From: Methylosinus sp. H3A
Lineage (GTDB): Bacteria; Pseudomonadota; Alphaproteobacteria; Rhizobiales; Beijerinckiaceae
Assembly (NCBI RefSeq): GCF_015709455.1
Contig: NZ_JADNQW010000008.1
Coordinates: forward strand, 18,485-82,484
Direction: 5' to 3'
Length of the DNA: 64,000 nucleotides
The position numbers and the translations under genes are program-made. Position 1 is the stretch's first letter; every line of letters begins with the position of its first letter. Below are positions 1 through 64,000 of the stretch, one piece after another. A model generated the notes under the pieces. That model saw only the letters and a list, made by a program, of their open reading frames with translations, had not been told where the DNA came from and did no database searches.

Positions 1-325
1 TCGGCAGATTGCCGAGCTCGGCTTGCAGAGGAGACGGAAACAACGCGGGCGCCGCCGATGATGCTGTGGCCGCGAAAGGCGATGATGCGCGGTTCTGCGC
101 TGGCGTTATCACGGCGCGCGTTCGCTTTCGCCCGACGCGTGCGGCGGCCGCGCTTTGCCGAACGATCGCTCGCGGCCTCTCTTTGGGCGCGTCGACGGTG
201 ACAGCAGGCAATGGCGTGACGCCCGACTCCGCATGCGCAGGAGGGCCATCGGCGCCGAGAAGCAGAAGCGCGGCGGCGCTCAGCAATCTGCTCCCATCGA
301 TGCGGCTATCTGACCGCGTTTTCAC
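1..325 (-). CDS. 5' part of an exported protein, probably TonB-dependent receptor (partial)
   Basis: An open frame runs from a GTG at 325 to the left edge on the minus strand without a stop (108 codons). It begins with a charged N-terminus followed by a hydrophobic stretch and an AHA cleavage-like site, so it looks like a Sec signal peptide. The mature part starts LPAVTVDAPKERPRA and continues into an Arg/Ala-rich linker. That pattern is common just before the plug domain of alphaproteobacterial TonB-dependent receptors. The plug itself lies outside the window, so the family call is an inference. No strong Shine-Dalgarno sequence precedes the GTG. Confidence 0.5.
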   Translation of the reverse strand, partial: MKTRSDSRIDGSRLLSAAALLLLGADGPPAHAESGVTPLPAVTVDAPKERPRAIVRQSAAAARVGRKRTRAVITPAQNRASSPFAATASSAAPALFPSPLQAELGNLP

Positions 326-793
326 TTGAGACGGACTTGATATCTGGGGCCGACGAGGGCTGCGCATTTCTATATATACCTTCATTTCTCATATATCATT
401 GCTATATTTATAGTATGAACTACAACATTGAAGGTCAATTGCGGCCGCGCTCAGGTTGAAACATTTACAAATTGCAGATTCATTATCTAATATAAATAGA
501 TACACCGCGCTTGCCGCCAAATGTGGAATTGTTTTACTTGTAAACAAGCGCGATTGTCGCGCTCGGCCCGCGTCTCCGATGAGTCTCGCCAGCGCCTCGC
601 GTGGCAGCGGATCGCGCACGGTGAAAACCGCGGCCTCGATGTGGCTCATCGGGTTCTGGTGCAAGCGGCCCGCGAGAGGCATAATCGCATGGGCGAGGCA
701 CGACGGCGCTGGGGCAAAGGACGATGCTGAACGTAGACGATCTTTTCAATGGCCGACCGAGAGTGAAACAGAGCCCGTAAAATTTGTAAATTT
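326..793. other. Gene-poor stretch with an IS-end remnant
   Basis: No convincing gene is seen. Positions about 360-540 are clearly AT-richer than the surroundings. The right part (about 540-775) is GC-rich, has only overlapping short frames, and ends in a 20-bp sequence identical to the end of the ISL3-type remnant at 40441. It is probably decayed mobile DNA. Confidence 0.5.
756..775 (-). repeat. ISL3-type terminal repeat, inverted copy of 40441-40460
   Basis: The minus strand of this segment reads ggctctgtttcactctcggt, exactly the 20 bases at 40441-40460 where an ISL3-family transposase remnant ends. A 20/20 match at an IS end is unlikely by chance and marks a second scar of the same element. 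Confidence 0.6.
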
Positions 794-2008
794 CTAGAGC
801 CCCCTTCGCTGTCGTCGTACGCGCATAGCGCGCCGAGCGCGCTTTTTTTGAAGCCAGCGAATGACCCCCGTGACGAAAACGAGCGGCCAGCTCAGGCCGA
901 AGAGAAAGACAGCGATGCGGCCCGGCCAGCCGTAGACATAACCAGAATGCAGCGGCCATTGCCATTGAATGAATCCATCGCCGTCGCCTGCGAGCGGGTC
1001 GCTCACATGCAGCACGCCGCCGGTAAACCGATCGACATAGATCGTCCGGCGGCCTTCGACGCCCCAGCCGATCGGAAACAATTGATTGAAGACAGAACGG
1101 CCGCTACGGTGGTCGACGCTGAACGACTCCGTTCGGCCGTCGGGAAACTTCTCCGCGGCGACGGCGAAGGCTTCGTCGAGCGTCACTCGCCGATCGCCCT
1201 CCGGCGAGGACGGCAGTTGCTCCACCTTGGTGAGCGGCGAAAACAGCTCGACGATCGCGTTGAACTGTTTCGGCAAGTTGAAATAGACGCCCGAGACGAT
1301 CACGGCCAAGGCGACCGGTAGGAGGAATATCCCGGCGAGCCGATGAATGTCGTAGTTCAACCGCTCCTGCTTCGCGGGCCATTTCACAGAGAAGGCGTTG
1401 CGCCATCGGCCGTTGCGCGGCCACCACAATACGGCGCCGGTCACTGTCGAGATCAGCGCGAGAATCGCGATAACGCCCGCGATCGTCGCCCCCGTATCGC
1501 GGAGCAGCAGCGAGTAATGGAGCTTGAACAAAAAGCCGGTCAGGCTGTTCGTAAAAGGATTGCGGCCAGAATAATGCAGCCGCGTTCCCGTGACCTTCGC
1601 CCTATAGGGATCGACGAAGACGTTCAGCACATCGGGCGGCGAGTCGTCCGTCCGCTCGACGACATAGAAGAACCAGAATGCTTTGCGCGCGTGATTTGGA
1701 TAGTAGACGAAGCTCGCAGTCGGCTCTCTGGAAATTGCCTTGCGCGCCGCCGCGGCGATCTCCTCCAGCGGTCGTCGAGCGGCTAGTCCTTCCGGCGGGG
1801 CCTCCACGATCAGAAGCGCCGGATTCAGCCATTCGTCGATCTCGTGGAAAAACACCAGCGCCGAGCCGGTGAGTCCGATAGCCGACAGGAACAGCCCCAG
1901 AGCGAGGCCCAGCCAAAGATGGGTCTTCAGCCAGACCTCGCGCCAACTCCGAAAAGCTATCCGCCCGGATGCAAGAAGCTGCCGTCGACGAAGTTCGATT
2001 CCGCTCAT
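794..2008 (-). CDS. PepSY-associated TM helix protein
   Basis: This is a 404-residue inner-membrane protein of the PepSY/PiuB type. Hydrophobic helices lie near residues 25-45 (LWLGLALGLFLSAIGLTGSA), 165-190, 225-245 and 345-365. Periplasmic PepSY-like segments lie between them, including a second half starting near DEAFAVAAEKFPDG. Members often accompany TonB-dependent siderophore receptors and are thought to help release or reduce metal after uptake. ATG 2008 is preferred over upstream starts because GGGAGG lies just ahead of it. It follows the receptor at 2286-4499 on the same strand, so a shared metal-uptake role is inferred. Confidence 0.8.
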   Translation of the reverse strand: MSGIELRRRQLLASGRIAFRSWREVWLKTHLWLGLALGLFLSAIGLTGSALVFFHEIDEWLNPALLIVEAPPEGLAARRPLEEIAAAARKAISREPTASFVYYPNHARKAFWFFYVVERTDDSPPDVLNVFVDPYRAKVTGTRLHYSGRNPFTNSLTGFLFKLHYSLLLRDTGATIAGVIAILALISTVTGAVLWWPRNGRWRNAFSVKWPAKQERLNYDIHRLAGIFLLPVALAVIVSGVYFNLPKQFNAIVELFSPLTKVEQLPSSPEGDRRVTLDEAFAVAAEKFPDGRTESFSVDHRSGRSVFNQLFPIGWGVEGRRTIYVDRFTGGVLHVSDPLAGDGDGFIQWQWPLHSGYVYGWPGRIAVFLFGLSWPLVFVTGVIRWLQKKRARRAMRVRRQRRGL

Positions 2009-2285
2009 CGCGAAGCCTCCCTGGCAGAGTCGCATTTTGATCGACCCGACGAATGTTCCAATGAGCCTCATAGGCGAAACGAGATCTCCAAGTATCATTG
2101 ATACCGCCACGAAACGTATCGGCGAGTTTCATCATCCCGATAGCAATCCATGTGATTCTTTCATCACACGCCGGCATGAGAAGGTGTCGGCAGGCGCACT
2201 TCGCCAAAGCGCCCGCCGGCGATCTCGAAATTCGGCTCCGATTTTCACTGCGCCGCAGTCGCTCTCGGAGCGGGAAACCCTGCGG

Positions 2286-4499
2286 CTAGAACTCGGCGCG
2301 CAGCGACGCGAGGAACGCGCGAGGCGCTCCGGGAACGACGCTGAATCGATCGAACGACCCCTCGTAATAGGTCGTTCCGGCGAGGTTCTTCACATTGATC
2401 TGAAATGTCAGATCCGGCGACCAAGGCAATAGGGAAGCCTTGAACCTGTAGGACGCCATCGCATCGACACGTGCATACGCCGGAAGCTCGAAAGTGTTGG
2501 CGTCATCGCCAGGCCGTATGTCGACATAGACGACACCAGCGCCGAGCCCCAGCCCCTTCCACACGCCATCGGCCTCGTATTTCACCCAGAGATTGGCCGA
2601 ATTGCGCGGAACGGCGGCGAGACGCTTGCCGGTGAGGCCGCCCGTTCCGGATGCGTCCTCGTCGCTCGTGACGACGGCGTCGATATGGCTGTATGTGGCG
2701 ATGATGCTCCAATTCTCGTTGATGCGGCCGTTGAGGTCGAACTCGACGCCGCGACTGTTCGCCGCGCCGATCGGCCGTACGAATGGCGTCCCAGGCACGG
2801 GACGAGTAATGTTTTTCTTGGTGATGTCGAAATAGGCGAAAGTCGCGGTCAGCCGCCTATCTAGCAGCTCGGCTTTGACTCCTCCCTCGAATTGCGTCCC
2901 TACCTGCGGGGGAAGATGCGCGTTCTGCGAGCTTACGCCATTGCTGGAGCCGTAAGAGCGCGTGTAGTTTCCATAGACGGACAGCCAGGGAAACGGCTGC
3001 AGGACGACGCCAACTCTTGGGCTGTTCGCGCTGGTCGGCACGACCACGCGACCCATGTCCGTATAGGCTAGAGGCTCGCCGCCGAAGTTTCTCTTGACGC
3101 TCGATTCGGCCCAATCATGCCGGCCTCCGATGAGGAGATGCACGCGATCGTCCCAGAAGGAAATCTGATCCTGAGCGTATATTCCTCTCCATTTGTCCTT
3201 GTCGACAAATGAAAAATTGCTCGTGAGCTGGTCACTGCTCGGCGTGTAGACAGGAGCGTAGATGTTGATGGCGGAGATGTCATTGCAGCAGTGCCCGACC
3301 ATCTTCCCTTCGTAGTCGAAATAATCGAACCCCACGAGGGTCTGATGGGAGAAAATCCCTGTCTCGAATTTTCCTTTGAGATCGATATTCGTGGCGACTG
3401 CACGGCGATAGGAGACTGGATACGACGAATTCGGCCCTGGCACGAACCACACAGAGCGCAACATATTCCCGGTCGCCTCGTCGAGAGAATATCCGCCGGT
3501 AACCGCCTGGCGATAGTCGACATTGTTGTAGCTCAGGCGGTTGGTCAGACTCCAGCCGTCCGTAAATTCGTAGGTCCAATCATAGGCGAAGAGCACCCGC
3601 TCCTGACCGTCGCGATATTTGGTCGTGAGATTCGGATCCCCGAGATATCGGCTGATCGAGATATTGGCAGGCCGGCGCCCCACCGCCGGAATTCCCAAGT
3701 CGCCCAGATCGTCCACCCAGCTCGATTTCTGGAACTCGCCGTCGACATTCAACGTGAAACGTTCGGTGGGACGCCAACTGACCGTGGGCGCGATAAAAAA
3801 ACTCTCCGTATTGACGAAATCTCGGAAAGAATTCTTGTTGAGGTAGGAAAGGTTCACCCGATAGGCGAGCGTCTTGTCCTCCGTCAGCGGTCCCGTGGCG
3901 TCGAGCAGCGTCCGCGTGTGGCCGAACGAGCCCGCCTGCTCCTGAATGGAATAGTAGGGCGTCGATTGCGGGCGCTTCGGGACGAAATCGATGAGACCGC
4001 CGGGCTCCACACGACCGAACAGCATCGCGGCCGGGCCTTTCAACACCTCGATCGCCTGCAAATTCGCGGTTTCGAATCCACTGGTGTTCATCTGCCGAAG
4101 GCCGTTGCGATACAGGCTGCCGCCGGCCGGAAGGCCACGTATGTTGAACTGGTCGTAGTACTGCACGCCGATCGAAACGCTGCTGACATTCTCGAGCAAG
4201 GCGTCCTTGACGCTCACCACTTGGCGGTCGTCCATCGTCTCTCGCGGCACGACCTGCACCGCATATGGCGTCTTCAGGATCGGAATGTTCGTCTTCGAGG
4301 ATGTCGGCGCGCCGACCGAATTGTAGCCGGTCAGACGCCCGCCGAGTTCGGCCTGCTTGTCGGTCGCCTCCGCCCCCGCTCGGCCGGTCGCGGACCCGAT
4401 GTCGATGGTAGGAAGCGCCTCTTGCGCGAGCGCCGGATAGACCAGAGTGAAAGACAAGGCGCCTGCGGAAGCGCAGCGCGTCAGCATCGAATATTTCAT
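2286..4499 (-). CDS. TonB-dependent siderophore-type receptor without STN domain
   Basis: This outer-membrane receptor has 737 residues. A signal peptide ends near PALAQE. A plug domain follows (TPYAVQVVPRETMDDRQ, EVLKGPAAMLFGRVEPGG), then a 22-strand-type barrel ending in aromatic F (LASLRAEF). ATG 4499 is chosen because AGGAGA precedes it; the upstream in-frame ATG at 4574 has no such support. There is no N-terminal STN signalling domain, so it should transport without talking to an anti-sigma factor. Over its whole length it resembles the MbnT-like receptor at 15061-17613 (shared blocks SVKDA, NVSSV, VKAELLD RLTA and others). A methanobactin or similar metallophore is therefore a reasonable but unproven substrate. 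Confidence 0.88.
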   Translation of the reverse strand: MKYSMLTRCASAGALSFTLVYPALAQEALPTIDIGSATGRAGAEATDKQAELGGRLTGYNSVGAPTSSKTNIPILKTPYAVQVVPRETMDDRQVVSVKDALLENVSSVSIGVQYYDQFNIRGLPAGGSLYRNGLRQMNTSGFETANLQAIEVLKGPAAMLFGRVEPGGLIDFVPKRPQSTPYYSIQEQAGSFGHTRTLLDATGPLTEDKTLAYRVNLSYLNKNSFRDFVNTESFFIAPTVSWRPTERFTLNVDGEFQKSSWVDDLGDLGIPAVGRRPANISISRYLGDPNLTTKYRDGQERVLFAYDWTYEFTDGWSLTNRLSYNNVDYRQAVTGGYSLDEATGNMLRSVWFVPGPNSSYPVSYRRAVATNIDLKGKFETGIFSHQTLVGFDYFDYEGKMVGHCCNDISAINIYAPVYTPSSDQLTSNFSFVDKDKWRGIYAQDQISFWDDRVHLLIGGRHDWAESSVKRNFGGEPLAYTDMGRVVVPTSANSPRVGVVLQPFPWLSVYGNYTRSYGSSNGVSSQNAHLPPQVGTQFEGGVKAELLDRRLTATFAYFDITKKNITRPVPGTPFVRPIGAANSRGVEFDLNGRINENWSIIATYSHIDAVVTSDEDASGTGGLTGKRLAAVPRNSANLWVKYEADGVWKGLGLGAGVVYVDIRPGDDANTFELPAYARVDAMASYRFKASLLPWSPDLTFQINVKNLAGTTYYEGSFDRFSVVPGAPRAFLASLRAEF

Positions 4500-4578
4500 G
4501 AGATGTTCTCCTGAGACGGCGCAAAAGCCGCCCGCATCGAGGAAGCCTGGAAAGGCGCAGCCGCTCGGCCGCACGATG

Positions 4579-5013
4579 TCAGGAGAAGGCAGGCGGCGCG
4601 CGAGACGACCAGGAACTGGTCCAGCCGGTTATGATCGGGCGAGCCGCGCATAAAGAAAAGCAGGCCGTCGTGACGATTGCTCTTTGCGCCGGATGTCGCC
4701 GGTCGGACGGCGGAGCGGCGAGCACATCGACGACGCGATCACGCTGCGCGCAGAGAACGCAACACTGACCTTGGTCGCCCTCGTGGGACGGCTCGTGACG
4801 ATCCGAACTCGCCGTGCAGATCCGACCCCCCGACCCGAGAGCCGAGGAGGTCGATAGCCGGTCGCGAAATGGTCGATGATCAGCAGAGGATCCGATGGAG
4901 GCGACGCCCAGCAGAATGAGGACCAGACCCACGAGACATGCGATCACCCCACGGACGGCCGAGCGCCATTGCCCCTCGCCGCAGTTCAGCTCACGGTGTT
5001 TCATGCGCGTCAT
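4579..5013 (-). CDS. DUF2946-like cysteine-containing membrane protein
   Basis: This 144-residue protein has one N-terminal membrane helix (AVRGVIACLVGLVLILLGVA), a QCCVLC cysteine cluster near the middle and a C-terminus of the GWTSSWSSRAPPA type. This resembles the small DUF2946 family (CxxC plus terminal RAPP-like motif) often found beside TonB receptors and copper genes. It lies 79 bp upstream of the receptor on the same strand and probably shares its promoter. A second protein with the same layout (19766-20179) heads the mbn regulatory genes. The exact role is unknown; metal handling in the periplasm is an inference. Confidence 0.6.
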   Translation of the reverse strand: MTRMKHRELNCGEGQWRSAVRGVIACLVGLVLILLGVASIGSSADHRPFRDRLSTSSALGSGGRICTASSDRHEPSHEGDQGQCCVLCAQRDRVVDVLAAPPSDRRHPAQRAIVTTACFSLCAARPIITGWTSSWSSRAPPAFS

Positions 5014-5273
5014 TCCGACCGAAGGCGTCGATTACCGACATAGGATTTATGTCATACACAGGCGATCCATTTGTCTTTTCATGGCAATTCTAATCGGAAA
5101 AGCTCATGTGAGCCTCATCGCCCGAGAGAGCGAGATAAAAAAGAGCGGCGCGGCGTCGACCGCGAAAGCTCGTCCCGGCCTATTGCCAAGAACCCGCCTT
5201 TGGTTATGAATGGCCGAGCGACGGGTTTTCTGACAGGAGACGCCGAACGCAGGACCAACTGGGAGCGGCGCCC

Positions 5274-5963
5274 ATGCGGATTCTGTTGGTCGAGGATTAT
5301 GCGGAGCTCGCAGGCGAGATCGCCTGTCGAATCGAGCGGGCGGGCTTCGCCGTCGATCGGGTCGGCTCGATCGAAAGCGCGTCCGCGGCTCTCGACAACG
5401 GGGCCTATACTGTGACTCTGCTGGACCGCAGATTGCCGGACGGCGACGGACTCTCGCTGATTTCGCAGATCCGCAAGCGGCAGCCGACGAGCCGCATCCT
5501 CGTGCTGACCGCGCTCGATTCCGTCGACGACAAGATCGAAGGACTGGACGCAGGCGCCGATGATTATCTGACCAAGCCCTTCAACCTCGACGAGATGATG
5601 GCTCGCGTCCGCGCGAGCCTGCGACGGCGCGGAGGCGATCGAACGCCGCCGATCATCGTTGGAGCGCTCTCCTACGACCTCGACGCGCGGACGGTGTCGA
5701 TCGCCAATCGCCCCGTTTTGTTTCTCCGCCGAGAGTTAGCGCTCCTGGACGCTCTTTTGCGGCGCGCGAATTGTGTCGTTCCGAGAGAGAGGCTGTTGAC
5801 CGGTGTCTACGGATTCGACGCGGAGGTCAACGAGCATGCGCTGACCGCCCTAGTCTCGCGTGTTCGCGCCCGCCTCGCCGAGCTCGACTCCGGCGTCGAG
5901 ATTCACGCGGCTCGCGGCCTGGGCTACCTCATCGCCAAGTCGAAATCCCGACCGCCGAAATAG
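5274..5963 (+). CDS. OmpR-family response regulator
   Basis: This 229-residue regulator has a receiver domain (residues 1-115) with the acidic pair near ED8, phospho-acceptor Asp51 in LLDRRLPDGDG and Lys101 in LTKPF. A winged-helix DNA-binding domain follows at about 130-222, ending in the typical RGLGYLI. The histidine kinase gene follows after 2 bp, so they form an operon. It is divergent from the DUF2946/receptor/PepSY set, with 260 bp between them, which suggests control of those genes. The signal is not known; the family includes metal- and polymyxin-responsive members. Confidence 0.9.
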   Translation: MRILLVEDYAELAGEIACRIERAGFAVDRVGSIESASAALDNGAYTVTLLDRRLPDGDGLSLISQIRKRQPTSRILVLTALDSVDDKIEGLDAGADDYLTKPFNLDEMMARVRASLRRRGGDRTPPIIVGALSYDLDARTVSIANRPVLFLRRELALLDALLRRANCVVPRERLLTGVYGFDAEVNEHALTALVSRVRARLAELDSGVEIHAARGLGYLIAKSKSRPPK

Positions 5964-5965
5964 GC

Positions 5966-7354
5966 ATGGCGCGCTCCCTCGCCAATCGCGTTGTCGCCTA
6001 TCTGGTCGTTTCGCAATTCATCGCATTCGCGGCCGGCTGGCTCGTCACTCTCGTCCTCGGCTTCGCCGGCTTCGGAATCTTCGAAGGATTCGGCCGAACG
6101 GCCGATGAGCTCGCCTCCACGCGAATGATCGGGCTCGTCCTGGCGTCGCTGAAGCAGGACGACGACGGCGCTCTGCGCCTCCAGCCGATACGCGAGCTTC
6201 GCGCCGAGGCGCGCGACACGCCACGCCTGAAATTCGCGGTTTTCGACGCGGCTCGAAACGTGGCGGCGGCCGGCTCCTCTCCGGAATTGATCGCGGCGTT
6301 GACCGGCGCGATCAAAGTCAATCCGACGCATACCCACTTCATCCTTCCCGGCGATCCGATCGAGTCTCCGCAGGGGCTGGTCGAGCCCGTGCGCACACCG
6401 TTCGGTCGGCTGCACGTAGCGGTCTATGCGATGAAATTCGTCTCGGCGGACCTGCTCTACGCGATCTACGAGGATTTCCGGCATCTGGTCGGCTTTTTCG
6501 TCGTGACCGCCCTTATCTCGGCCGGCGCGGCGATGTTCGCCGTGCGCCGCGGGCTGACGCCACTGCGCGCGGTCGCCGACGAGGCGGCCCGCATCGACAT
6601 GAACGAGCTGCAACAGCGCCTGCCCGTGGGCAATGTTCCGGCGGAGGTCGCTCCGCTGGTTCACGGAATGAATGTCGCGCTGGAACGGCTCGCCGCGAGC
6701 GCGGTGCGGATCCGCCGTTACGCGGACGATGCGGCGCACGAGTTGCGCACGCCGATCGCGATTCTACGTGCGAGACTCGACAATTTGGAGGAGCTTCCGG
6801 TCAAGGGCGCCCTACTTCGAGACGCGAGCCGCTTGCAGGCGATCATCGAGCAGATGCTCGCGGCCGCGCGTTTGTCCGGGCGGCAGGACACGCTCGATCA
6901 GGAGATCGATCTCGTGAGCTCGGTCCGTGAAGTCGTTTCACTGCATTTACCGCTCGCCATCGAATGCGACCGGATGATCGAATTCGACGCGGCCGCGCCG
7001 GTCATTGTCGCGCGCGGCAATTTTCGGGCGGTCGAGGCAATCGTCGCGAACCTCATCGACAACGCCCTGCGAGCCGAGCCGCCGGGGGGGACTATCATCA
7101 TCCGCGTGGGGCCTGGCCCAGTCGTCTGCGTGATCGATCATGGCGAAGGCGTCGCCCGAGCCGAGCGCGAGATGATTTTCGAGCCATTCTGGCGCAGGAG
7201 CGAGGCGACGCCAGGTACCGGGCTAGGCCTCGCCATAGCAAAAGAACTCATGGAAAAGTTGCGGGGCTCCATCGCTATCGAGGAAACGCCGGGTGGCGGA
7301 GCAACTTTTGAATTGATTTTCTCAGAGGGTGAATCGGCGCGACCTTGTCAGTGA
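5966..7354 (+). CDS. Sensor histidine kinase
   Basis: This 462-residue membrane kinase has helices at about 10-35 and 173-193 flanking a periplasmic sensor of about 135 residues. A HAMP-like linker follows. The dimerisation helix carries His258 in AAHELRTPIAIL. The ATP-binding domain has N-box NLIDNALRAE, DHGEG and GTGLGLAI. Its start ATG 5966 lies just after the regulator stop. The reading frame ends exactly where the decayed IS3 element begins: the stop TGA is part of the sequence tgaaccgccccggg. The last few residues (SARPCQ) may therefore have been supplied by the insertion. Confidence 0.9.
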   Translation: MARSLANRVVAYLVVSQFIAFAAGWLVTLVLGFAGFGIFEGFGRTADELASTRMIGLVLASLKQDDDGALRLQPIRELRAEARDTPRLKFAVFDAARNVAAAGSSPELIAALTGAIKVNPTHTHFILPGDPIESPQGLVEPVRTPFGRLHVAVYAMKFVSADLLYAIYEDFRHLVGFFVVTALISAGAAMFAVRRGLTPLRAVADEAARIDMNELQQRLPVGNVPAEVAPLVHGMNVALERLAASAVRIRRYADDAAHELRTPIAILRARLDNLEELPVKGALLRDASRLQAIIEQMLAAARLSGRQDTLDQEIDLVSSVREVVSLHLPLAIECDRMIEFDAAAPVIVARGNFRAVEAIVANLIDNALRAEPPGGTIIIRVGPGPVVCVIDHGEGVARAEREMIFEPFWRRSEATPGTGLGLAIAKELMEKLRGSIAIEETPGGGATFELIFSEGESARPCQ

Positions 7355-7401
7355 ACCGCCCCGGGATTGCCGGAGGCCCGAACTCTTGAGAGGATGGGCC
7401 G

Positions 7402-7734
7402 ATGGATACGAAGAAGAAGACATCGAACAGATTTTCACCTGAGGTTCGAGAACGAGCGGTTCGGATGGTGCTGGAGCATCGAGGCGATCATGCGTCGCAA
7501 TGGGCGGCGATCGCCTCGATCGCGGCGAAGATCGGCTGCACGAGCGAGACGTTGCGGAACTGGGTTCGCCAGGCGGAGCGCGATTTGGGCGCCCGTCCGG
7601 GTGCGACGACGGATGAGCGCGCGAGGATCAAGGCGCTGGAGCGGGAGAACCGCGAGTTGCGTTAGGCCAATGAGATCCTGCGCAAGGCGTCGGCTTATTT
7701 TGCGGCGGCGGAGCTCGACCGCCGCTCGAAACCA
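7402..7734 (+). pseudogene. IS3 orfA (helix-turn-helix subunit) with in-frame stop
   Basis: The frame encodes an IS3-type OrfA with a helix-turn-helix ([20 protein letters not shown]) and a leucine-zipper start ([15 protein letters not shown]). A TAG at 7663-7665 replaces the expected Gln codon in the usual RELRQANEIL context. The original reading continues afterwards (ANEILRKASAYFAAAELDR). It is therefore a nonsense-mutated orfA. Confidence 0.75.
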
Positions 7735-8332
7735 TGATCGCCTTCATCGACGCTCATCGGGAGGCGCATGAGGTCGAGCCGATCTGCGAGCTTTTGCCGA
7801 TCGCCCGTCGACCTATCGGGCGCATGCGACGCGTCGGCACGACCCCGCGAAAGCGTCAGCCCGGGCGCGTCGGGATGTGACCGTTCGCAAGGAGATACGG
7901 CGCGTCTTCGACGAGAACTTCCAGGTTTACGGCGCACGCGAGGTGTGGCGGCAGATGAAGCGGGACGGAGAGAGCGTAGCGCGCTGCACGGTCGAACGGC
8001 TGATGCGGGGCATGGGCTTGCGCGGCGCCGTGCGCGGCAGGCCCGTGAAGACAACAGTGAGCGATCGCAAGACGCCCTGTCCGCTCGATAAGGTCGACCG
8101 GCAGTTCCAGGCGCCTCGGCCGAATACGCTGTGGCTGTCCGACGTCACCTATGTCGCCACTTGGCAGGGCTTCGTCTATGTCGCCTTCGTCATCGACGCC
8201 TTCGCTCGGCGGATCGTCGGTTGGCGCGCCTCGCGCACGGCGCATGCGGGCTTCGTGCATCATAGTGATCGCGGCGTTCAATACGTCTCTATAAAATACA
8301 CAGCGCGCCTCGCCGAGGCCGGCGTCGAGCCC
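7735..8332 (+). pseudogene. IS3 orfB (DDE integrase) remnant
   Basis: The frame starts MIAFIDAHREAHEVEPIC. It loses phase near 7805, where a one-base deletion is likely (expected STYRAHATRRHD), and resumes in another frame as VTVRKEIRRVFDENFQVYGAREVWRQM. The first catalytic Asp region (LWLSDVTYVATWQGF) is kept. About 20 residues before the second Asp (HHSDRGVQYVSI) are missing. Similarity stops after GVEPSVGS, so the final Glu region is gone and the gene cannot work. Confidence 0.75.
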
Positions 8333-8371
8333 TCGGTCGGCAGCGGAGCCCGTGCGACCTGGGACGCGGCG

Positions 8372-9676
8372 TCAGATCGCCGTCGATGTTTCGGGGCCGG
8401 ACCGCGGCCGCGCGGCCCGCGAGACGAGAGGCGCCTGCTTCCAGAAGCGCAATGCGCCGAGACCTTCCGGGACGATCAGCGACAAATAAGCGACGAGAGG
8501 CGAATCGATATAAAGTCCGAGCGCGACGAGAGGCAAGGCGACGAGCCAAAAGACCGAGCTATCCGTTCTCGCCACCGTCCCGAACGACCCTCGAGCCTGC
8601 AAGACGGCTCTGAGGATCGACGTCATGTAGCGCAGCGGTATCGACGCGGCCAAAATTTCGACCAAGGTCGTCCACCAAGGACCATGCTGACCATATAATC
8701 GCCCGAGTGCGTCGGTTCCGGCCATGAGCAAGATCGCGACGCCCACGGCGAAGGGAGCGCCTTGCAGCGAGATCGTTCTGATCGAATCTATGAGGCGTTC
8801 GTCGGTGAGCCCTGCGAGGCGAAACGCGAGAAAGCGCATCAACGTGACGAGCGGCGTGAAAACAATCAACATCAACGTCTGACCGGCAGCGAAGCAATTC
8901 AGCCGCCCGACGTCATAATTGCCGAGTCCGGGCGCCGCGAACATGGTGAGGCATGCGAGCATAGCGAGATGCATGGCGACGCCGCGCTCGGACTCCCAGA
9001 GCGCCGCATTGCCGAAGCGGCGCGCCCATGAAGCGCCGGGCAAGGTCAGCCAATCGACGCCATGCCGCAATAGAGCCCAAATTCCCCAGATCGACGAGCC
9101 GACGCAGATGACGGCCCCTATCTGGAAGCAGCTGGAAAACCCCAGCCCGAAAATCTCCATGGCCAAAAAATTGCCGATGGCCTTGGCGGCGAACTCCCAC
9201 AGCTTCCATTTCACGACTCCGGCGCCTTGGTCGAGCGCATGGAGCATGAAGGCCGAAGTGCTGCTGATGAAGCGGAACGGCGCGGCGAACGAATACCAGA
9301 GCACTCCGTCGCAGATCAATCCGGCGATCGCATCATCGCCGACGAGCAGCTTCGCCAATCGGGGATAAGTCGCCGCTCCGAACGCCGCGCAACACAGGCC
9401 CGCGAGCAGCGAGAGCCATAGGATCGCTCCAATGACGCGCGGACTCGCCCCGTTTCGCCGCGCCTCGCCGATCGCGGTCGAAGCGACGGCGCCCATCGCG
9501 CTCAGCAAGATCACATCGACGACGACCAAACGCGTCGTCATCGCATAGGCCCCCGGCGCGCCGCCGCCCAAATGGCCGACCATTATGACATCGGCTTGCT
9601 GTGCGAGCTGTCCCGCCACGATCACGAGGAGCAAAGGCCAATAGCCTCGCCAAAAGCCCTTGTCGTTCTCGATCAT
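8372..9676 (-). CDS. mbnM: MATE-family exporter MbnM, methanobactin export
   Basis: This 434-residue multi-drug/MATE-type transporter has about 12 predicted membrane helices. It begins MIENDKGFWRGYWPLLL and carries the MATE-like N-terminal pattern QLAQQADVIMVGHLGG. Its ATG overlaps the mbnC stop (ATGA), so the two are translationally coupled. Position after mbnA-mbnB-mbnC matches the known role of MbnM in exporting the mature apo-peptide. The decayed IS3 element abuts its stop codon, and nothing that looks like mbnP or mbnH follows. Confidence 0.9.
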   Translation of the reverse strand: MIENDKGFWRGYWPLLLVIVAGQLAQQADVIMVGHLGGGAPGAYAMTTRLVVVDVILLSAMGAVASTAIGEARRNGASPRVIGAILWLSLLAGLCCAAFGAATYPRLAKLLVGDDAIAGLICDGVLWYSFAAPFRFISSTSAFMLHALDQGAGVVKWKLWEFAAKAIGNFLAMEIFGLGFSSCFQIGAVICVGSSIWGIWALLRHGVDWLTLPGASWARRFGNAALWESERGVAMHLAMLACLTMFAAPGLGNYDVGRLNCFAAGQTLMLIVFTPLVTLMRFLAFRLAGLTDERLIDSIRTISLQGAPFAVGVAILLMAGTDALGRLYGQHGPWWTTLVEILAASIPLRYMTSILRAVLQARGSFGTVARTDSSVFWLVALPLVALGLYIDSPLVAYLSLIVPEGLGALRFWKQAPLVSRAARPRSGPETSTAI

Positions 9677-10263
9677 AGAGGTATGGGGCGCCACCCCGGG
9701 AAATGATCGAGCTCGTAGCCCGGCGTCCGAAAGCATCCGAAATTGCCTTCTGGCGCCGGAAGCTCGCATTCGAACTCGACCTGTTCGACTTCGATGAAGC
9801 GTGTCTCTATGCTGCTGAGCTTCCAGCCGGCGACAGCCTTCGTCGGCTCGATCAGGCGGCTCGCGATGACGATCCCGCAATAGTCGAGATCACGGTCGCG
9901 CCCCGACCACCGCGATGCGGCCGCAGCCATGAGCTTCAGAGCGAGGTCTGCTCCGACGCGCTCACGAAACTCCGATTGCAGCAGCCATTCCGCCGCCCAG
10001 ATATGATAGGCCCAATCGAATGTGAGGTTCTTCTCCTGCGCCCATTGCATGAACGGCAGGAAAATCGCGCGCCCGTCGGGGCCCGAAAGCTCCAACAATT
10101 GCGGAACGGCGTCGAACAGCACATGCCAATAGGCCCGATAGCTGATGTCGAGACGAACATGACTTCGTGACTCTCGCGCGAACGCGTCGAGCCGCGAAGG
10201 ATTCATCATGTCTTGATAGAGATCGGCGTCGATTCTAGCCGGCGCAGGCGACAAGAGACTCAT
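9673..10263 (-). CDS. mbnC: MbnC, partner of the methanobactin-modifying enzyme
   Basis: This 196-residue protein begins MSLLSPAPARIDADLYQ. It has the size and position of MbnC, which binds the MbnA leader and forms the MbnBC complex that turns two core cysteines into oxazolone/thioamide groups. No catalytic motif is expected in MbnC. The start overlaps the end of mbnB by 29 bp and the stop overlaps mbnM, so all three are coupled. The call rests on context plus recognisable MbnC-like sequence (RAYWHVLFDAVPQLLEL, FDWAYHIWAAEWLL). Confidence 0.88.
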   Translation of the reverse strand: MSLLSPAPARIDADLYQDMMNPSRLDAFARESRSHVRLDISYRAYWHVLFDAVPQLLELSGPDGRAIFLPFMQWAQEKNLTFDWAYHIWAAEWLLQSEFRERVGADLALKLMAAAASRWSGRDRDLDYCGIVIASRLIEPTKAVAGWKLSSIETRFIEVEQVEFECELPAPEGNFGCFRTPGYELDHFPGWRPIPL

Positions 10264-11065
10264 TCGTCGTGTCCTCGGCGTGGGGGAATATCTCGCGCAG
10301 ACGTTCGAGATCGATCGCGATCGAATCATATTCGATCTCGAAATCGCGCTCATATGTGATCGTCGAGCCCGGCTTGTCGAATGCCGCGCGCATGGAGCGA
10401 AGGAACTCCAACGTATCCGGCGCCATTTCCCTGTCGTGCGAATCGACGATGACTCGCGGATCCAGAAACGAAGGCCCATATCCCGCGACATGAAAATGTC
10501 GCGTCGACGAGATGACGTCGTTCCAAGCGTCCAGCGACGCGCCGCAATTGTGTCGGGCGACCACCGCATTGGAGGCGTCGAAGAGGACGCCCGCTCCGGT
10601 CTCTCGGCAGAGCTTTCGAAAAAACTCGGGCTGCTCCCATCCGCCGTCCATGATGGATGGGTAGTTTTCGAGATGGAGTTGGACGCCGAGCATATCCTGC
10701 CATTGCTCCACGCGATTGCGCACGGGGTCATATTGGGCGTAATCGATTTCGCCGAGATAGAAGAGATTCCGTCCGTTCGGCGCAAAGCGCAGCAGATGGT
10801 CGGACACATAGACCGGCTGTAGCGCATCGATGAAAATGCGAATCTGCTTGGCAAGCTTCTCGAGCGTCTCTCTATCATTCTCGAGAAACTTCGACAGCAT
10901 GATATGGAACCCGACCGGACACTCGAACGCATCCGCCAGCTCTTTGACCGGAACATTCAAGAAATTGTCGATGAGCAGCTCGCAATAGTCGATCTGCCGC
11001 TCTCTGAGCATGCGCCGAACCATGTCCAGCGTGCCGTTCAAGGTGAAGTTGAATCCGATTTGCAT
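10235..11065 (-). CDS. mbnB: MbnB, DUF692 iron enzyme modifying MbnA cysteines
   Basis: This 276-residue protein is of the DUF692 TIM-barrel family. With MbnC it oxidises and rearranges Cys of the precursor to oxazolone plus thioamide using a multi-iron centre. Barrel-end metal-ligand-type motifs are present: VGFHIMLSK, YVSDHLLRF, LHLENYPS, FDASNA, HVAGY, DSHDREM. ATG 11065 gives the N-terminus MQIGFNFTLNGTLDMV, the usual MbnB beginning; an in-frame ATG at 11092 would add nine residues. It directly follows mbnA. The related bufferin enzymes (HvfB) are excluded by the adjacent MbnA-type precursor. Confidence 0.93.
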   Translation of the reverse strand: MQIGFNFTLNGTLDMVRRMLRERQIDYCELLIDNFLNVPVKELADAFECPVGFHIMLSKFLENDRETLEKLAKQIRIFIDALQPVYVSDHLLRFAPNGRNLFYLGEIDYAQYDPVRNRVEQWQDMLGVQLHLENYPSIMDGGWEQPEFFRKLCRETGAGVLFDASNAVVARHNCGASLDAWNDVISSTRHFHVAGYGPSFLDPRVIVDSHDREMAPDTLEFLRSMRAAFDKPGSTITYERDFEIEYDSIAIDLERLREIFPHAEDTTNESLVACAG

Positions 11066-11109
11066 CTGGAAAGCTTTCGACGATGTCCGCATGGAAGCTG
11101 GAAAGCCGC

Positions 11110-11130
11110 CCCCGGCCGTATGAACCGGGG
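11110..11130 (-). promoter_or_regulatory. Hairpin between mbnA and mbnB
   Basis: A 6-bp GC stem (CCCCGG/CCGGGG) with a 9-base loop lies between the mbnA stop and the mbnB start. No run of T follows, so it is not a standard terminator. It could reduce read-through or protect the mbnA message, giving more precursor than enzyme. This role is an inference. Confidence 0.4.
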
Positions 11131-11149
11131 ACGACGCTGCCGAATAAAA

Positions 11150-11245
11150 TCAGCAGGTGCCGCACCACGGCGGGTTGCACGCGCACATGGCCTGAACGCG
11201 GCCGATCACGGGGAGGATTTCCTTCTTGACTACTTTGATGGTCAT
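11150..11245 (-). CDS. mbnA: Methanobactin precursor peptide MbnA
   Basis: This 31-codon gene encodes a 19-residue leader, MTIKVVKKEILPVIGRVQA, with the conserved LPVIGR block of MbnA leaders. The 12-residue core that follows is MCACNPPWCGTC. By analogy with the OB3b precursor, Cys21 (before Ala) and Cys28 (before Gly-Thr) are the likely oxazolone/thioamide sites. Cys23 and Cys31 could then form the disulfide. GGAGC lies about 10 bases upstream of ATG 11245. Two hairpins lie upstream and one downstream. The core has a Pro-Pro-Trp insert and one more residue between the predicted modified cysteines than OB3b. Confidence 0.95.
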   Translation of the reverse strand: MTIKVVKKEILPVIGRVQAMCACNPPWCGTC

Positions 11246-11282
11246 TGCTTGCTCCATTCGGCGTTTGATCTGTCGCCACGCC

Positions 11283-11333
11283 GTCGCAACCGGCGACGTG
11301 ACGACTCGCTCTTCCGCAACGCCCCAGCGGAAG
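11283..11333 (-). promoter_or_regulatory. Two hairpins in the mbnN-mbnA gap
   Basis: The 113-bp gap holds a perfect 7-bp stem (cttccgc 11311-11317 with gcggaag 11327-11333) and a 5-bp stem (gtcgc 11283-11287 with gcgac 11293-11297). Neither is followed by a T-run. They may be RNA processing or stability elements at the 5' side of the mbnA message. Confidence 0.35.
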
Positions 11334-11358
11334 ACGATTCCGTGTCGCGTATCGCTCT

Positions 11359-12504
11359 TTATGTCGAAAGACCCGAAGATTCGCGGCTCTCGGCGGACGA
11401 CAGTGATGCGAGCGCTTCGAGGAGCGCATCGTTTTCCGACGGCGTCCCGACGGTGATGCGCAAATGTTTCCCGATCCGAGAGGTCGGAGGAAACGCTTTG
11501 ACGAAGATGCGAAATCTCTCTCTCAATTCCTCCGCGACGCTCGCGCCGGCCCGCGGCGTCGCGCAAAAGAGGAAATTGCCTTCCGAACGAAAGGGGGAAA
11601 AGCCCGGCATCGCAGCCAGTTCCTCACGCAGGCGCTCGCGCTCGCGCTTCACTTGGTCGATGAGCGGCTGGAACAGAGCGGCTTCTTCGAGAAAGATTCG
11701 CGCGACGCATGCGGTCATCGCATTCACGCGGTAAGGGAGCGAGGCGCGTTCCAATTCGCGAATGAGCGGCTCCGATGCGACGAGATATCCCAATCGGCAC
11801 CCCGCGAGTCCGATCTTCGAAAATGATTGCGCGACGATTACATTGTGGCGATCGATCGCATCCGTCGCATAGGAGACGCCGGCATAGGCGGAATATGCCT
11901 CGTCCAGGCACAGCAGGTCGCTCGTGGACGCCGCGAGCCGCTCGAATGCGGCGCGATCCAGGGCACGGCCGGTCGGATTATTGGGATTGCCGACATAAAA
12001 TATCTTTGCGCCCTCCACCACCGTCATTTTGTCGGCGACCTCCGTCGACAAGGCAAATGCGTCGTCGAGCGGAATGGTGACGAAGCCTTTGTCGTTGAGA
12101 GCGGCGAAATGCCCGTAGAGCGGGAATGTCGGCGTCGGAACGACCACCGCGTCGAACGGCCCCCCGAAAGCACGACAAACGAGATCGAGCATTTCCGTCG
12201 AGCCGACGCCGAGAAGAATATTTTCGGCGCGCACGCCGATATTCGCTGCGATCTCGGCCTCGAGCGCATCGATCTCCGTCGCATCCGGATAGTGTCGAAA
12301 GTCGATCGCCGAAATCTCTCGCGCGACACGCGTCAGGAATTCGTCCGGGAGAGGAAAACGCATCTCATTGGCGTCGAGACAAAGGCCGTCGCTCCGCGGA
12401 ATCGAGCCGTATATCGGCGTCGCTCCCAAGCGTCTCTTGGCTTGCGGCCTGGCCGTCGCAGAGTGTGGCGCTGGTTGCTCAAGAACATCGATCAGGTCCG
12501 ACAA
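11359..12504 (-). CDS. mbnN: MbnN, PLP-dependent aminotransferase (HisC-like)
   Basis: This 381-residue class I/II aminotransferase of histidinol-phosphate type carries the NPNNPTG loop, DEAYSAY and the PLP lysine in QSFSKIGLAGCRLGYL. In known systems MbnN deaminates the N-terminal residue of the core once the leader is removed, giving a keto group. The start is read as TTG 12504 because AGGAGA sits 6-7 bases ahead; no ATG nearby has such support. It lies immediately upstream of mbnA, whereas in the OB3b operon mbnN follows mbnM. A pure histidine-pathway role is unlikely in this context. Confidence 0.85.
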   Translation of the reverse strand: MSDLIDVLEQPAPHSATARPQAKRRLGATPIYGSIPRSDGLCLDANEMRFPLPDEFLTRVAREISAIDFRHYPDATEIDALEAEIAANIGVRAENILLGVGSTEMLDLVCRAFGGPFDAVVVPTPTFPLYGHFAALNDKGFVTIPLDDAFALSTEVADKMTVVEGAKIFYVGNPNNPTGRALDRAAFERLAASTSDLLCLDEAYSAYAGVSYATDAIDRHNVIVAQSFSKIGLAGCRLGYLVASEPLIRELERASLPYRVNAMTACVARIFLEEAALFQPLIDQVKRERERLREELAAMPGFSPFRSEGNFLFCATPRAGASVAEELRERFRIFVKAFPPTSRIGKHLRITVGTPSENDALLEALASLSSAESRESSGLST

Positions 12505-12863
12505 GGCGCGTCTCCTGTTCTACCGATGGTGAAAGCTATCGTGGCCATGCCTGCGCTCGCTCTGTGTGCTTCATCAAAACATGTGACGATGGCGTCTCGC
12601 GCGTCGGCGAGTCATTCACGAAACATGTCGGATCATTCACTCGTGATGAGAGACGCGCAGATGCGATCGAATCCGACATGGGTGGAAAAAAATTTTCTCG
12701 TGATGCCGAAAAATTCGTTCGATCGATCTATGTCACGATGATCGACTAGAAGGAGACATACGTCGGCGCTGGAACTTATGCGCGAACCGTGAACGAATGC
12801 CCGCTCGAGCCGAAGATGTGGAAGCAAACGACCTCGCAGCGGCGACGCCGTTCGTCATGTTTC
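12505..12863. other. Intergenic control region upstream of mbnN
   Basis: This 359-bp region has no convincing gene. It contains an AT-rich run (aaaaaaattttc near 12680) and two direct TCATTCAC repeats. It is the only long gap in front of mbnN-mbnA-mbnBCM and so probably carries their promoter. Confidence 0.5.
12612..12640. promoter_or_regulatory. Two TCATTCAC direct repeats spaced 21 bp
   Basis: TCATTCAC occurs at 12612-12619 and 12633-12640, with 21 bp (two helical turns) between the starts. They lie about 110-130 bp upstream of mbnN. The spacing suits a dimeric activator or sigma-linked site, but no factor can be named. Confidence 0.3.
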
Positions 12864-13553
12864 TTATCGGGCGGCCGTGTCGGGGAGGCTCAGCTCCAGC
12901 GCTTTCGACAATCGCGTGCGATGCGCCTCAATCTTATCGCTTTCGGAGCGAGGAATTTGTGGAAATGCGAGCGCCTGCGCGCAAGCATTAGTCGCGGCGG
13001 CGATCGATGTCGGCGAATTCGGCTTTTTGAAGCATTTGCGCCAGCTCTCGATATATCTCGCCATGCTCGGATCGAAGGGCGTCGCCGATCCGGCGCGATG
13101 CGCATCCGCGTCGACGCCCTCATCATTTTCGCAGACTGTTTCGATGATCTTGCAGGGATCTTTCGCGCGGCATTCGGTGTCGGCTTTGTCTCGGGCGTGA
13201 GCGAGACTGTCGCCGATCGCCGCTGCGTAGCGAGATCCGTCGAGACTCGCCGCGACGGCGGCGCAGCCGTCGTGAAACGACTGCACGACCGTGCAGGCGC
13301 TTCTCTCGCCGCCGCAGACATAGACGGCGAATCGCGCGGCCCCGCGCGGGTCTGAAAAGCCGCGAGCGGAGCCCGTCAGCCATTCCCCATTGTCGCGTCG
13401 TCCGAGCGCGAGAGCCGACTCCGCCCGAGAGTCGGAAGAGGCTCCCGATATGAGCAAAATCCACGTCGATAGGATGTATGCGGCGCTGCGTCCGAGGCGC
13501 ACTCTCTTCGGCCTGTGGGCATGAGCATGAAATAGTGAGATTGGTTCGGTCAT
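12864..13553 (-). CDS. Secreted DUF4189-like protein
   Basis: This 229-residue protein has an N-terminal export signal (about residues 22-43, AAYILSTWILLISGASS, cleavage near SRA). A DUF4189-type domain follows, with pattern GSARGFSDPRGAARFAVYVCGGERSACTVV and conserved Cys. The C-terminal half is Cys-containing and helical (IESWRKCFKKP). Its function is not known. It lies between the second sigma factor and mbnN on the same strand. Six or more Cys in an exported protein would fit metal binding or disulfides, which is only an inference. Confidence 0.65.
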   Translation of the reverse strand: MTEPISLFHAHAHRPKRVRLGRSAAYILSTWILLISGASSDSRAESALALGRRDNGEWLTGSARGFSDPRGAARFAVYVCGGERSACTVVQSFHDGCAAVAASLDGSRYAAAIGDSLAHARDKADTECRAKDPCKIIETVCENDEGVDADAHRAGSATPFDPSMARYIESWRKCFKKPNSPTSIAAATNACAQALAFPQIPRSESDKIEAHRTRLSKALELSLPDTAAR

Positions 13554-13622
13554 GAACGAGCTCGATTGCTGATGAGTCGACGCACGCTCGACGAGTCGAC
13601 GAATGCGCGCGCCTGTCGGAAG

Positions 13623-14144
13623 TCATGCGGGATTCGACGATTGAAACGCCATGCTGTGGCGTAAATCGCCACGGGCTTTGGTCAAGTGCCTTTCCACCGT
13701 TCGTGTCGATACGCCGCAACGGTCGGCGATTTCGGCGTTGGTGGCGCCGTCGACCACTTTCAAGAGGATGATCTGCTTGCGCAATGGCGACAGCTGTTCG
13801 AATGTCGAGGAATAGTGGTGGAGCTCGGCAACGTTCGGCGTGTCGGAATGAATGGGAAGGACGACGGATTCGTCGAAGGGCGTCGCGGCGTCGGTAAAGG
13901 CGGAGCGGAGCTTTCGCCGCCTGTGCATGTCGGTGACGAGATTGGCGGTGATGCGATATAGATAGGCGCGCGGGCAGGTTAGCTTTTCGGCTCCCTCCTT
14001 CACCAGTCGCAGATAGGCCTCCTGAACGACGTCTTCTGATTCTTCCCAACCGAGCCGACGGCTGGCGAATTGACGTAATCTGGGCGCATAGTCCCGGTAG
14101 AGCTGTTGGACCGACTTCTCCTTCGCTGTCATGCGCATCTCCAT
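13623..14144 (-). CDS. ECF sigma factor, FecI-like (orphan)
   Basis: This 173-residue sigma-70 family factor has region 2 (residues about 10-75, DYAPRLRQFASRRLGWEESEDVVQEAYLRL) and region 4 (about 110-160, LSPLRKQIILLKVVDGATNAEIADRCGVSTRTVERHL). It resembles FecI-type iron or MbnI sigma factors. It has no FecR gene next to it; the only anti-sigma gene in the island is mbnR, 4 kb away. It is intact, unlike the frameshifted mbnI, so it could have taken over regulation of the cluster. Confidence 0.85.
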   Translation of the reverse strand: MEMRMTAKEKSVQQLYRDYAPRLRQFASRRLGWEESEDVVQEAYLRLVKEGAEKLTCPRAYLYRITANLVTDMHRRRKLRSAFTDAATPFDESVVLPIHSDTPNVAELHHYSSTFEQLSPLRKQIILLKVVDGATNAEIADRCGVSTRTVERHLTKARGDLRHSMAFQSSNPA

Positions 14145-14184
14145 AGCTTCGCTCGGAAGTGGTGAAACAGGCGTTCTGTGGGCT

Positions 14185-14517
14185 CTAGCGTCTATGGCGC
14201 GATCGATCGCCTCCTTCGCCGCCGAGCTTCTTCACGGATCTGGCCAACGGCCGAATATGAGAATGGCTTCGGTTCAAAGCGATCTGATTCATCGGCACGA
14301 CGAAGACGGCGGAGGCGTTCGACGCATCCGCGAGCGCGATCCGGCACATGAGTCCGAACTGTTCGCCAGCGTCGAAGACTTCGATCACCGTGAGGCGGGG
14401 CGAGCGTCGGACATCGATCGAACGACTACGCAAGAAGGACAATAGCGCGGGTCGGCCTTGCGCCGCGAAAGGCAATTCGCGTCGCAGGCGAGCGATGAGC
14501 TCTCTTTCTCTTTGCAT
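14185..14517 (-). CDS. Hypothetical 110-residue protein
   Basis: This soluble protein starts MQRERELIARLRRELPFAAQGRPALLSFLRSR and has a strand-rich middle (RLTVIEVFDAGEQFGLMCRIAL, SAVFVVPMNQIAL). Its composition looks like a real protein, a GAGGCG sequence lies upstream of the ATG, and it fits between mbnT and the orphan sigma gene on the same strand with a 40-bp gap. I do not recognise a family. Confidence 0.5.
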   Translation of the reverse strand: MQRERELIARLRRELPFAAQGRPALLSFLRSRSIDVRRSPRLTVIEVFDAGEQFGLMCRIALADASNASAVFVVPMNQIALNRSHSHIRPLARSVKKLGGEGGDRSRHRR

Positions 14518-15060
14518 GCCAATTCGCCTCGAATGAGATTGCGAGAAGCTAAAAAGGCGGGAGCGACGTCACGACAGATCGATCGCTCTTCGCAGAATGG
14601 AAGACGCGTTGAAATTGCGGCCGAGTCCGGTCGTCGGCTCAGGCGCGAGCTGCTTCGGCTTTCCCGAGTCGCCTGGTCAGTTGTCCGTGGGCGGCGTCCG
14701 TCGCCGCGCTCGGTTCGAGGCGGCTTCGCTCGAAGCGCGCTGGATGTGCGGCCGCGTCATGCGGTGTCGAGGCGACGAGCGCGCCACGCCACAGCGGTCG
14801 CACTCGCGCCTATGACGCGCGTTTGATGTGATGTCGGCGCGGCGAATGTGGCCGTTCGAACGCCGAGACAGTTTGTATGTGACAGAGCGCTTCGCGCCGT
14901 CATTTCTTTCGAAAATCGCAATGGCCGCATTTTTTCCTCTGACGATCGGTTTCAGTCGCCTCGCTTTCATCGATGCAACAGTGGGCGTCGTCGCGTGAGA
15001 CGAGCGCCCGCTAGATGAGGCCTTCCGCTCGAGGCGGGAGGCGTCCGCTTTTTCAGCTGT
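14518..15060. other. 543-bp gap, no gene recognised
   Basis: Only short, Arg-rich frames typical of random GC-rich DNA are present on both strands. No hairpin with a T-run and no IS end were found. Confidence 0.5.
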
Positions 15061-17613
15061 TCAGAACTCCCATCGGAGCGAGCCGAGGAAGCTGCGCGGC
15101 GTTCCCGTTTGAATCGTCGTCCTGCTGCTCGCCGTAGGATAATAGATGGTGTCGGTTATGTTCTTGACGTTGAGCTGCGCGGTCACCTTGTAGCCCGCGA
15201 TCTCGGTCGCATAGGCGACCATGCCATTGAGCAGCGCATAGCTCGGCAGGATCAATGTGTTGGCGTTATCGCCGAAGAAATCGTCGACGACGGTGACGCC
15301 GGCTCCGAGGCTCAGACCGCGCAATTCGCCATCGGCTGCATATTTGACCCAGAGGTTGCCGTAGTTGCGCGGGCTGCCGGGCAGCTTATTGCCGGCAACC
15401 GCGAGCTGCGTCGTCATCAGCGTGGCGGGATTATAGGTGAGCGCGCCTTGTATCGTGCGCACATCGTCATGCGTGTAATTGGCGATCACGCTCCAATTGT
15501 CGTCGATGCGGCCCATGAGATCGAATTCGACGCCGCGGCTGCGCGCTTTTCCGATGACCAGCGAATTGCTCGCATTGGTGGGGTCCGGCGTCAGAATATT
15601 CGTCTTTGTGATGTCGAAATAGGCGAGCGTCGCCGTCAGCCGACCGTCGAGGAGTTCCGCTTTGACTCCGCCTTCGAACTGCTCGCCTTTTTGCGGCGGA
15701 AGCGCCACTCCGAGGCTGGTCGTATTGTTCAAGCCGAAGGAACGCGTGAAATTGCCGTAGAGCGAGAGCCATGGCGTCGGCTGATAGACGAGGCCGACTC
15801 TGGGGCTGAACGCCTTATTATAGACCGTGGTGTAGGAAGCGAGAGCGCCGGCGAGCGAGGTGACGGTCTTATTGCTGCCCGTTTCCGCCCAATCATAGCG
15901 CCCGCCCAGCAGCACATGAACCGAGTCGTCGAAGAAGGAGACCATGTCCTGCGCATAGACGCCGGTCCAGCGTTGATCCTGCGTGATGTATTGTGGGGCG
16001 GCGAAGGGATTGTCGAGCGTCCAATAATTGGGAGCATAGATGTTTATCGAGCTCGTCGCTGCGAATATATTCGTGTACATCGGCATATGAGTGCTGAGAT
16101 AATCATAGCCGACGAGGGTCGAATGCGATAGCGGGCCCGTCTCGAACTTGCCTTTGAGGTCCAAATTGGTCGCGAAGTCGAATTCGTGGAATCCGCCGCC
16201 GAGCGTGGAGTTCGTCAATGTGCGCGTGAGAACGCCGGTCGCTTGATTGATGGTCACGCCGAGCGCGTTGATCTGGCTGTCGTCGAATGTCGAATAGCTC
16301 ATCCGATTGGTGAGGCTCCAACCGGGGAAGAAATCATAGGTCCAGTCATAGGCGACGCGCTTCTTGTCGTATTCGTGCGGAGAGGTCGTCGTCAGAAGCG
16401 GAGTCTGAAGATAGCGCGAGATCGGTATCGGCGCAGGATAGGAGCCGATCGCCGGCAGCACGGGATAGTCGTCGACCCAAGTGCGATGCTGATATTCGAA
16501 ATCTATGTTCATCCGGAATTGCTCGGTCGGACGAAAGCTCAGCGTCGGCGCCAGAAAAATATTCTGGTCCTTCACGAAATCCCGATAGGAATAGGTGTGG
16601 TAGAATTCGCCGTTGATCCGATATCCGAATACATTGTCCGGCGTCAGCGGACCGGTGGCGTCGACCGTCGTTCGGGTAAGTCCATAAGAGCCGTTCTGCT
16701 GCTGAACGGAATAATAAGGCGTCTCCAACGGGCGCTTCACCACGAGATCGATGAGGCCGCCGGGCTCCACGCGGCCATAGAGAATCGCCGCCGGACCTTT
16801 CAGCACCTCGACCGATTGCAGATTAGCGGTGTCGAGATAGCGCATTCGGTATTCCATCAGGCCGTTCTTATAAGAGTTGCCATTGCTGGAAAATCCACGA
16901 ATCTTATAAGATTCGGAAAAGCCTGGAGTCGTTTGCACGGAGCTGACATTGGTGACGATCGCGTCCTTGACGCTGATCGCTTGCTGATCGTCCATCAGCT
17001 GCCGCGTCACCACTTGAACGGCCACCGGCGTTTTGAGCAGCGGCGTGTCCATCTTCATGGCGCTGGACGCGTTTTCGGCCTTATACCCGGTCATGCGATC
17101 GCCGGGGCCCTGGGGAGCGCCGCCAGCGCGACGACCCGCGCGATCGGCGTTCGATTCGTGTCCGATGTCGATCGTCGGCAGCGGCGTCGCGCCCTCCGGG
17201 TTCGCGTCATTGCGCACTTCGGTCGCCTGGGCGAGAACGATCACCACGGATTTTCCGTTGGGCGACAGCTCATATTTCAAGCCGGTTCCGGACAGAACTT
17301 CCGAAAGCGCTTCGGCGAGGCTGTGCTGGCCGGTCAGTCCTCTGGTCCGATGGGAACGGGTGAGGCGCGAATCATAGACGATGCGGACGCCGCTCGCATC
17401 GGCGACGCTGTTCAGCGCGGTCGATATGGGGCCGGCCGGAATGTCGTAGCTGCGGACGATCTCGGAGATTTCCCTCTGCGACATCTGCGCATGCGCTTCG
17501 GCGCGATCCGCGTTCGAGCCGAACGCTATGGCGCTCATCACGGACGCGATGGCCGTGGCGCTCATCATCCCACCCTTCGCCGACTTGCTTCCATTGAGAA
17601 TCCGATCCGACAT
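15061..17613 (-). CDS. mbnT: MbnT-like TonB-dependent receptor with STN signalling domain
   Basis: This 850-residue outer-membrane transducer has a signal peptide ending near AEAHAQ. The STN domain follows at about residues 50-125 (YDIPAGPISTALNSVADASGVRIVYD). The plug contains VAVQVVTRQLMDDQQAISVKDA and EVLKGPAAILYGRVEPGG. The C-terminal barrel ends in GSLRWEF. In FecA-type systems the STN domain contacts the FecR anti-sigma factor, here mbnR just upstream, which links uptake to gene control. The position between mbnR and the biosynthesis genes matches MbnT, importer of copper-methanobactin. ATG 17613 is the likely start; in-frame ATG 17661 is the alternative. Confidence 0.88.
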   Translation of the reverse strand: MSDRILNGSKSAKGGMMSATAIASVMSAIAFGSNADRAEAHAQMSQREISEIVRSYDIPAGPISTALNSVADASGVRIVYDSRLTRSHRTRGLTGQHSLAEALSEVLSGTGLKYELSPNGKSVVIVLAQATEVRNDANPEGATPLPTIDIGHESNADRAGRRAGGAPQGPGDRMTGYKAENASSAMKMDTPLLKTPVAVQVVTRQLMDDQQAISVKDAIVTNVSSVQTTPGFSESYKIRGFSSNGNSYKNGLMEYRMRYLDTANLQSVEVLKGPAAILYGRVEPGGLIDLVVKRPLETPYYSVQQQNGSYGLTRTTVDATGPLTPDNVFGYRINGEFYHTYSYRDFVKDQNIFLAPTLSFRPTEQFRMNIDFEYQHRTWVDDYPVLPAIGSYPAPIPISRYLQTPLLTTTSPHEYDKKRVAYDWTYDFFPGWSLTNRMSYSTFDDSQINALGVTINQATGVLTRTLTNSTLGGGFHEFDFATNLDLKGKFETGPLSHSTLVGYDYLSTHMPMYTNIFAATSSINIYAPNYWTLDNPFAAPQYITQDQRWTGVYAQDMVSFFDDSVHVLLGGRYDWAETGSNKTVTSLAGALASYTTVYNKAFSPRVGLVYQPTPWLSLYGNFTRSFGLNNTTSLGVALPPQKGEQFEGGVKAELLDGRLTATLAYFDITKTNILTPDPTNASNSLVIGKARSRGVEFDLMGRIDDNWSVIANYTHDDVRTIQGALTYNPATLMTTQLAVAGNKLPGSPRNYGNLWVKYAADGELRGLSLGAGVTVVDDFFGDNANTLILPSYALLNGMVAYATEIAGYKVTAQLNVKNITDTIYYPTASSRTTIQTGTPRSFLGSLRWEF

Positions 17614-17825
17614 CGATTTGGTTCCGTCCCGTCTCCTAGCGGCAGGCACAGCGCCTCCCACTCTGACAAGGACGAAGCTCTCCTCCTCCGGGGAGGTCGA
17701 CGAGTTAAAAAATTCTCCTTTCCCTATGCCGCGAGCGCGAGGCCGCCGCCTTCGCCCCGACGGCGGGCCCGCTATACAACAAGACGAACGGCGGCCGCGA
17801 TAGGGGACGCGGCCGCGCGGAAAAA

Positions 17826-18085
17826 GGGGTTGTGTCGCAAATTTTGTCTGCGGAGGTGACGCAGAGACGTGTATAGAGTGACGCGGCTTACGCCGCGAGG
17901 GCGTAGAAATGCTGCGCTGGACGCAATATGGTCCTGGTCTGAAACGGATCCTTTCGGATCATATGCTTGAGTTCGCTCCCTGGAAGTTTCGCGGCAGCCG
18001 ATCGAAATGATTTGAAACCCGACATCGGCCTCGTCATTCGCTTCACCGCGCGATAGTCCTATTCGACAATGTCATTGAGAAGATC
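17826..18085 (-). pseudogene. IS6-family transposase 3' remnant
   Basis: The minus strand encodes the C-terminal part of an IS6-type transposase: NDIVE, then an in-frame TAG where Gln is expected, then DYRAVKRMTRPMSGFKSFRSAA and a terminal HFYALAA with stop at 17888-17890. Beyond the stop, ggggttgtgtcgcaaatttt (17826-17845) resembles an IS6 terminal repeat. Everything upstream of the NDIVE block is missing. It sits between mbnR and mbnT. Confidence 0.65.
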
Positions 18086-18099
18086 AAATAAAATCTTTT

Positions 18100-19059
18100 T
18101 TATCCCGTGAGCACGACAATATAGCCGAGATCGAGAGCCCGGAGGCCGAGGGCCTTCTCGATCGCGGAAATCGCGGCCATCGGCTCTGCCGCATCGAACA
18201 CGCCGCTCACACGCCTCTCGCGGATCGACGGATCGAGAATCAAAATGTATCCGCGCAAATAATGTCCGAGGACGGAGACAACCTCCGTGAGCGGCCTGTC
18301 GTCGAAAATCAGCTTTCCGCGCCGCCATGCGGTCACATGGTCGACCTGCACCCGATATGGAGCAACCGCGGCGGCGCCCGGCCCAAAAGCGCTCTGTTCG
18401 CCTTCATCGACAATGATCGCCGGGCCGCCCGCCATGACGCGCACGCGATGCTGCGCGACTGTGACCTCGGTTCGTTCCCCTGTGGTCGAAATGTCGAAAC
18501 TGGTGCCGAGAGCCGTCACCGAGCCGCGGGCGATCAGAACGGAGAAGGGCCTGTCGGCGTCCGGCGCGACGTCGAACCAAGCCTCCCCCCTCAGGAGCGT
18601 CACGTTTCTCTTGCCTTCGTCGAAATCCAGCGAGATGGCCGAGCGAGGGCCGAGTTCGATCCGAGAGCCATCCGCGAGCCGAACCATCCGCGTCTCCGCG
18701 ACGCCGGTGCGGGCCTGCGCCCATAGCATGATCCAGGCGTCGTCGAAGAAGACATAGGACAACAGGGCGAAAGCGAGCCCCGCGAGGCCGGCGGCGACGC
18801 GAGCGTGCGGCATCCGGCGCGGCGGGGGCACCTCGAACTCGTCGATGAGTGGCCGCAGGCCTTCGAGATCGCCCCAGATACGGCAAACCTTTTCGAATGC
18901 TTCGCGGTTCGACGGGTCACGTGTCAGCCAAAGGACGAACGCCTCGCGCTCCTGCGGCGTCGGGGCTCGGCAGTCGAGGCGCGTCCACCATTCGATGGCC
19001 GCTCTCCGACGGCTCGCCCGATCAAAGGGAGCGTCATCCTCCTCCATACGTCGCGCCAA
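18100..19059 (-). CDS. mbnR: MbnR, FecR-family anti-sigma factor
   Basis: This 319-residue inner-membrane regulator has an N-terminal DUF4880 sigma-binding domain (AIEWWTRLDCRAPTPQEREAFVLWLTRDPSNREAFEKV split over residues 20-60). One helix follows (about 85-107, VAAGLAGLAFALLSYVFF). The periplasmic FecR domain contains VRLADGSRIELGPRSAISLDF and LIARGSVTALGTSFDI. The C-terminal part would contact the MbnT STN domain. A TTG at 19059 with AAGAGGT about 6 bases upstream is as good a start as ATG 19047. mbnI ends 95 bp upstream. The stop is followed almost at once by the IS6 remnant, so co-transcription with mbnT may be weakened. Confidence 0.85.
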   Translation of the reverse strand: MARRMEEDDAPFDRASRRRAAIEWWTRLDCRAPTPQEREAFVLWLTRDPSNREAFEKVCRIWGDLEGLRPLIDEFEVPPPRRMPHARVAAGLAGLAFALLSYVFFDDAWIMLWAQARTGVAETRMVRLADGSRIELGPRSAISLDFDEGKRNVTLLRGEAWFDVAPDADRPFSVLIARGSVTALGTSFDISTTGERTEVTVAQHRVRVMAGGPAIIVDEGEQSAFGPGAAAVAPYRVQVDHVTAWRRGKLIFDDRPLTEVVSVLGHYLRGYILILDPSIRERRVSGVFDAAEPMAAISAIEKALGLRALDLGYIVVLTG

Positions 19060-19154
19060 TCTACCTCTTATCGGGCGTCACCGCCGCCACTGATCCCTTA
19101 CTGTAAGAGGACGTATGTCGGCAGTGGTAAAGGAGCTCGTCTCGAGGAAAAATT

Positions 19155-19654
19155 TTAGTCGAGCGCCGCATGGCACCGCTCTAGCGCCAATCGTAGATGT
19201 TTGAGGACCATGTTTCGGGAAATGCCCAACCTATGAGCGATCTCGTCCGGCGAGAGATCATGGAAGCGGCGTAAGATGAACACCTCCCGGCACTTGGGGG
19301 TAGGCTCGTCAACGAGGCGTAGAACAAGCGGACGCTTTCCTTCGCCTCACAAATCTGCGACGGATCAAGCCCAGCCTCGGCGATCTCGGTCGGAATATCG
19401 CCTGGCGCGACGTGCTTGGCTATGCTCTTGCGGTGACGGGAGAAGTCGCGTGCGAGATTGATCGCCGTCGTTCGCAGATAGGCGTCCTCGTCGACGATCG
19501 GCCCGATCTCCCGACGCCGCAGGAGTCGCACAAAGGTCTCTTGTAGAAGATCGAAAGCATCTTCATGGCCCACGCGCCGCGTCAGACAGCCGAGAAGATC
19601 GCGCTTGTTGCGCTCGAAGAGTTTGCCGATCAAACGGCCTTTGGTCTTGGACAT
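19155..19654 (-). pseudogene. mbnI: MbnI-type ECF sigma factor, frameshifted in region 4
   Basis: Region 2 is intact (LFERNKRDLLGCLTRRVGHEDAFDLLQETFVRLL). After LTSLPP the frame breaks at a run of five G on the plus strand (19296-19300). The other frame then encodes a perfect region 4, CREVFILRRFHDLSPDEIAH then RLGISRNMVLKHLRLALERC, with stop at 19155-19157. Six C in the coding strand would restore one frame of about 166 residues. As written, the product is 157 residues with a scrambled DNA-binding tail. Either the gene is inactivated or the base was lost in sequencing. It forms a FecI-FecR-FecA set with mbnR and mbnT. Confidence 0.8.
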
Positions 19655-19765
19655 GGGCGGGCTTCCGCTGGAGCCTCGAATTCGCGATGACAGCGAAGCG
19701 AAAGGCCGCCCCGAGCGGTTCCCGCCTCGAACGATCTCCCCGCTCTAGATCAGGGAGACGCGCGT

Positions 19766-20179
19766 TCAGGACAGAGACGGCGGAGCGCGAGCGAGGTGAG
19801 AGTTTGCCCAAGGTTCGAGGCTGCGGTCGAAGTCGTCGACCGAGGCAAGGGGGACGCCGGTCGAGGTTGGACGGGCGAAAAAATCGCAAACAACTGCGAG
19901 GAGCGAAAGCAGAGTGGGCGGATCGTCTCGTCCACCGGCCCCACAGAGAAGGCAGCATTGATCGGTCGTGTGGCGTTCATCAATAGGGACGCCTCGATCC
20001 GACTCTGGGTCGATTCGGCAAATCTCATAATTTGCAGCCGCGAATGAGGCGGAGGCATGAAATCGAAACGCCGCAGCACTACGTGCGGAGGAAATAATAC
20101 CCTGCAATGCGACCAAGCAAATCACAGCGCCGATAAGGGCGCTCGCTGCTAGTTTCCGCTGAAATCCCCAATCCGCCAT
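19766..20179 (-). CDS. DUF2946-like cysteine-containing membrane protein
   Basis: This protein has 137 residues if ATG 20179 is used (MADWGFQRKLAAS). One membrane helix is followed by a CCLLCGAGG cluster and a hydrophobic segment (PTLLSLLAVVCDFFARP), with an ARAPPS terminus. The plan matches the protein at 4579-5013. The open frame extends upstream to 20488, but that part looks like a fragment of a different gene. It precedes mbnI by 111 bp. A periplasmic metal role is inferred from context only. Confidence 0.55.
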   Translation of the reverse strand: MADWGFQRKLAASALIGAVICLVALQGIISSARSAAAFRFHASASFAAANYEICRIDPESDRGVPIDERHTTDQCCLLCGAGGRDDPPTLLSLLAVVCDFFARPTSTGVPLASVDDFDRSLEPWANSHLARAPPSLS

Positions 20180-20181
20180 AA

Positions 20182-20488
20182 GTGATTTGTAAGCTCGGTC
20201 TCCGTCGTCGGTCAAGGCGCTGGGACATCCGACGCTTTTCCAGGCGGCAGTGAGGGGCCGCGGTGGGAATGAGATGAGATCCTCGATCTGCACGAATTCG
20301 CCCGCGCGCCACAAGGCGGCGCAGGCGTCGTGGAAATGCGCGCGAAGAACGAAGGCTTCGGCGACGGGACTGGAGCGAAGCCGCTCGTCGAGACGCGCGA
20401 GAGCGTCCGACGCGCTCTCGAAAGGCGCTTGCAGGCGCTCGAATGAGACCGAGCCGGGACGATCTAATCCCATTTTAATTCCATGCAT
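20182..20488 (-). pseudogene. Fragment resembling DUF1612/HTH plasmid proteins
   Basis: The frame contains LARLDERLRSSPVAEAFVLR and HFHDACAALWRAGEFVQIED, which resembles the N-terminal domain of DUF1612 proteins common on rhizobial-type plasmids. The similarity stops near residue 75 of about 350 expected, so it is a remnant now fused in frame to the following small gene. Confidence 0.35.
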
Positions 20489-20813
20489 ATCAATATCATT
20501 ATCAACTTAGTTATAATTTAGCTTGAGTGATAGAAGATGCTTTTTTATCTTTCGCCGACAGGATCGAAATGCGTCGCCACGGCTGGCCGAGAGCAAGCCT
20601 CGGGACGGCTCCGAAGGCGCGTTTTCGGCCCGCAAATCGACGAAAATGGGCTGTTTTTCGGGCCTTTCTCCTGCTCACCACTATGTCGCGGCGGGGAACT
20701 TCGGCCATCGGATGCGTTTTTAAACGACCGTTTATTGATATTAATCTAAATCGCAATTTCGATTTTAAGCAGCCCATTGATAACATCACAGGCGATATGA
20801 TACGCTTACGGCA
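20489..20813. other. AT-richer gap upstream of the PIN toxin-antitoxin genes
   Basis: The 325-bp gap is AT-rich at both ends. It has no convincing gene. It probably holds the promoter and operator of the toxin-antitoxin pair. Confidence 0.45.
20748..20765. promoter_or_regulatory. Imperfect palindrome, possible TA operator
   Basis: aaatcg (20748-20753) and cgattt (20760-20765) form an inverted repeat around caattt, about 50 bp before the toxin ATG. Autoregulated toxin-antitoxin operons usually have such sites. No direct support for binding. Confidence 0.3.
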
Positions 20814-21236
20814 ATGAGATTGGTTCTGGATACGAACTCCCTGATCGCAGCGCTCCGAAGCCCAGGCGGAGCCTCCGCCGAGCTTCTCAAGCTTGTGCGT
20901 CGAGGGCAGGCCCAGCTTTTGGCCAGCGCCGCCCTCGCAATCGAATATGAGGCCGTGTGTCTGCGCGACGAACACCGAAAAGCGGCCGGCCTGTCGACGA
21001 AAGAGGTCGGTCAGTTTCTCGACGCGATCATCGATCTGATCGAACCGATCGAAATCTGGTTCCTTTGGCGGCCGCAATTGCGCGATCCGGGCGACGAGTT
21101 CGTGCTCGAGGCGGCTGTGAATGGGCGGGCCTCGACGATCGTCACGTTCAATTCGCGTGACTTCGGACTTGTGCGAGAGCGCTTTGGGATCGAGGTTCTC
21201 ACGCCGAGAGATACGCTGATAAGGATAGTGCAATGA
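20814..21236 (+). CDS. PIN-domain toxin (putative toxin-antitoxin, PIN family)
   Basis: This 140-residue PIN-fold ribonuclease of the COG1569 type carries the first acidic motif in LVLDTNSLIAAL, central Glu in AIEYEAV and the second acidic group in DPGDEFVLEAAVNG plus FNSRDF. Such proteins cleave RNA when not bound by their antitoxin. The stop overlaps the next ATG (ATGA), so the toxin is translated first, the reverse of most VapBC pairs. It lies next to a repABC replicon, where it would act in plasmid maintenance. Confidence 0.82.
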   Translation: MRLVLDTNSLIAALRSPGGASAELLKLVRRGQAQLLASAALAIEYEAVCLRDEHRKAAGLSTKEVGQFLDAIIDLIEPIEIWFLWRPQLRDPGDEFVLEAAVNGRASTIVTFNSRDFGLVRERFGIEVLTPRDTLIRIVQ

Positions 21237-21508
21237 AAACCAAAACAGCCGCTTACGCGCTTCGGCTCCCCGCTTCGATGAAGGCGGAAGCCGAAAAGAT
21301 TGCCGCCGAGGATGGCACGAGCCTCAACCAGTTCGTCGCTTCGGCGGTGGCTGAAAAGGTCTCGGCGTTGCGCACGGCTCGCTATTTCGCGGAAAAGAAA
21401 GGCCGGACCGATTGGAGCGCCTTCGACCAGATCATGCGCCGCGAGGGTGGCGAGCCGCCGGTCGCGGACGACGAAATTCCTGAAGCCTATCGAACGGCTC
21501 GCAAATAG
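21233..21508 (+). CDS. Ribbon-helix-helix antitoxin
   Basis: This 91-residue protein has a ribbon-helix-helix N-terminus (YALRLPASMKAEAEKIAAED, then GTSLNQFVASAVAEKV) and a longer acidic tail. It would bind the operator and neutralise the upstream PIN toxin. It overlaps that gene by four bases. Confidence 0.8.
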   Translation: MKTKTAAYALRLPASMKAEAEKIAAEDGTSLNQFVASAVAEKVSALRTARYFAEKKGRTDWSAFDQIMRREGGEPPVADDEIPEAYRTARK

Positions 21509-21536
21509 TCCGTCGCAGATTAGGAGATTAGGGCCA

Positions 21537-22451
21537 ATGCCCCTGATCGGCTACGCCCGCGTCTCGACCGAGGATCAGGTCACGGACGCCCAGACCGATG
21601 TGCTGAAGGCGGCCGGCTGCGTCGAGATTTTTCGCGAGCACATGTCGGGGGCGAAAGCCTCCCGGCCGGAACTGGCCAAGGCGCTGGCGCGGGTGCGCCG
21701 CGGCGACGTGCTGGTCGTCGCGCGGCTCGACCGTTTGGCCCGTTCGCTGTCGCATCTCCTTTCGGTGATCGCCGAGCTCGACGCCAAAGGCGCGCATTTC
21801 AAATCGCTCGCCGATCCGATCGACACGACGACGCCGCAAGGCCGTTTCGCCTTGCAGGTTCTGGGCGCCGTGGCGGAATTGGAGCGCGCCCTGATCCAGG
21901 AGCGCACCAAAGACGGCTTGCGCGCCGCCAAAAAGCGCGGCCGCATCGGCGGCAATCCAAAACTGCGCGCCGGCGACCGCGACGCCATCCAGCGTATCGT
22001 CGACATCAAGGCGGCAAACTATTTCGAGCGCGTCAATCGAACGGCCGAACATTGGCTGCCGATCGTCCGGCAAATGCGCCCGGATCACCGCTGGCAGGAT
22101 GTCGTGCGCGTGCTCAACGCCAAGCGCGATAGCGTCAGCGGCGTTCCCCTGCCCCAATGGACCGTCGAGCGTCTGAAGCGCGCAGTCAAATGCTTCGTCG
22201 CCGAGGGTTTGATCGAGCCGAGACTCCTCCTTCAAGCCGCCAGCCGAAAAGTCAGCAGCGAACGCCTTGTCACGCTGGTCGCCGGGATCAAACGGGCCAA
22301 TCCCGATCTGACGCTCGCGCAAATCGGCGCGCAGCTCGAGGCCATGTATGAGCGCACGCCGCGCGGCGGAACCCGCTGGGCGCCCTCCTCCGTCAAAAGT
22401 CTGCTCGACCGCGCGGAAAAGCTCCGGTTGCTCAGCGTCGAAACACTGTGA
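21537..22451 (+). CDS. Serine recombinase (resolvase/invertase)
   Basis: This 304-residue recombinase has an N-terminal catalytic domain: IGYARVSTEDQ with nucleophile Ser, then VVARLDRLARSL, and ending ELERALIQERTKDGLRAAKKRGRIGG. Its C-terminal region is about 160 residues, longer than in simple resolvases, with helix-turn-helix-like parts (PQWTVERLKRAVK, LTLAQIGAQLEAM). ATG 21537 is preferred as it gives the MPLIGYARVST start. It probably resolves plasmid multimers or a past transposon; it lies 41 bp from the repC 3' end, converging. Confidence 0.85.
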   Translation: MPLIGYARVSTEDQVTDAQTDVLKAAGCVEIFREHMSGAKASRPELAKALARVRRGDVLVVARLDRLARSLSHLLSVIAELDAKGAHFKSLADPIDTTTPQGRFALQVLGAVAELERALIQERTKDGLRAAKKRGRIGGNPKLRAGDRDAIQRIVDIKAANYFERVNRTAEHWLPIVRQMRPDHRWQDVVRVLNAKRDSVSGVPLPQWTVERLKRAVKCFVAEGLIEPRLLLQAASRKVSSERLVTLVAGIKRANPDLTLAQIGAQLEAMYERTPRGGTRWAPSSVKSLLDRAEKLRLLSVETL

Positions 22452-22492
22452 CCGAGCGGATTACCGAGGCGCGTCCGAAAACACACCTCGCG

Positions 22493-23827
22493 TCACCCCG
22501 TCCTCTTGCGCTCTCGCGCCGCCTTCCCAGCCTTGCCGCGCAACAGGGCCATCAGCACGGGCCCGAGCGAGAACTCCCCTGCCCTCGCCTTTTCGGTCAG
22601 AACGCGAAGATAACCGCCGGCGCTTTTGATTTCCTCGCCGCGTTGCAGGATCGCGGCGATGACAATCGAGGCGTCATGCTCGCCCAAGACGTCCAAGGCT
22701 TGCGACCAGGCGTCCGGCGAAACGCCGAGCGCCGAGCGCACTGTCGCCGCCGCCGCAGCCAAGTCTCGCCACGACGAAACCTCGCCGCTCGGGCCGTAAT
22801 CGACGATGTCCGGACACGCCTCCAACACCATACCCAGCGGATAGGCTCGAAGCGCGGGCTTGGGATGGGTAACCCGAGAGCGATCCGAAGATGCTTCCGG
22901 CTCTCGCTCGATCGGCCACCTGGCCTGTTCGAGATTTGGCTCGGACGGATCGGCCCTGCCTTTTTGAAGGCTAGATTCAAGATCAGAAGAGTTTGTGGTT
23001 TGATTCTGTATGTGGCGCTCAGTTTGAGACTCATTGCCGCTCATATTTCGAGCTTTTATGTGCGTTTCCAGCAGCTTGTGGATTTCAGCCGCAAGCGCGG
23101 CAAGTTCGTCGGCCAAAGCCTCCAAATCGACGCGGGAAAGCCCACGTCCATAGCTCCCCGAAAGCGTCGCATAGCGCTGATGCGCGCCCTCCCAGTCGCC
23201 CGAAACGCCCTCCTCCAATCCGGTCTCGATCATTTTGACGATGTCTCGCCGGGTGATGGTGATCTTTTCTCGCAGCAGCGTGATCGCGCGGTTCTCGGCC
23301 CGCACCTCCTCGGCGAGGTTCTCGATTTCGCTCGAACGCGCCACGAGCGGCGCGAGGTCGAAGCCGAAAGCATCCTCTATGGCTCCGCCCTGCCCTTTTC
23401 TGGCGAAGCGTTTGCCGTTCGGAGAATCGCGGCGGATGATCAGTCCGGCGTCGACCAGGCAGGCGAGATGCCGCCGCAACGTCGCCGGCGCCATGCCATG
23501 AGCGCGGATCGAGAGTTCCTTGTTCGAGGGAAACACGACGATGCCGGCGCCGGCTCCGGCCCCCGGCTCGCACCGCGCGTCATTCCCTGGCAATGAGAGC
23601 GCTGTCTCCTGGTGGAAGCTCAGCAACGCGTGCAATACGGATAGCGCACGCTCGGTGACGCCGAGCGGCTCCTTGGCTTCGGTGAGCGCGCGAAATAGCC
23701 GCCATTTATGCACGACGGTTTCGGATGCTCCCGGCTTGGCGGCGAAATTTTCGGTCGCGGTCTGGCTCGCCACCATGGCGAGCGATAGCGACCGCCGCCC
23801 GAAGGGCGTCGTTGGACGTGTCTGCAT
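22493..23827 (-). CDS. repC: Replication initiator RepC
   Basis: This 444-residue RepC is the repABC plasmid initiator. The N-terminal winged-helix part includes GRRSLSLAMVASQ, ALSVLHALLSFH and FPSNKELSIRAHGMAPATLR. The C-terminal domain contains SWRDLAAAAATVRSALGVSP and GGYLRVLTEKARAGEFSLGP. The origin is normally within this gene. GGCAAAGGAAC precedes ATG 23827. It follows repB with a 150-bp gap holding the antisense RNA. Confidence 0.93.
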   Translation of the reverse strand: MQTRPTTPFGRRSLSLAMVASQTATENFAAKPGASETVVHKWRLFRALTEAKEPLGVTERALSVLHALLSFHQETALSLPGNDARCEPGAGAGAGIVVFPSNKELSIRAHGMAPATLRRHLACLVDAGLIIRRDSPNGKRFARKGQGGAIEDAFGFDLAPLVARSSEIENLAEEVRAENRAITLLREKITITRRDIVKMIETGLEEGVSGDWEGAHQRYATLSGSYGRGLSRVDLEALADELAALAAEIHKLLETHIKARNMSGNESQTERHIQNQTTNSSDLESSLQKGRADPSEPNLEQARWPIEREPEASSDRSRVTHPKPALRAYPLGMVLEACPDIVDYGPSGEVSSWRDLAAAAATVRSALGVSPDAWSQALDVLGEHDASIVIAAILQRGEEIKSAGGYLRVLTEKARAGEFSLGPVLMALLRGKAGKAARERKRTG

Positions 23828-23882
23828 GTTCCTTTGCCTCGTTCAGGCAAAAGAAATCCGCTCACCAAAACGGCGCCGACTC

Positions 23883-23966
23883 TTGACAGCGATTCGCGGA
23901 AGTGGGATTCTCGGAGTGCTTAAATCAGAGAAGGGCTTCCGGGCGGCGACGTTCGGGGGCTTTTTT
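23883..23966 (+). ncRNA. repABC antisense RNA (ctRNA, inc-alpha type)
   Basis: On the strand opposite repC, TTGACA (23883-23888) and GATTCT (23906-23911) are separated by 17 bp and would start RNA near 23918. A stem GCTTCCG/CGGGGGC (23935-23941 with 23954-23960, two G-U pairs) is followed by TTTTTTCTTTT. An RNA of about 50 nt in the repB-repC gap is the standard ctRNA that represses RepC synthesis. The coordinates include the promoter. Confidence 0.7.
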
Positions 23967-23970
23967 CTTT
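23935..23970 (+). terminator. Rho-independent terminator of the ctRNA
   Basis: A 7-bp stem with a 12-base loop is followed by six T, one C and three T. It doubles as the structured part of the antisense RNA. Confidence 0.7.
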
Positions 23971-23977
23971 TGCGGGT

Positions 23978-24973
23978 TCAATCTCCTGATTCACTTATGA
24001 TCTTCGTCTCCTTGAACGCTCGATAGAGTGCGTCGAGATTAGACGAGATGTATCGGCCGAACTCACTCGCTTCTTTCGACTTGAGCGAGAGGTTGAAGCT
24101 GCTTCCGTTATTCCGGTAGCTTGCAGACACGGTCTTGCTCTCTGATTCCCAGCACGCCGGGTCGATCCTCCCCCGCGCGGACTTCCGTGGCTTGCGTCCG
24201 AGCGTCTGGAGCTGGGCGAGCAAAAAATTGAACCGCTCCATTACGTCTTTGGAACGGAATTCGTCGGACGCCACGACGATAATCGCAGCCTCCCCGGCCT
24301 TCGGCGACTTCACCTGCTTCTTGAGTTCTTCCCACCGGTCACGGCCAATGGTCTTGGCCGCGCCGATTGCTTCGATCACGGGCGCAGGAACCGTCTCCAC
24401 CACAGAAAGCATCCTCGACAGCAAGCTGTCGTCGATCGTCAGCGCGGATTTGATAATTTCCTTCCGCTGCCCCATATCGAGGAGCTTCTTGGCGAACAGC
24501 GCCTTTTCGATGAAAGACAAATTTGCTCGTGCAGTGTTCTCCTGACCTTGCGCGATAATATGCGCGATATCCTCTAGGTTCTTGATCACCGCGCGAACAG
24601 GAATACCCAGTTCTTTGGCGACGCGCGCGCGACGGTGGCCAAACACTATCATGAATCGACCCTTGCTCTGCGGATGAGGCCGCACAAGAATCGGCGTCGA
24701 TTGCCCGTGCTCCCTGATCGCCTCGCGCAGATCGGCGAAATCAGCATCGTCGTCTTCGATGCGATCCGCGACAAAAGAGCGATCTAGAACTGAGACATCG
24801 AGTTCGACGACTGTTTCCCCGGCCAGCATTTTCTTTGCGTTCTCGGCCATCTCATCGATCGAAAGCATCATCGAGCGAGACGCTCCGCGAAGCGCATAAT
24901 CATGCCGCGCGGCAACATCGGCCTTCGGCGTCTCCGCCCCCGTGATAGTCGCCAAGAGGTTCTTACGGGCCAT
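23978..24973 (-). CDS. repB: Plasmid partition protein RepB (ParB-like)
   Basis: This 331-residue ParB-family protein begins MARKNLLATITGAETPKADV, as RepB proteins do. The ParB/Srx-like domain contains PILVRPHPQSKGRFMIVFGHRRARVAKELG and a GQENTARANLSFIEKALFAKKLLDMG block. It binds parS sites and loads RepA for segregation. A strong GGAGAGGAG precedes the ATG. The gap to repA is 78 bp and contains one candidate parS. Confidence 0.92.
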   Translation of the reverse strand: MARKNLLATITGAETPKADVAARHDYALRGASRSMMLSIDEMAENAKKMLAGETVVELDVSVLDRSFVADRIEDDDADFADLREAIREHGQSTPILVRPHPQSKGRFMIVFGHRRARVAKELGIPVRAVIKNLEDIAHIIAQGQENTARANLSFIEKALFAKKLLDMGQRKEIIKSALTIDDSLLSRMLSVVETVPAPVIEAIGAAKTIGRDRWEELKKQVKSPKAGEAAIIVVASDEFRSKDVMERFNFLLAQLQTLGRKPRKSARGRIDPACWESESKTVSASYRNNGSSFNLSLKSKEASEFGRYISSNLDALYRAFKETKIISESGD

Positions 24974-25029
24974 ATCAGGCTCCTCTCCCTTGCGCTAATC
25001 TCTTGAGGAATTTAGCGGTTCGGCAATTC

Positions 25030-25045
25030 TGCACGGCTGTCAAAA
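25030..25045. promoter_or_regulatory. Candidate partition site (parS-like repeat 1)
   Basis: tgcacggctgtcaaaa occurs here in the repA-repB gap and again at 26452-26467 upstream of repA. With neighbouring bases the second copy forms an imperfect palindrome (TTGcACgGCtGTcAA). repABC partition sites are palindromes around GC located in exactly these places. Confidence 0.4.
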
Positions 25046-25051
25046 GGAAGA

Positions 25052-26263
25052 TCATCTCCGCCCCCACGCTTGATGGATGAGCGCCGTGATCTCCTCATTG
25101 ACTGCATTCAACGCCTCCAATGCGCGGTCATATGTTGCGCGCGTGAATTGGGCGCGCTCGACCTCGTACAACGTCTGATTGGTGATCCCCGCGTCCGAAA
25201 TAGCGGTCGATTTCACCATCGGGCTTTTGAGCATCTGCTTTGGAAACAGCGATTGCATGAAACCAACCATTTGCGCCTGCGGGCCATCGGTCGGCTCGTA
25301 GCGTGTGACAAGATACCGAAACCATTTTAGGCGGACATCGGCTCCGGCTCCGCTGATCGACTGAAGGACGCCGCCCAGCATCAGCAAAAATTGGCTCATC
25401 GACATGACGTCCAGCATCTGAGGATGGATGGTAATGAGAACGGCGGTGGAAGCTGCCAATGCGGTCAAGGTGAGATAGCCGAGCTGCGGGGGGCAATCGA
25501 TCACCACGACGTCATAATCGTGATCGACCTCCTTCAGTGCGTCGGTGATCCGGGTGAAGAACATCCGGCCCTCGGCCGAGGATTTGTCGGAAGCGGCGAG
25601 AGGCGTTTCATATTCGTATTCCTGCAGTTCCAAATTCGCAGGAACGATGTCGAGCCCGGGGAAATTGGTGCGCCGAACGACCTCGGAAATCGGCTTCTTC
25701 AAGCCATCGTAACGTAGGGCCTCATAGAGTGACGGATTCCGATCGAGCTCGGGCTGAATACCGTGAAGCGCGGAAAGGGAGGCCTGTGGATCGAGGTCAA
25801 TTGCGAGCACGCGATGGCCGGTGAGAGCGAGGTGCTGGGCCAGATGAGCCGCCGTCGTGGTCTTTCCGCTGCCGCCTTTGAAATTGACGACGGCGATGAC
25901 CTGGAGCTCTTCCCCCCCACGTCGATGCGGCACATATTTTTTGTAATCGGCTCGCCCGTGACGATCGAGATACTGCCGCAACTCTAACATTTGCTCAGCC
26001 GTGTAGCTCCTACGTCCGGACGCCGAGGTGGCGGGAGTAGGACCCTTACCTTCGAGATGGAGCTTCTTAATGTTAGATGACGTCACGCCCAGAAAATATG
26101 CGGCCTCCGCCAAGGAAAAGGAGCGAAGGCTCTTAACGGCGTCGGGCGGATAATGCTCTAGCCGGAGCATGTTCAGCTTATCCGAGATCAATTCTCCCTG
26201 TTGAAGAATAGTCTCGTAGAAGCTGAAACCGCCCGTCTCGTCGATAGCTGTCGTCACATTCAT
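25052..26263 (-). CDS. repA: Plasmid partition ATPase RepA (ParA-like)
   Basis: This 403-residue protein has an N-terminal helix-turn-helix (SLAEAAYFLGVTSSNIKKLH) and a deviant Walker A motif FKGGSGKTTTAAHLAQHLAL. Walker B is VVIDCPPQLGYLTLTALAA and a LDLDPQASLS-type motif is present (IDLDPQASLSALHG). RepA drives segregation with RepB and represses the repABC operon. ATG 26263 is chosen; a TTG at 26272 is also possible. It is the first gene of the operon. Confidence 0.93.
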   Translation of the reverse strand: MNVTTAIDETGGFSFYETILQQGELISDKLNMLRLEHYPPDAVKSLRSFSLAEAAYFLGVTSSNIKKLHLEGKGPTPATSASGRRSYTAEQMLELRQYLDRHGRADYKKYVPHRRGGEELQVIAVVNFKGGSGKTTTAAHLAQHLALTGHRVLAIDLDPQASLSALHGIQPELDRNPSLYEALRYDGLKKPISEVVRRTNFPGLDIVPANLELQEYEYETPLAASDKSSAEGRMFFTRITDALKEVDHDYDVVVIDCPPQLGYLTLTALAASTAVLITIHPQMLDVMSMSQFLLMLGGVLQSISGAGADVRLKWFRYLVTRYEPTDGPQAQMVGFMQSLFPKQMLKSPMVKSTAISDAGITNQTLYEVERAQFTRATYDRALEALNAVNEEITALIHQAWGRR

Positions 26264-26797
26264 CGGCGTCAATTCCCGAAATAACGCTTTTCCACGCCAA
26301 ACCCGCCTACAAGCGGGAATTAATCCTGATTCTCTCTGCTCCGCAACGAGTTTTTGGTTAATGACTGGTTAACGTCGTGGACCGCCCCAGCGACGAGCCT
26401 TGGCTCACTGCCTGCACTATTTAGTTGTTTTTACGAAATTTTCTGAGATCTTGCACGGCTGTCAAAAAGAGAATGTGGGCATATCATGCGTTCGCTGGAG
26501 CAGCGAATTGTCGGCGCGCCACACCCACGCTGACGACGAGGCGCTTGCGGCGCGTGCCGGCCACGTAGCGCATGCGGAAGCAACGGGACCGGAGCAGGAG
26601 AGGGTGCCGTCATGGAACAGTTGAAGACGTGCATTATCCGCGATTTCGCGAGCCTCTGAGTGCTAGTTCGGGCCCTAAGAGCCCGAGAAGCTCCAAACCG
26701 AAAACGCGCGCACCGAGCCTTTCGCTTGGAAAGCCCTTCGATAGCTTGGCGGATGTGCGTGGCGCCTACGCCAATTCCACTCAGCTGACACCGACGG
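26264..26797. other. repABC upstream region
   Basis: The 534-bp gap holds the repABC promoter area (AT-rich around 26340-26360 and 26415-26450) and the second parS-like repeat. No convincing gene; frames at 26570-26800 are short and of random composition. A short hairpin (cgggc...gcccg, near 26667) has no T-run. Confidence 0.5.
26452..26467. promoter_or_regulatory. Candidate partition site (parS-like repeat 2)
   Basis: This is the second copy of tgcacggctgtcaaaa, about 190 bp upstream of repA. See 25030-25045. The TTGACAGC half also recurs at the ctRNA promoter (23883). Confidence 0.4.
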
Positions 26798-27181
26798 TCA
26801 TCCCGAGGCGAATAGGGCGCGGAGCGCGGGTCGACCGTCGGCGTCGAAATCGAGACAGTGATTGATCATCGCGTCCATCGGATCGCCGCCGCGCGTTTCG
26901 AGGAAAACGAGGGCCGCTTCGATCAGAGCCCATCCGCGCGCGCGACTGGTCTGGGGCAGGGCGATCAATCCCGGATGGATCGGTTCACGGCCGAGTAGGC
27001 CGCGAAAATCGCCGATGTTTTCGGTGACGATGACACGATCCTCGGCGATGCAGAGATCTTTTACCGTGTGGTCGAGCTGACCGCGTCGGCCGACATGAAG
27101 CGGGTGAATTGCATCATGGCCGAGATGGGCGAGCTCGATGGCGAAACTCGGCGACAGACACTCGTCGATGAACAATCGCAT
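26798..27181 (-). CDS. DUF5615 PIN-like toxin
   Basis: This 127-residue protein begins MRLFIDECLSPSFAIELAHLG, the typical DUF5615 start with a DE pair, followed by DRVIVTENIGDFRGLLG, which supplies further acidic residues. DUF5615 proteins are predicted PIN-like nucleases paired with DUF433 antitoxins. Its partner is the gene directly upstream (4-bp gap). Confidence 0.78.
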   Translation of the reverse strand: MRLFIDECLSPSFAIELAHLGHDAIHPLHVGRRGQLDHTVKDLCIAEDRVIVTENIGDFRGLLGREPIHPGLIALPQTSRARGWALIEAALVFLETRGGDPMDAMINHCLDFDADGRPALRALFASG

Positions 27182-27185
27182 TCGA

Positions 27186-27803
27186 TCAGGCCGCCGGCCG
27201 TCGCGAGACGTTTTGGGGGCGGCCGGAGAGCGGATGCGATCTGGCGAACAGGAGCGCCGCTTCGAGGGCTTCGCGTGGCAGATCCGGATTTTCGGCGACG
27301 ATGTCGTCCATGCTGTCGCCGTGCTCGAGGCGAGCCTCGATGGAATGCACCGTGAGGCGCGTGCCTTTAATAACAGGCAGTCCTCCTTTGATGCCAGGGA
27401 CGCTGTCGATCCAAGTCTCGCGCGCTCTCAGATACCGATCGGTGCGCTCGAGCGCCTCACCGGCGAGTTCCCCGATATCGGCCGTTACAGAAGGCGCGAT
27501 TTCGACGTGCGCGGTCTTCAGACGCGATAGCTCGTGGCTTTTGAGAGCCTTTATCAATTTGCGCTTGCCTGCGATCGTCAGCGTGACGTCACCGGTCAGT
27601 CGACGGACCAGCGTGGCGTAGGCGACGCTCTCCACGCCGAGGAAGCGGCGCGTGCCCATCGCCTTGCCGGAGCGCAGGGCGGGAATTTTGCCGGTATGAA
27701 CCGGCAGTACTTTTTCCTCGATCGCCTTTTCGATGGCCCGTTTGGGTACACCGGCGAGTTCGGCGACTTCGCGCGGCGTGAGATCGGCTGCAGTGCGGGT
27801 CAT
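27186..27803 (-). CDS. DUF433 antitoxin with N-terminal helix-turn-helix
   Basis: This 205-residue protein has an N-terminal HTH-like segment (LTPREVAELAGVPKRAIEKAI) and a C-terminal DUF433 domain (GGLPVIKGTRLTVHSIEARL and MDDIVAENPDLPREALEAAL). It is longer than minimal DUF433 antitoxins, so it may repress the operon itself. It precedes the DUF5615 toxin gene. Confidence 0.78.
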   Translation of the reverse strand: MTRTAADLTPREVAELAGVPKRAIEKAIEEKVLPVHTGKIPALRSGKAMGTRRFLGVESVAYATLVRRLTGDVTLTIAGKRKLIKALKSHELSRLKTAHVEIAPSVTADIGELAGEALERTDRYLRARETWIDSVPGIKGGLPVIKGTRLTVHSIEARLEHGDSMDDIVAENPDLPREALEAALLFARSHPLSGRPQNVSRRPAA

Positions 27804-28127
27804 GCTCGCCTCTAAATTGGTTCCTAATTAGGGATAGGTTATATGATGGAGTGAGAAAATCCAATGTCGATCCGACACGGCGCCGTCGGAATTCGTCCGT
27901 CGGACGCCTCGCCGACGCTATACGCATGCGCCGAGCGAGGTCTCACCGGAGGACCTCGCAACGGCGCGGCGAAGCTCGCAGAGAGCCGGCCTCGCCTATT
28001 TGGACAGCGCCCCACGAAAATAAGGTGGAATCCTGCCGGGGTTTGCCGAACGCGGGGCTTTCGCGATTTTGTCGCGGCGTCGGGAGGGCGTAGCCCGACC
28101 AGAGGCGCGACAAAATCGTGGCGACGA
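27804..28127. other. Gap between TA promoter and IS3 element
   Basis: The left end holds an AT-rich promoter-like sequence for the minus-strand TA genes (around 27810-27850). The rest shows short frames only. A large hairpin lies at 28064-28118. Confidence 0.4.
28064..28118. repeat. Nested inverted repeat (long hairpin)
   Basis: cgattttgtcgc (28064-28075) pairs with gcgacaaaatcg (28107-28118), and inside it gtcggg (28079-28084) pairs with cccgac (28094-28099). It lies just beyond the 3' end of the IS3 orfB, so it could be a terminator-like structure or the element end. Confidence 0.6.
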
Positions 28128-28955
28128 TCATGCCGCCATCACGGTCTCTCCACGACCAAAATAAGCCTCGTCTGGCGTGCGGGCGTCGAGGCTCGAATGC
28201 GGGCGCCGCTCATTGTAAAAGGCCAGATATTCGGCGATCGACGCGCGCGCCTCGGACACGCTGTCATAGGCGCGCAGATAGACCTCTTCATATTTGACGC
28301 TGCGCCACAGCCTCTCGACGAACACATTGTCGCGCCAGGCGCCCTTGCCGTCCATGCCGATGGCGATTTTCGCATCGAGCAGCACGCTCGTAAAGTCATG
28401 GCCGGTGAACTGGCTGCCCTGGTCCGTGTTGAAGATTTCGGGTCTGCCATGCTTTGCCCGCACCTCTTTCAACGCCTCGACGCAAAACTCCGCCTCCATC
28501 GTGATCGATACGCGATGCGCCAGCACGTGCCGGTTCGCCACGTCGACGACCGCCGCGAGATAGACGAAGCCGCGCCGCATCGGGATATAGGAGATGTCCG
28601 TCGCCCAGACATGATCGGGCCGCTCGATCTTCACGCCGCGCAGGAGATAAGGGTAGATCTTGTGCCCCGGCGCGGGCTTGCTCGTGTTGGGACGCCGATA
28701 GATCGCGGCAATGCCCATCCGCTTCATCAGCGTCGCCACATGGCGGCGACCGACGACGACGCCCTCGCGCCGCAAAAGATCGCGCAGCATCCGCGCCCCC
28801 GCAAAGGGATGTTCGAGATGCAATTCGTCGATCCGCCGCATGAGCTTCAAATCCTCGGCCGAGACGGGCTGCGGCTTGTGGTAGACCGAGCTGCGCGCGA
28901 CGCCGAGCGCTCGCGCCTGACGGGCGATGGGGAGTTCGTGGCTGCGGTCGATCAT
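28128..28955 (-). CDS. IS3-family transposase OrfB (DDE integrase)
   Basis: This 275-residue IS3 OrfB has an HTH_21-type N-terminal part ([40 protein letters not shown]) and an integrase core. Catalytic residues lie in [10 protein letters not shown] (Asp), [11 protein letters not shown] (Asp) and [18 protein letters not shown] (Glu). It is full length. The start overlaps the orfA stop (ATGA). Confidence 0.9.
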
Positions 28956-29260
28956 CGTTTTACGCTCAGCAATCCCGCTTTGGTGAGCGCGCCGGACAAA
29001 AAATCATTGGTCAGCGTCAGTTCGCCGATCTTGGCGTGAAGCGCCTTCAAATCGACCGCCGCTTCCTTCGCTTCCGGTTTTTCCTGACCGAAAACGCCCG
29101 CCGCACCTTCGAGAAGCTGGCCCTTCCAAGTCGTGATCTGGTTCGGATGAATGTCGAACTGCTGCGCGAGTTCGCTGAGCGTCTTCTCGCCCTTGATCGC
29201 GGCCAAAGCCACTTTCGCTTTAAACGCCGGGGAATGCGTCCGGCGGCTCTTCTTCGTCAT
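28952..29260 (-). CDS. IS3-family transposase OrfA
   Basis: This 102-residue IS3 OrfA starts [21 protein letters not shown]. It has a helix-turn-helix ([20 protein letters not shown]) and a helical C-terminus ([18 protein letters not shown]). It is intact and overlaps orfB, so the element may still be active. The exact ends were not fixed; the right end is probably near 29330. Confidence 0.88.
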
Positions 29261-29745
29261 CGAATGCTCCTGATTCGCAGCGAGAATCCTCGCCGCTGTC
29301 AGGCAGAAAATCCACTCAAGACACTGTCCGAATTTCCGAGGCCGGCTCTTTTAGAACCGCCGGACGAACTGCCCCCGAAATTTGGAGCGCGGTGCTCGCC
29401 GCCTGATCCCCGGCAAAATGCCGAACCTGATCGCGTGCCCATTCCCTCAATTTGCACCGCAACCTATCAGCCCGCATCTCGCTGCGGCCTATCTGCGGGC
29501 GGTGCTGCTGCGCCGCGGCGTGCGGCGCGCATTCCGCCTTCCGCGCGACAGAGGCGGATCTCACGGGCGAACATTTCTAAATGCGATGTCGGATACCTGC
29601 TTTTCAAGCCGTACGCGAGCACTTATAGAGGTATCGGGGATCTTGGAGGCTGTCGTTTTCGTCGTGCCAGTAGGTAGCAGCTTCGTTGTAGATCACGCCC
29701 AAAAAAGACAATCGGAGCCAGCCCCTGGCATCCTTCGAGGTTATT
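29261..29745. other. Gap between IS3 element and methyltransferase gene
   Basis: The first about 70 bp are probably the IS3 right end. The rest has only short overlapping frames. No RNA gene or clear terminator was found. Base composition becomes AT-richer toward 29745. Confidence 0.4.
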
Positions 29746-30993
29746 ATGAAGCGCCTGTCAACTACCAAGGAAATCGATGAAATGCTCGCCGAGTGTGAGC
29801 GGGCGGCGGCCATTTCGGACAACGCGCTGAGGGACGTCTTCAATTCTTATCACTTAGCACCGCCAACCGATTTACCATCAGACCCGTTTTCCGTTGAATA
29901 TCTTCGCTATCAGATGGATTTCTATCAGAGAATTTCAGGAAAAGCCTACGATCGTCAGAACGAAGTAACAAAATTTGATGTAGCTGGTGCCGTCAGGTTT
30001 CCCTACCCTTATCAGACGAATAGCCATCTACGCGCGGGCGAACACTATCAGGCGATGGGGTTCCTGCTGCGCAGTTTGTCTCTCGGCCATCCTTCACGCA
30101 TATTGGAGTTTGGCCCAGGGTGGGGAAATACCACGCTCGCGCTCGCGAGGCTTGGCCATAAAGTCACTGCTGTGGATATAGAGGTCTCGTTCTGCGAACT
30201 CATCAAACGACGCGCTGCGCTTTATGACCTTGATATCGAAGTCATTAATGACGATTTCTATTTGTCTGAACGCCTGAATCGTCAGTTCGACGCGGTTCTA
30301 TTTTTCGAGTGTTTCCATCACTGCGCTGACCACAATCGGCTACTGACGGCGCTCGACCGCGTCGTAGCACCCGGTGGCGCGATTTACTTTGGATCGGAGC
30401 CGATTTCGTCAGATTTTCCCATGCCCTGGGGATTGCGGCTCGACGGGGAGTCGATGTGGGCGGTGCGACGCATGGGCTGGATGGAGCTTGGTTTTCGCGA
30501 CGATTATTTTCGCGAAGCGCTGACCCGGAAGGGATGGCTGGGCGAGCGTTTTGCTTCGCGAGACATGGCTTGGAATTGCGTTTGGAAGGCCACGCGTCGC
30601 AAAGAGTTTAAATTTGAGTTCCGCGCAACCGATCCCCGGTTAAAGACGGCGGTCGGCATCAAAAGAAACGATGGCGTCGCATTCAATCCGCAGGAGTCTG
30701 GCCTCTGTCTCTTTGGCCCCTACATCCACCTTCCCGCTGGAAATTATGCCGCGACTCTTGTTTTTGCGCCCGGCCTGGCTGGCGAAGCGCTTATGGATGT
30801 CGCCGTGGATAGCGGCCAGCGGCAAATTGCGCGGCAGAAATTAACGTCCGCATCACTGAAAGACGACTCGGCGACGCTGACTTTTTTCCTGGCAGATGAA
30901 AGCGAGATGGTTGAGGTGCGCCTCTTCTCGGAGCAAGGTTTCCAGGGGGTACTCAAAGAACTCAAGATACAGCTGGTGCCGTCGCCCGACTAG
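29746..30993 (+). CDS. SAM-dependent methyltransferase with C-terminal sugar-binding-like domain
   Basis: This 415-residue protein has a Rossmann methyltransferase domain (residues about 95-240): motif I is ILEFGPGWGNTTLALARLGH, motif II region VTAVDIE, and post-motif region FDAVLFFECFHHCADH. The last about 130 residues (PQESGLCLFGPYIHLPAGNY onwards) look like a beta-sandwich found in proteins acting on surface polysaccharides. Its GC content is visibly lower than its neighbours and IS elements flank it, so it was probably acquired with a glycan locus. The substrate is unknown. Confidence 0.8.
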   Translation: MKRLSTTKEIDEMLAECERAAAISDNALRDVFNSYHLAPPTDLPSDPFSVEYLRYQMDFYQRISGKAYDRQNEVTKFDVAGAVRFPYPYQTNSHLRAGEHYQAMGFLLRSLSLGHPSRILEFGPGWGNTTLALARLGHKVTAVDIEVSFCELIKRRAALYDLDIEVINDDFYLSERLNRQFDAVLFFECFHHCADHNRLLTALDRVVAPGGAIYFGSEPISSDFPMPWGLRLDGESMWAVRRMGWMELGFRDDYFREALTRKGWLGERFASRDMAWNCVWKATRRKEFKFEFRATDPRLKTAVGIKRNDGVAFNPQESGLCLFGPYIHLPAGNYAATLVFAPGLAGEALMDVAVDSGQRQIARQKLTSASLKDDSATLTFFLADESEMVEVRLFSEQGFQGVLKELKIQLVPSPD

Positions 30994-31311
30994 CTACTTT
31001 GGCAAACTAGAGTATCCGTTATGGACAAGGGGCTTTTTCAGCCCAAATGCGATCATCGCGCGGTGTTGGTGCATGGATATGCTTACGCCCTCTCCTGATG
31101 TTATCGTTTGGGAGCGTCTTCGCCGTGGCAGCTTGATCTGCTTTCCGCAAGAAGCCCGGCGCGACATTCCAGTGCCGTCCACCAGCTCCAATGACGGTCA
31201 CAGATTTGCGATTGTAGCGGGTCAGCGTGCCGTCGGCCGTACGCCCTTGCCCATCTTCAAACGTCACACGGTCGCTGACGTGCCCCTGAAAAATCCCACC
31301 AGTATCGATTA
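30994..31311 (-). pseudogene. Remnant of a small plasmid protein cut by an IS
   Basis: The minus-strand frame contains RVTFEDGQGRTADGTLTRYN and RKSVTVIGAGGRHWNVAPGF, a pattern (FxDxxGxxxxGxIxRxNxKTVxV...WxVxPxxL) seen in short conserved plasmid and helicase-linked proteins. The N-terminal side is interrupted by the IS5-type element starting near 31312. The family is uncertain. Confidence 0.35.
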
Positions 31312-32110
31312 GGGCCTGTTGGGATTCGCCGTGAGCTTATCACGGCGGCGGCGAGATAGATCATGCGGAGAAGCTCTGATCTGTCTTGTCGGCTCGCATC
31401 GCGATGCGCTTGAACTCTTTGAGCTTCCCGAAGAAATTTTCCGATCAGATGCCGCCATTTATGCGGCTGGCTGCGGCGCGGATGTTGTGAAATCACGACC
31501 TTGGCGCCGCGCTCGTCGAGATCTGCGATGATGGCGTTGCTGTCGAAGGCCTTGTCGGCGATCAGCGCCGCGAAAGACAATCCTTCGATCAACGGCGGCA
31601 CATCGACGGCGTCGAAACGCTGCCCCGGCATCAGACGAAAGCGCACGAGATTGCCGAGCGCATCGGTGAGCGCCAGAATTTTCGTGGTCACGCCGCCTCG
31701 GGATTTGCCTATGGCCTGGCTCGAAGTCCCCCTTTTGCGCCCTGACCGTGGCGATGGACCTTCACGATCGTCGCATCGACCATGACATATTCCATGTCGG
31801 GCTCATCAGAGACAGCGTCGAACATTCGCTGCCAGACATCCGCCTTCACCCAGTCGCGAAAACGCGTGTATGCAGTGCTCCAGTTGCCGAAAAGCGCTGG
31901 CAGATCGCGCCAGGGACTTCCTGTGCGCGCGATCCACAACACTGCCTCCACGAAGAGGCGGTTGTCCCTGCCGCTGCGGCCGGGATCACTGGCCTTGCCG
32001 AGGCAACGCGGCTCAATCTTCGCCCATTGGGCGTCCGTCAATACGAAGCGATTCATCCAAAGCTTGAATCACGCCAAGCTAAAAATGGGAATCTTGAATC
32101 CCAACAGGCC
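31312..32110 (-). mobile_element. Degenerate IS5-family element
   Basis: The inverted terminal repeat ggcctgttgggattc (31312-31326) matches its complement at the other end (gaatcccaacaggcc, 32096-32110). The transposase is broken (see the pseudogene entry). The flanks do not show a clean target duplication. A second IS5-type copy has inserted 3 bp beyond its right end. Confidence 0.8.
31330..32056 (-). pseudogene. IS5-family transposase, multiple frameshifts
   Basis: OrfA is intact (MNRFVLTDAQWAKIEPRCLG, GSPWRDLPALFGNWSTAYTR, DATIVKVHRHGQGAKGG) up to an A4G5 slippery run near 31732-31740. After that, OrfB reads SRGG..TTKILALTDALGNLV to ADKAFDSNAIIADLDERGA. Two further phase changes near 31440-31470 and 31360 scatter the expected NFFGKLKEFKRIAMRADKTD block over frames. 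Only the first shift is of the programmed kind, so the gene is dead. Confidence 0.75.
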
Positions 32111-32113
32111 ATA

Positions 32114-32945
32114 GGCTCAGGACTCATTGATTGAGATAGAAGGCGACAGCGGCGGCGATGCATATGGCGGAGAAGAAGGCGTGCGCGCATCGATCGTAAC
32201 GGGTGGCGATGCGCCGCCAGTCTTTGAGCTTGGCGAAGAGGTTCTCGATCTTATGACGTTGCCGGTAGAGCGCCTTGTCGTAATCGAGAGGCTTCTTACG
32301 GCTCTTTGTCGGCGGAATGCAGGGCTCGGTCCCGCGTTCCGCGAGCGCTCGCCGAAACCAGTCGCTGTCGTAGCCGCGATCTGCGATCAGGGCCGAGGAC
32401 GGCGGCAGCGCGTCGAGCATCGGCCTCGCGCCTTTGTGATCGCTCATCTGCCCTTCGGTCAACATCATGACAAGCGGCTTGCCGGCGCCGTCGCAAACGA
32501 CGTGGAGCTTGGAGTTCAGCCCGCCTTTCGTGCGGCCGATACAGCGGGAAAGAGCCCCTTTTTTAGGAGGCTCGCCGCCGTCCGATGCGCTTTCAGATGA
32601 GTGGAGTCGATCATGATCCGCTCCGGCTTCGGCCCTTCTCCCGCGAGCGCGGCGAAGATACGATCGAAGACGCCGAGCCGGCTCCAACGGATGAAGCGAT
32701 TGTAGAGCGTCTTGGGCGGCCCATACTCCTTCGGGGCGTCCTTCCATTGCAGGCCATTCTTGATGACGTAGACGATCCCGCTGACCACGCGGCGGTCGTC
32801 CACCCGCGGCACGCCGTGCGCCAAGGGAAAGTGAGGGGAAATTCGCGCCATCTCCGCTTCGCTCAGCAAAAACAAATCACCCATCAAAGCCTCCATTTCG
32901 GAGACCTTGAATCACGCCTCACTCCAAATTAATAGGTCCTGAGCC
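32114..32945 (-). mobile_element. IS5-family element, copy A (832 bp)
   Basis: The ends are the inverted repeat ggctcaggac (32114-32123) and gtcctgagcc (32936-32945). A TA duplication flanks both sides (32112-32113 and 32946-32947), as in the IS427-like group. It has the same length and the same translations as copy B at 51174-52005 but lies in the opposite orientation. It is inserted at the 3' end of atpG and supplies that gene's last codons and stop. Confidence 0.9.
32124..32896 (-). CDS. IS5-family transposase, two frames joined by -1 frameshift (copy A)
   Basis: OrfA (32516-32896, MEALMGDLFLLSEAEMARIS) contains the DUF4096 domain and the first catalytic Asp in IMIDSTHLKAHRTA. OrfB continues through TKGGLNSKLHVVCDG, LIADRGYDSDWFR (second Asp) and RHKIENLFAKLKDWRRIATR (Glu). 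The A AAA AAG heptamer at the junction is a standard -1 slippage site, giving a fused protein of about 257 residues. It appears functional. Confidence 0.88.
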
Positions 32946-33837
32946 TAGGCCCGCGCCGCAAGAAGTTGGCGCGGGCTCCCTCGGAAGTTGGCCTTACGAG
33001 CTCGACGATCTCTTCGGTGATTTCCTCCTGCCGCTTTTGGCGATGCCACGCCTCCAGCTCTTCGAGAGTCTTTTGCACATTGTTGCGGGCTTCGATCATC
33101 GCGCGCATTCGCGCTTCGTTTTCTGCGGCGAAGGACAGCACCACCGCCTCGCATAATTCGGCGAAGACATATTCTTGCGCCAGGCTCTCGATGAGCGCTT
33201 CGGGCGCTAGGGTGACGAGCGGCGGGACGAGACGCGGCGCCGTTGGAAAGCGGGCGAGATCGAGAGGAATCAGTGATCGCTCGATGATTTCGACGCTGGC
33301 GGCGCTCGGCGTTCCGTGAATGAGCGTCACGCGATCCGCGCTATGTTCGCCGAGTCTCCGATACAGCGCGTCGGCGATCCGTTCGGCGAGCGACGGCGCG
33401 TCGTCGACGCGCGAGGCCATCGGCAGCGTCCAGTCGATTGGCAAGCCTCTTTCGTGGGCGAGGGTCCCGCCACGCTCTCCGACGATGAGAACGCTCGCGC
33501 GCTCTTTGCCAGCGCCCGCGGCGAGCCGCGTCGCCGCCGTGAGAATGCGCTCGTTGAACGCGCCGACGAACCCGCGTCCCGAGCAAAAGGCCAGGATGAT
33601 GTGGCCGGAAACGGGCCGATGATTGCCCGCATTGCGCAGATGTGGCGTTTCCGCCATCAGAGCGAGCGCTGCGCCGATCGCTTCGCCAAGGGCCGCCGCA
33701 TAAGCGCGCACGCCATCGAGACGCGATTGGGCCTCGCGCGCTCGAACCGCGGCCACGCCGCGCATCGCCGTGACAACGCTTTCGAGCTGACGGGTCGCGA
33801 CGATATGCGCGTTTATGTCGCTCGAGCGCTCCGTCAT
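32929..33837 (-). CDS. atpG: N-ATPase gamma subunit AtpG, 3' end altered by IS
   Basis: This 302-residue central-stalk gamma subunit has the N-terminal coiled coil ([21 protein letters not shown]) and the C-terminal helix ([20 protein letters not shown]), as expected. It is the last gene of an atpDCQRBEFAG operon. The final residues (LRTY) and the stop lie inside IS copy A, so the original terminus is lost. The C-terminal helix contacts the alpha/beta ring, so a small change at the very end could be tolerated. It overlaps atpA by four bases. Confidence 0.88.
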
Positions 33838-35360
33838 GACGCCGGCGCCCCGAGCTCTGTCGCGAGGTCTCGCACTTTCGCCGCCAGATCCGCGCGTTTC
33901 GCCGCATCGAGCGGCGCGCCATGCGCGAGCGCGGCGACGCTTTGGGCAGCGACGGAATCGAGATGCGCAGGAAGTCTCGCCGTCAGCAGCGGAATGGCCG
34001 CGACGGGCAGGGAGTCGAGAATCCCCGCGTCCAAGGCGGCGAGCAGAGCGACCTGATCGGCGAGGCGCAGAGGCGTGAAACGAGGCTGCGTCAGCAGCGC
34101 GCGAATGCGTTCGCCGCGGATCATGTCGCGCTCGATCCGCGCGTTCGACATGCCGCCGAAGCGCGTGAACATTTCGAGCTCGAGAAACTGCGAGTATTGC
34201 AACCGCAACCTTCCCGAGACGTCTCGCAGCGCCTCCGGCTGCGCGCGGCCGCCGACGCGGCTGACCGATAGACCGACGTCGACGGCCGGCCGGCGGCCGG
34301 CGGCGAACAAGCGGCGATCGAGCACGATCTGGCCGTCGGTGATGGAGATGAGATTGGTCGGAATATAGGCCGAGAGATTGCCGGAATCGGTCTCGGCGAT
34401 CGGGAGCGCGGTCAGTGAGCCGCCGCCGAGCTCCTTCGACAATTTGGCGGCGCGCTCCAGCAGCCGCGCATGGACATAGAATATGTCGCCGGGATAGGCC
34501 TCGCGTCCCGGCGGCTCATGCGTCAGCAGAGCGAGCTCGCGATGGGTGACCGCGTGCTTGCTCAAATCGTCGATGACGACGAGCGCGTGACCGCCGCGAT
34601 CACGGAAGAACTCCGCCATGGTGACGCCCGCGAAGGGCGCGATCCATTGCAGGCCGGGAGGCGCGGCGGCCGAGGCGACGACGAAGATCGAGCGCTCCGC
34701 GGCGCCTCGCCTCCTCACCGCTTCGATCGCGCGCTCCACCGCGGTCATCCGTTGCCCGACGGCGACATAGACGCAGACGAGGTCCGAATGACGCTGGTTG
34801 ATGATGGCGTCGATGGCGATCGAGGTCTTGCCGGTGGCGCGATCGCCGATGATGAGCTCGCGTTGGCCGCGCCCCAGAGCGAACATCGAGTCGACGACCA
34901 ATATGCCGGTCTCGACCGGCTCGGTCACGAGATCGCGCGCGATGATGCTCGGGGCCTCGCGCTCGACGGGATGAAACGCGGCGGCGGAGATCGGCTCGCC
35001 GCCGTCGAGAGGGCGCCCCAGCGGATCGACGACGCGGCCGAGTAGCCCATCGCCGACCGGCGCGCGCGCAACCTCGCCCGTGCCGAAGACGCGCGCGCCG
35101 GCCTCGATCGATTCGCCCGAATCGAGAAGCACGACGCCGATACGGTCCGCTTCGAGCGCGAGCGCAAAGCCCAGCTGGCCGCTCTCGAAACGCAGCAGCT
35201 CATTGAGCTGGACCTGAGGCAGACCGGAGACGAAGGCGATTCCGTCGGCGAAGCTCTCGACCCGACCGACTGTCTCGACTTTCGGCCCGAGATCGATCTC
35301 CGCGAGCGCCGCGCGGCCGCGCGCGAGCCATTCGCCGGAGGCCGACGAGTCATCCGGCAT
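33834..35360 (-). CDS. atpA: N-ATPase alpha subunit AtpA
   Basis: This 508-residue F1 alpha subunit has P-loop [13 protein letters not shown] near residue 170, followed by [20 protein letters not shown] and the [30 protein letters not shown] signature region. It binds ATP non-catalytically and forms the hexamer with AtpD. It overlaps atpF by 11 bp and atpG by four. Confidence 0.95.
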
Positions 35361-36096
35361 TTTCCCGCTCCGTCAGCAAGGTTGCGGAAATGCGCTCGAG
35401 ATCGGCGCGCAGGCTGTTGCGGATGCTCGTGTGATTGTTCTCCAATTCGAGGCCGGCGAGCAATGTCGGATCGACGCGAAGGGTGAATTGCAACGGGCGC
35501 CCGAGAGCGCGCTCGAACGCGCTCCTGCAAAGGGAGTCTTCCTCGGCGGTCAACGGGCGCGGCGCGGTCAGCGTCGCGTCGCCGCGCAGACGGAAATCCA
35601 CGCGCTCCGGCTCCGGCAGAGCGGCGATCGCCTCGGCGAGACCCTCGACGAAGCCTGCGACGCGCGACTCCTGCGGCAGCCTGTCGAGCAGACGCCGGGC
35701 GATGTCGACGGAAAGGAGGCTGGCGCGCTCGGCTTCGGCGCGGCGCTCCGATTTTTCGAGGCGCTCGATCTCGGCGCGCATGTCGGCCCGCATGCGATCG
35801 GCGTCGGCCTCGGCGGAGTCGAGCAGCTCCCGGCTCGCCGCCTTCGCCTCCTCCGTGGCGGCGCGGATCGTCTCCGCGCGCTTCGACGCGATCTCCTCGA
35901 CGGCGGCCCGCGCTTTCTCTTCCAATGTTCGAGCCGCGGCTTCGGCGGCGGCGGCTTCGTCGAGAAGGCGCTGCGCCTCGGCCTTGCGATCGGCGAGGAT
36001 CGACGCGATCGGACGGAAGAGAAAACGGGAGAGCAGCCAGATCAGCACGAGCGCATTGACCGTCTGCAAACCGAGCGTCCACCAGTCGATCTGCAT
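35350..36096 (-). CDS. atpF: N-ATPase b subunit AtpF
   Basis: This 248-residue stator has an N-terminal membrane helix ([23 protein letters not shown]), a long Ala/Glu/Arg-rich coiled coil (residues about 40-140) and a C-terminal domain of about 90 residues. N-ATPase operons lack a separate delta gene, and this C-terminal extension is thought to take its place. It lies between atpE and atpA. Confidence 0.9.
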
Positions 36097-36109
36097 GCGT
36101 GCGCGCGCC

Positions 36110-36355
36110 TTATTTGACGAAAGGATTGGCGAAGAGAAGCAGCAGCGCGATCACGAGACAATAGATCGCCATGGTCTCGATCATCGCGAGGCCGACGAAC
36201 AATGTGCGCGACAGGACGCCAGCGGCCTCCGGTTGGCGTGCGATCGCGTCCATGGCCGCGGCGACCGCCATGCCTTCCGCGATCGCCGGGCCGATCGCGC
36301 CGAAAGACACGGCCACGGCGGCGGCGATCACGCTGATATATTGAATATCGTCCAT
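36110..36355 (-). CDS. atpE: N-ATPase c subunit AtpE
   Basis: This 81-residue double-helix proteolipid has Glu27 in GPAIAEG on helix 1 and Glu60-Thr61 with Tyr64 in [10 protein letters not shown] on helix 2. The polar loop is ARQPEA. The pair of carboxylates is characteristic of N-type c subunits. A full set of ligands suggested Na+ translocation for the family, although H+ coupling has also been reported. The ring would sit in the inner membrane with AtpB. Confidence 0.93.
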
Positions 36356-36371
36356 TTCGCGGCTTCCTCCG

Positions 36372-37058
36372 CTATCGACCTTCGCGCGCTCGAGAGTCGC
36401 GCTCCTCGACCGCCGCGCCGATGAACACCATGGCGAGCGTCGCGAAAATGTAGGCCTGGACCGCGCCGGTCAGCAAATCGAGCGCCATCAGCGGTATCGG
36501 CACGAGCAGACCGGCGAGTGAGAGGACGATGCCGATGACGAACACGCCGCTCATTATGTTCCCGAACAGGCGAACGATCAGCGAGAAGGTCCGCGTGATC
36601 TGCTCGATGAGGTTGAGCGGGATCATGACGAAGCTCGGCTCGGCGAAAGTCGCGAGATAGCCGAGCGGGCCGCGCGTGCGCAGGCCGTGATAGATGGTCG
36701 CGCAAAAGACGATGAGCGCGAGCGCGGCGTCCGTCTCCAGCCGCGCGGTGGGCGGCTCGACGCCGGGAATGAGCGACGACCAATTGGCGCCGAGCACGAA
36801 CAGGAAGATCGTTCCCAGCAGCGCTCGGTAGGGCGCCGGATCCGCGCCCAAAGTATCCCTTATCTGTCCGTCGAGCGTCTCGACGAAGAGCTCGAGCGCG
36901 GATTGCGCGGTCCCCGGCCGCAGTGAGAGCCGCCGCGTCACGACGAGGCTCGCGAGCGTGAGCGCAGCCATCAGAAACCATGTGACGACGACGGGCTTGC
37001 TGATCGGCGCTGGTCCGAGCTGAAAGCCGGGCTCTAGCGCGAGCGGCGAGGATTTCAT
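36372..37058 (-). CDS. atpB: N-ATPase a subunit AtpB
   Basis: This 228-residue membrane subunit a has about 5-6 helices. The conserved Arg helix is in [20 protein letters not shown] and the last helix in [19 protein letters not shown]. It forms the half-channels for the ion next to the c-ring. Its ATG overlaps the atpR stop. Confidence 0.92.
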
Positions 37059-37336
37059 CGAAGGCCTCCCAATCGACGCAGAACGGCGCGCCTCGCGACG
37101 AGCAATCCCAGAGCGCCGGAGAGCAGGGCGATGGCTCCGATTTTCGCGAGCGCCGTCAACGCCAGGGCGAGGGCGCCGAAGCGCGCCATGAGCAGGAGTA
37201 AGGCCTTGGGCGTCGCGCCCCGCTCGAAGAGATCGACGTTCCAGCGCAAGGCGATGAAATAGGCGAAGCCCGCGGCGAGGCCCGCCCCCGCGCCGAGCGC
37301 GAGTTGGAACACGAGTGAGGCGGCGGGAGGGGTCAT
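37055..37336 (-). CDS. atpR: N-ATPase accessory membrane protein AtpR
   Basis: This 93-residue protein has three hydrophobic segments (LGAGAGLAAGFAYFIALRW; LLLLMARFGALALALTAL; AIALLSGALGLLVARRAV). AtpR is found only in N-ATPase operons; an arginine in the membrane part is proposed to help c-ring assembly. ATG 37336 overlaps the atpQ stop. Confidence 0.85.
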   Translation of the reverse strand: MTPPAASLVFQLALGAGAGLAAGFAYFIALRWNVDLFERGATPKALLLLMARFGALALALTALAKIGAIALLSGALGLLVARRAVLRRLGGLR

Positions 37337-37619
37337 TGACGCGACATCCATTTCCAGGCGAGCCACAGGCCGGCGCCGGCCCCGATCATGACGAGGGGAG
37401 CCGAGAAGAACACGCCCGTGGCGTAGGTCCTGTCGAGCCAGCGGCCGAGGAACAGTCCGGCGAGCGCCGGAAGGACAATGGTCCAGCCGAGCGCGCCGAT
37501 CTGCCCCAGCCGTCGTCCGAGCGAGGGCTCGGCCTGCTCGCGCAACAGCTCGCGGCGCTCGGCGGCCAGGCGCGAAGCTTCCGCCATAGGGTCGCGCTCT
37601 CGCTCGTGGCCGGGCTCGC

Positions 37620-37623
<4 letters not shown>
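37333..37623 (-). CDS. atpQ: N-ATPase accessory membrane protein AtpQ (AtpI-like)
   Basis: This 96-residue protein has a charged N-terminal half (SEPGHERERDPMAEASRLAA) and two membrane helices with a GWTIVLPALAGLFLGRWLDR pattern, typical of AtpI/AtpQ. It is probably a chaperone for c-ring assembly or Mg2+ entry. It overlaps atpC and atpR by four bases each. Confidence 0.85.
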
Positions 37624-39535
<1,912 letters not shown>

Positions 39536-39587
39536 TCAGGCCGAGCTCGAGCTCGGAGCTTGAGATCATACACGCAGACAGAGCACG

Positions 39588-40316
39588 CTAACGCGAAAGC
39601 GCCCATGTCACCGAGACTTTTGCCGTGAGCCGTCGCGCGGCGGGCCGCAGAGGCAGGTTGATCGCTCCATTCGCCGACGCGGTGGCCGCAGGCGTCGACT
39701 CACGTTTGATTTCGTCGGAGGGCGCCATCTCTTCGTGATCGATTTCAATGATGCGCCCCAGCTTCGAGCCCAAGGCCTCGACATAGCTTCGCGCGCGCTG
39801 TTCCGCATTTTTGAGCGCCACGATCCGCAGCCGTTCGAGACGCGCCCTCTCGTCGCTGACGACGAATTCCACGCCCCGAACTTCATTGGAGCCGGCGTCG
39901 ATGGCGCGCAGGATGAGCGCCCCGGCCTTATCGAGAGAATTCACGAGAACGCTCAACTCGTTTCGCGCTCGGAAGCCCCTGGAGACGCGCCGTCCATGCG
40001 CGCCACGCACGGCGGAGTCGTCCGACGTGACGGAGACGAGCGTCGAGCCTGCGGCGCGAATATTCTCGGTTTGTACCCCCTGGCGGACAAGATCGTCCAG
40101 CAAGGCTTGCGTCTTCTGCGCGTTCTCGCTCACGGCTTCGACCGCGGTCGGCCTTTCTGTCACGACATCCAGGAAGAGGGTCGCCTTATCGGGAAACTCA
40201 TCCTCCGACGCCTCTCCCGTCACGGAAATATGCGGGAGCGTATCCTTCAAAGTCTCGGCCGAAGCGCTCGCGAGGAAGACGATGCTCGCCAGCGCAGCGA
40301 GAGATAATCGGGCCAT
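39588..40316 (-). CDS. SIMPL (DUF541) domain exported protein
   Basis: This 242-residue protein has a signal peptide (MARLSLAALASIVFLASASA) and a SIMPL/DUF541 domain: HISVTGEASEDEFPDKATLF, a middle helix NAQKTQALLDDLVRQGVQTE and the strand region LSVLVNSLDKAGALILRAID. Family members are periplasmic or outer-membrane oligomers; the exact role is unknown. It lies 64 bp upstream of atpD on the same strand and may be co-transcribed. Confidence 0.85.
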   Translation of the reverse strand: MARLSLAALASIVFLASASAETLKDTLPHISVTGEASEDEFPDKATLFLDVVTERPTAVEAVSENAQKTQALLDDLVRQGVQTENIRAAGSTLVSVTSDDSAVRGAHGRRVSRGFRARNELSVLVNSLDKAGALILRAIDAGSNEVRGVEFVVSDERARLERLRIVALKNAEQRARSYVEALGSKLGRIIEIDHEEMAPSDEIKRESTPAATASANGAINLPLRPAARRLTAKVSVTWALSR

Positions 40317-40440
40317 CGACTCTGTCCCTTGAAGCGAACGACACGGGTCGCCGCGAAAAATGCACGCTCGGCGCTTCCGGCTCCCGCCGATTCGGCAATC
40401 CGAGGCGAGGGCGTGCGTGAAGCATTATCGACCAATATAT

Positions 40441-41010
40441 GGCTCTGTTTCACTCTCGGTGTAGATCGTGGTCGAGTAGCTCCGCCATTCGGCTTCGCCC
40501 TCACAGATCAGGACATGTGGCTTTGCCACAGCCGCTCGGCGGCGAAGCCGATCATCTCGCGAAGGAAATCGGCGTCGGGGGACTTTTCCAGAAGCGCTCG
40601 CAGGCTCATCATCTCGTCGCGAGTGGCTTGCTCCCGAACTGCTACACCACCAGAGGGGGCACGACCCGACCGCGTGGCCGAGTTGGGCCTGAATGGCCTC
40701 GCACAGATTCTGCGCGATATGAAATCGGTCGACGATTTGTCGCGCCTGCGGCGCGCCTTCCTGCGCCCCTTGGGCGATCGACCCGCAGCGATCGCGGCTG
40801 ACAATCTCAACGCCGGGATGCCGCTTGAGCCAGTCGGCAGTCATGCCTGCGGCGCGTTCTGGAAATAGATCGAGCACTTCCCGCCGCTCCAGGTCCACCA
40901 CGATGGTCCCGTAAGTGGAACCCTTGCGCCGGGCCCAATCCTCGACGCCCACGACGCGCGTCGCCTCCTCCGAGCGGCGCGCCTTTATGGTCTCTCCCCG
41001 GGTCGATCAA
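40441..41010 (-). pseudogene. ISL3-family transposase remnant
   Basis: The minus strand encodes the middle of an ISL3 transposase: [38 protein letters not shown] and [20 protein letters not shown], then phase changes (a second frame has [18 protein letters not shown]). Both termini of the protein are absent. The left end carries the 20-bp terminal sequence also seen at 756-775. Confidence 0.78.
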
Positions 41011-41047
41011 GTGCGCAACAGGAAGTGAGGAAGAACCGGCGCACGGC

Positions 41048-43921
41048 TCAATAGTCGATGACCAGTCGACGGAAATTCGCCGAGGAGATCACATCGCCGG
41101 CGATGACGCAGGATTTTCCGTCCGCAAACGCGCGCTTGGCCGCAGGAAAGCGTATCGTGACATGCTTCGGCGACGGACCTGACGAGGCCAGTTCGATCGT
41201 CGCCTTCGATTTCGTCCGGCGAGCTCGCAGATCGACGACGCCGAAGGCCGTCGGCAGATCCCGCAGAGTGATCCCGTCGCCGTCCCACCAATGGTCTGGT
41301 GCGCCGCGGAACAGCTCCAAGGCATCGCCGTTTTCGCGCAGCAGCATTCTTCGGATCGCAGTGACGAACTCCGCCCCGACCCAAGTGTGCGGCATGTCGC
41401 CGATATATTGCGGCGCGCGAGGAGGCATCCAGACCACTTCGGCCCAGTGCCGCCATTTCTCGGGCCGCCGGCGATCGAGAAGCAGATCGAGCAGACCCAA
41501 TGCGTCCTCGAACCGGCCCAGCGACACGAAGGCATTCAGATTGCGCACGATATAGGGCGTGAAGTTGCCCTCGAAGTCCGGGGCGCCGAGTGATTTTGTT
41601 TGCGTAGCGCAGAGGTCGTAGGTTGCTGCAAGCAACTCGGGTGGAAGAACATCCGCTACGCGGCACGGCTCGAAGGCGATCGAGGTCGAGGTGGGATCGA
41701 CATCCTCACGATCGGCGGAGCCCGCGATCGACCCGTTGCCCATGAGTTCGGACGTCATTCGGATCGAGCGAGAAAGATCCGCGGCGAACTTTCGGCCCCA
41801 CGTTCGCGCCTGCGCCGCTATCTCCTTCTCGCCTGCCGCGTCGGCGAGAAAGGCGCAGTCCCGAAAGGCGCTCAATGCGAAGAAGTCGTCCCAATAGCTA
41901 TAGCTCGGCTCACCATAGCCCTCATGGCTTAGGGACGGCGGCAAGAGACCGTGGAAACGGGACGTAGGGCCATGCTGCGCGTTGGTTCGGGCGCAAAGCT
42001 CCTCTATGAAGCGCGTCGCTCGGACCACGGGCTCGAGGACCGCCGTCAGGAACGCGCGGTCTTTGGTGATCCGATAGGCCTCCGCGGCGATGCAGACGAA
42101 CTCTCCCTGCGCGTCGAATTCGATATCGCTACCATAGCCCCGATTTATTGCCCCATCCTCGTCGAGAATGGGCGGGACCATTCCGTTCTCATAGATGCGC
42201 TGCGAATACCACAGCACGAACGCCTCGGCCTCTTCGGTCAGCCCCGCCCACAGCAAGGCGAGCGCCTGAGCGGAGCCGTCGCGTATCCATATGCGATCGT
42301 AATTTCTGGGGCCGGGCTTGAAGGCGGATCGCGTCGCATTCACGAGGATCAGGGAGATCTGCGCCTCGACCGTCTCGGTGACGTCCGGGTCGCCGACCGA
42401 TATCCGCCGAGGGCCGATCTTGTTCCGCCAGCGGCGCGCGACCTTCTTGCGCAGGGCGGAGAATTGCTCGTCCGCGTCGGGCGCGACGCCGGCCCGCAGC
42501 GGCGCGGCGACGACGATGGCGTCGCTCGCCCCGGGCGGCAGCAAAAATGCGAATTCGACTGCGGCGCTGAGCAGCCCCGAGTCCGAGCGAAGGCTGCGAT
42601 CCGTCCCGCTCGCGCCGCTCTCGATCAGTCTCACCACGTCTCCATCGTCGAAGTCGGCAACCGTCACCGCGTCCGGTTCACGCGAAAACGCGGCATAGAT
42701 TTGATCGTCGATCCGCGCCTCGCGTCCCACGACGGCGATGGCGTCGATCGGCGCATGACCGCCGTGCTGCCAATAGGGATTGATCTGCGCGGGCCGCACC
42801 GCCAGCACGAGCGCTCCTTTTCGAGGCGCGCGAGATGTGTTGACGATCCGATACTGCACCAGCGCCTGCCCGGCGTGAGCGAGCGCCGTCGCGCGAATTT
42901 CCAGTCCATCTATGGACCAAATGACGCTCGGGATCGGCAGTGAGCCGCCGACGAGGGAATGGCGGATGCGCGCGCTCGCCGGCGCCCCATGCAGCTGGTC
43001 GCCTGATCGCAGCAGCGGGGTGATCTGCGGCGACCCGCGGCGGGGTTCGAGGTCGCCATATTCGTCGAAAAGCGCTTCTCCTTCTCGATCGAATTCTCCC
43101 AGCACGGTCCAATAGACTTGACGGCCGAGCAGCGATTGCGGGTAGAGCTCGCCGCGCCCGGCGCGCGCCGCCCGCTCTAGCTGGCCGATGGGCATGCGAT
43201 CGCTGTCGAGGATGCGGAGCTTGAGCTCGTCGACGACGGCGCCTTCGGGCCCGCTCGCTTCGTGCAGCGTCAGGCGAAGAAACCGACTGCTCGCGCGCGG
43301 CCACCAGAAGCTGCCATTTCCCCCTCCGCCGGCCGTGATGCGGCCGAGCTCGCGGAAATTTTCGCCATCATCGGAGAGATAGGCCGAGAAATCCAGTCCA
43401 TAGCTCTCTCCCCACTCGACGAGCGCGCCGACCACGGATCTGACGAAACGGAAGTCGACGGTTATGCTTTCGCCCGCGCGCAGGCGGACCGGCGCATGGC
43501 CGAGCGCGGCGATCCGCTCCGCTTCCAGCGTCGTCGCGGCGTCGGCCGGGCCGTAGAGATTGATTTCGACGATGTCTGGACCCGGCCGGCGCTCCGGATT
43601 CTCGGCGCTCCAGCGCAAGAAACGAGCCAGCGTCGGCGGAAAGGCGAAAATCTCCTGGCCGCCTTCGCCGTGCCCGGAGCCGCAGACGCGCATCCATCGC
43701 TTTCCGTCCGGCGAGCCCTCGAACCAATATTCGCTCGACGCGCGCCGCCCCCAGTAGATTTCCAGCCCGCCGAGCACGGCCGCCTCGCCGAGATCGATCT
43801 CGAGCCACGGCCTTGCCGACGGTTCGGCCGACCATGCGGTGGAATAGCGATCGTCGATCGCATGTCGCGGATCGCCGCAGCTGGCCGTCGCCTTCCACGC
43901 GGCTTTCGGCGGGACGTTCAT
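41048..43921 (-). CDS. Large discoidin-domain six-hairpin glycosidase-like protein
   Basis: This 957-residue protein has one or two discoidin (F5/8 type C) domains at residues about 1-130 and 145-235 (IDDRYSTAWSAEPSARPWLE, LEIDLGEAAVLGGLEIYWG; VVDELKLRILDSD). A beta-sandwich follows, then an alpha/alpha toroid at about 510-880 (RNYDRIWIRDGSAQALALLW, NGMVPPILDEDGAINRGYGS, YSYWDDFFALSAFRDC). This plan suits a carbohydrate-active enzyme binding glycan ends, but no GH family can be fixed by eye. No signal peptide is evident. It is divergent from the GH94-like gene. Confidence 0.7.
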   Translation of the reverse strand: MNVPPKAAWKATASCGDPRHAIDDRYSTAWSAEPSARPWLEIDLGEAAVLGGLEIYWGRRASSEYWFEGSPDGKRWMRVCGSGHGEGGQEIFAFPPTLARFLRWSAENPERRPGPDIVEINLYGPADAATTLEAERIAALGHAPVRLRAGESITVDFRFVRSVVGALVEWGESYGLDFSAYLSDDGENFRELGRITAGGGGNGSFWWPRASSRFLRLTLHEASGPEGAVVDELKLRILDSDRMPIGQLERAARAGRGELYPQSLLGRQVYWTVLGEFDREGEALFDEYGDLEPRRGSPQITPLLRSGDQLHGAPASARIRHSLVGGSLPIPSVIWSIDGLEIRATALAHAGQALVQYRIVNTSRAPRKGALVLAVRPAQINPYWQHGGHAPIDAIAVVGREARIDDQIYAAFSREPDAVTVADFDDGDVVRLIESGASGTDRSLRSDSGLLSAAVEFAFLLPPGASDAIVVAAPLRAGVAPDADEQFSALRKKVARRWRNKIGPRRISVGDPDVTETVEAQISLILVNATRSAFKPGPRNYDRIWIRDGSAQALALLWAGLTEEAEAFVLWYSQRIYENGMVPPILDEDGAINRGYGSDIEFDAQGEFVCIAAEAYRITKDRAFLTAVLEPVVRATRFIEELCARTNAQHGPTSRFHGLLPPSLSHEGYGEPSYSYWDDFFALSAFRDCAFLADAAGEKEIAAQARTWGRKFAADLSRSIRMTSELMGNGSIAGSADREDVDPTSTSIAFEPCRVADVLPPELLAATYDLCATQTKSLGAPDFEGNFTPYIVRNLNAFVSLGRFEDALGLLDLLLDRRRPEKWRHWAEVVWMPPRAPQYIGDMPHTWVGAEFVTAIRRMLLRENGDALELFRGAPDHWWDGDGITLRDLPTAFGVVDLRARRTKSKATIELASSGPSPKHVTIRFPAAKRAFADGKSCVIAGDVISSANFRRLVIDY

Positions 43922-44121
43922 CTATCGCTTCCGACGGACGTCATGCGCGTCCCGCCGCCGATTAACTCCCGACGCTGCGCCGGAGGCAAGCCTCGCCTTC
44001 GACAGCCTCGCCTTCGCGCGCCGACTGCGCTGGGGTATGGCGCTTGGAACGGGCGGCCGAGGACGCATATTCTGTTCCAAGCGGACGCAACATGCGCCGC
44101 CGAGACGAGGGTCACGCCGGC

Positions 44122-47100
44122 ATGGAAGCAAACCCACCTCCGACAAGTCCTCGCCTGCTGAAGAGTGAGTCGGATCTGATCGTGGAAGCGAACGCCAATG
44201 GTTCGATCCGGCGCTTGCGGCGCCATGGGGTTCTGCTCAACCTGTTCCTCGGCAATGAGGTCGAGGGCGGACCCGCCAATATCTACCTGCGCGGCCTCGA
44301 CGATGGGCGGGATGCGATCGGCTTGCTCGGACCACGCAGCGGCGCGGCCGCGCAGTTCGACGATCGAGGCATGACCGTCGAGGGCGCGTGGCGAGACATT
44401 CGCTTTTCCCTGACGCTCGTTCTCGCCCGATCCGCCGCCGCATGGTTCTGGCGTCTGGCGCTCGAAAATCGCGGCGACAAAGCCCAGCGGCTGGATATGA
44501 TCTATGCGCAGGACCTGGGCCTGGCCGATTATGAAGCGGCGCGATCCAACGAATATTACGTCAGCCAATATGTCGATCACGCGCCACTGTCTCACCCGGA
44601 GCGCGGCGTCGTCGTCGCCTCCCGCCAGAACCAGACCGTCGACGGGCGCCATCCATGGTGCATCATCGGCTCGCTCGGGCGAGGGATCGGCTTCGCCACC
44701 GACGCCTTGCAGGTCAATGGTCTGTCCACGCGGGCGGGCGGCTCCCCGGAGGCGATGACGCGAGGCCTCCCGGGCAAGCGCCTCCAGCACGAGCATTCGC
44801 TGGCCGCCATACAGGATGCGCCGTTCCAACTCGCGCCGGGAGAGCGAATCGAGCGCGGCTTTTTCGGTTGGTTCGAGCCAGACCATTCGGCGCCGACGTC
44901 GGCTGCAGACACGGCTTTCGTTGATCGAGCCTCGGCGCTGCCCGAAGCGCGCTCCGCGTGGTTTGCCTGCGGGAAGGGGGGCGCGGTCCCGAATCCGTCG
45001 AGCTTGTTCTGCTCCGCGCCTCTCCTCGACGCGCTGGAGTTGACCGAAGGAGAAATCTCGCAACTCTTCGGCGAAGATCTCCGGCATGGGGAGCGGGAGA
45101 ACGGGCGGCTTCTCTCCTTCTTCTGCGGCGAACGAAGCCATGTGGCGCTGAAAGCGAAGGAGCTGCGAACGCTGCGGCCTCATGGCCAGATCCTGCGCAC
45201 CGGCGGTGGCTCGCTTCCCGAGGAGGCCGCGCTGACCTCGACGGTCTGGATGTCCGGCGTATTTCATTCGCAGCTGACGCAAGGCCATGTCGGCGTCGAT
45301 CGGTTCCTTTCCGGGAGCCGGAGCTACCTCGGTCTGTTCCGCTCGCATGGCCAGCGACTGTTCGTGGACGGCGGAAGCGGCTGGCGCCTACTCGACGAGC
45401 CCTCGGCTTTCGAGATGACCCCAGACGCCTGTCGCTGGTTCTATAAGCACGAGGCCGGATTGATACGGGTCGAGAGCCGGGCGCTGACGGAAAGCCAGGA
45501 GCTGAGACTGTCTGTCGAGTTTCTCTCGGGTTCGCCGATGCGTTGCCTTCTGTCGAACCACATCGCCCTCGATGACGACGACGGCGCCGACGAGGCGCCG
45601 ACGCGCTATGTTCGCGACGGCGAGGGTGTGTTCGTTCGAGCGGCTCCAGACAGCGAAATCGGGAGGCGCTTTCCCGGCGGCGGCTTCCGCATCGATCCAC
45701 TACCCGGCGCGAACATCGAAAGCATCGCGGGGGACGAAGCTCTCTTCCCGGACGGCGTTTCGCGGCGCCAGCCCTTCCTCTGCCTGATCGTTTCGCCCGC
45801 GCGATCGATCGGCTTTCGCATCCTCGGCCGTCTGCTGCGGCCGCAGCCGCCGACGGGCGCGCCGGCCGATCGCTATTGGCGCGATATGTCCTCGGGCATG
45901 CGAATACACGCGCCCCCGAACGCCCCTCTGGCGCAGGACGCAGCGCGGATCGGCGAGATTCTGCCCTGGTTCGCGCAGAACGCGCTCGTCCATTATCTCG
46001 CGCCGAGGGGGCTCGAACAATTTTCCGGCGGCAGCTGGGGCGTCCGCGACGTCACGCAGGGGCCGGTCGAAATGCTTCTCGCTCTCGGCCGCTTCGACGC
46101 GCTGCGCGACATTCTGCGGCGCGTGTTCGCGCAGCAGAATCCCGACGGCGACTGGCCGCAATTCTTCGGCGTGTTCGCGCGGGAGAGACGCGATCGCGCC
46201 GACGACTCCCATGGCGACGTCGTTTTCTGGCCCTTGCTGGCGTTGGCGAGATATCTGACTGCCTCCCACGATCGCGATATCCTCGTCGAACGCATCCCCT
46301 TTTACGCAGAACGCGAGGATGCGATCGAGCCGACGCCGATCGAAGAACATGTCGAGCGAGCGCTCGATCTCATCGCCCGGCGCGTGATCCACGGAACGCG
46401 CCTCGCCGCCTATGGCCGCGGCGACTGGAACGACACGCTGCAGCCCGCCGACGCGAGCATGCGCGACACTTATTGCAGCGCCTGGACCGTGACGCTGCAT
46501 TACCAGACCTATATCGCGCTCGCCGACGCTTATCTTCGTGAAGGCTCGGCTGCGAGGGCGGCGGATATCCGCGCCCGAGCGGAGCGAGTGAGGGAGGACT
46601 TCCAGCGCCTCTTGATCGTCGACGGCGTGGTCGCCGGACTGGCCTCATTCCGTGGCGCCGATCGCCGTGGAGCCGATCATTATCTGCTGCATCCACGCGA
46701 TGCGGCGACGGGCGTCTCCTACAGCCTCATTCCGATGATCCATTCGATTATCGCCGGCCTTTTCACGCCCGCGCAGGCGCGCGAGCATCTTGCCATCATC
46801 GAGCGCCATCTGCTGGCGCCCGATGGCGCCAGGCTTTTCGATCGGCCGATCGAATATCGGGGCGGCGCGCAAAAATGCTTTCAGCGGGCGGAAACCGCCG
46901 CCTTCTTCGGCCGCGAGGTCGGGCTGATGTACACTCACGCGCATTTGCGCTATGCGGAGGCCTTGTGGCGTTACGGCGACGTCGATGGGTTCTTTCGCGC
47001 CCTTCGCCTCGCAAACCCCATCGGCATTCGCGACCTCACGCCCTCCGCGGCGCTACGCCAGTCGAATTGCTACTACACCAGCTCGGACGCCGACTTCGCC

Positions 47101-47511
47101 GATCGCTATGAGGCGCGCGACAATTACGATCGCGTCATGCGCGGAACGATCCCGACCGAGGGTGGTTGGAGGATCTATTCCAGCGGGCCGGGCGTCGCGG
47201 TCCGTTTGATCATCTGCTGCTTCCTCGGATTGACGCAGGAAAAATCGGCGCTCGTGCTCGATCCGGCGATCCCTCCGAGCCTGAACGGCTTGCGTGTCGA
47301 GATCGAGCTGTTCGGTCATGATTTCGAGGTGACCTATGCGGTCGACAAAGTCGGCTGCGGTCCCATCGGGACGAATCTAAATGGCGTCGACCTGCCTTTC
47401 CTTCGCCGCGAGAATCCTTACCGCGTCGGCGCCGCGGAAATCGCGATCGAATCCGTGCTGAGTCGGATCATCGACGATGGCGTGAACCGCCTGTATGTCA
47501 GGCTCGGCTGA
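44122..47511 (+). CDS. GH94/GT36-like glycoside phosphorylase or hydrolase
   Basis: This 1129-residue protein (from ATG 44122, GAGGG upstream; in-frame ATG 44044 and 44092 are alternatives) has two N-terminal beta-sandwich parts and a toroid. The toroid holds the GH94 marks FSGGSWGVRDVTQGPVEMLL, PDGDWPQFFGVF and YGRGDWNDTL, with the likely general-acid Asp near residue 771. The plan recalls the phosphorylase half of cyclic beta-1,2-glucan synthase and cellobiose-type phosphorylases, so a beta-glucan substrate is likely. It has no membrane helices or signal peptide. Confidence 0.82.
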   Translation: MEANPPPTSPRLLKSESDLIVEANANGSIRRLRRHGVLLNLFLGNEVEGGPANIYLRGLDDGRDAIGLLGPRSGAAAQFDDRGMTVEGAWRDIRFSLTLVLARSAAAWFWRLALENRGDKAQRLDMIYAQDLGLADYEAARSNEYYVSQYVDHAPLSHPERGVVVASRQNQTVDGRHPWCIIGSLGRGIGFATDALQVNGLSTRAGGSPEAMTRGLPGKRLQHEHSLAAIQDAPFQLAPGERIERGFFGWFEPDHSAPTSAADTAFVDRASALPEARSAWFACGKGGAVPNPSSLFCSAPLLDALELTEGEISQLFGEDLRHGERENGRLLSFFCGERSHVALKAKELRTLRPHGQILRTGGGSLPEEAALTSTVWMSGVFHSQLTQGHVGVDRFLSGSRSYLGLFRSHGQRLFVDGGSGWRLLDEPSAFEMTPDACRWFYKHEAGLIRVESRALTESQELRLSVEFLSGSPMRCLLSNHIALDDDDGADEAPTRYVRDGEGVFVRAAPDSEIGRRFPGGGFRIDPLPGANIESIAGDEALFPDGVSRRQPFLCLIVSPARSIGFRILGRLLRPQPPTGAPADRYWRDMSSGMRIHAPPNAPLAQDAARIGEILPWFAQNALVHYLAPRGLEQFSGGSWGVRDVTQGPVEMLLALGRFDALRDILRRVFAQQNPDGDWPQFFGVFARERRDRADDSHGDVVFWPLLALARYLTASHDRDILVERIPFYAEREDAIEPTPIEEHVERALDLIARRVIHGTRLAAYGRGDWNDTLQPADASMRDTYCSAWTVTLHYQTYIALADAYLREGSAARAADIRARAERVREDFQRLLIVDGVVAGLASFRGADRRGADHYLLHPRDAATGVSYSLIPMIHSIIAGLFTPAQAREHLAIIERHLLAPDGARLFDRPIEYRGGAQKCFQRAETAAFFGREVGLMYTHAHLRYAEALWRYGDVDGFFRALRLANPIGIRDLTPSAALRQSNCYYTSSDADFADRYEARDNYDRVMRGTIPTEGGWRIYSSGPGVAVRLIICCFLGLTQEKSALVLDPAIPPSLNGLRVEIELFGHDFEVTYAVDKVGCGPIGTNLNGVDLPFLRRENPYRVGAAEIAIESVLSRIIDDGVNRLYVRLG

Positions 47512-47547
47512 GCACGAAAGAGAGAATGGCGCGCCATCGAAACCGGC

Positions 47548-49038
47548 TCAGCCGACTCGCGCTTCCTCTATCGCGAGAGCGGCGCGTCGGCGCGCCGCGA
47601 CGGCTGAGATGAAACAGGCGTAGCTCCAGGTAAGATTGCGCGAAGATGTCGGCGCGCCGTCGTATCGGCTGAACTGTTCCGCCATCTCGCGCGACGCCGG
47701 CGTGTGTCGCCGCACCATTGCGAGATACATATCGCCGCGTCGAAGCGCCGCTTCGGCAAGCCGTTCTCGAAGCGGCGGCGCGAGCGCGCCCCGGGGAAGC
47801 GATTCCGCCGGCGCCTGCAGCAGCTCGGCCAGCGGCCCGCGACTCTCTTCGGAGACGACGACCGCCTCCCCCTCCGCGGCGGCCTGCGCGAGAAGAAAGG
47901 AATATTGCGCCGCGCCCAGTGTCGCGCCCAGTGTCGAGAAGTAATAGGCGCCGCCTGTGAAATAGCTGTCGCCGGCGTAGCGGCCGAGCGCCGGCGCGCA
48001 ATCGGCGGGACGCGTCCGATTGATCGGATAGTCCTGCTCGAACAGATGCTCGAGCGCCGCCAGAGTCCCTAGCATTCTCGGATCGACGACGCTGTGCGGC
48101 CCTGCGCGCCGGCCCGCCTGGATCGCCCCGAGAACCACGGCTATGTCCAGGCGCCGCGGCGGCGGCGCATCCGGCGGCGGGGCTGCATCCGGGAGACGGC
48201 CGCGATAGACCCCGTCATGCGGATCGAAATGCGCGTCGAGCTCGGCGAGCAGCGCACACGCGACGTCAGCGCAGGCGGCCGCGCGCTCCGCGTCGCCCTC
48301 CGCCGCCAAAAACTCGGCGGCTGCGGCGAGCGCCGCCTGCTGGACGAGGCGCGTGTGATAGTGGAAGCCGAGATTTTCCTCCCAGAGATCGTAGCAAGGC
48401 CCCCGCCAGTGCGACAGCGTGTAATCGAGATCGTAGCGCAGCAACGCCGAGGCTGTTTCGCCCACCCGCTCGCGAAAGCCGTCCAAGGCGAAGCAGCGCA
48501 CGACTGTGAGCGCGCGCAAGGCGAGTCCGTCACTCTGCGGCCGCGCCCATTTCATAAGGTCGATGCTTCCATCGGCGTTGTAGCGCGTTTCGCCGAGCGC
48601 TCTGTCGCCGGTGATCTCGGCGATCTCCTCACGTGAACGCAGATGTTGTCGGAAGGACGGCTCCACTGTTTCTGGATAGAAGCTTCGCTGCAAAAAGGAT
48701 GGGCCGTCCAAACGACAGAGATCGAGGCTGAAGGCGACGAATTCAGTGAGATGCTCGATCGCGGACGGTTCGAGCGTTCCGTCTTCGATGGCTTCCCGCA
48801 GCGCGTCGGCGACGAGGGCGGAGTCCCGCAGCCAGTGAAAGAAATAGTCCGGATTGGGATCGTACGACGCCATCTCTGTCGACGCCACGATCGAGCCGAG
48901 CGTAGGACGGATCGTCTGCCCCAGCGCGGAGCGATGCTTCACGAGAGTCGTCGCAGAAACGGCGCGCGACATCGCCGTGGCGCAGAAGCGATACTGTTCC
49001 GCCGTCCATTCGAGGAGACCTTTGTCGCCGCCATTCAC
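47548..49038 (-). CDS. GH15 glucoamylase-like glycoside hydrolase
   Basis: This 496-residue (alpha/alpha)6 enzyme has the GH15 patterns DPNPDYFFHWLRDSALVADA, a general-acid region CYDLWEENLGFHYHTRLVQQ, and late SYFTGGAYYFSTLGATLGAA and RNLTWSYACF. GH15 enzymes release glucose from alpha-glucans. No signal peptide is seen, so it is probably cytoplasmic. It follows the ABC transporter gene by 47 bp on the same strand. Confidence 0.85.
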   Translation of the reverse strand: MNGGDKGLLEWTAEQYRFCATAMSRAVSATTLVKHRSALGQTIRPTLGSIVASTEMASYDPNPDYFFHWLRDSALVADALREAIEDGTLEPSAIEHLTEFVAFSLDLCRLDGPSFLQRSFYPETVEPSFRQHLRSREEIAEITGDRALGETRYNADGSIDLMKWARPQSDGLALRALTVVRCFALDGFRERVGETASALLRYDLDYTLSHWRGPCYDLWEENLGFHYHTRLVQQAALAAAAEFLAAEGDAERAAACADVACALLAELDAHFDPHDGVYRGRLPDAAPPPDAPPPRRLDIAVVLGAIQAGRRAGPHSVVDPRMLGTLAALEHLFEQDYPINRTRPADCAPALGRYAGDSYFTGGAYYFSTLGATLGAAQYSFLLAQAAAEGEAVVVSEESRGPLAELLQAPAESLPRGALAPPLRERLAEAALRRGDMYLAMVRRHTPASREMAEQFSRYDGAPTSSRNLTWSYACFISAVAARRRAALAIEEARVG

Positions 49039-49085
49039 TCTCCGCCCTCCGAGCCTGCCCGCATTCGAATTTCACGAGGCGCTTC

Positions 49086-50876
49086 TCACGCGGCCTCGGG
49101 CTTTGCGCCGATTGGCGCGAGACGCGGCCCCTTCGGGTCGAAGACGAGCCGCAAGATTCGATTGTAATGCGAGGCCTCCGCGCGCGGGCCGCCGATGACG
49201 AGCAGCGACGTCGACGAGAGCTCATTGGCGAGCGCCTCGAAGACCAAATCCCGCCTCTCCGGCGAGATCGCCTCGATCGCTTCGTCCACGACCACCCAAT
49301 CGGGCTTGTGCAGGAGCAGCCGCGCAAAGGCGAGGCCGAGCTGCTCCTCATGCGTGAGCTCCTGGTCCCAGCGCGCCGATCGATAAAGATCGGGGCCGAG
49401 ATAGCCAAGATCGAGACTCGTCAGCGCGGCGAGCAGCTGCTCATCCTGAAAGGCGTCCGGCGGCCCGGGATAAGCGAGGATATGACGCAGGTCGCCGTCC
49501 GGAATGAAGGGACGTTTTGGCATGAACATGACCCGAGCGGGCAAGGGAAGCTCGATGCGGCCCGAGCCCCAGGGCCAAAGACCCGCGATGGCGCGAAACA
49601 GGCAGGTCTTGCCCGAGCGCGCCGCGCCGACGATCAATATGCGCGCGCCGCGCGAGGCCTCCACATGGCTTTCGCTCAATCGGATGCTTCCCGTGGGGAG
49701 CGACACTTGCAATTCGTCGAGAACCAATCGCTCGCTCGCCGCTTCGCCGAATTCGATTCTGCTCGTGGCCTCGCCGATCTTGTCCACTTCGAGGAGAGCG
49801 AGACGGAAGGCGCCGACGCGATGCAAGGTCGCGCGCCAATCCGCGATCGCGCCGGCGTTGTCGACGAACCAGCGCAGCGACTGCTGGACCTGGGTGAAGG
49901 CGCCGGCGCTCATCAGCAGGCCGCCGAGGGTGAGATCGCCGCTGAAGAAGGCGGGCGCCGCGACGACGATGGGCCCGACGATCGTGAACCAGCCATATCC
50001 CGCCGTCACCCAGCTCAAATTGGTGGTTGCGCGCACGAGCTCGCGTAGCACGACGAGCAGGCGGTCGAAGGTCAGGTCGAGCTTCTGTTCTTCCTCCGCT
50101 TCGCCCCGATAGACGGCCACGCCCTCGCTATGCTCATTGACGTGAACGAGCGCGAAACGCATGTCGGATTCGCGCGCGTAATGTTCGGCGTTGAGACCGA
50201 CGAGCGGGTGGCCGACGAGCCAGCTCGCGAGCGAGGCGGCGCCCGCATAGAACAGAGCGCTCCACACCATATAGCCCGGGATGACGACGCTGCTGTCCCA
50301 AAAATGGAGCGTCACGCCCTTAGAAAGGCCCCACAGCACTCCGATGAAGCAGGCGAGCAGCAGCGCCGCCTGCAACAGGCCGACGCCGAGATCGGTGGTG
50401 AGCTCACTGAGATGGCGAGCGTCCTCGTGAACGCGCTGATCGGGATTGACGCCGATGTCGCCGACGCCGGCGAGCAGGAAGGCGCGTTTCGGCGCAAGCC
50501 ATTGGGAGAAGAGATCGCGCGTCAATCTCTTCCGCAATTCGACGCGCGACATTTGATTGAGCCATGTCTGAGCGACGTTCAGAACGAGCAATGCGCCGGC
50601 GATGACGGCGAAGACGCCGAGCTGATGCGCGAATCCTTCCGAGTCGCGCCGGGCGAGCGCGTCATAGAAAGGCTGATTCCAGGCGTTGAGTGCGATCTGG
50701 CCGTAGGCGGTCGCACCGATGACGACGATGAGCGCGGTCCAAATGCCGATCAAAACGCGTCGCTCCGGCGAGCCCCAGAGAACCTGCCCGAGAGTCAGAG
50801 CCTCGCGCGCGAACTCTCGAGATATCCATCCTGGCTCCGCGACCGGCCCGGGTCGTGTAGATGCGTCCTTTGCCAT
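49086..50876 (-). CDS. SbmA/BacA-type ABC transporter (fused permease-ATPase)
   Basis: This 596-residue protein has an SbmA/BacA-like membrane domain (residues about 30-330, GIWTALIVVIGATAYGQIAL; WNQPFYDALARRD is diagnostic) fused to an ATPase with Walker A GAARSGKTCLFRAIAGLWPWG. The signature is degenerate (LTHEEQLGLAFARLLLHKPD) and Walker B is WVVVDEA. Relatives import peptides, bleomycin or B12 and modify surface lipids. It is the first gene of a two-gene set with the GH15 enzyme. Confidence 0.85.
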   Translation of the reverse strand: MAKDASTRPGPVAEPGWISREFAREALTLGQVLWGSPERRVLIGIWTALIVVIGATAYGQIALNAWNQPFYDALARRDSEGFAHQLGVFAVIAGALLVLNVAQTWLNQMSRVELRKRLTRDLFSQWLAPKRAFLLAGVGDIGVNPDQRVHEDARHLSELTTDLGVGLLQAALLLACFIGVLWGLSKGVTLHFWDSSVVIPGYMVWSALFYAGAASLASWLVGHPLVGLNAEHYARESDMRFALVHVNEHSEGVAVYRGEAEEEQKLDLTFDRLLVVLRELVRATTNLSWVTAGYGWFTIVGPIVVAAPAFFSGDLTLGGLLMSAGAFTQVQQSLRWFVDNAGAIADWRATLHRVGAFRLALLEVDKIGEATSRIEFGEAASERLVLDELQVSLPTGSIRLSESHVEASRGARILIVGAARSGKTCLFRAIAGLWPWGSGRIELPLPARVMFMPKRPFIPDGDLRHILAYPGPPDAFQDEQLLAALTSLDLGYLGPDLYRSARWDQELTHEEQLGLAFARLLLHKPDWVVVDEAIEAISPERRDLVFEALANELSSTSLLVIGGPRAEASHYNRILRLVFDPKGPRLAPIGAKPEAA

Positions 50877-50966
50877 CTTCGGCTAGATCTCCCGCTCTCG
50901 GCCAAATGCACGACTTCAGCGCCAAATCGCTTTCCTCGACAGCCGTTACGACAAGCAGCGGTCGAG

Positions 50967-51170
50967 CTATTCATAGCGCAGCGCCTGGATGGGGTCGAAA
51001 TGAGCCGCCTTCCACGCGGGATAATAGCCGAAGAAGACGCCGACCGCCGCAGAGAACAGAAAGCCCACCGCGACCGCCACGAGAGAGACCGGCGAGGACC
51101 ATTCGGAAAACAGCGAGACAATTCCCGAGACCGCGACGCCCAGGACAATGCCGGCGAGCCCGCCGGTCAC
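50967..51170 (-). pseudogene. MacB/FtsX-type permease C-terminal fragment
   Basis: The frame encodes the last two membrane helices of a MacB-like permease (GGLAGIVLGVAVSGIVSLF, SLVAVAVGFLFSAAVGVFFG) and the conserved terminus YYPAWKAAHFDPIQALRYE. The preceding about 580 residues are missing because IS copy B sits directly upstream. Sequence beyond the IS does not continue the gene. Confidence 0.82.
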
Positions 51171-51173
51171 CTA

Positions 51174-52005
51174 GGCTCAGGACCTATTAATTTGGAGTGA
51201 GGCGTGATTCAAGGTCTCCGAAATGGAGGCTTTGATGGGTGATTTGTTTTTGCTGAGCGAAGCGGAGATGGCGCGAATTTCCCCTCACTTTCCCTTGGCG
51301 CACGGCGTGCCGCGGGTGGACGACCGCCGCGTGGTCAGCGGGATCGTCTACGTCATCAAGAATGGCCTGCAATGGAAGGACGCCCCGAAGGAGTATGGGC
51401 CGCCCAAGACGCTCTACAATCGCTTCATCCGTTGGAGCCGGCTCGGCGTCTTCGATCGTATCTTCGCCGCGCTCGCGGGAGAAGGGCCGAAGCCGGAGCG
51501 GATCATGATCGACTCCACTCATCTGAAAGCGCATCGGACGGCGGCGAGCCTCCTAAAAAAGGGGCTCTTTCCCGCTGTATCGGCCGCACGAAAGGCGGGC
51601 TGAACTCCAAGCTCCACGTCGTTTGCGACGGCGCCGGCAAGCCGCTTGTCATGATGTTGACCGAAGGGCAGATGAGCGATCACAAAGGCGCGAGGCCGAT
51701 GCTCGACGCGCTGCCGCCGTCCTCGGCCCTGATCGCAGATCGCGGCTACGACAGCGACTGGTTTCGGCGAGCGCTCGCGGAACGCGGGACCGAGCCCTGC
51801 ATTCCGCCGACAAAGAGCCGTAAGAAGCCTCTCGATTACGACAAGGCGCTCTACCGGCAACGTCATAAGATCGAGAACCTCTTCGCCAAGCTCAAAGACT
51901 GGCGGCGCATCGCCACCCGTTACGATCGATGCGCGCACGCCTTCTTCTCCGCCATATGCATCGCCGCCGCTGTCGCCTTCTATCTCAATCAATGAGTCCT
52001 GAGCC
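51174..52005 (+). mobile_element. IS5-family element, copy B (832 bp)
   Basis: The ends are ggctcaggac (51174-51183) and gtcctgagcc (51996-52005), with TA on both sides. Length and translated products are identical to copy A (32114-32945), but the orientation is opposite. It truncates the MacB-like gene. Confidence 0.9.
51223..51995 (+). CDS. IS5-family transposase, two frames joined by -1 frameshift (copy B)
   Basis: This is the same gene as copy A. OrfA spans 51223-51603, and OrfB continues to 51995 after slippage at A AAA AAG (51555-51561). Catalytic Asp, Asp and Glu blocks are present. It probably provides the activity for both copies. Confidence 0.88.
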
Positions 52006-52165
52006 TAGACCTCGGTGCTTGCCGCCTGAACCAAACAACGCCCGAACCCAACTCATGGCCGTTCGTGAAATTTGCGCCACAGCCCGATGTACGGACGCGC
52101 GAGCATCGAACGGCTTCGCGCGCGGATCCTGCCACTGCAGGATTCTCATTTTGAAGCAGAGCCCC

Positions 52166-53890
52166 TCAGAAGGTGAACCCGACCTGCAACAGCCCCTTCG
52201 TGTGACGGTCGTAAGCCGTCGCGCCGCTGTTCGTCCCATAGGTATGCGCGGCTTGCGCCTTGAGCACCAGCAGGCTACCGCCGCCTATGTCATAGGTCGC
52301 ATAATAGCCGACGCCGAGATCGTTCACCCCCGTATAGCTGCGCTGCGTCGTCGTGTAGGAGCCGTTCTCCAGCCACACCCCGCCTATGTCGGTGAAGACG
52401 CCGAGCGCATGGCGGTAATTCTCGATCTGCGGCAGCGCATATTTCAATTCCGGCGTCACTATATAGCCGCTGTCGCCGGCGAGGCCTTCGTCGAAGGAGC
52501 GAACACCCCAAAAGCCGCCGAGACTGAATTGCTCGCTGGTGTCGAGATTGCCGAAAAGCGCCTTTTGCGCGCGCAGATGAGTCGACAGCGAAAACTTCTC
52601 GTCGAGCGCCACTGTCGCATTGATCGAGAGATTGATGCGATAGAAATTGCCGACCGTGTCGGCGCCGGCGCGGTTCTGAATCTTCTGCGTGACGTCGAGA
52701 TAATTCACATAGCCGGAGGTGAAGGACAGCGTCGAGCTCGTCGCCAGCGGCAGGCCGAACAAATCCTGCGCCGTATCGCGCGTGACGCCGAGCGTGCCGA
52801 GCGCGATGTTGCGATTGGCGGTCGAGGTGTCGGCGATCCTGTCGTTGAGCCATTTATGCGTGAAATTCGCCCACAGCGAAATGCTCTCCTCGCGTTGGCG
52901 TATCAGCGCATAGCTCAGCGTCCCGGTCAGCGCATAGGCGCTGCCGGTGGCGTCGAGATCCTTATAGGCGCCGCCGAGCGCATAAGTCGTGCGATAGGCG
53001 CCGATCTCGGCGCGCAGCCCGTCATAGCCGAGCGGCAGTGAATAGGCGATGCGGCCATTGGCGAGCGCGGCGCGCTCGGAGACGATCGCAGAGCCCGACA
53101 GGCGATCGCCGAAGCCGAGCGGCGAATTGATATTGAAGCCGCCGTTCAGACGGTCACGACCCGTATAGGGCGAGCCGAAATTATCGCCGAGCAGATAGCC
53201 CTCGACGCGCTTTCCCTCCGGCACGGCGAATTGAAAGTCCGATGTCTCTTGGCGCTGGCCGGGCGAGACCGCGATGCGCGGCACGCCGGCGGCGGGGAGA
53301 TCGGAGACGAGCAGCAATGCACGCTCCAGCGCATCCTTATGGATGAGCGCTTCGTCCTCGAGCGCGGTGTCGACAACGCCTTGCAGAAAGTCTGTGTCGA
53401 CGGCGGAAGAGTTCTTGACGAGCACGCTGCCATATTTGCCGATGACGAGCTTGATCTTCAAAGAGCCATGGCGCGCATCCTGCGCCGGCACAAAGGCTTT
53501 GGCGACGAGATAGCCTTTGGCGCGATAGAGCAGCGTAATTTTATCCGCGGCGCCGTAGATATCGCCGAGCGTGAGCTTGCGGCCTTCATAGGGCGTGAGA
53601 ATCTCGCGCAGCTCGGAGTCTTGGACGAGAAGCGGACCTTCGACCACGAAATGCTCGACGAACAGCGTCTCTTTGTTGGCGAGAGTGAAGCGCGGCTCGG
53701 CGAGTTGGGGCAGCACGGGCGCTCCGCTCTGCCGTGGCGGCGCGGGCCGCGCTTCCTCGGCCTGACGGACGGCGTCGCCGATATTATAGGGCAGGATCGG
53801 CGTCGGCGCGCTCTGCGCGAAGGCCTGCGGCGCGGCGAGGAGAAGCGCCTGCGTGGCGGCGCAGGAGAGGAGGAGAACACGGAGTTTCAT
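52166..53890 (-). CDS. TpsB two-partner secretion transporter (ShlB/FhaC family)
   Basis: This 574-residue outer-membrane protein has a signal peptide (MKLRVLLLSCAATQALLLAAPQAFAQ, cleaved near residue 26). POTRA-type domains follow (FVVEGPLLVQDSELREILTP; YRAKGYLVAKAFVPAQDARHG), then a 16-strand barrel with the Omp85/TpsB block GGFWGVRSFDEGLAGDSGY and a terminal F. It should move the adjacent TpsA protein to the surface. ATG 53890 is preferred; a GTG 11 codons upstream overlaps the tpsA stop. Confidence 0.88.
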   Translation of the reverse strand: MKLRVLLLSCAATQALLLAAPQAFAQSAPTPILPYNIGDAVRQAEEARPAPPRQSGAPVLPQLAEPRFTLANKETLFVEHFVVEGPLLVQDSELREILTPYEGRKLTLGDIYGAADKITLLYRAKGYLVAKAFVPAQDARHGSLKIKLVIGKYGSVLVKNSSAVDTDFLQGVVDTALEDEALIHKDALERALLLVSDLPAAGVPRIAVSPGQRQETSDFQFAVPEGKRVEGYLLGDNFGSPYTGRDRLNGGFNINSPLGFGDRLSGSAIVSERAALANGRIAYSLPLGYDGLRAEIGAYRTTYALGGAYKDLDATGSAYALTGTLSYALIRQREESISLWANFTHKWLNDRIADTSTANRNIALGTLGVTRDTAQDLFGLPLATSSTLSFTSGYVNYLDVTQKIQNRAGADTVGNFYRINLSINATVALDEKFSLSTHLRAQKALFGNLDTSEQFSLGGFWGVRSFDEGLAGDSGYIVTPELKYALPQIENYRHALGVFTDIGGVWLENGSYTTTQRSYTGVNDLGVGYYATYDIGGGSLLVLKAQAAHTYGTNSGATAYDRHTKGLLQVGFTF

Positions 53891-53919
53891 TTGGATCGAC
53901 TTTTCTGATGGAAAACGGG

Positions 53920-56900
53920 TCACTGGGCTTTCGGCGCGGGCGCGAGATCCCTGCTATTGGGACCGAGGTCGAAATGCTGCCCATCGATGTCGATGCTGCG
54001 GATGCGCGCGCGATAGCCGGCGCCGGGCGAAGGGGCATGGGCCCTGCGCGCGCCGTCCGCGGTCGCCGCGGATGCATGGCGCGCAGGCGCGCGCGCGGCT
54101 GGAAGCGGCGTCTGCGTCGACTCCTGGCCCGTCAGCTTATCATCGACATTCGCCGAGGCGTTGGCCGAGGCGACCGCGGCTCTGCCCGCGGCTGTCGAGG
54201 CCGCCGCCTTCGGAAGAGTCTTCGAGGCGGCCTGCGCGGCGTCGGAGATCACATTGCCGGCCGCCGCGGCCGTCCGCTGCGTCGCGGCGAGCTGCGCGGC
54301 GGCGCGCGCCTCCGCCTTCACGTCATGATAGGAATTATTCGCGATCGCGCCTAGCTTGCCGGTATTGTTTCCGATCAAGCCGCCTGCGTTCGCACCGCCC
54401 GACACGCTGCCGGTCGCCGTCGAATTCGTGACCGAGCCGATCCGCGTTCCCGTGTTCTGAACTAAATCTATGTTTCTCCCGACCAGGGCTCCCACATCGC
54501 TTCTGCCGGAAACGTCGCCGCTCGCAAAAGCGCTGTCGATCGCGCCGCTGTTGACGCCGACGAGGCCGCCGGCCCATCCGAGCAGGCCCGTCGCTGTCAC
54601 ATTGCCGGTGGCGGATACGTTGGAGAGGCTGCCGTTGTTGCTGCCGAGCAATCCTCCGACCGAGTTGAGACCGGTCACATTGCCGCTGGCGGAGGAATTG
54701 GAGATGCTGCTCAGGCTGGCGCTTCCGGCGAGGCCTCCGACATTCGTGCCATTGACGCCGGCGCTCACATTTCCGGACGCGCTCGAGCCCGTAATGGTGG
54801 CGGTGGTGGTGGAGACGACGACGACCTTGCCGCCGACGAGAGCGAGATTATTGACTCCCGACAGGCTGCCGACAAGGCCGCCGACATTGCTCACCCCATA
54901 GGTGCTGTCGGGCGCATTGACGGTCACGTTTCCGGACGCCCAGCTATTCGTGATCGCTCCGCCAGATTCACTGCCGACCAACCCGCCGATCGCGCCGCCG
55001 CTCGTTCCCGTGGTGTTTGTCCAATTCACCGTCACATTGCCGGTGGCGTAGGAGTTGGTGATCGTGTTGACAATGGAGCTATTGTTCTGGGCCAATCCGA
55101 CTAGGCCGCCGATGTAGGACGTGTCATTCGCGTTCATATCTCCAGTGGAGTAGGAGTTGGAAATTGTGCCGCCATTGCTCTGCCCGACGAGGCCGCCGAC
55201 ATTGGTGCCTCTGCCCAATATAGTGATCGCCACATTGGTATGGGAGTTGGTGATGACGCCGAGATCCGATCCGACCAGCCCGCCGATATTACTCGCGGGG
55301 GTCGTGGTGACGGGCGTCGTCAAAGTTCCCGTGACATAGGAATTGTCGATCACCCCCGTGCCCCAATTCACCGCGACAAGCCCGCCCACGGTCAAGAGGC
55401 CGTTGATCGTCAAATTCGACGCATAGGCGTTTGTGATCTTGCCCCAATTTTCTGCGACGAGCGAAGCGACTCGGACGCTCGCAGTCGAGCCCGTGATGCT
55501 GGCGCCGACGAGCCCGATATCGCGAACTGCGGCTGCGGAGTTCGTCTGCGCGCCGAGTATTCCGATCAGCCCGATATCGCCATTTCCGGCGCTATCGTTG
55601 ATCGTCAGATTTGCGACCGTATGGCCGAGGCCTGCGAGCGTGCCGGCCAATGTCGGGACGACCGCGCTCGTATAGGTCGTGCCGGACGCGTCCAGATTCT
55701 GCGCCAGCGCATAATAGCCGGAGCCGCCGCTGATGGCGGCGAGATCGCTCATGCTGCGGATCAAACTATAGGCGTCGCCATTGATCTTCAGGCTCGCGCT
55801 GGCGCCGCTCAGCGTCACCGAGGCGCCATTGGCGGTGTTGACGCTGTAATTCGTCCCAGAGGCAGCGCTGCCGGTCGAGGCGTAATTGCCATAATTGAGG
55901 GCGAGCCCGGCGCTCGCGCCGGTCGCGGTGATAGAGGAATTGATATTGATGTTGTTCGTCGCGTTCAGCGTCAGTATCGTATTGGCCGCCCAGCTCACCG
56001 CGCTGTTGACGTTGAGATTGCCGTCCGTTCCGCCGCCATTGGTCGACGTCAAGGTGATATTATTGTTGGCGAGCAGACTGCCGAGCAGCGTTCCGGTGAT
56101 GTCGCCGCCGCTCGCGGCGATGGTGAAGCCGTCGGGATCGATGATCCAGCTTCCCGTCTCGCCCGACGCGGCCGCCGTGGTGACGAGCGTCCCATCGGCG
56201 ATCGTCACCTTCTCGCCGGAAGTGTCGATCGTTCCGCCCTTGCCGCCATTGGGCGCGGAAGCGTCCAGCGTGCCGGAAACCTTGGTCGTTCCGCCCTGCG
56301 CCAGCAGCTTGATCTTGCCGACGCGCACAGTCCCGCTCGTCGATGACGATCCGCCGGTCAGATCGGCGAGCGTGCGCGCCTGGATGATTCCGCTATTGTT
56401 CACTTGCGCCGACAGAACCGCATCGGCCGCGCGCGCGGTCATCACCACATTGCCGCCGTCGGCCTTGATCAGCCCCTTGTTCTCGACCAGCGCGTCATAG
56501 GTTCCCTTGTCGACGGTGACATCGAGCAGCGAATCGCCGCCGAAATTGAGCGTGATCTGCTCGCCGGAGGCGAGCGCGATCGTGCCGAGCTTGGCGCCGA
56601 TCGTCCCCTCATTGGAGACAGCCCGGCCGAGCAGAGCGACATAGCCGCCATCGGCGGCGTTGATCGTCCCCTTATTGACGACGGAAGCGGCGGAAGAGCC
56701 GGAGAAAGTGTAATTGCCGGCCATGAAATTGGAATTGGAGATATCCAGCGTCGAGGCGACGAGCCCGCCGACATTCACCTGTGCGTCCTTGGTGAACATA
56801 ATGCCGTTGGAATTGACGATGAACACCTTGCCATTGGCGTTGAGCGCGCCGGCGATGATGCTCTGCTCATTGCCGACGACGCGGTTGAGCGTCACCGACA

Positions 56901-57201
56901 TCGCAGTGGGCTGGAGAAAATTGACGGTCTCACCCACGCCGATCGAAAAGCCCTGCCAATTGATAATGGCGCGATTGGTCGATTGCACGACGTTGGTGAC
57001 GTTGGGCGTCGAGGAGATGGTCGCCGCGCCGTCGACGACGACGCCCCCCGTCGGATTGGCGAGCGCGAAGCTCGGCAGGGCAAGAATTGCCGCGATCGCC
57101 GTCATTGTCATGCAGGACGACTGCGACACGGGTGGCCGATCGAGTCGCGAGGGGCGGCCAGCGGCGACGCGACATAAGACTTTATAATCTTTTCGGTTCA
57201 T
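53920..57201 (-). CDS. TpsA exoprotein: haemagglutination-activity domain plus GLUG repeats
   Basis: This 1093-residue protein has an extended signal region ending near SFALA. The TPS secretion domain spans residues about 50-300 (INWQGFSIGVGETVNFLQPT, ALNANGKVFIVNSNGIMFTK). About ten GLUG-type repeats of the VGGLVG...G.I.NSYATGNV pattern occupy residues about 560-950 and would form a beta-helix. The low-complexity Ala-rich tail has no obvious toxin domain. It is likely a large surface adhesin secreted by the TpsB encoded 30 bp downstream. AAAGGCG precedes ATG 57201. Confidence 0.9.
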   Translation of the reverse strand: MNRKDYKVLCRVAAGRPSRLDRPPVSQSSCMTMTAIAAILALPSFALANPTGGVVVDGAATISSTPNVTNVVQSTNRAIINWQGFSIGVGETVNFLQPTAMSVTLNRVVGNEQSIIAGALNANGKVFIVNSNGIMFTKDAQVNVGGLVASTLDISNSNFMAGNYTFSGSSAASVVNKGTINAADGGYVALLGRAVSNEGTIGAKLGTIALASGEQITLNFGGDSLLDVTVDKGTYDALVENKGLIKADGGNVVMTARAADAVLSAQVNNSGIIQARTLADLTGGSSSTSGTVRVGKIKLLAQGGTTKVSGTLDASAPNGGKGGTIDTSGEKVTIADGTLVTTAAASGETGSWIIDPDGFTIAASGGDITGTLLGSLLANNNITLTSTNGGGTDGNLNVNSAVSWAANTILTLNATNNININSSITATGASAGLALNYGNYASTGSAASGTNYSVNTANGASVTLSGASASLKINGDAYSLIRSMSDLAAISGGSGYYALAQNLDASGTTYTSAVVPTLAGTLAGLGHTVANLTINDSAGNGDIGLIGILGAQTNSAAAVRDIGLVGASITGSTASVRVASLVAENWGKITNAYASNLTINGLLTVGGLVAVNWGTGVIDNSYVTGTLTTPVTTTPASNIGGLVGSDLGVITNSHTNVAITILGRGTNVGGLVGQSNGGTISNSYSTGDMNANDTSYIGGLVGLAQNNSSIVNTITNSYATGNVTVNWTNTTGTSGGAIGGLVGSESGGAITNSWASGNVTVNAPDSTYGVSNVGGLVGSLSGVNNLALVGGKVVVVSTTTATITGSSASGNVSAGVNGTNVGGLAGSASLSSISNSSASGNVTGLNSVGGLLGSNNGSLSNVSATGNVTATGLLGWAGGLVGVNSGAIDSAFASGDVSGRSDVGALVGRNIDLVQNTGTRIGSVTNSTATGSVSGGANAGGLIGNNTGKLGAIANNSYHDVKAEARAAAQLAATQRTAAAAGNVISDAAQAASKTLPKAAASTAAGRAAVASANASANVDDKLTGQESTQTPLPAARAPARHASAATADGARRAHAPSPGAGYRARIRSIDIDGQHFDLGPNSRDLAPAPKAQ

Positions 57202-57525
57202 CGAGCACGCCTTTTTGCGCCTGACTACTTTTATTATGTATTTGAACTACATTATCGAATAGAAAATGCTCCGGTCAAGGCGGGCGCAGGCATCAGGATG
57301 AGCAAATTTTGTGAATAGCCATATAAATTTGATGCATAACGATCAATCTCGATGCAGAGCGCCTTCGTACTCAGTTTTGGAGCCTGGGGCCCGGCGTCGC
57401 ATCGAAGACTCCGGCTGGCGGGGCGGCATTGGGCGGATGCGAAAAATGCCGCCGCGGGAGCCGCGGCGGCATTCTCTTTGTCTTCGGCTCGTTTCAGCAC
57501 GAATAAGCGAAGCTGCGCGCTATGC
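57202..57525. other. Gap between the binding protein and tpsA
   Basis: The 324-bp gap holds the terminator of the binding-protein gene (57441-57473) and an AT-rich stretch at 57220-57350 that likely carries the tpsA promoter. No gene seen. Confidence 0.5.
57441..57473 (-). terminator. Strong rho-independent terminator
   Basis: A perfect 13-bp stem (aatgccgccgcgg 57445-57457 with ccgcggcggcatt 57461-57473) has a 3-base loop. In the minus direction it runs into TTTTTC. It closes the binding-protein gene that stops at 57526. Confidence 0.85.
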
Positions 57526-58389
57526 TCACGGAACGCCGTAGCAATAGTTCAGCAGCGTCGTGATCATCTGCGACTGCGGCGAGAGCGTGTGATCCGTCAA
57601 ATAGGAGACGAAGGCGTTGAGTTCCGTATCCTGCGCGCTGGTCCGGCTGTGGGCGATGCGAAGGCCCGCCTGATTGATCGGGTCGTAATTATAGATCACC
57701 GGCGACACGCTGGTGTCCGTCGGCGGATAGACGAGCGCGTAACCGGAGCTCGGATAGGTTCCGGCGGAACAGATTTGCGAAAGCGCGACGAAGCCGACCG
57801 TCTCACTCCCGCTGTTGACGGCTTGGAAGGTCAAATCGATGTTCGAGTAGATGTTGACGAGGCTATTGCTGGAGAGCGGCGCAGTGAGACCATAGCGCCC
57901 CGTGAGCAATTGCGAAGCGGCCGCGCCATAGGGCGCGGTGCTGGGATTGGCGACCGCCACCTTGGAATAGGTGCTGGAGCTGTAGCCCGCGCTGACGTTC
58001 ACCGACTTGGACCAGAAGGCGAGCGTGCCCACCGCATAGGTGAAAGGGCTACCGACGCCATAGCCGCTGGCGAGGCTCGCAGGAGTCGAGCTGTTGGCGG
58101 CGAGGAAGAGATCGACGCCGAGGCTATTGCCGCCGGTGATCTGGCTCGCGAGCGTACCGGTGGCGCCGCATTGGACCAGAGTGACCGTATATGACGGATT
58201 GGCCGTCTGGAACGCCGTAATCAGATCTCCTAATGGAGTCGGATCACCAGGATTCGGCGGAGCGCAGAAATTGGCTGCGGCAGAGACGTTGATATTCGTC
58301 GTAGCCAGCGCCGGCGATGCCCCTCCGGAGAAAAGCGACACGACAATCGCCACCGCAGACAGAACCGTCTTCATTTTGTATTTTTGCAT
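57526..58389 (-). CDS. ModA/PstS-like periplasmic substrate-binding protein (orphan)
   Basis: This 287-residue protein has a signal peptide (VLSAVAIVVSLFSGGASPALA). Its mature domain resembles molybdate-type binding proteins: INVSAAANFC, LITAFQTANPSYTVTLVQCG, CGATGTLASQITGGNSLGVD and LFLAAN. The second half contains VANPSTAPYGAAASQLL, as in ModA. Two additional Cys (ICSAG, NYCYG) lie in the second half. No ABC permease or ATPase gene is nearby, so a transport role is doubtful. GGGGT precedes ATG 58389, and a strong terminator follows. It could be a secreted substrate of the adjacent type II system. Confidence 0.72.
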   Translation of the reverse strand: MQKYKMKTVLSAVAIVVSLFSGGASPALATTNINVSAAANFCAPPNPGDPTPLGDLITAFQTANPSYTVTLVQCGATGTLASQITGGNSLGVDLFLAANSSTPASLASGYGVGSPFTYAVGTLAFWSKSVNVSAGYSSSTYSKVAVANPSTAPYGAAASQLLTGRYGLTAPLSSNSLVNIYSNIDLTFQAVNSGSETVGFVALSQICSAGTYPSSGYALVYPPTDTSVSPVIYNYDPINQAGLRIAHSRTSAQDTELNAFVSYLTDHTLSPQSQMITTLLNYCYGVP

Positions 58390-58752
58390 ACCCCATACCC
58401 CTTTCGTAAAAAGGCGCGACGCAAGCCGGCTATCCCGACTTACGGCTATCGTCTGAAGTATTATATTCGCTCATACGCATGGAATTCTAACATAGATATG
58501 CGTTATGAGTCGAAAGTATATTACCAACGATTTTTTGCCTGTCAAGCGTGCTTGTTTTTCAAAAAATGAAGATGTTGCACGACAGCAGGCTGTTTGTAGA
58601 AGCAAATCGCCTATTTTATTCGCGTCATGTGACGTTTAGATAGGCTATCGCTGATTTCGTCGGCTGGACAATATCTGGCGGGGACTCGTATGCTGTAATA
58701 TATTATTCATATAATTTGTATCCTTTCGGTCCGCTGGCGCGAGCCGGCGCCC
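58390..58752. other. AT-rich gap upstream of the binding-protein gene
   Basis: The 363-bp gap is markedly AT-rich (58440-58700) and has no gene. Promoter sequences for the minus-strand binding-protein gene are expected here. No palindromic operator stood out. Confidence 0.5.
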
Positions 58753-59229
58753 TCAATCGCCCTCGGAAGCTGGCGCATCGGGTAAAGGAGATGCGATCGC
58801 CGGGCGAACCGGCGACGCGAACAATGCGACGACATGACGACTCGCGTCCCGCCCGAAAACCACGCGCCGGGACGCAATTTCGACCACACGCCATCCTTCG
58901 ATCTCGTCGTCTCTCCGCAAGCTGCGCATCCGAATCGGCGGCCCGGTCTTCACCAGCGCTCGCGCGCCGTTCCAATCGGTCACGACGCCCATCAGCGTGA
59001 GCCGCGGAGGCTCTGGCGGCGGAGGCGGCGCCTCGTCTCGGGGCGCCGCGGTGGGCGGAGGAGGAGGACGCCGACTCGCCGAAAACAGAGGCCGTCGCAG
59101 CGTCTCCGCCAGCTGCCCCGGCTCGAAGCGCGCCAAGGGGTTGAGACGGGCGCGTTCTCCTGCCTCTTGGGCGGAGGCGGCGCCGCAAGCGGCGACAAGT
59201 AAGGCGACCAGGAGGTGAAAGCGCCTCAT
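58753..59229 (-). CDS. gspN: Type II secretion protein GspN-like (HR-type domain)
   Basis: This 158-residue protein has a signal peptide (MRRFHLLVALLVAACGAASA), a Pro-rich linker (SRRPPPPPTAAPRDEAPPPP) and a small beta domain (RLTLMGVVTDWNGARALVKT, GWRVVEIASRRVVFGRD). The domain is like the periplasmic homology region of GspC/PilP and small GspN proteins of alphaproteobacteria. It would link the inner-membrane platform to the secretin. It overlaps gspM by four bases. Confidence 0.7.
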   Translation of the reverse strand: MRRFHLLVALLVAACGAASAQEAGERARLNPLARFEPGQLAETLRRPLFSASRRPPPPPTAAPRDEAPPPPPEPPRLTLMGVVTDWNGARALVKTGPPIRMRSLRRDDEIEGWRVVEIASRRVVFGRDASRHVVALFASPVRPAIASPLPDAPASEGD

Positions 59230-59786
59230 ATCCGAGTCCTCCGCCAGAGAGCGCGCAGATCCAAGGTGACGCGCAGCACCGGCGGCTCGGCGCCCCTCTG
59301 GCCGCCGCGTTGTGGCGAAACGGCGAGCGTATCGACGAACACATAGGGCACGCCGGTCTCGAGCTCGTAGAGCAGCGTCTGCAAGGGTGCGAGACCCATA
59401 TCGAATGTCGCTCGGAGCCGCACCACGTCGGACGTGTCCTCGCGCGTCGTCGGTTGCGCGGCCGATGTCGTGACGCTCGCATGCTGCGCGACGACGAGCC
59501 TCGTGAGATGGGCCTGCAACAAGGCGCTCGCCTGGCCTTGCGTCGGCGCGGCGAAAAAGGCCGCCTCGGGCGCGAACACGGCTTTGCCGCCTCGGGCGCC
59601 GCTGCTGCCTTGCGCCGCCTCCACCTGCGCGAGAATAGCGCGCCGCTGCGCCGCCTCCTCGGCGGCCTCGCTCCAAGAACCGAGGGCGAAGACCGCGGCG
59701 GCGGCGAAGCAAGCCACGAGAAGGGCGAGCGCGCCGAGCGCGAGACTCTGTGCGCGATCGAGCTGGAAATCGAAACCGATCCGCAT
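59226..59786 (-). CDS. gspM: Type II secretion protein GspM
   Basis: This 186-residue protein has one N-terminal helix (LALGALALLVACFAAAAVFAL), a coiled coil (EEAAQRRAILAQVEAAQGSS) and a ferredoxin-like periplasmic domain (FDMGLAPLQTLLYELETGVP). This fits GspM, which pairs with GspL in the inner membrane. It starts 3 bp after the gspL stop. Confidence 0.82.
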   Translation of the reverse strand: MRIGFDFQLDRAQSLALGALALLVACFAAAAVFALGSWSEAAEEAAQRRAILAQVEAAQGSSGARGGKAVFAPEAAFFAAPTQGQASALLQAHLTRLVVAQHASVTTSAAQPTTREDTSDVVRLRATFDMGLAPLQTLLYELETGVPYVFVDTLAVSPQRGGQRGAEPPVLRVTLDLRALWRRTRI

Positions 59787-59789
59787 GGA

Positions 59790-60749
59790 TCACTTTCCCT
59801 TTTTCGTGGCGGCGGCGAGCTGCGCCTCTATGCCGAAGCGAAACAGCCTGCCGTCGGAAGCGCGCGTCGTCGGAGCAGAAAAATGCGCGTCGAAGAATCG
59901 TCCGGTCTTTTCCAGAGCGTCGATGAGCGGCGGGGCGTCTTCGGCGAGCCCGGATATGCGCAGCTTGCCGCCCTCCAAGCCGAAGCTCTCGAGAAAAGCG
60001 CTGTCCGGAATGGCGCGCGTGAGTGCGTCGATGAGAGCGACGGCGGGCGTCGAGGCCTCTTTCCAGATCCAGGCGCGCTCGGGCGGCTGCAGAGCGGCGA
60101 CGACGGCTGGGTTCTTGGCGGCGTCGGCGCGCTTTTGCAGCGCATGGGCGCGCGCCGCGAATGTTGCCGCCTCTTCCTGGAGCGCGCTGGCGGAAAGCGA
60201 CGCCCCCAGCACGATGAGCGCGCAGAGCGCGACATAAGCGCCGATCCCGCCGCCGACGAAAAGCCGCATGCGCCGACGCTGCGCCGCGTCGCTCTGCGTC
60301 GCCCCCTTCGCCCAGAAAACGATGGGCTCGTGGAACCCGTCCGCGACGCCGACGACGCGATCGACCGAAAGCCCCATTTCGGCGAGCGCGGCGCGGGTGG
60401 CGTCGATATCGGCTTTGCGCGCGATCAGCACCCGCGCCGTCACACGTCCGGCCTCCGCCGGCGTCGCTTTATGGCCATGCAATATCTGGCCGGCGGGCCA
60501 GGGCGAGAGACGATCGAGCTGATTGGCGACGACGCCGGCCAAAAACTCGCGAGCTTGCGCCGGCGCCACCAAAGTGCGCATGACGGTCATCTCGCGCGGC
60601 CATTCGAGCAGGACGAAGCCGCCGCGCGCACGTTGCGAGATCTCCTCCGGCAAAGTCGCGCCGATCGGGGCGGCGGCGAGGGGCGGCGCATCGGGATCGG
60701 CGCCCGAACGAAGCAGAATTCGATCGCCCGAGCGTGTGACGCGCAACAC
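59790..60749 (-). CDS. gspL: Type II secretion protein GspL-like; 5' end uncertain
   Basis: The stretch from GTG 60749 gives 319 residues: a PilM/GspL-type cytoplasmic part (TVMRTLVAPAQAREFLAGVV, LIARKADIDATRAALAEMGL), one helix (FVGGGIGAYVALCALIVLGA) and a PilN-like periplasmic domain (LIDALTRAIPDSAFLESFGL). The true N-terminus probably starts at GTG 60835 next to the gspK stop in another frame (VPNFDLLLRWLDIL). A phase change near 60790 would then join LGLLLLIADVRRNRN. As written the gene lacks a good start signal, so a frameshift or a short form is possible. Confidence 0.72.
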   Translation of the reverse strand: MLRVTRSGDRILLRSGADPDAPPLAAAPIGATLPEEISQRARGGFVLLEWPREMTVMRTLVAPAQAREFLAGVVANQLDRLSPWPAGQILHGHKATPAEAGRVTARVLIARKADIDATRAALAEMGLSVDRVVGVADGFHEPIVFWAKGATQSDAAQRRRMRLFVGGGIGAYVALCALIVLGASLSASALQEEAATFAARAHALQKRADAAKNPAVVAALQPPERAWIWKEASTPAVALIDALTRAIPDSAFLESFGLEGGKLRISGLAEDAPPLIDALEKTGRFFDAHFSAPTTRASDGRLFRFGIEAQLAAATKKGK

Positions 60750-60836
60750 GTTTCGGTTGCGCCGTACGTCCGCGATAAGCAGGAGGAGGCCGAGAGAATG
60801 TCCAGCCAGCGGAGAAGAAGGTCGAAATTCGGCACT

Positions 60837-61739
60837 TCAGCGTGTCTCCGAAAAGCCGCCGGCATAGGCCGAAGCCCGGGGCGATTGGCGAAAGGCGAGA
60901 ATTCGGTACGGCTCGCTGTCTTTCGGCAGCGTGACGATGATCGCCTCGGCCTCGGAGGCGAAACCGTCGGCGAGCGCGACCGCGATCTCGAGCCTCGCGA
61001 CGCTGTGATCGGCGGGTTTCGCATAACGCACAGCGGGACCGAGAATTCCCTCGTAATCTGGCGCCTGGAGCGACCGCTCCGCGCGCGCGGTCAGCAGGCG
61101 CTCGATGCGCGCCTCCGTGATTTGCGGCAGCAGCCGGAGCGTTTCCGCCGGCGCTGTCGCGGCGTTCACCGTCGCCTCGCCGAAGACGGTGACATAAGGC
61201 GCGACGAGACGCGCATATTCGGCCTGAACGCCGGGAATCTGCGCTAATTGGTCGACATTGGTGAAGATCTGGTCGAAATGGCGTCTTTCGGACGATTCGG
61301 GCTTTTGCGCCGCCTTTGGAGCGGTCGCTTCGGCCGGCTCGCGCCGGCGCGAGATCGCCAGCGCGCGGCCTCTGCGTCCGGCGCGCCGAGGCCGGCGAGC
61401 AGAGAAGCGAGCGTCTCGACCGGCGCCTTGTTGATGTCGATGCGGCCGAGCTCGTCGCTGATCCGCACGCGTCCCTCGCCGTTCCGCAGGGAAAAACGCG
61501 TCTCGATCGGAAGCAGCGGCCGTCCGCGATATTTGATCAGCAGATCGGCGCCCGCCTCTATGCCAGCGGCGATCAGCGCCTCGGCCTGGATGCGGTCGCG
61601 ATCGACCGCCAGCAGTCCCGCAAAAGCTGCGCAGGCTCGCCGAGGCCGCCATGGCGAGCGCCGAGAGCAGCGTGATCGTCCACAAGACGGCGACGAGGAC
61701 GACGCCCCGACGCGAGCGGATGCTCCGGGGGGGCTTCAT
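60837..61739 (-). CDS. gspK: Type II secretion minor pseudopilin GspK with internal frame scramble
   Basis: ATG 61739 starts MKPPRSIRSRRGVVLVAVLW, a prepilin-type helix with RRG before the hydrophobic core. The C-terminal half is normal GspK (TNVDQLAQIPGVQAEYARLV). Between about 61376 and 61633 the frame encodes Arg-rich nonsense, while the neighbouring frame gives AGLLAVDRDRIQAEALIAAG and later ISDELGRIDINKAPVETLAS, the expected GspK sequence. An extra T in TTTT near 61630 and a second indel near the GCGCGC at 61365 restore phase. This is either a sequencing error pair or a damaged gene. Confidence 0.75.
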   Translation of the reverse strand: MKPPRSIRSRRGVVLVAVLWTITLLSALAMAASASLRSFCGTAGGRSRPHPGRGADRRWHRGGRRSADQISRTAAASDRDAFFPAERRGTRADQRRARPHRHQQGAGRDARFSARRPRRAGRRGRALAISRRREPAEATAPKAAQKPESSERRHFDQIFTNVDQLAQIPGVQAEYARLVAPYVTVFGEATVNAATAPAETLRLLPQITEARIERLLTARAERSLQAPDYEGILGPAVRYAKPADHSVARLEIAVALADGFASEAEAIIVTLPKDSEPYRILAFRQSPRASAYAGGFSETR

Positions 61740-62500
61740 GTCGGCGCCCGCCGCGGCGCCGGCGACTGCGGCGCTTTCTTTGCCGCCGGAAGGCATTGCG
61801 CTTTGGCGCTCGCGCAGTCGGCCGGAGCGTCGGCGCGCAGCAGGAACTCCGCTCCCGGCGACAGGCTCGCGCCCGTCTCCGGGTCGCGCAGATCGAGGCG
61901 AAAGAGGCGCGGCAGCTCGCTCTCGCCGCGCCAAATTTCCCTCCAGCTCGCAACGTCCTTCTCGACCCGCGCATAGGCGAAGGAGATGTCGAAGCGCCCC
62001 TCGAGCAGCACGACATCGTCTCGAGCCTGCCCCCCATCGAGCCCAGCGCGTGGGCCGAGCCATGGCGTGCGCCGACGGATGAGACGCGCGCTCTCGCCGG
62101 CGCGCTCGACGGAGAGCGTGACGATCTCCTCCAGCGCCGCCTGCGCGCCGATGGCGCTCGCCGTCACGAAGACGACGCTTTGACCATCCCCGTCGAAAGC
62201 GACCCGAGCAGGCGGCTCCTCCGGCTTCTTGCCGGGCGCGTTGGCGGACGCCGGCGCTATGGCGCCGGAGGGCTTCAGCGCGACATAGCTCACCGCGCCG
62301 AAGTCGCGCGACAGACGCTCCATGGCGAGGGCGAAACGCTCGGCGTCGTTCACGCCGCGCGCCCCATGGTCGAAATGAGTGGCGACATGATGGGTGAGCG
62401 CCGCCGCCCCGACGATGATCGAGGAAGCCACGGCGAGGGCGGCGAGCGTCTCGACGAGAGTGAAGCCAGCGCGGCGTCCTGTCTCTGCCCTGCTTCGCAA
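61736..62500 (-). CDS. gspJ: Type II secretion minor pseudopilin GspJ
   Basis: This 254-residue protein has a prepilin leader and helix, TGRRAGFTLVETLAALAVAS. TTG 62500 is chosen as start because GGGAGGAAG lies 3-10 bases upstream and no ATG is suitable between this point and the gspI stop. A beta-rich GspJ domain follows (FALAMERLSRDFGAVSYVAL; LEGRFDISFAYARVEKDVAS). The stop overlaps the gspK ATG. Confidence 0.85.
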   Translation of the reverse strand: MRSRAETGRRAGFTLVETLAALAVASSIIVGAAALTHHVATHFDHGARGVNDAERFALAMERLSRDFGAVSYVALKPSGAIAPASANAPGKKPEEPPARVAFDGDGQSVVFVTASAIGAQAALEEIVTLSVERAGESARLIRRRTPWLGPRAGLDGGQARDDVVLLEGRFDISFAYARVEKDVASWREIWRGESELPRLFRLDLRDPETGASLSPGAEFLLRADAPADCASAKAQCLPAAKKAPQSPAPRRAPT

Positions 62501-62514
62501 CGTCTTCCTCCCGT

Positions 62515-62934
62515 CTAAGGGACGAGCGCGAGGCGGATCGTCTCCGCCGCGATGGATTGACCACTGGAGCCCCAAGCGACCCGCGCCTCCACGCGATAGG
62601 CCGACCATTCGCGTTCATCGGCGCCCTCTTTTATCGGCGACGACTCCCGGAAGCTCGGCGTCTCGAGAAAGATCGGCTCGACGACGACGCGCCAACGAAA
62701 GCCGTCACGCTCCCCTTCCCGCGTCTCGAGAGGGCCGGCGCGGTCGAACGGAGCCTCGATGAGCGAGCGCAGCAGCTGCTCGGCCACGACGCGCCCCTTG
62801 CCCTTGGCGAGCGCGCCACGCGCATGAAAGAGCTGCGGGCCGAGCGCCGCGGCGAAGGCGGTCAGCAGGGCGAGCGCGACCAGCGCCTCGATGAGCGTGA
62901 AGCCGGCGCGGCGGCGGGCTCGGTCACGGCGCAT
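62515..62934 (-). CDS. gspI: Type II secretion minor pseudopilin GspI
   Basis: This 139-residue protein has leader MRRDRARRRAG and FTLIEALVALALLTAFAAAL (Glu5), a typical type IV prepilin signal. A short GspI domain follows (VVAEQLLRSLIEAPFDRAGP). ATG 62934 is chosen from the leader pattern and overlaps the gspH end by 11 bp. It forms the pseudopilus tip with GspJ and GspK. Confidence 0.85.
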   Translation of the reverse strand: MRRDRARRRAGFTLIEALVALALLTAFAAALGPQLFHARGALAKGKGRVVAEQLLRSLIEAPFDRAGPLETREGERDGFRWRVVVEPIFLETPSFRESSPIKEGADEREWSAYRVEARVAWGSSGQSIAAETIRLALVP

Positions 62935-63367
62935 CGACGGATACTCGTCCGCTGAACCAATCGACTCGCACATCATAGCGCACGCGCTCCTTGGCGAAGG
63001 CGAGAACCGCGCCCGTCGAGGCGCCGTCCGGCTCGAAACGCGCGACCCCCTGCAGATTGCCATTCGCCCCATCTGCGGCGAGAAGATCGAGCGAGACATC
63101 TCGAGGCACGGCGACTTTTCCGCCGCTCTCGCCGATCAGCACCCGTGTCGAGACATCGAGCGCGACATGACGGGGATGGCCGCTCAACATGGCGCCGAGC
63201 CGTTCTCGCCGCAGGAGCGCCGCCGCCTCGAGCACGACCGCTTTCAGCGTCGGTCGGCCCGAGCCGAAGGTCCATGTGACGACGAGAGCGGAGATCAGCG
63301 CGACGATCATCATCACCGCCATCATCTCGACGAGCGTGAAGCCTGCGCGCCACTCAATGTTCGACAT
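62924..63367 (-). CDS. gspH: Type II secretion minor pseudopilin GspH
   Basis: This 147-residue protein starts MSNIEWRAGFTLVEMMAVMM. The prepilin leader and Glu5 are clear. The C-terminal GspH domain contains ALLRRERLGAMLSGHPRHVA and ends in DVRVDWFSGRVSVDAP. The start overlaps gspG by 14 bp. Confidence 0.85.
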   Translation of the reverse strand: MSNIEWRAGFTLVEMMAVMMIVALISALVVTWTFGSGRPTLKAVVLEAAALLRRERLGAMLSGHPRHVALDVSTRVLIGESGGKVAVPRDVSLDLLAADGANGNLQGVARFEPDGASTGAVLAFAKERVRYDVRVDWFSGRVSVDAP

Positions 63368-63818
63368 TGGAGATATCCGCCGCCGCGCCCACGCCGCCCT
63401 CCTGCCCATCCGAGCCGAGCGAGACGATTTCGTAAGGCGGAACGTGATCGACGGGGAAGCGATACAAATAGGGCTTGCCCCAGGGGTCATTGGGCAGGCG
63501 CCCGCCTTTCACATAGGGACCGTTCCAAATATCCACGTCGCTCGGCCGCTGCACGAGCGCGGCGAGCCCCTCGGAAGAGGAGGGATAACGTCCGACGTCG
63601 ATGTAGAAGAGATCGAGCGCCGAGGCGAAGCTCTCGATTTGCAAATGCGCCGTCTTCACGCGGGATTCGCCGAGATAATTGAGCACGCGCGGACCGACGA
63701 GGCCGAGGATGAGGCTGATGATGGTGAGAACCACCAGCATTTCGACGAGCGTGTAGCCGACGCGCGCGCCCTTCGGGATGCGACTGAGACCGTGATGCGG
63801 CGTGCAGGAGAGTGTCAT
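63354..63818 (-). CDS. gspG: Type II secretion major pseudopilin GspG
   Basis: This 154-residue protein has leader ending ARVG, then YTLVEMLVVLTIISLILGLV with Glu5. The conserved GspG region follows: FYIDVGRYPSSSEGLAALVQ, WNGPYVKGGRLPNDPWGKPY and IVSLGSDGQEGG, a calcium-site-like end. The first residue after the cleavage Gly is Tyr rather than Phe. Its ATG overlaps the gspF stop. Confidence 0.93.
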   Translation of the reverse strand: MTLSCTPHHGLSRIPKGARVGYTLVEMLVVLTIISLILGLVGPRVLNYLGESRVKTAHLQIESFASALDLFYIDVGRYPSSSEGLAALVQRPSDVDIWNGPYVKGGRLPNDPWGKPYLYRFPVDHVPPYEIVSLGSDGQEGGVGAAADISNVEH

Positions 63819-64000
63819 TGGGCGAGATCCGTTATGCTGAGAAGAGCGCTCATGATCGAAGTGACGAGAGCGCCGACGAGGACACTGACGACGACGATGG
63901 CCGCTGGGCCGATCGCGCCCATGAGCCGATCGAGCCCGGCCCCGAGTCGATGCTCGTAGAATTGCATCACATGGGCGGCGATCGCGGGCAGATCGCCGGT
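63815..64000 (-). CDS. gspF: Type II secretion inner-membrane protein GspF, C-terminal end (partial)
   Basis: The minus strand from the right edge reads TGDLPAIAAHVMQFYEHRLG, then DRLMGAIGPAAIVVVSVLVG and ends SALLSITDLAQ with TGA at 63815-63817. This is the conserved end of GspF, with its last membrane helix. The rest lies outside the window. The stop overlaps the gspG ATG. Confidence 0.88.
   Translation of the reverse strand, partial: TGDLPAIAAHVMQFYEHRLGAGLDRLMGAIGPAAIVVVSVLVGALVTSIMSALLSITDLAQ

Follow-up and report, generated by a model that had tools for sequence, protein, structure and literature searches.

We found that the window, by which we mean the whole 64,000-nucleotide stretch of Methylosinus sp. 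H3A DNA analysed here, carries a Group I methanobactin cluster with a predicted OB3b-like product, and that its peptide is very probably the one already described from Methylosinus sp. LW4; we give this reading a probability of about 0.83. Methanobactins control how biological methane oxidation is supplied with copper, and they also attract medical interest in the context of copper overload. The locus is genuine and probably functional, shows the same precursor in a second species and places mbnN before mbnA; it leaves the picture of how methanobactins work unchanged.

Consistent with an earlier sequence-only reading of this DNA, MbnA, MbnB, MbnC and MbnM each score above their family cut-offs, and mbnA is followed by mbnB, mbnC and mbnM in that order, with TIGR04159, TIGR04160 and NF045578 exceeded (Table 1). 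The interval proposed there, 9673-11245, takes in mbnA, mbnB and mbnC, whereas mbnM lies outside it at 9676..8372. That reading did not include the mbnN-like gene (12504..11359) or the mbnT-, mbnR- and mbnI-like genes (15061-19654).

Table 1. Features of the methanobactin locus, in window coordinates; scores are in bits, with the cut-off of the model in parentheses.
Feature	Coordinates	Strand	Evidence and remarks
mbnM, methanobactin export MATE transporter	8372..9676	minus	NF045578 472.9 (285); 434 aa
mbnC, partner of MbnB	9673..10263	minus	TIGR04160 224.5 (185); 196 aa
mbnB, iron-dependent maturase (MNIO/DUF692)	10235..11065	minus	TIGR04159 429.9 (325); 276 aa, from most likely start
mbnA, methanobactin precursor	11150..11245	minus	31 aa; predicted leader 1-19, core 20-31 MCACNPPWCGTC
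mbnN-like class I/II aminotransferase	11359..12504	minus	PF00155 146.3 (19.7); 381 aa, TTG start
DUF4189 protein	12864..13553	minus	PF13827 41.1 (25)
Second ECF sigma factor, intact	13623..14144	minus	Sigma70_r2 and r4_2 above cut-off
110-aa ORF, no NCBIfam match	14185..14517	minus	78% in G001, 49% in OB3b-type stretch
mbnT-like TonB-dependent receptor, N-terminal STN domain	15061..17661	minus	TIGR01783 335.9 (223.5); longest ORF, GTG start
mbnR-like FecR anti-sigma factor	18100..19059	minus	PF04773 75.9 (24); TTG start
mbnI-like ECF sigma factor	19181..19654	minus	Sigma70_r2 alone detected

The precursor, MTIKVVKKEILPVIGRVQAMCACNPPWCGTC, is encoded at 11245..11150 on the minus strand, runs from ATG to TGA, and exceeds the cut-offs of both Pfam PF25751 (40.7 bits against 27) and NCBIfam TIGR04071 (27.9 bits against 24). 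Although 31-aa ORFs are common by chance, we rejected the notion that this one is a chance reading and that no methanobactin is encoded, the likelihood of which is vanishingly small: both curated models are passed, the frame lies directly before mbnB, and it is identical in a second species, represented by genome G001. The mbnB gene begins 84 bases past mbnA and overlaps mbnC, mbnC and mbnM share 4 bases, and the reading frames of mbnA, mbnB, mbnC, mbnM and mbnN are all open, with an ATG start in all except mbnN. The longest mbnB ORF begins at 11092; the start used is most likely 11065, from which the predicted protein would begin MQIGFN, the point at which the solved MbnB chains start. Those chains match the window's protein over its length at up to 425.7 bits, and its Asp241 aligns with the catalytic Asp (Vc Asp240, Rr Asp242) in the PDB alignments, while MbnC matches the solved chain 7tcr_C with an E value of 1e-74. 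Upstream of mbnA, and ending 113 bases before it, lies the mbnN-like gene, whose product scores 249 bits against the hisC model TIGR01141, under the cut-off of 276.55, and shares 50.7% identity, across 349 aa, with the aminotransferase encoded after mbnM in the OB3b-type genome. A search of the window's genome for a second methanobactin precursor returned only mbnA itself (next match, E 0.59), and a search for a further MbnB gave six MbnB-like places, one of them above the MbnB cut-off.

The leader block LPVIGR, the core sequence and the wider spacing of the cysteines (seven from Cys21 to Cys28, compared to six from the first to the third in OB3b) are all as the sequence-only reading claimed, but its description of the core as non-classical does not hold. 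The published definition of Group I methanobactins (Kenney and Rosenzweig 2013, PMC3621798) calls for a length of 11-15 residues, with prolines and four non-adjacent cysteines in the core; the core found here is 12 aa long, with cysteines at positions 2, 4, 9 and 12 (residues 21, 23, 28 and 31) and prolines at 6 and 7. The C(G/A/S)(S/T) motif that occurs one or more times in every core of that study is matched here by Cys28-Gly29-Thr30 but not by the first site, Cys21-Ala-Cys. Like OB3b (LCGSCYPCSCM), the precursor has the leader block, X-Cys at position 2 of the core, four cysteines in all and a core proline; alignment of the two places the predicted cleavage site, between leader and core, before Met20. 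The OB3b cysteines, however, are at 2, 5, 8 and 10, and its second site is Pro-Cys where the core found here has Trp-Cys. Other Methylosinus/Methylocystis Group I precursors, from Methylosinus sp. C49 and G002 (MCSSCPMCGPLCP), from G007 (MCGSCNTCKTGC) and from an M. parvus plasmid and G246 (FCSSCSGGGQCGCGPA), are alike in leader, cysteine number and X-Cys at position 2, but in each the second Cys is at position 5. The methanobactin of Methylosinus sporium NR3K likewise has a 12-residue core by its own numbering and a disulfide in which the C-terminal Cys12 is joined to an early Cys, although that early Cys is at 5 rather than 4 and the N-terminal ring is a pyrazinedione (PMC5947558). The core does not fall beyond the known range. 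A degenerate pattern for CACNPPWC is present in 2 of 397 family genomes, the window's (G000) and G001. Applied to 385 class-level genomes, the Pfam precursor model exceeded its cut-off in 5; besides the window's, the precursors that could be read end in CCGSCCAPVGVN or RCATICAVAG.

In G001 the cluster is collinear and MbnA is identical at 31/31 residues, one of 96 bases differing, silently; identity is 98% for MbnB, 99% for MbnC and 98% for MbnT. Kenney et al. reportedly described the methanobactin of Methylosinus sp. LW4 in JACS in 2016 (doi 10.1021/jacs.6b06821). The LW4 operon is one of three mbn operons with a transaminase, and its mbnP is described as located elsewhere; in G001 too mbnN is present, preceding mbnA, and mbnP is elsewhere in the genome. 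From mbnN, the distant mbnP and the genome layout we infer that G001 is LW4, in which case the two precursors are identical and the question of whether this variant has been published, left open by the sequence-only reading, is very probably answered in the affirmative. Counting against the match, MbnN was placed after MbnM by Kenney and Rosenzweig 2013 (PMC3621798), whereas it precedes mbnA in both the window and G001. LW4 has been paired with strain PW1 at 90% ANI (PMC7285482), which neither helps nor harms the assignment because, across 172 kb of chromosome, the window's genome and G001 share 86.5% identity. The core string appears in no paper text searched (text without figures or the 2016 JACS paper), and the LW4 MbnA sequence is not printed in the literature text searched. 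Were G001 not LW4, which we regard as quite improbable, the core would be uncharacterised. Its copper site would then use an oxazolone derived from Trp-Cys, with the heterocycles seven residues apart and the disulfide starting at core position 4, and the genes would sit on a repABC replicon along with a receptor and signalling genes of their own, passing from one Methylosinus species to another.

Matches to MbnN were obtained in 3 of the 10 stretches searched, those of the window, G001 and the OB3b-type genome. Among 10 genomes, G002, G003, G005 and G007 have MbnF relatives at the 56% level or above, and G000, G001 and G009 have none; the single match in G001, at 33%, is distant from the mbn cluster. 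G002, G005, G007 and M. parvus have an MbnF relative and no MbnN match in their stretches (that of G007 ends about 1 kb upstream of mbnB), and among Methylosinus genomes with both flanks readable MbnN and MbnF are alternatives. Presence of MbnN with absence of MbnF is the OB3b pattern, which makes an OB3b-like product the best prediction: Cys21 and Cys28 would become oxazolone/thioamides, a disulfide would join Cys23 to Cys31 and the N-terminus would be deaminated. The mass computed for such a peptide, with two four-electron oxidations, is 1273.31 Da, or 1274.34 Da if deamination does not occur; computed likewise, OB3b methanobactin gives 1154.26, the published mass also being 1154.26.

Alternatively, one could envision the same cluster giving a different mature peptide, with a pyrazinedione or other ring N-terminally, or with the two remaining cysteines as free thiols. 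Ring type is not safely readable from sequence, because NR3K has a pyrazinedione despite an OB3b-like MbnA (PMC5947558); the disulfide loop would differ from that of OB3b because Cys23 occupies the fourth position of the core and not the fifth; and Kenney and Rosenzweig left open whether four-Cys cores form disulfides or further heterocycles (PMC3621798). However, both the window's genome and G001 resemble the OB3b-type genome in their MbnN and MbnF content, and in similar Methylosinus cores the Cys at position four or five is "probably" paired with the last or penultimate Cys (PMC5947558), so we consider a different peptide unlikely. The Cys23-Cys31 disulfide raised as a possibility by the sequence-only reading finds support in its NR3K analogue, in which the C-terminal Cys is bonded to the second Cys of the core (Basle 2018, PMC5947558). 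Its expectation of an altered copper cage and affinity is unsupported, because methanobactins differing as much or more have "remarkably similar" Cu(I) sites, with affinities of 10^20-10^21 M^-1 for all investigated (PMC5947558). Two oxazolone-thioamides are reported for LW4 (PMC12538549). Counting against the OB3b-like reading, formation of both rings by a single enzyme is doubted in PMC8788703.

Under the OB3b-like reading, mbnA would be translated upon copper shortage, MbnC would hold the leader, and the iron centre of MbnB with O2 would act on the core, converting Met20-Cys21 and Trp27-Cys28 to heterocycle/thioamide pairs in which both rings are most likely oxazolones. A disulfide would link Cys23 to Cys31, the leader would be cut before Met20, the MbnN-like aminotransferase would convert the N-terminal amine to a carbonyl, and MbnM would export the peptide. 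The STN-bearing TonB receptor may then import the copper-loaded form, with signalling through FecR and an ECF sigma factor.

The genes for uptake and signalling follow the Group I arrangement of a TonB-dependent receptor with N-terminal extension, FecR and an ECF sigma factor: STN (PF07660, 33.0 bits against 28.4), plug, barrel, FecR and sigma domains were all detected. OB3b likewise combines mbnA-B-C-M and mbnN with an STN-type TonB receptor, FecR and a sigma factor, although there mbnN follows mbnM. The mbnT-like receptor is 98.3% identical in G001 and 50.7% in the OB3b-type stretch. The sigma factor at 19181-19654 is frame-shifted: six-frame comparison with the full-length G001 gene places the change after about residue 118, with region 4 in another frame, and the split is also seen in alignments to loci L042, L044 and L045. 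This, together with an adjoining insertion-sequence remnant (an integrase-core ORF, 7877-8698, ends beside mbnM) and the cessation of homology to G001 at 8346, could indicate a cluster in decay, with production or control of the peptide possibly disturbed in this strain. Such decay has, in our estimate, a low probability, given that a single-base assembly error would produce the same picture, that a second, intact ECF sigma factor lies within the cluster, and that the five mbn frames are open, with MbnA the same as in G001 and codon changes in MbnB and MbnC mostly silent (24 silent to 6 changed and 18 to 2, respectively).

The mbn block is 94.25% identical to that of G001 over 11.9 kb, compared to 86.48% over 172 kb of chromosome, and fourfold-site differences are 0.083 for the mbn genes together against a chromosomal median of 0.193, a value as low being found in 18 of 87 chromosomal ORF pairs (ORFs called mechanically, some surely not genes). 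These figures are suggestive of horizontal exchange, by which the cluster may have passed between the two species. In collections whose searches may omit records near the window, relatives of the MbnB protein were found on plasmids of M. parvus, Methylosinus sp. C49 and M. iwaonis, and one related locus in assembled contigs, in a Chromatiales MAG; named plasmids gave no near DNA match and viral contigs no related locus. Further loci with an MbnB match (L024, L027, L033) had no readable precursor, fell short of the MbnB cut-off or were truncated by a contig end; L040 and L041 fall beneath that cut-off. The DUF4189 protein, the second ECF sigma factor (94.8% identical in G001, 39% in the OB3b-type stretch) and the 110-aa ORF form a small module that also lies beside the mbn genes in G001 and the OB3b-type stretch.

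The gene cluster examined here is a genuine methanobactin cluster, Group I and OB3b-like in gene content, and is very probably of the type already described from Methylosinus sp. LW4. The sequence-only reading had claimed a methanobactin cluster, which is borne out by family models scoring above their cut-offs, including those for the precursor MbnA (PF25751, 40.7 bits, cut-off 27; TIGR04071, 27.9 bits, cut-off 24). The genes it named are real, but the interval 9673..11245 it assigned them is too narrow: mbnM lies outside it, and the cluster extends on the minus strand from the mbnI-like gene (19654) down to the end of mbnM (8372). Six distinct solved MbnB sequences align with the window MbnB across most of its length, and its Asp241 aligns with the catalytic aspartate described in the available part of PMC8888699 (Vc Asp240, Rr Asp242).

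Features of the methanobactin cluster and its surroundings in the window
Feature	Position	Strand	Remarks
mbnA	11245..11150	minus	ATG to TGA; encodes MTIKVVKKEILPVIGRVQAMCACNPPWCGTC
mbnB	starts 11065	minus	276 aa; NCBIfam 429.9 bits, cut-off 325
mbnC		minus	NCBIfam 224.5 bits, cut-off 185
mbnM	ends 8372	minus	NCBIfam 472.9 bits, cut-off 285
mbnN-like aminotransferase	upstream of mbnA	minus	PF00155; score slightly under HisC cut-off
DUF4189, intact ECF sigma factor, 110-aa ORF	12864-14517	minus	between mbnT-like receptor and mbnN
mbnT-like TonB receptor with STN domain, FecR protein	upstream of the DUF4189/ECF sigma/110-aa ORFs	minus	domain search
mbnI-like ECF sigma factor (the cluster's second sigma factor, next after FecR)	19181-19654	minus	frame change
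HTH_21/integrase-core ORF	7877-8698	plus	adjoins mbnM
HTH_21/integrase-core ORF	28128-28955	minus	
repC, repB, repA	22493-26272	minus	replication and partition; all over cut-off; same contig as mbn cluster
Second TonB receptor and neighbors	2286-7354		
ATP synthase alpha- and beta-type genes	32929-39523	minus	plasmid-like contig
Two-partner secretion pair	52166-57201	minus	

According to the available text of Kenney and Rosenzweig 2013 (PMC3621798), Group I cores have 11-15 residues, four non-adjacent cysteines and prolines, and every core carries at least one C(G/A/S)(S/T), here Cys28-Gly-Thr. The MbnA cysteines (21, 23, 28 and 31 on checking the ORF) fall at core positions 2, 4, 9 and 12, whereas those of other Group I cores fall at 2, 5, 8 or 11, and 10, 12 or 13. 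A degenerate core pattern matched only two of 397 family genomes, the window's own and a second Methylosinus genome, G001. The two predicted modified cysteines are spaced by 7 in the window core, as compared with 6 for OB3b and 4 for the cores of Methylocystis. PMC5947558 describes the Cu(I) sites of methanobactins with differing structures as strikingly alike and gives affinities of 10^20-10^21 M^-1 for all those investigated. An altered copper cage or affinity, as first proposed, therefore does not follow from the sequence, and the idea of a new cage finds little support; the similar Methylosinus cores described in PMC5947558 all have a cysteine at position four or five and another at the last or penultimate place, position four being occupied, among the genomes read, in the window core only.

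Outside the window, the only MbnN matches among the stretches read came from G001 and the OB3b-type genome; the stretches from G007 and G003 are short, so that an MbnN may lie upstream of them. The window aminotransferase shares 50.7% identity with the aminotransferase encoded after mbnM in the OB3b-type genome. MbnF relatives (at least 56%) occur in G002, G003, G005 and G007, and none in the window's genome, G001 or the OB3b-type G009, G001 having a single 33% match far from its cluster. The available portion of PMC3621798 links MbnN to N-terminal transamination and suggests MbnF for the pyrazinedione. Because MbnN is present and an MbnF relative absent, an OB3b-like product is predicted, with an apo mass of 1273.31 Da. 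This prediction calls for caution: Methylosinus sporium NR3K has an OB3b-like precursor yet makes a pyrazinedione (PMC5947558, in part), and PMC8788703, as far as available, argues that different enzymes make the two rings. In the OB3b-type stretch L043, a module 31-49% identical to the DUF4189/ECF sigma/110-aa one lies downstream of mbnN.

The LW4 methanobactin core is presumably identical to that of the window. The window core string was not found in literature text searchable by letters, a search whose reach excluded figures and the LW4 paper. We consider it highly likely that G001 is LW4. In the available text of PMC3621798, the LW4 operon is one of three with a transaminase and mbnP lies away from the cluster, as we found in G001; the same source places MbnN after MbnM, which is not so in G001 and counts against the identification. 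Two oxazolone-thioamides are reported for LW4 methanobactin (PMC12538549, in part).

G001 has a complete cluster in unchanged order. Its MbnA is identical at 31/31 residues (mbnA differs at one of 96 bases, silently), and identities are 98% for MbnB and the receptor, 99% for MbnC, 94% for MbnM and 92% for MbnN. The mbn block is 94.25% identical, as against 86.48% over 172 kb of chromosome; in a fourfold-site test 18 of 87 chromosomal ORF pairs were as low as the mbn block, which was not singled out. Homology to G001 ends at 8346, and the two HTH_21/integrase-core ORFs are insertion-sequence remnants or copies. The repABC genes on the 82.5-kb contig show it to be part of a plasmid or a replicon of that kind. 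Judged from its sequence, the cluster is probably working. The frame of the mbnI-like gene, whole in G001, changes after about residue 118, with region 4 continuing in another frame, a change that either decay or an error in the assembly could explain.

MbnB was found at E 1e-20 or better in seven of ten Methylosinus genomes; the G009 precursor is exactly that of OB3b, and G005 mbnB has the same coordinates as on plasmid NZ_AP022335.1 of Methylosinus sp. C49. The MbnB reading in G007 (stretches L009/L039, contig G007:C66) contains one TAG stop; a split mbnB in OB3b was described by Kenney 2013 (PMC3621798, in part). Beyond mbnM, the second TonB receptor, which lacks the STN extension, has as neighbors an ORF of 144 aa and, in divergent orientation, the genes of a response regulator and a histidine kinase, an arrangement matching that beside the second mbn cluster of C49 plasmid pMSC49c; this receptor perhaps takes up foreign methanobactin. 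A 7.5-kb block (32969-40488) is 90.6% identical to contig 2 of G001. The two-partner secretion pair comprises an exoprotein that carries a TPS domain and GLUG motifs, together with a transporter of the ShlB type.
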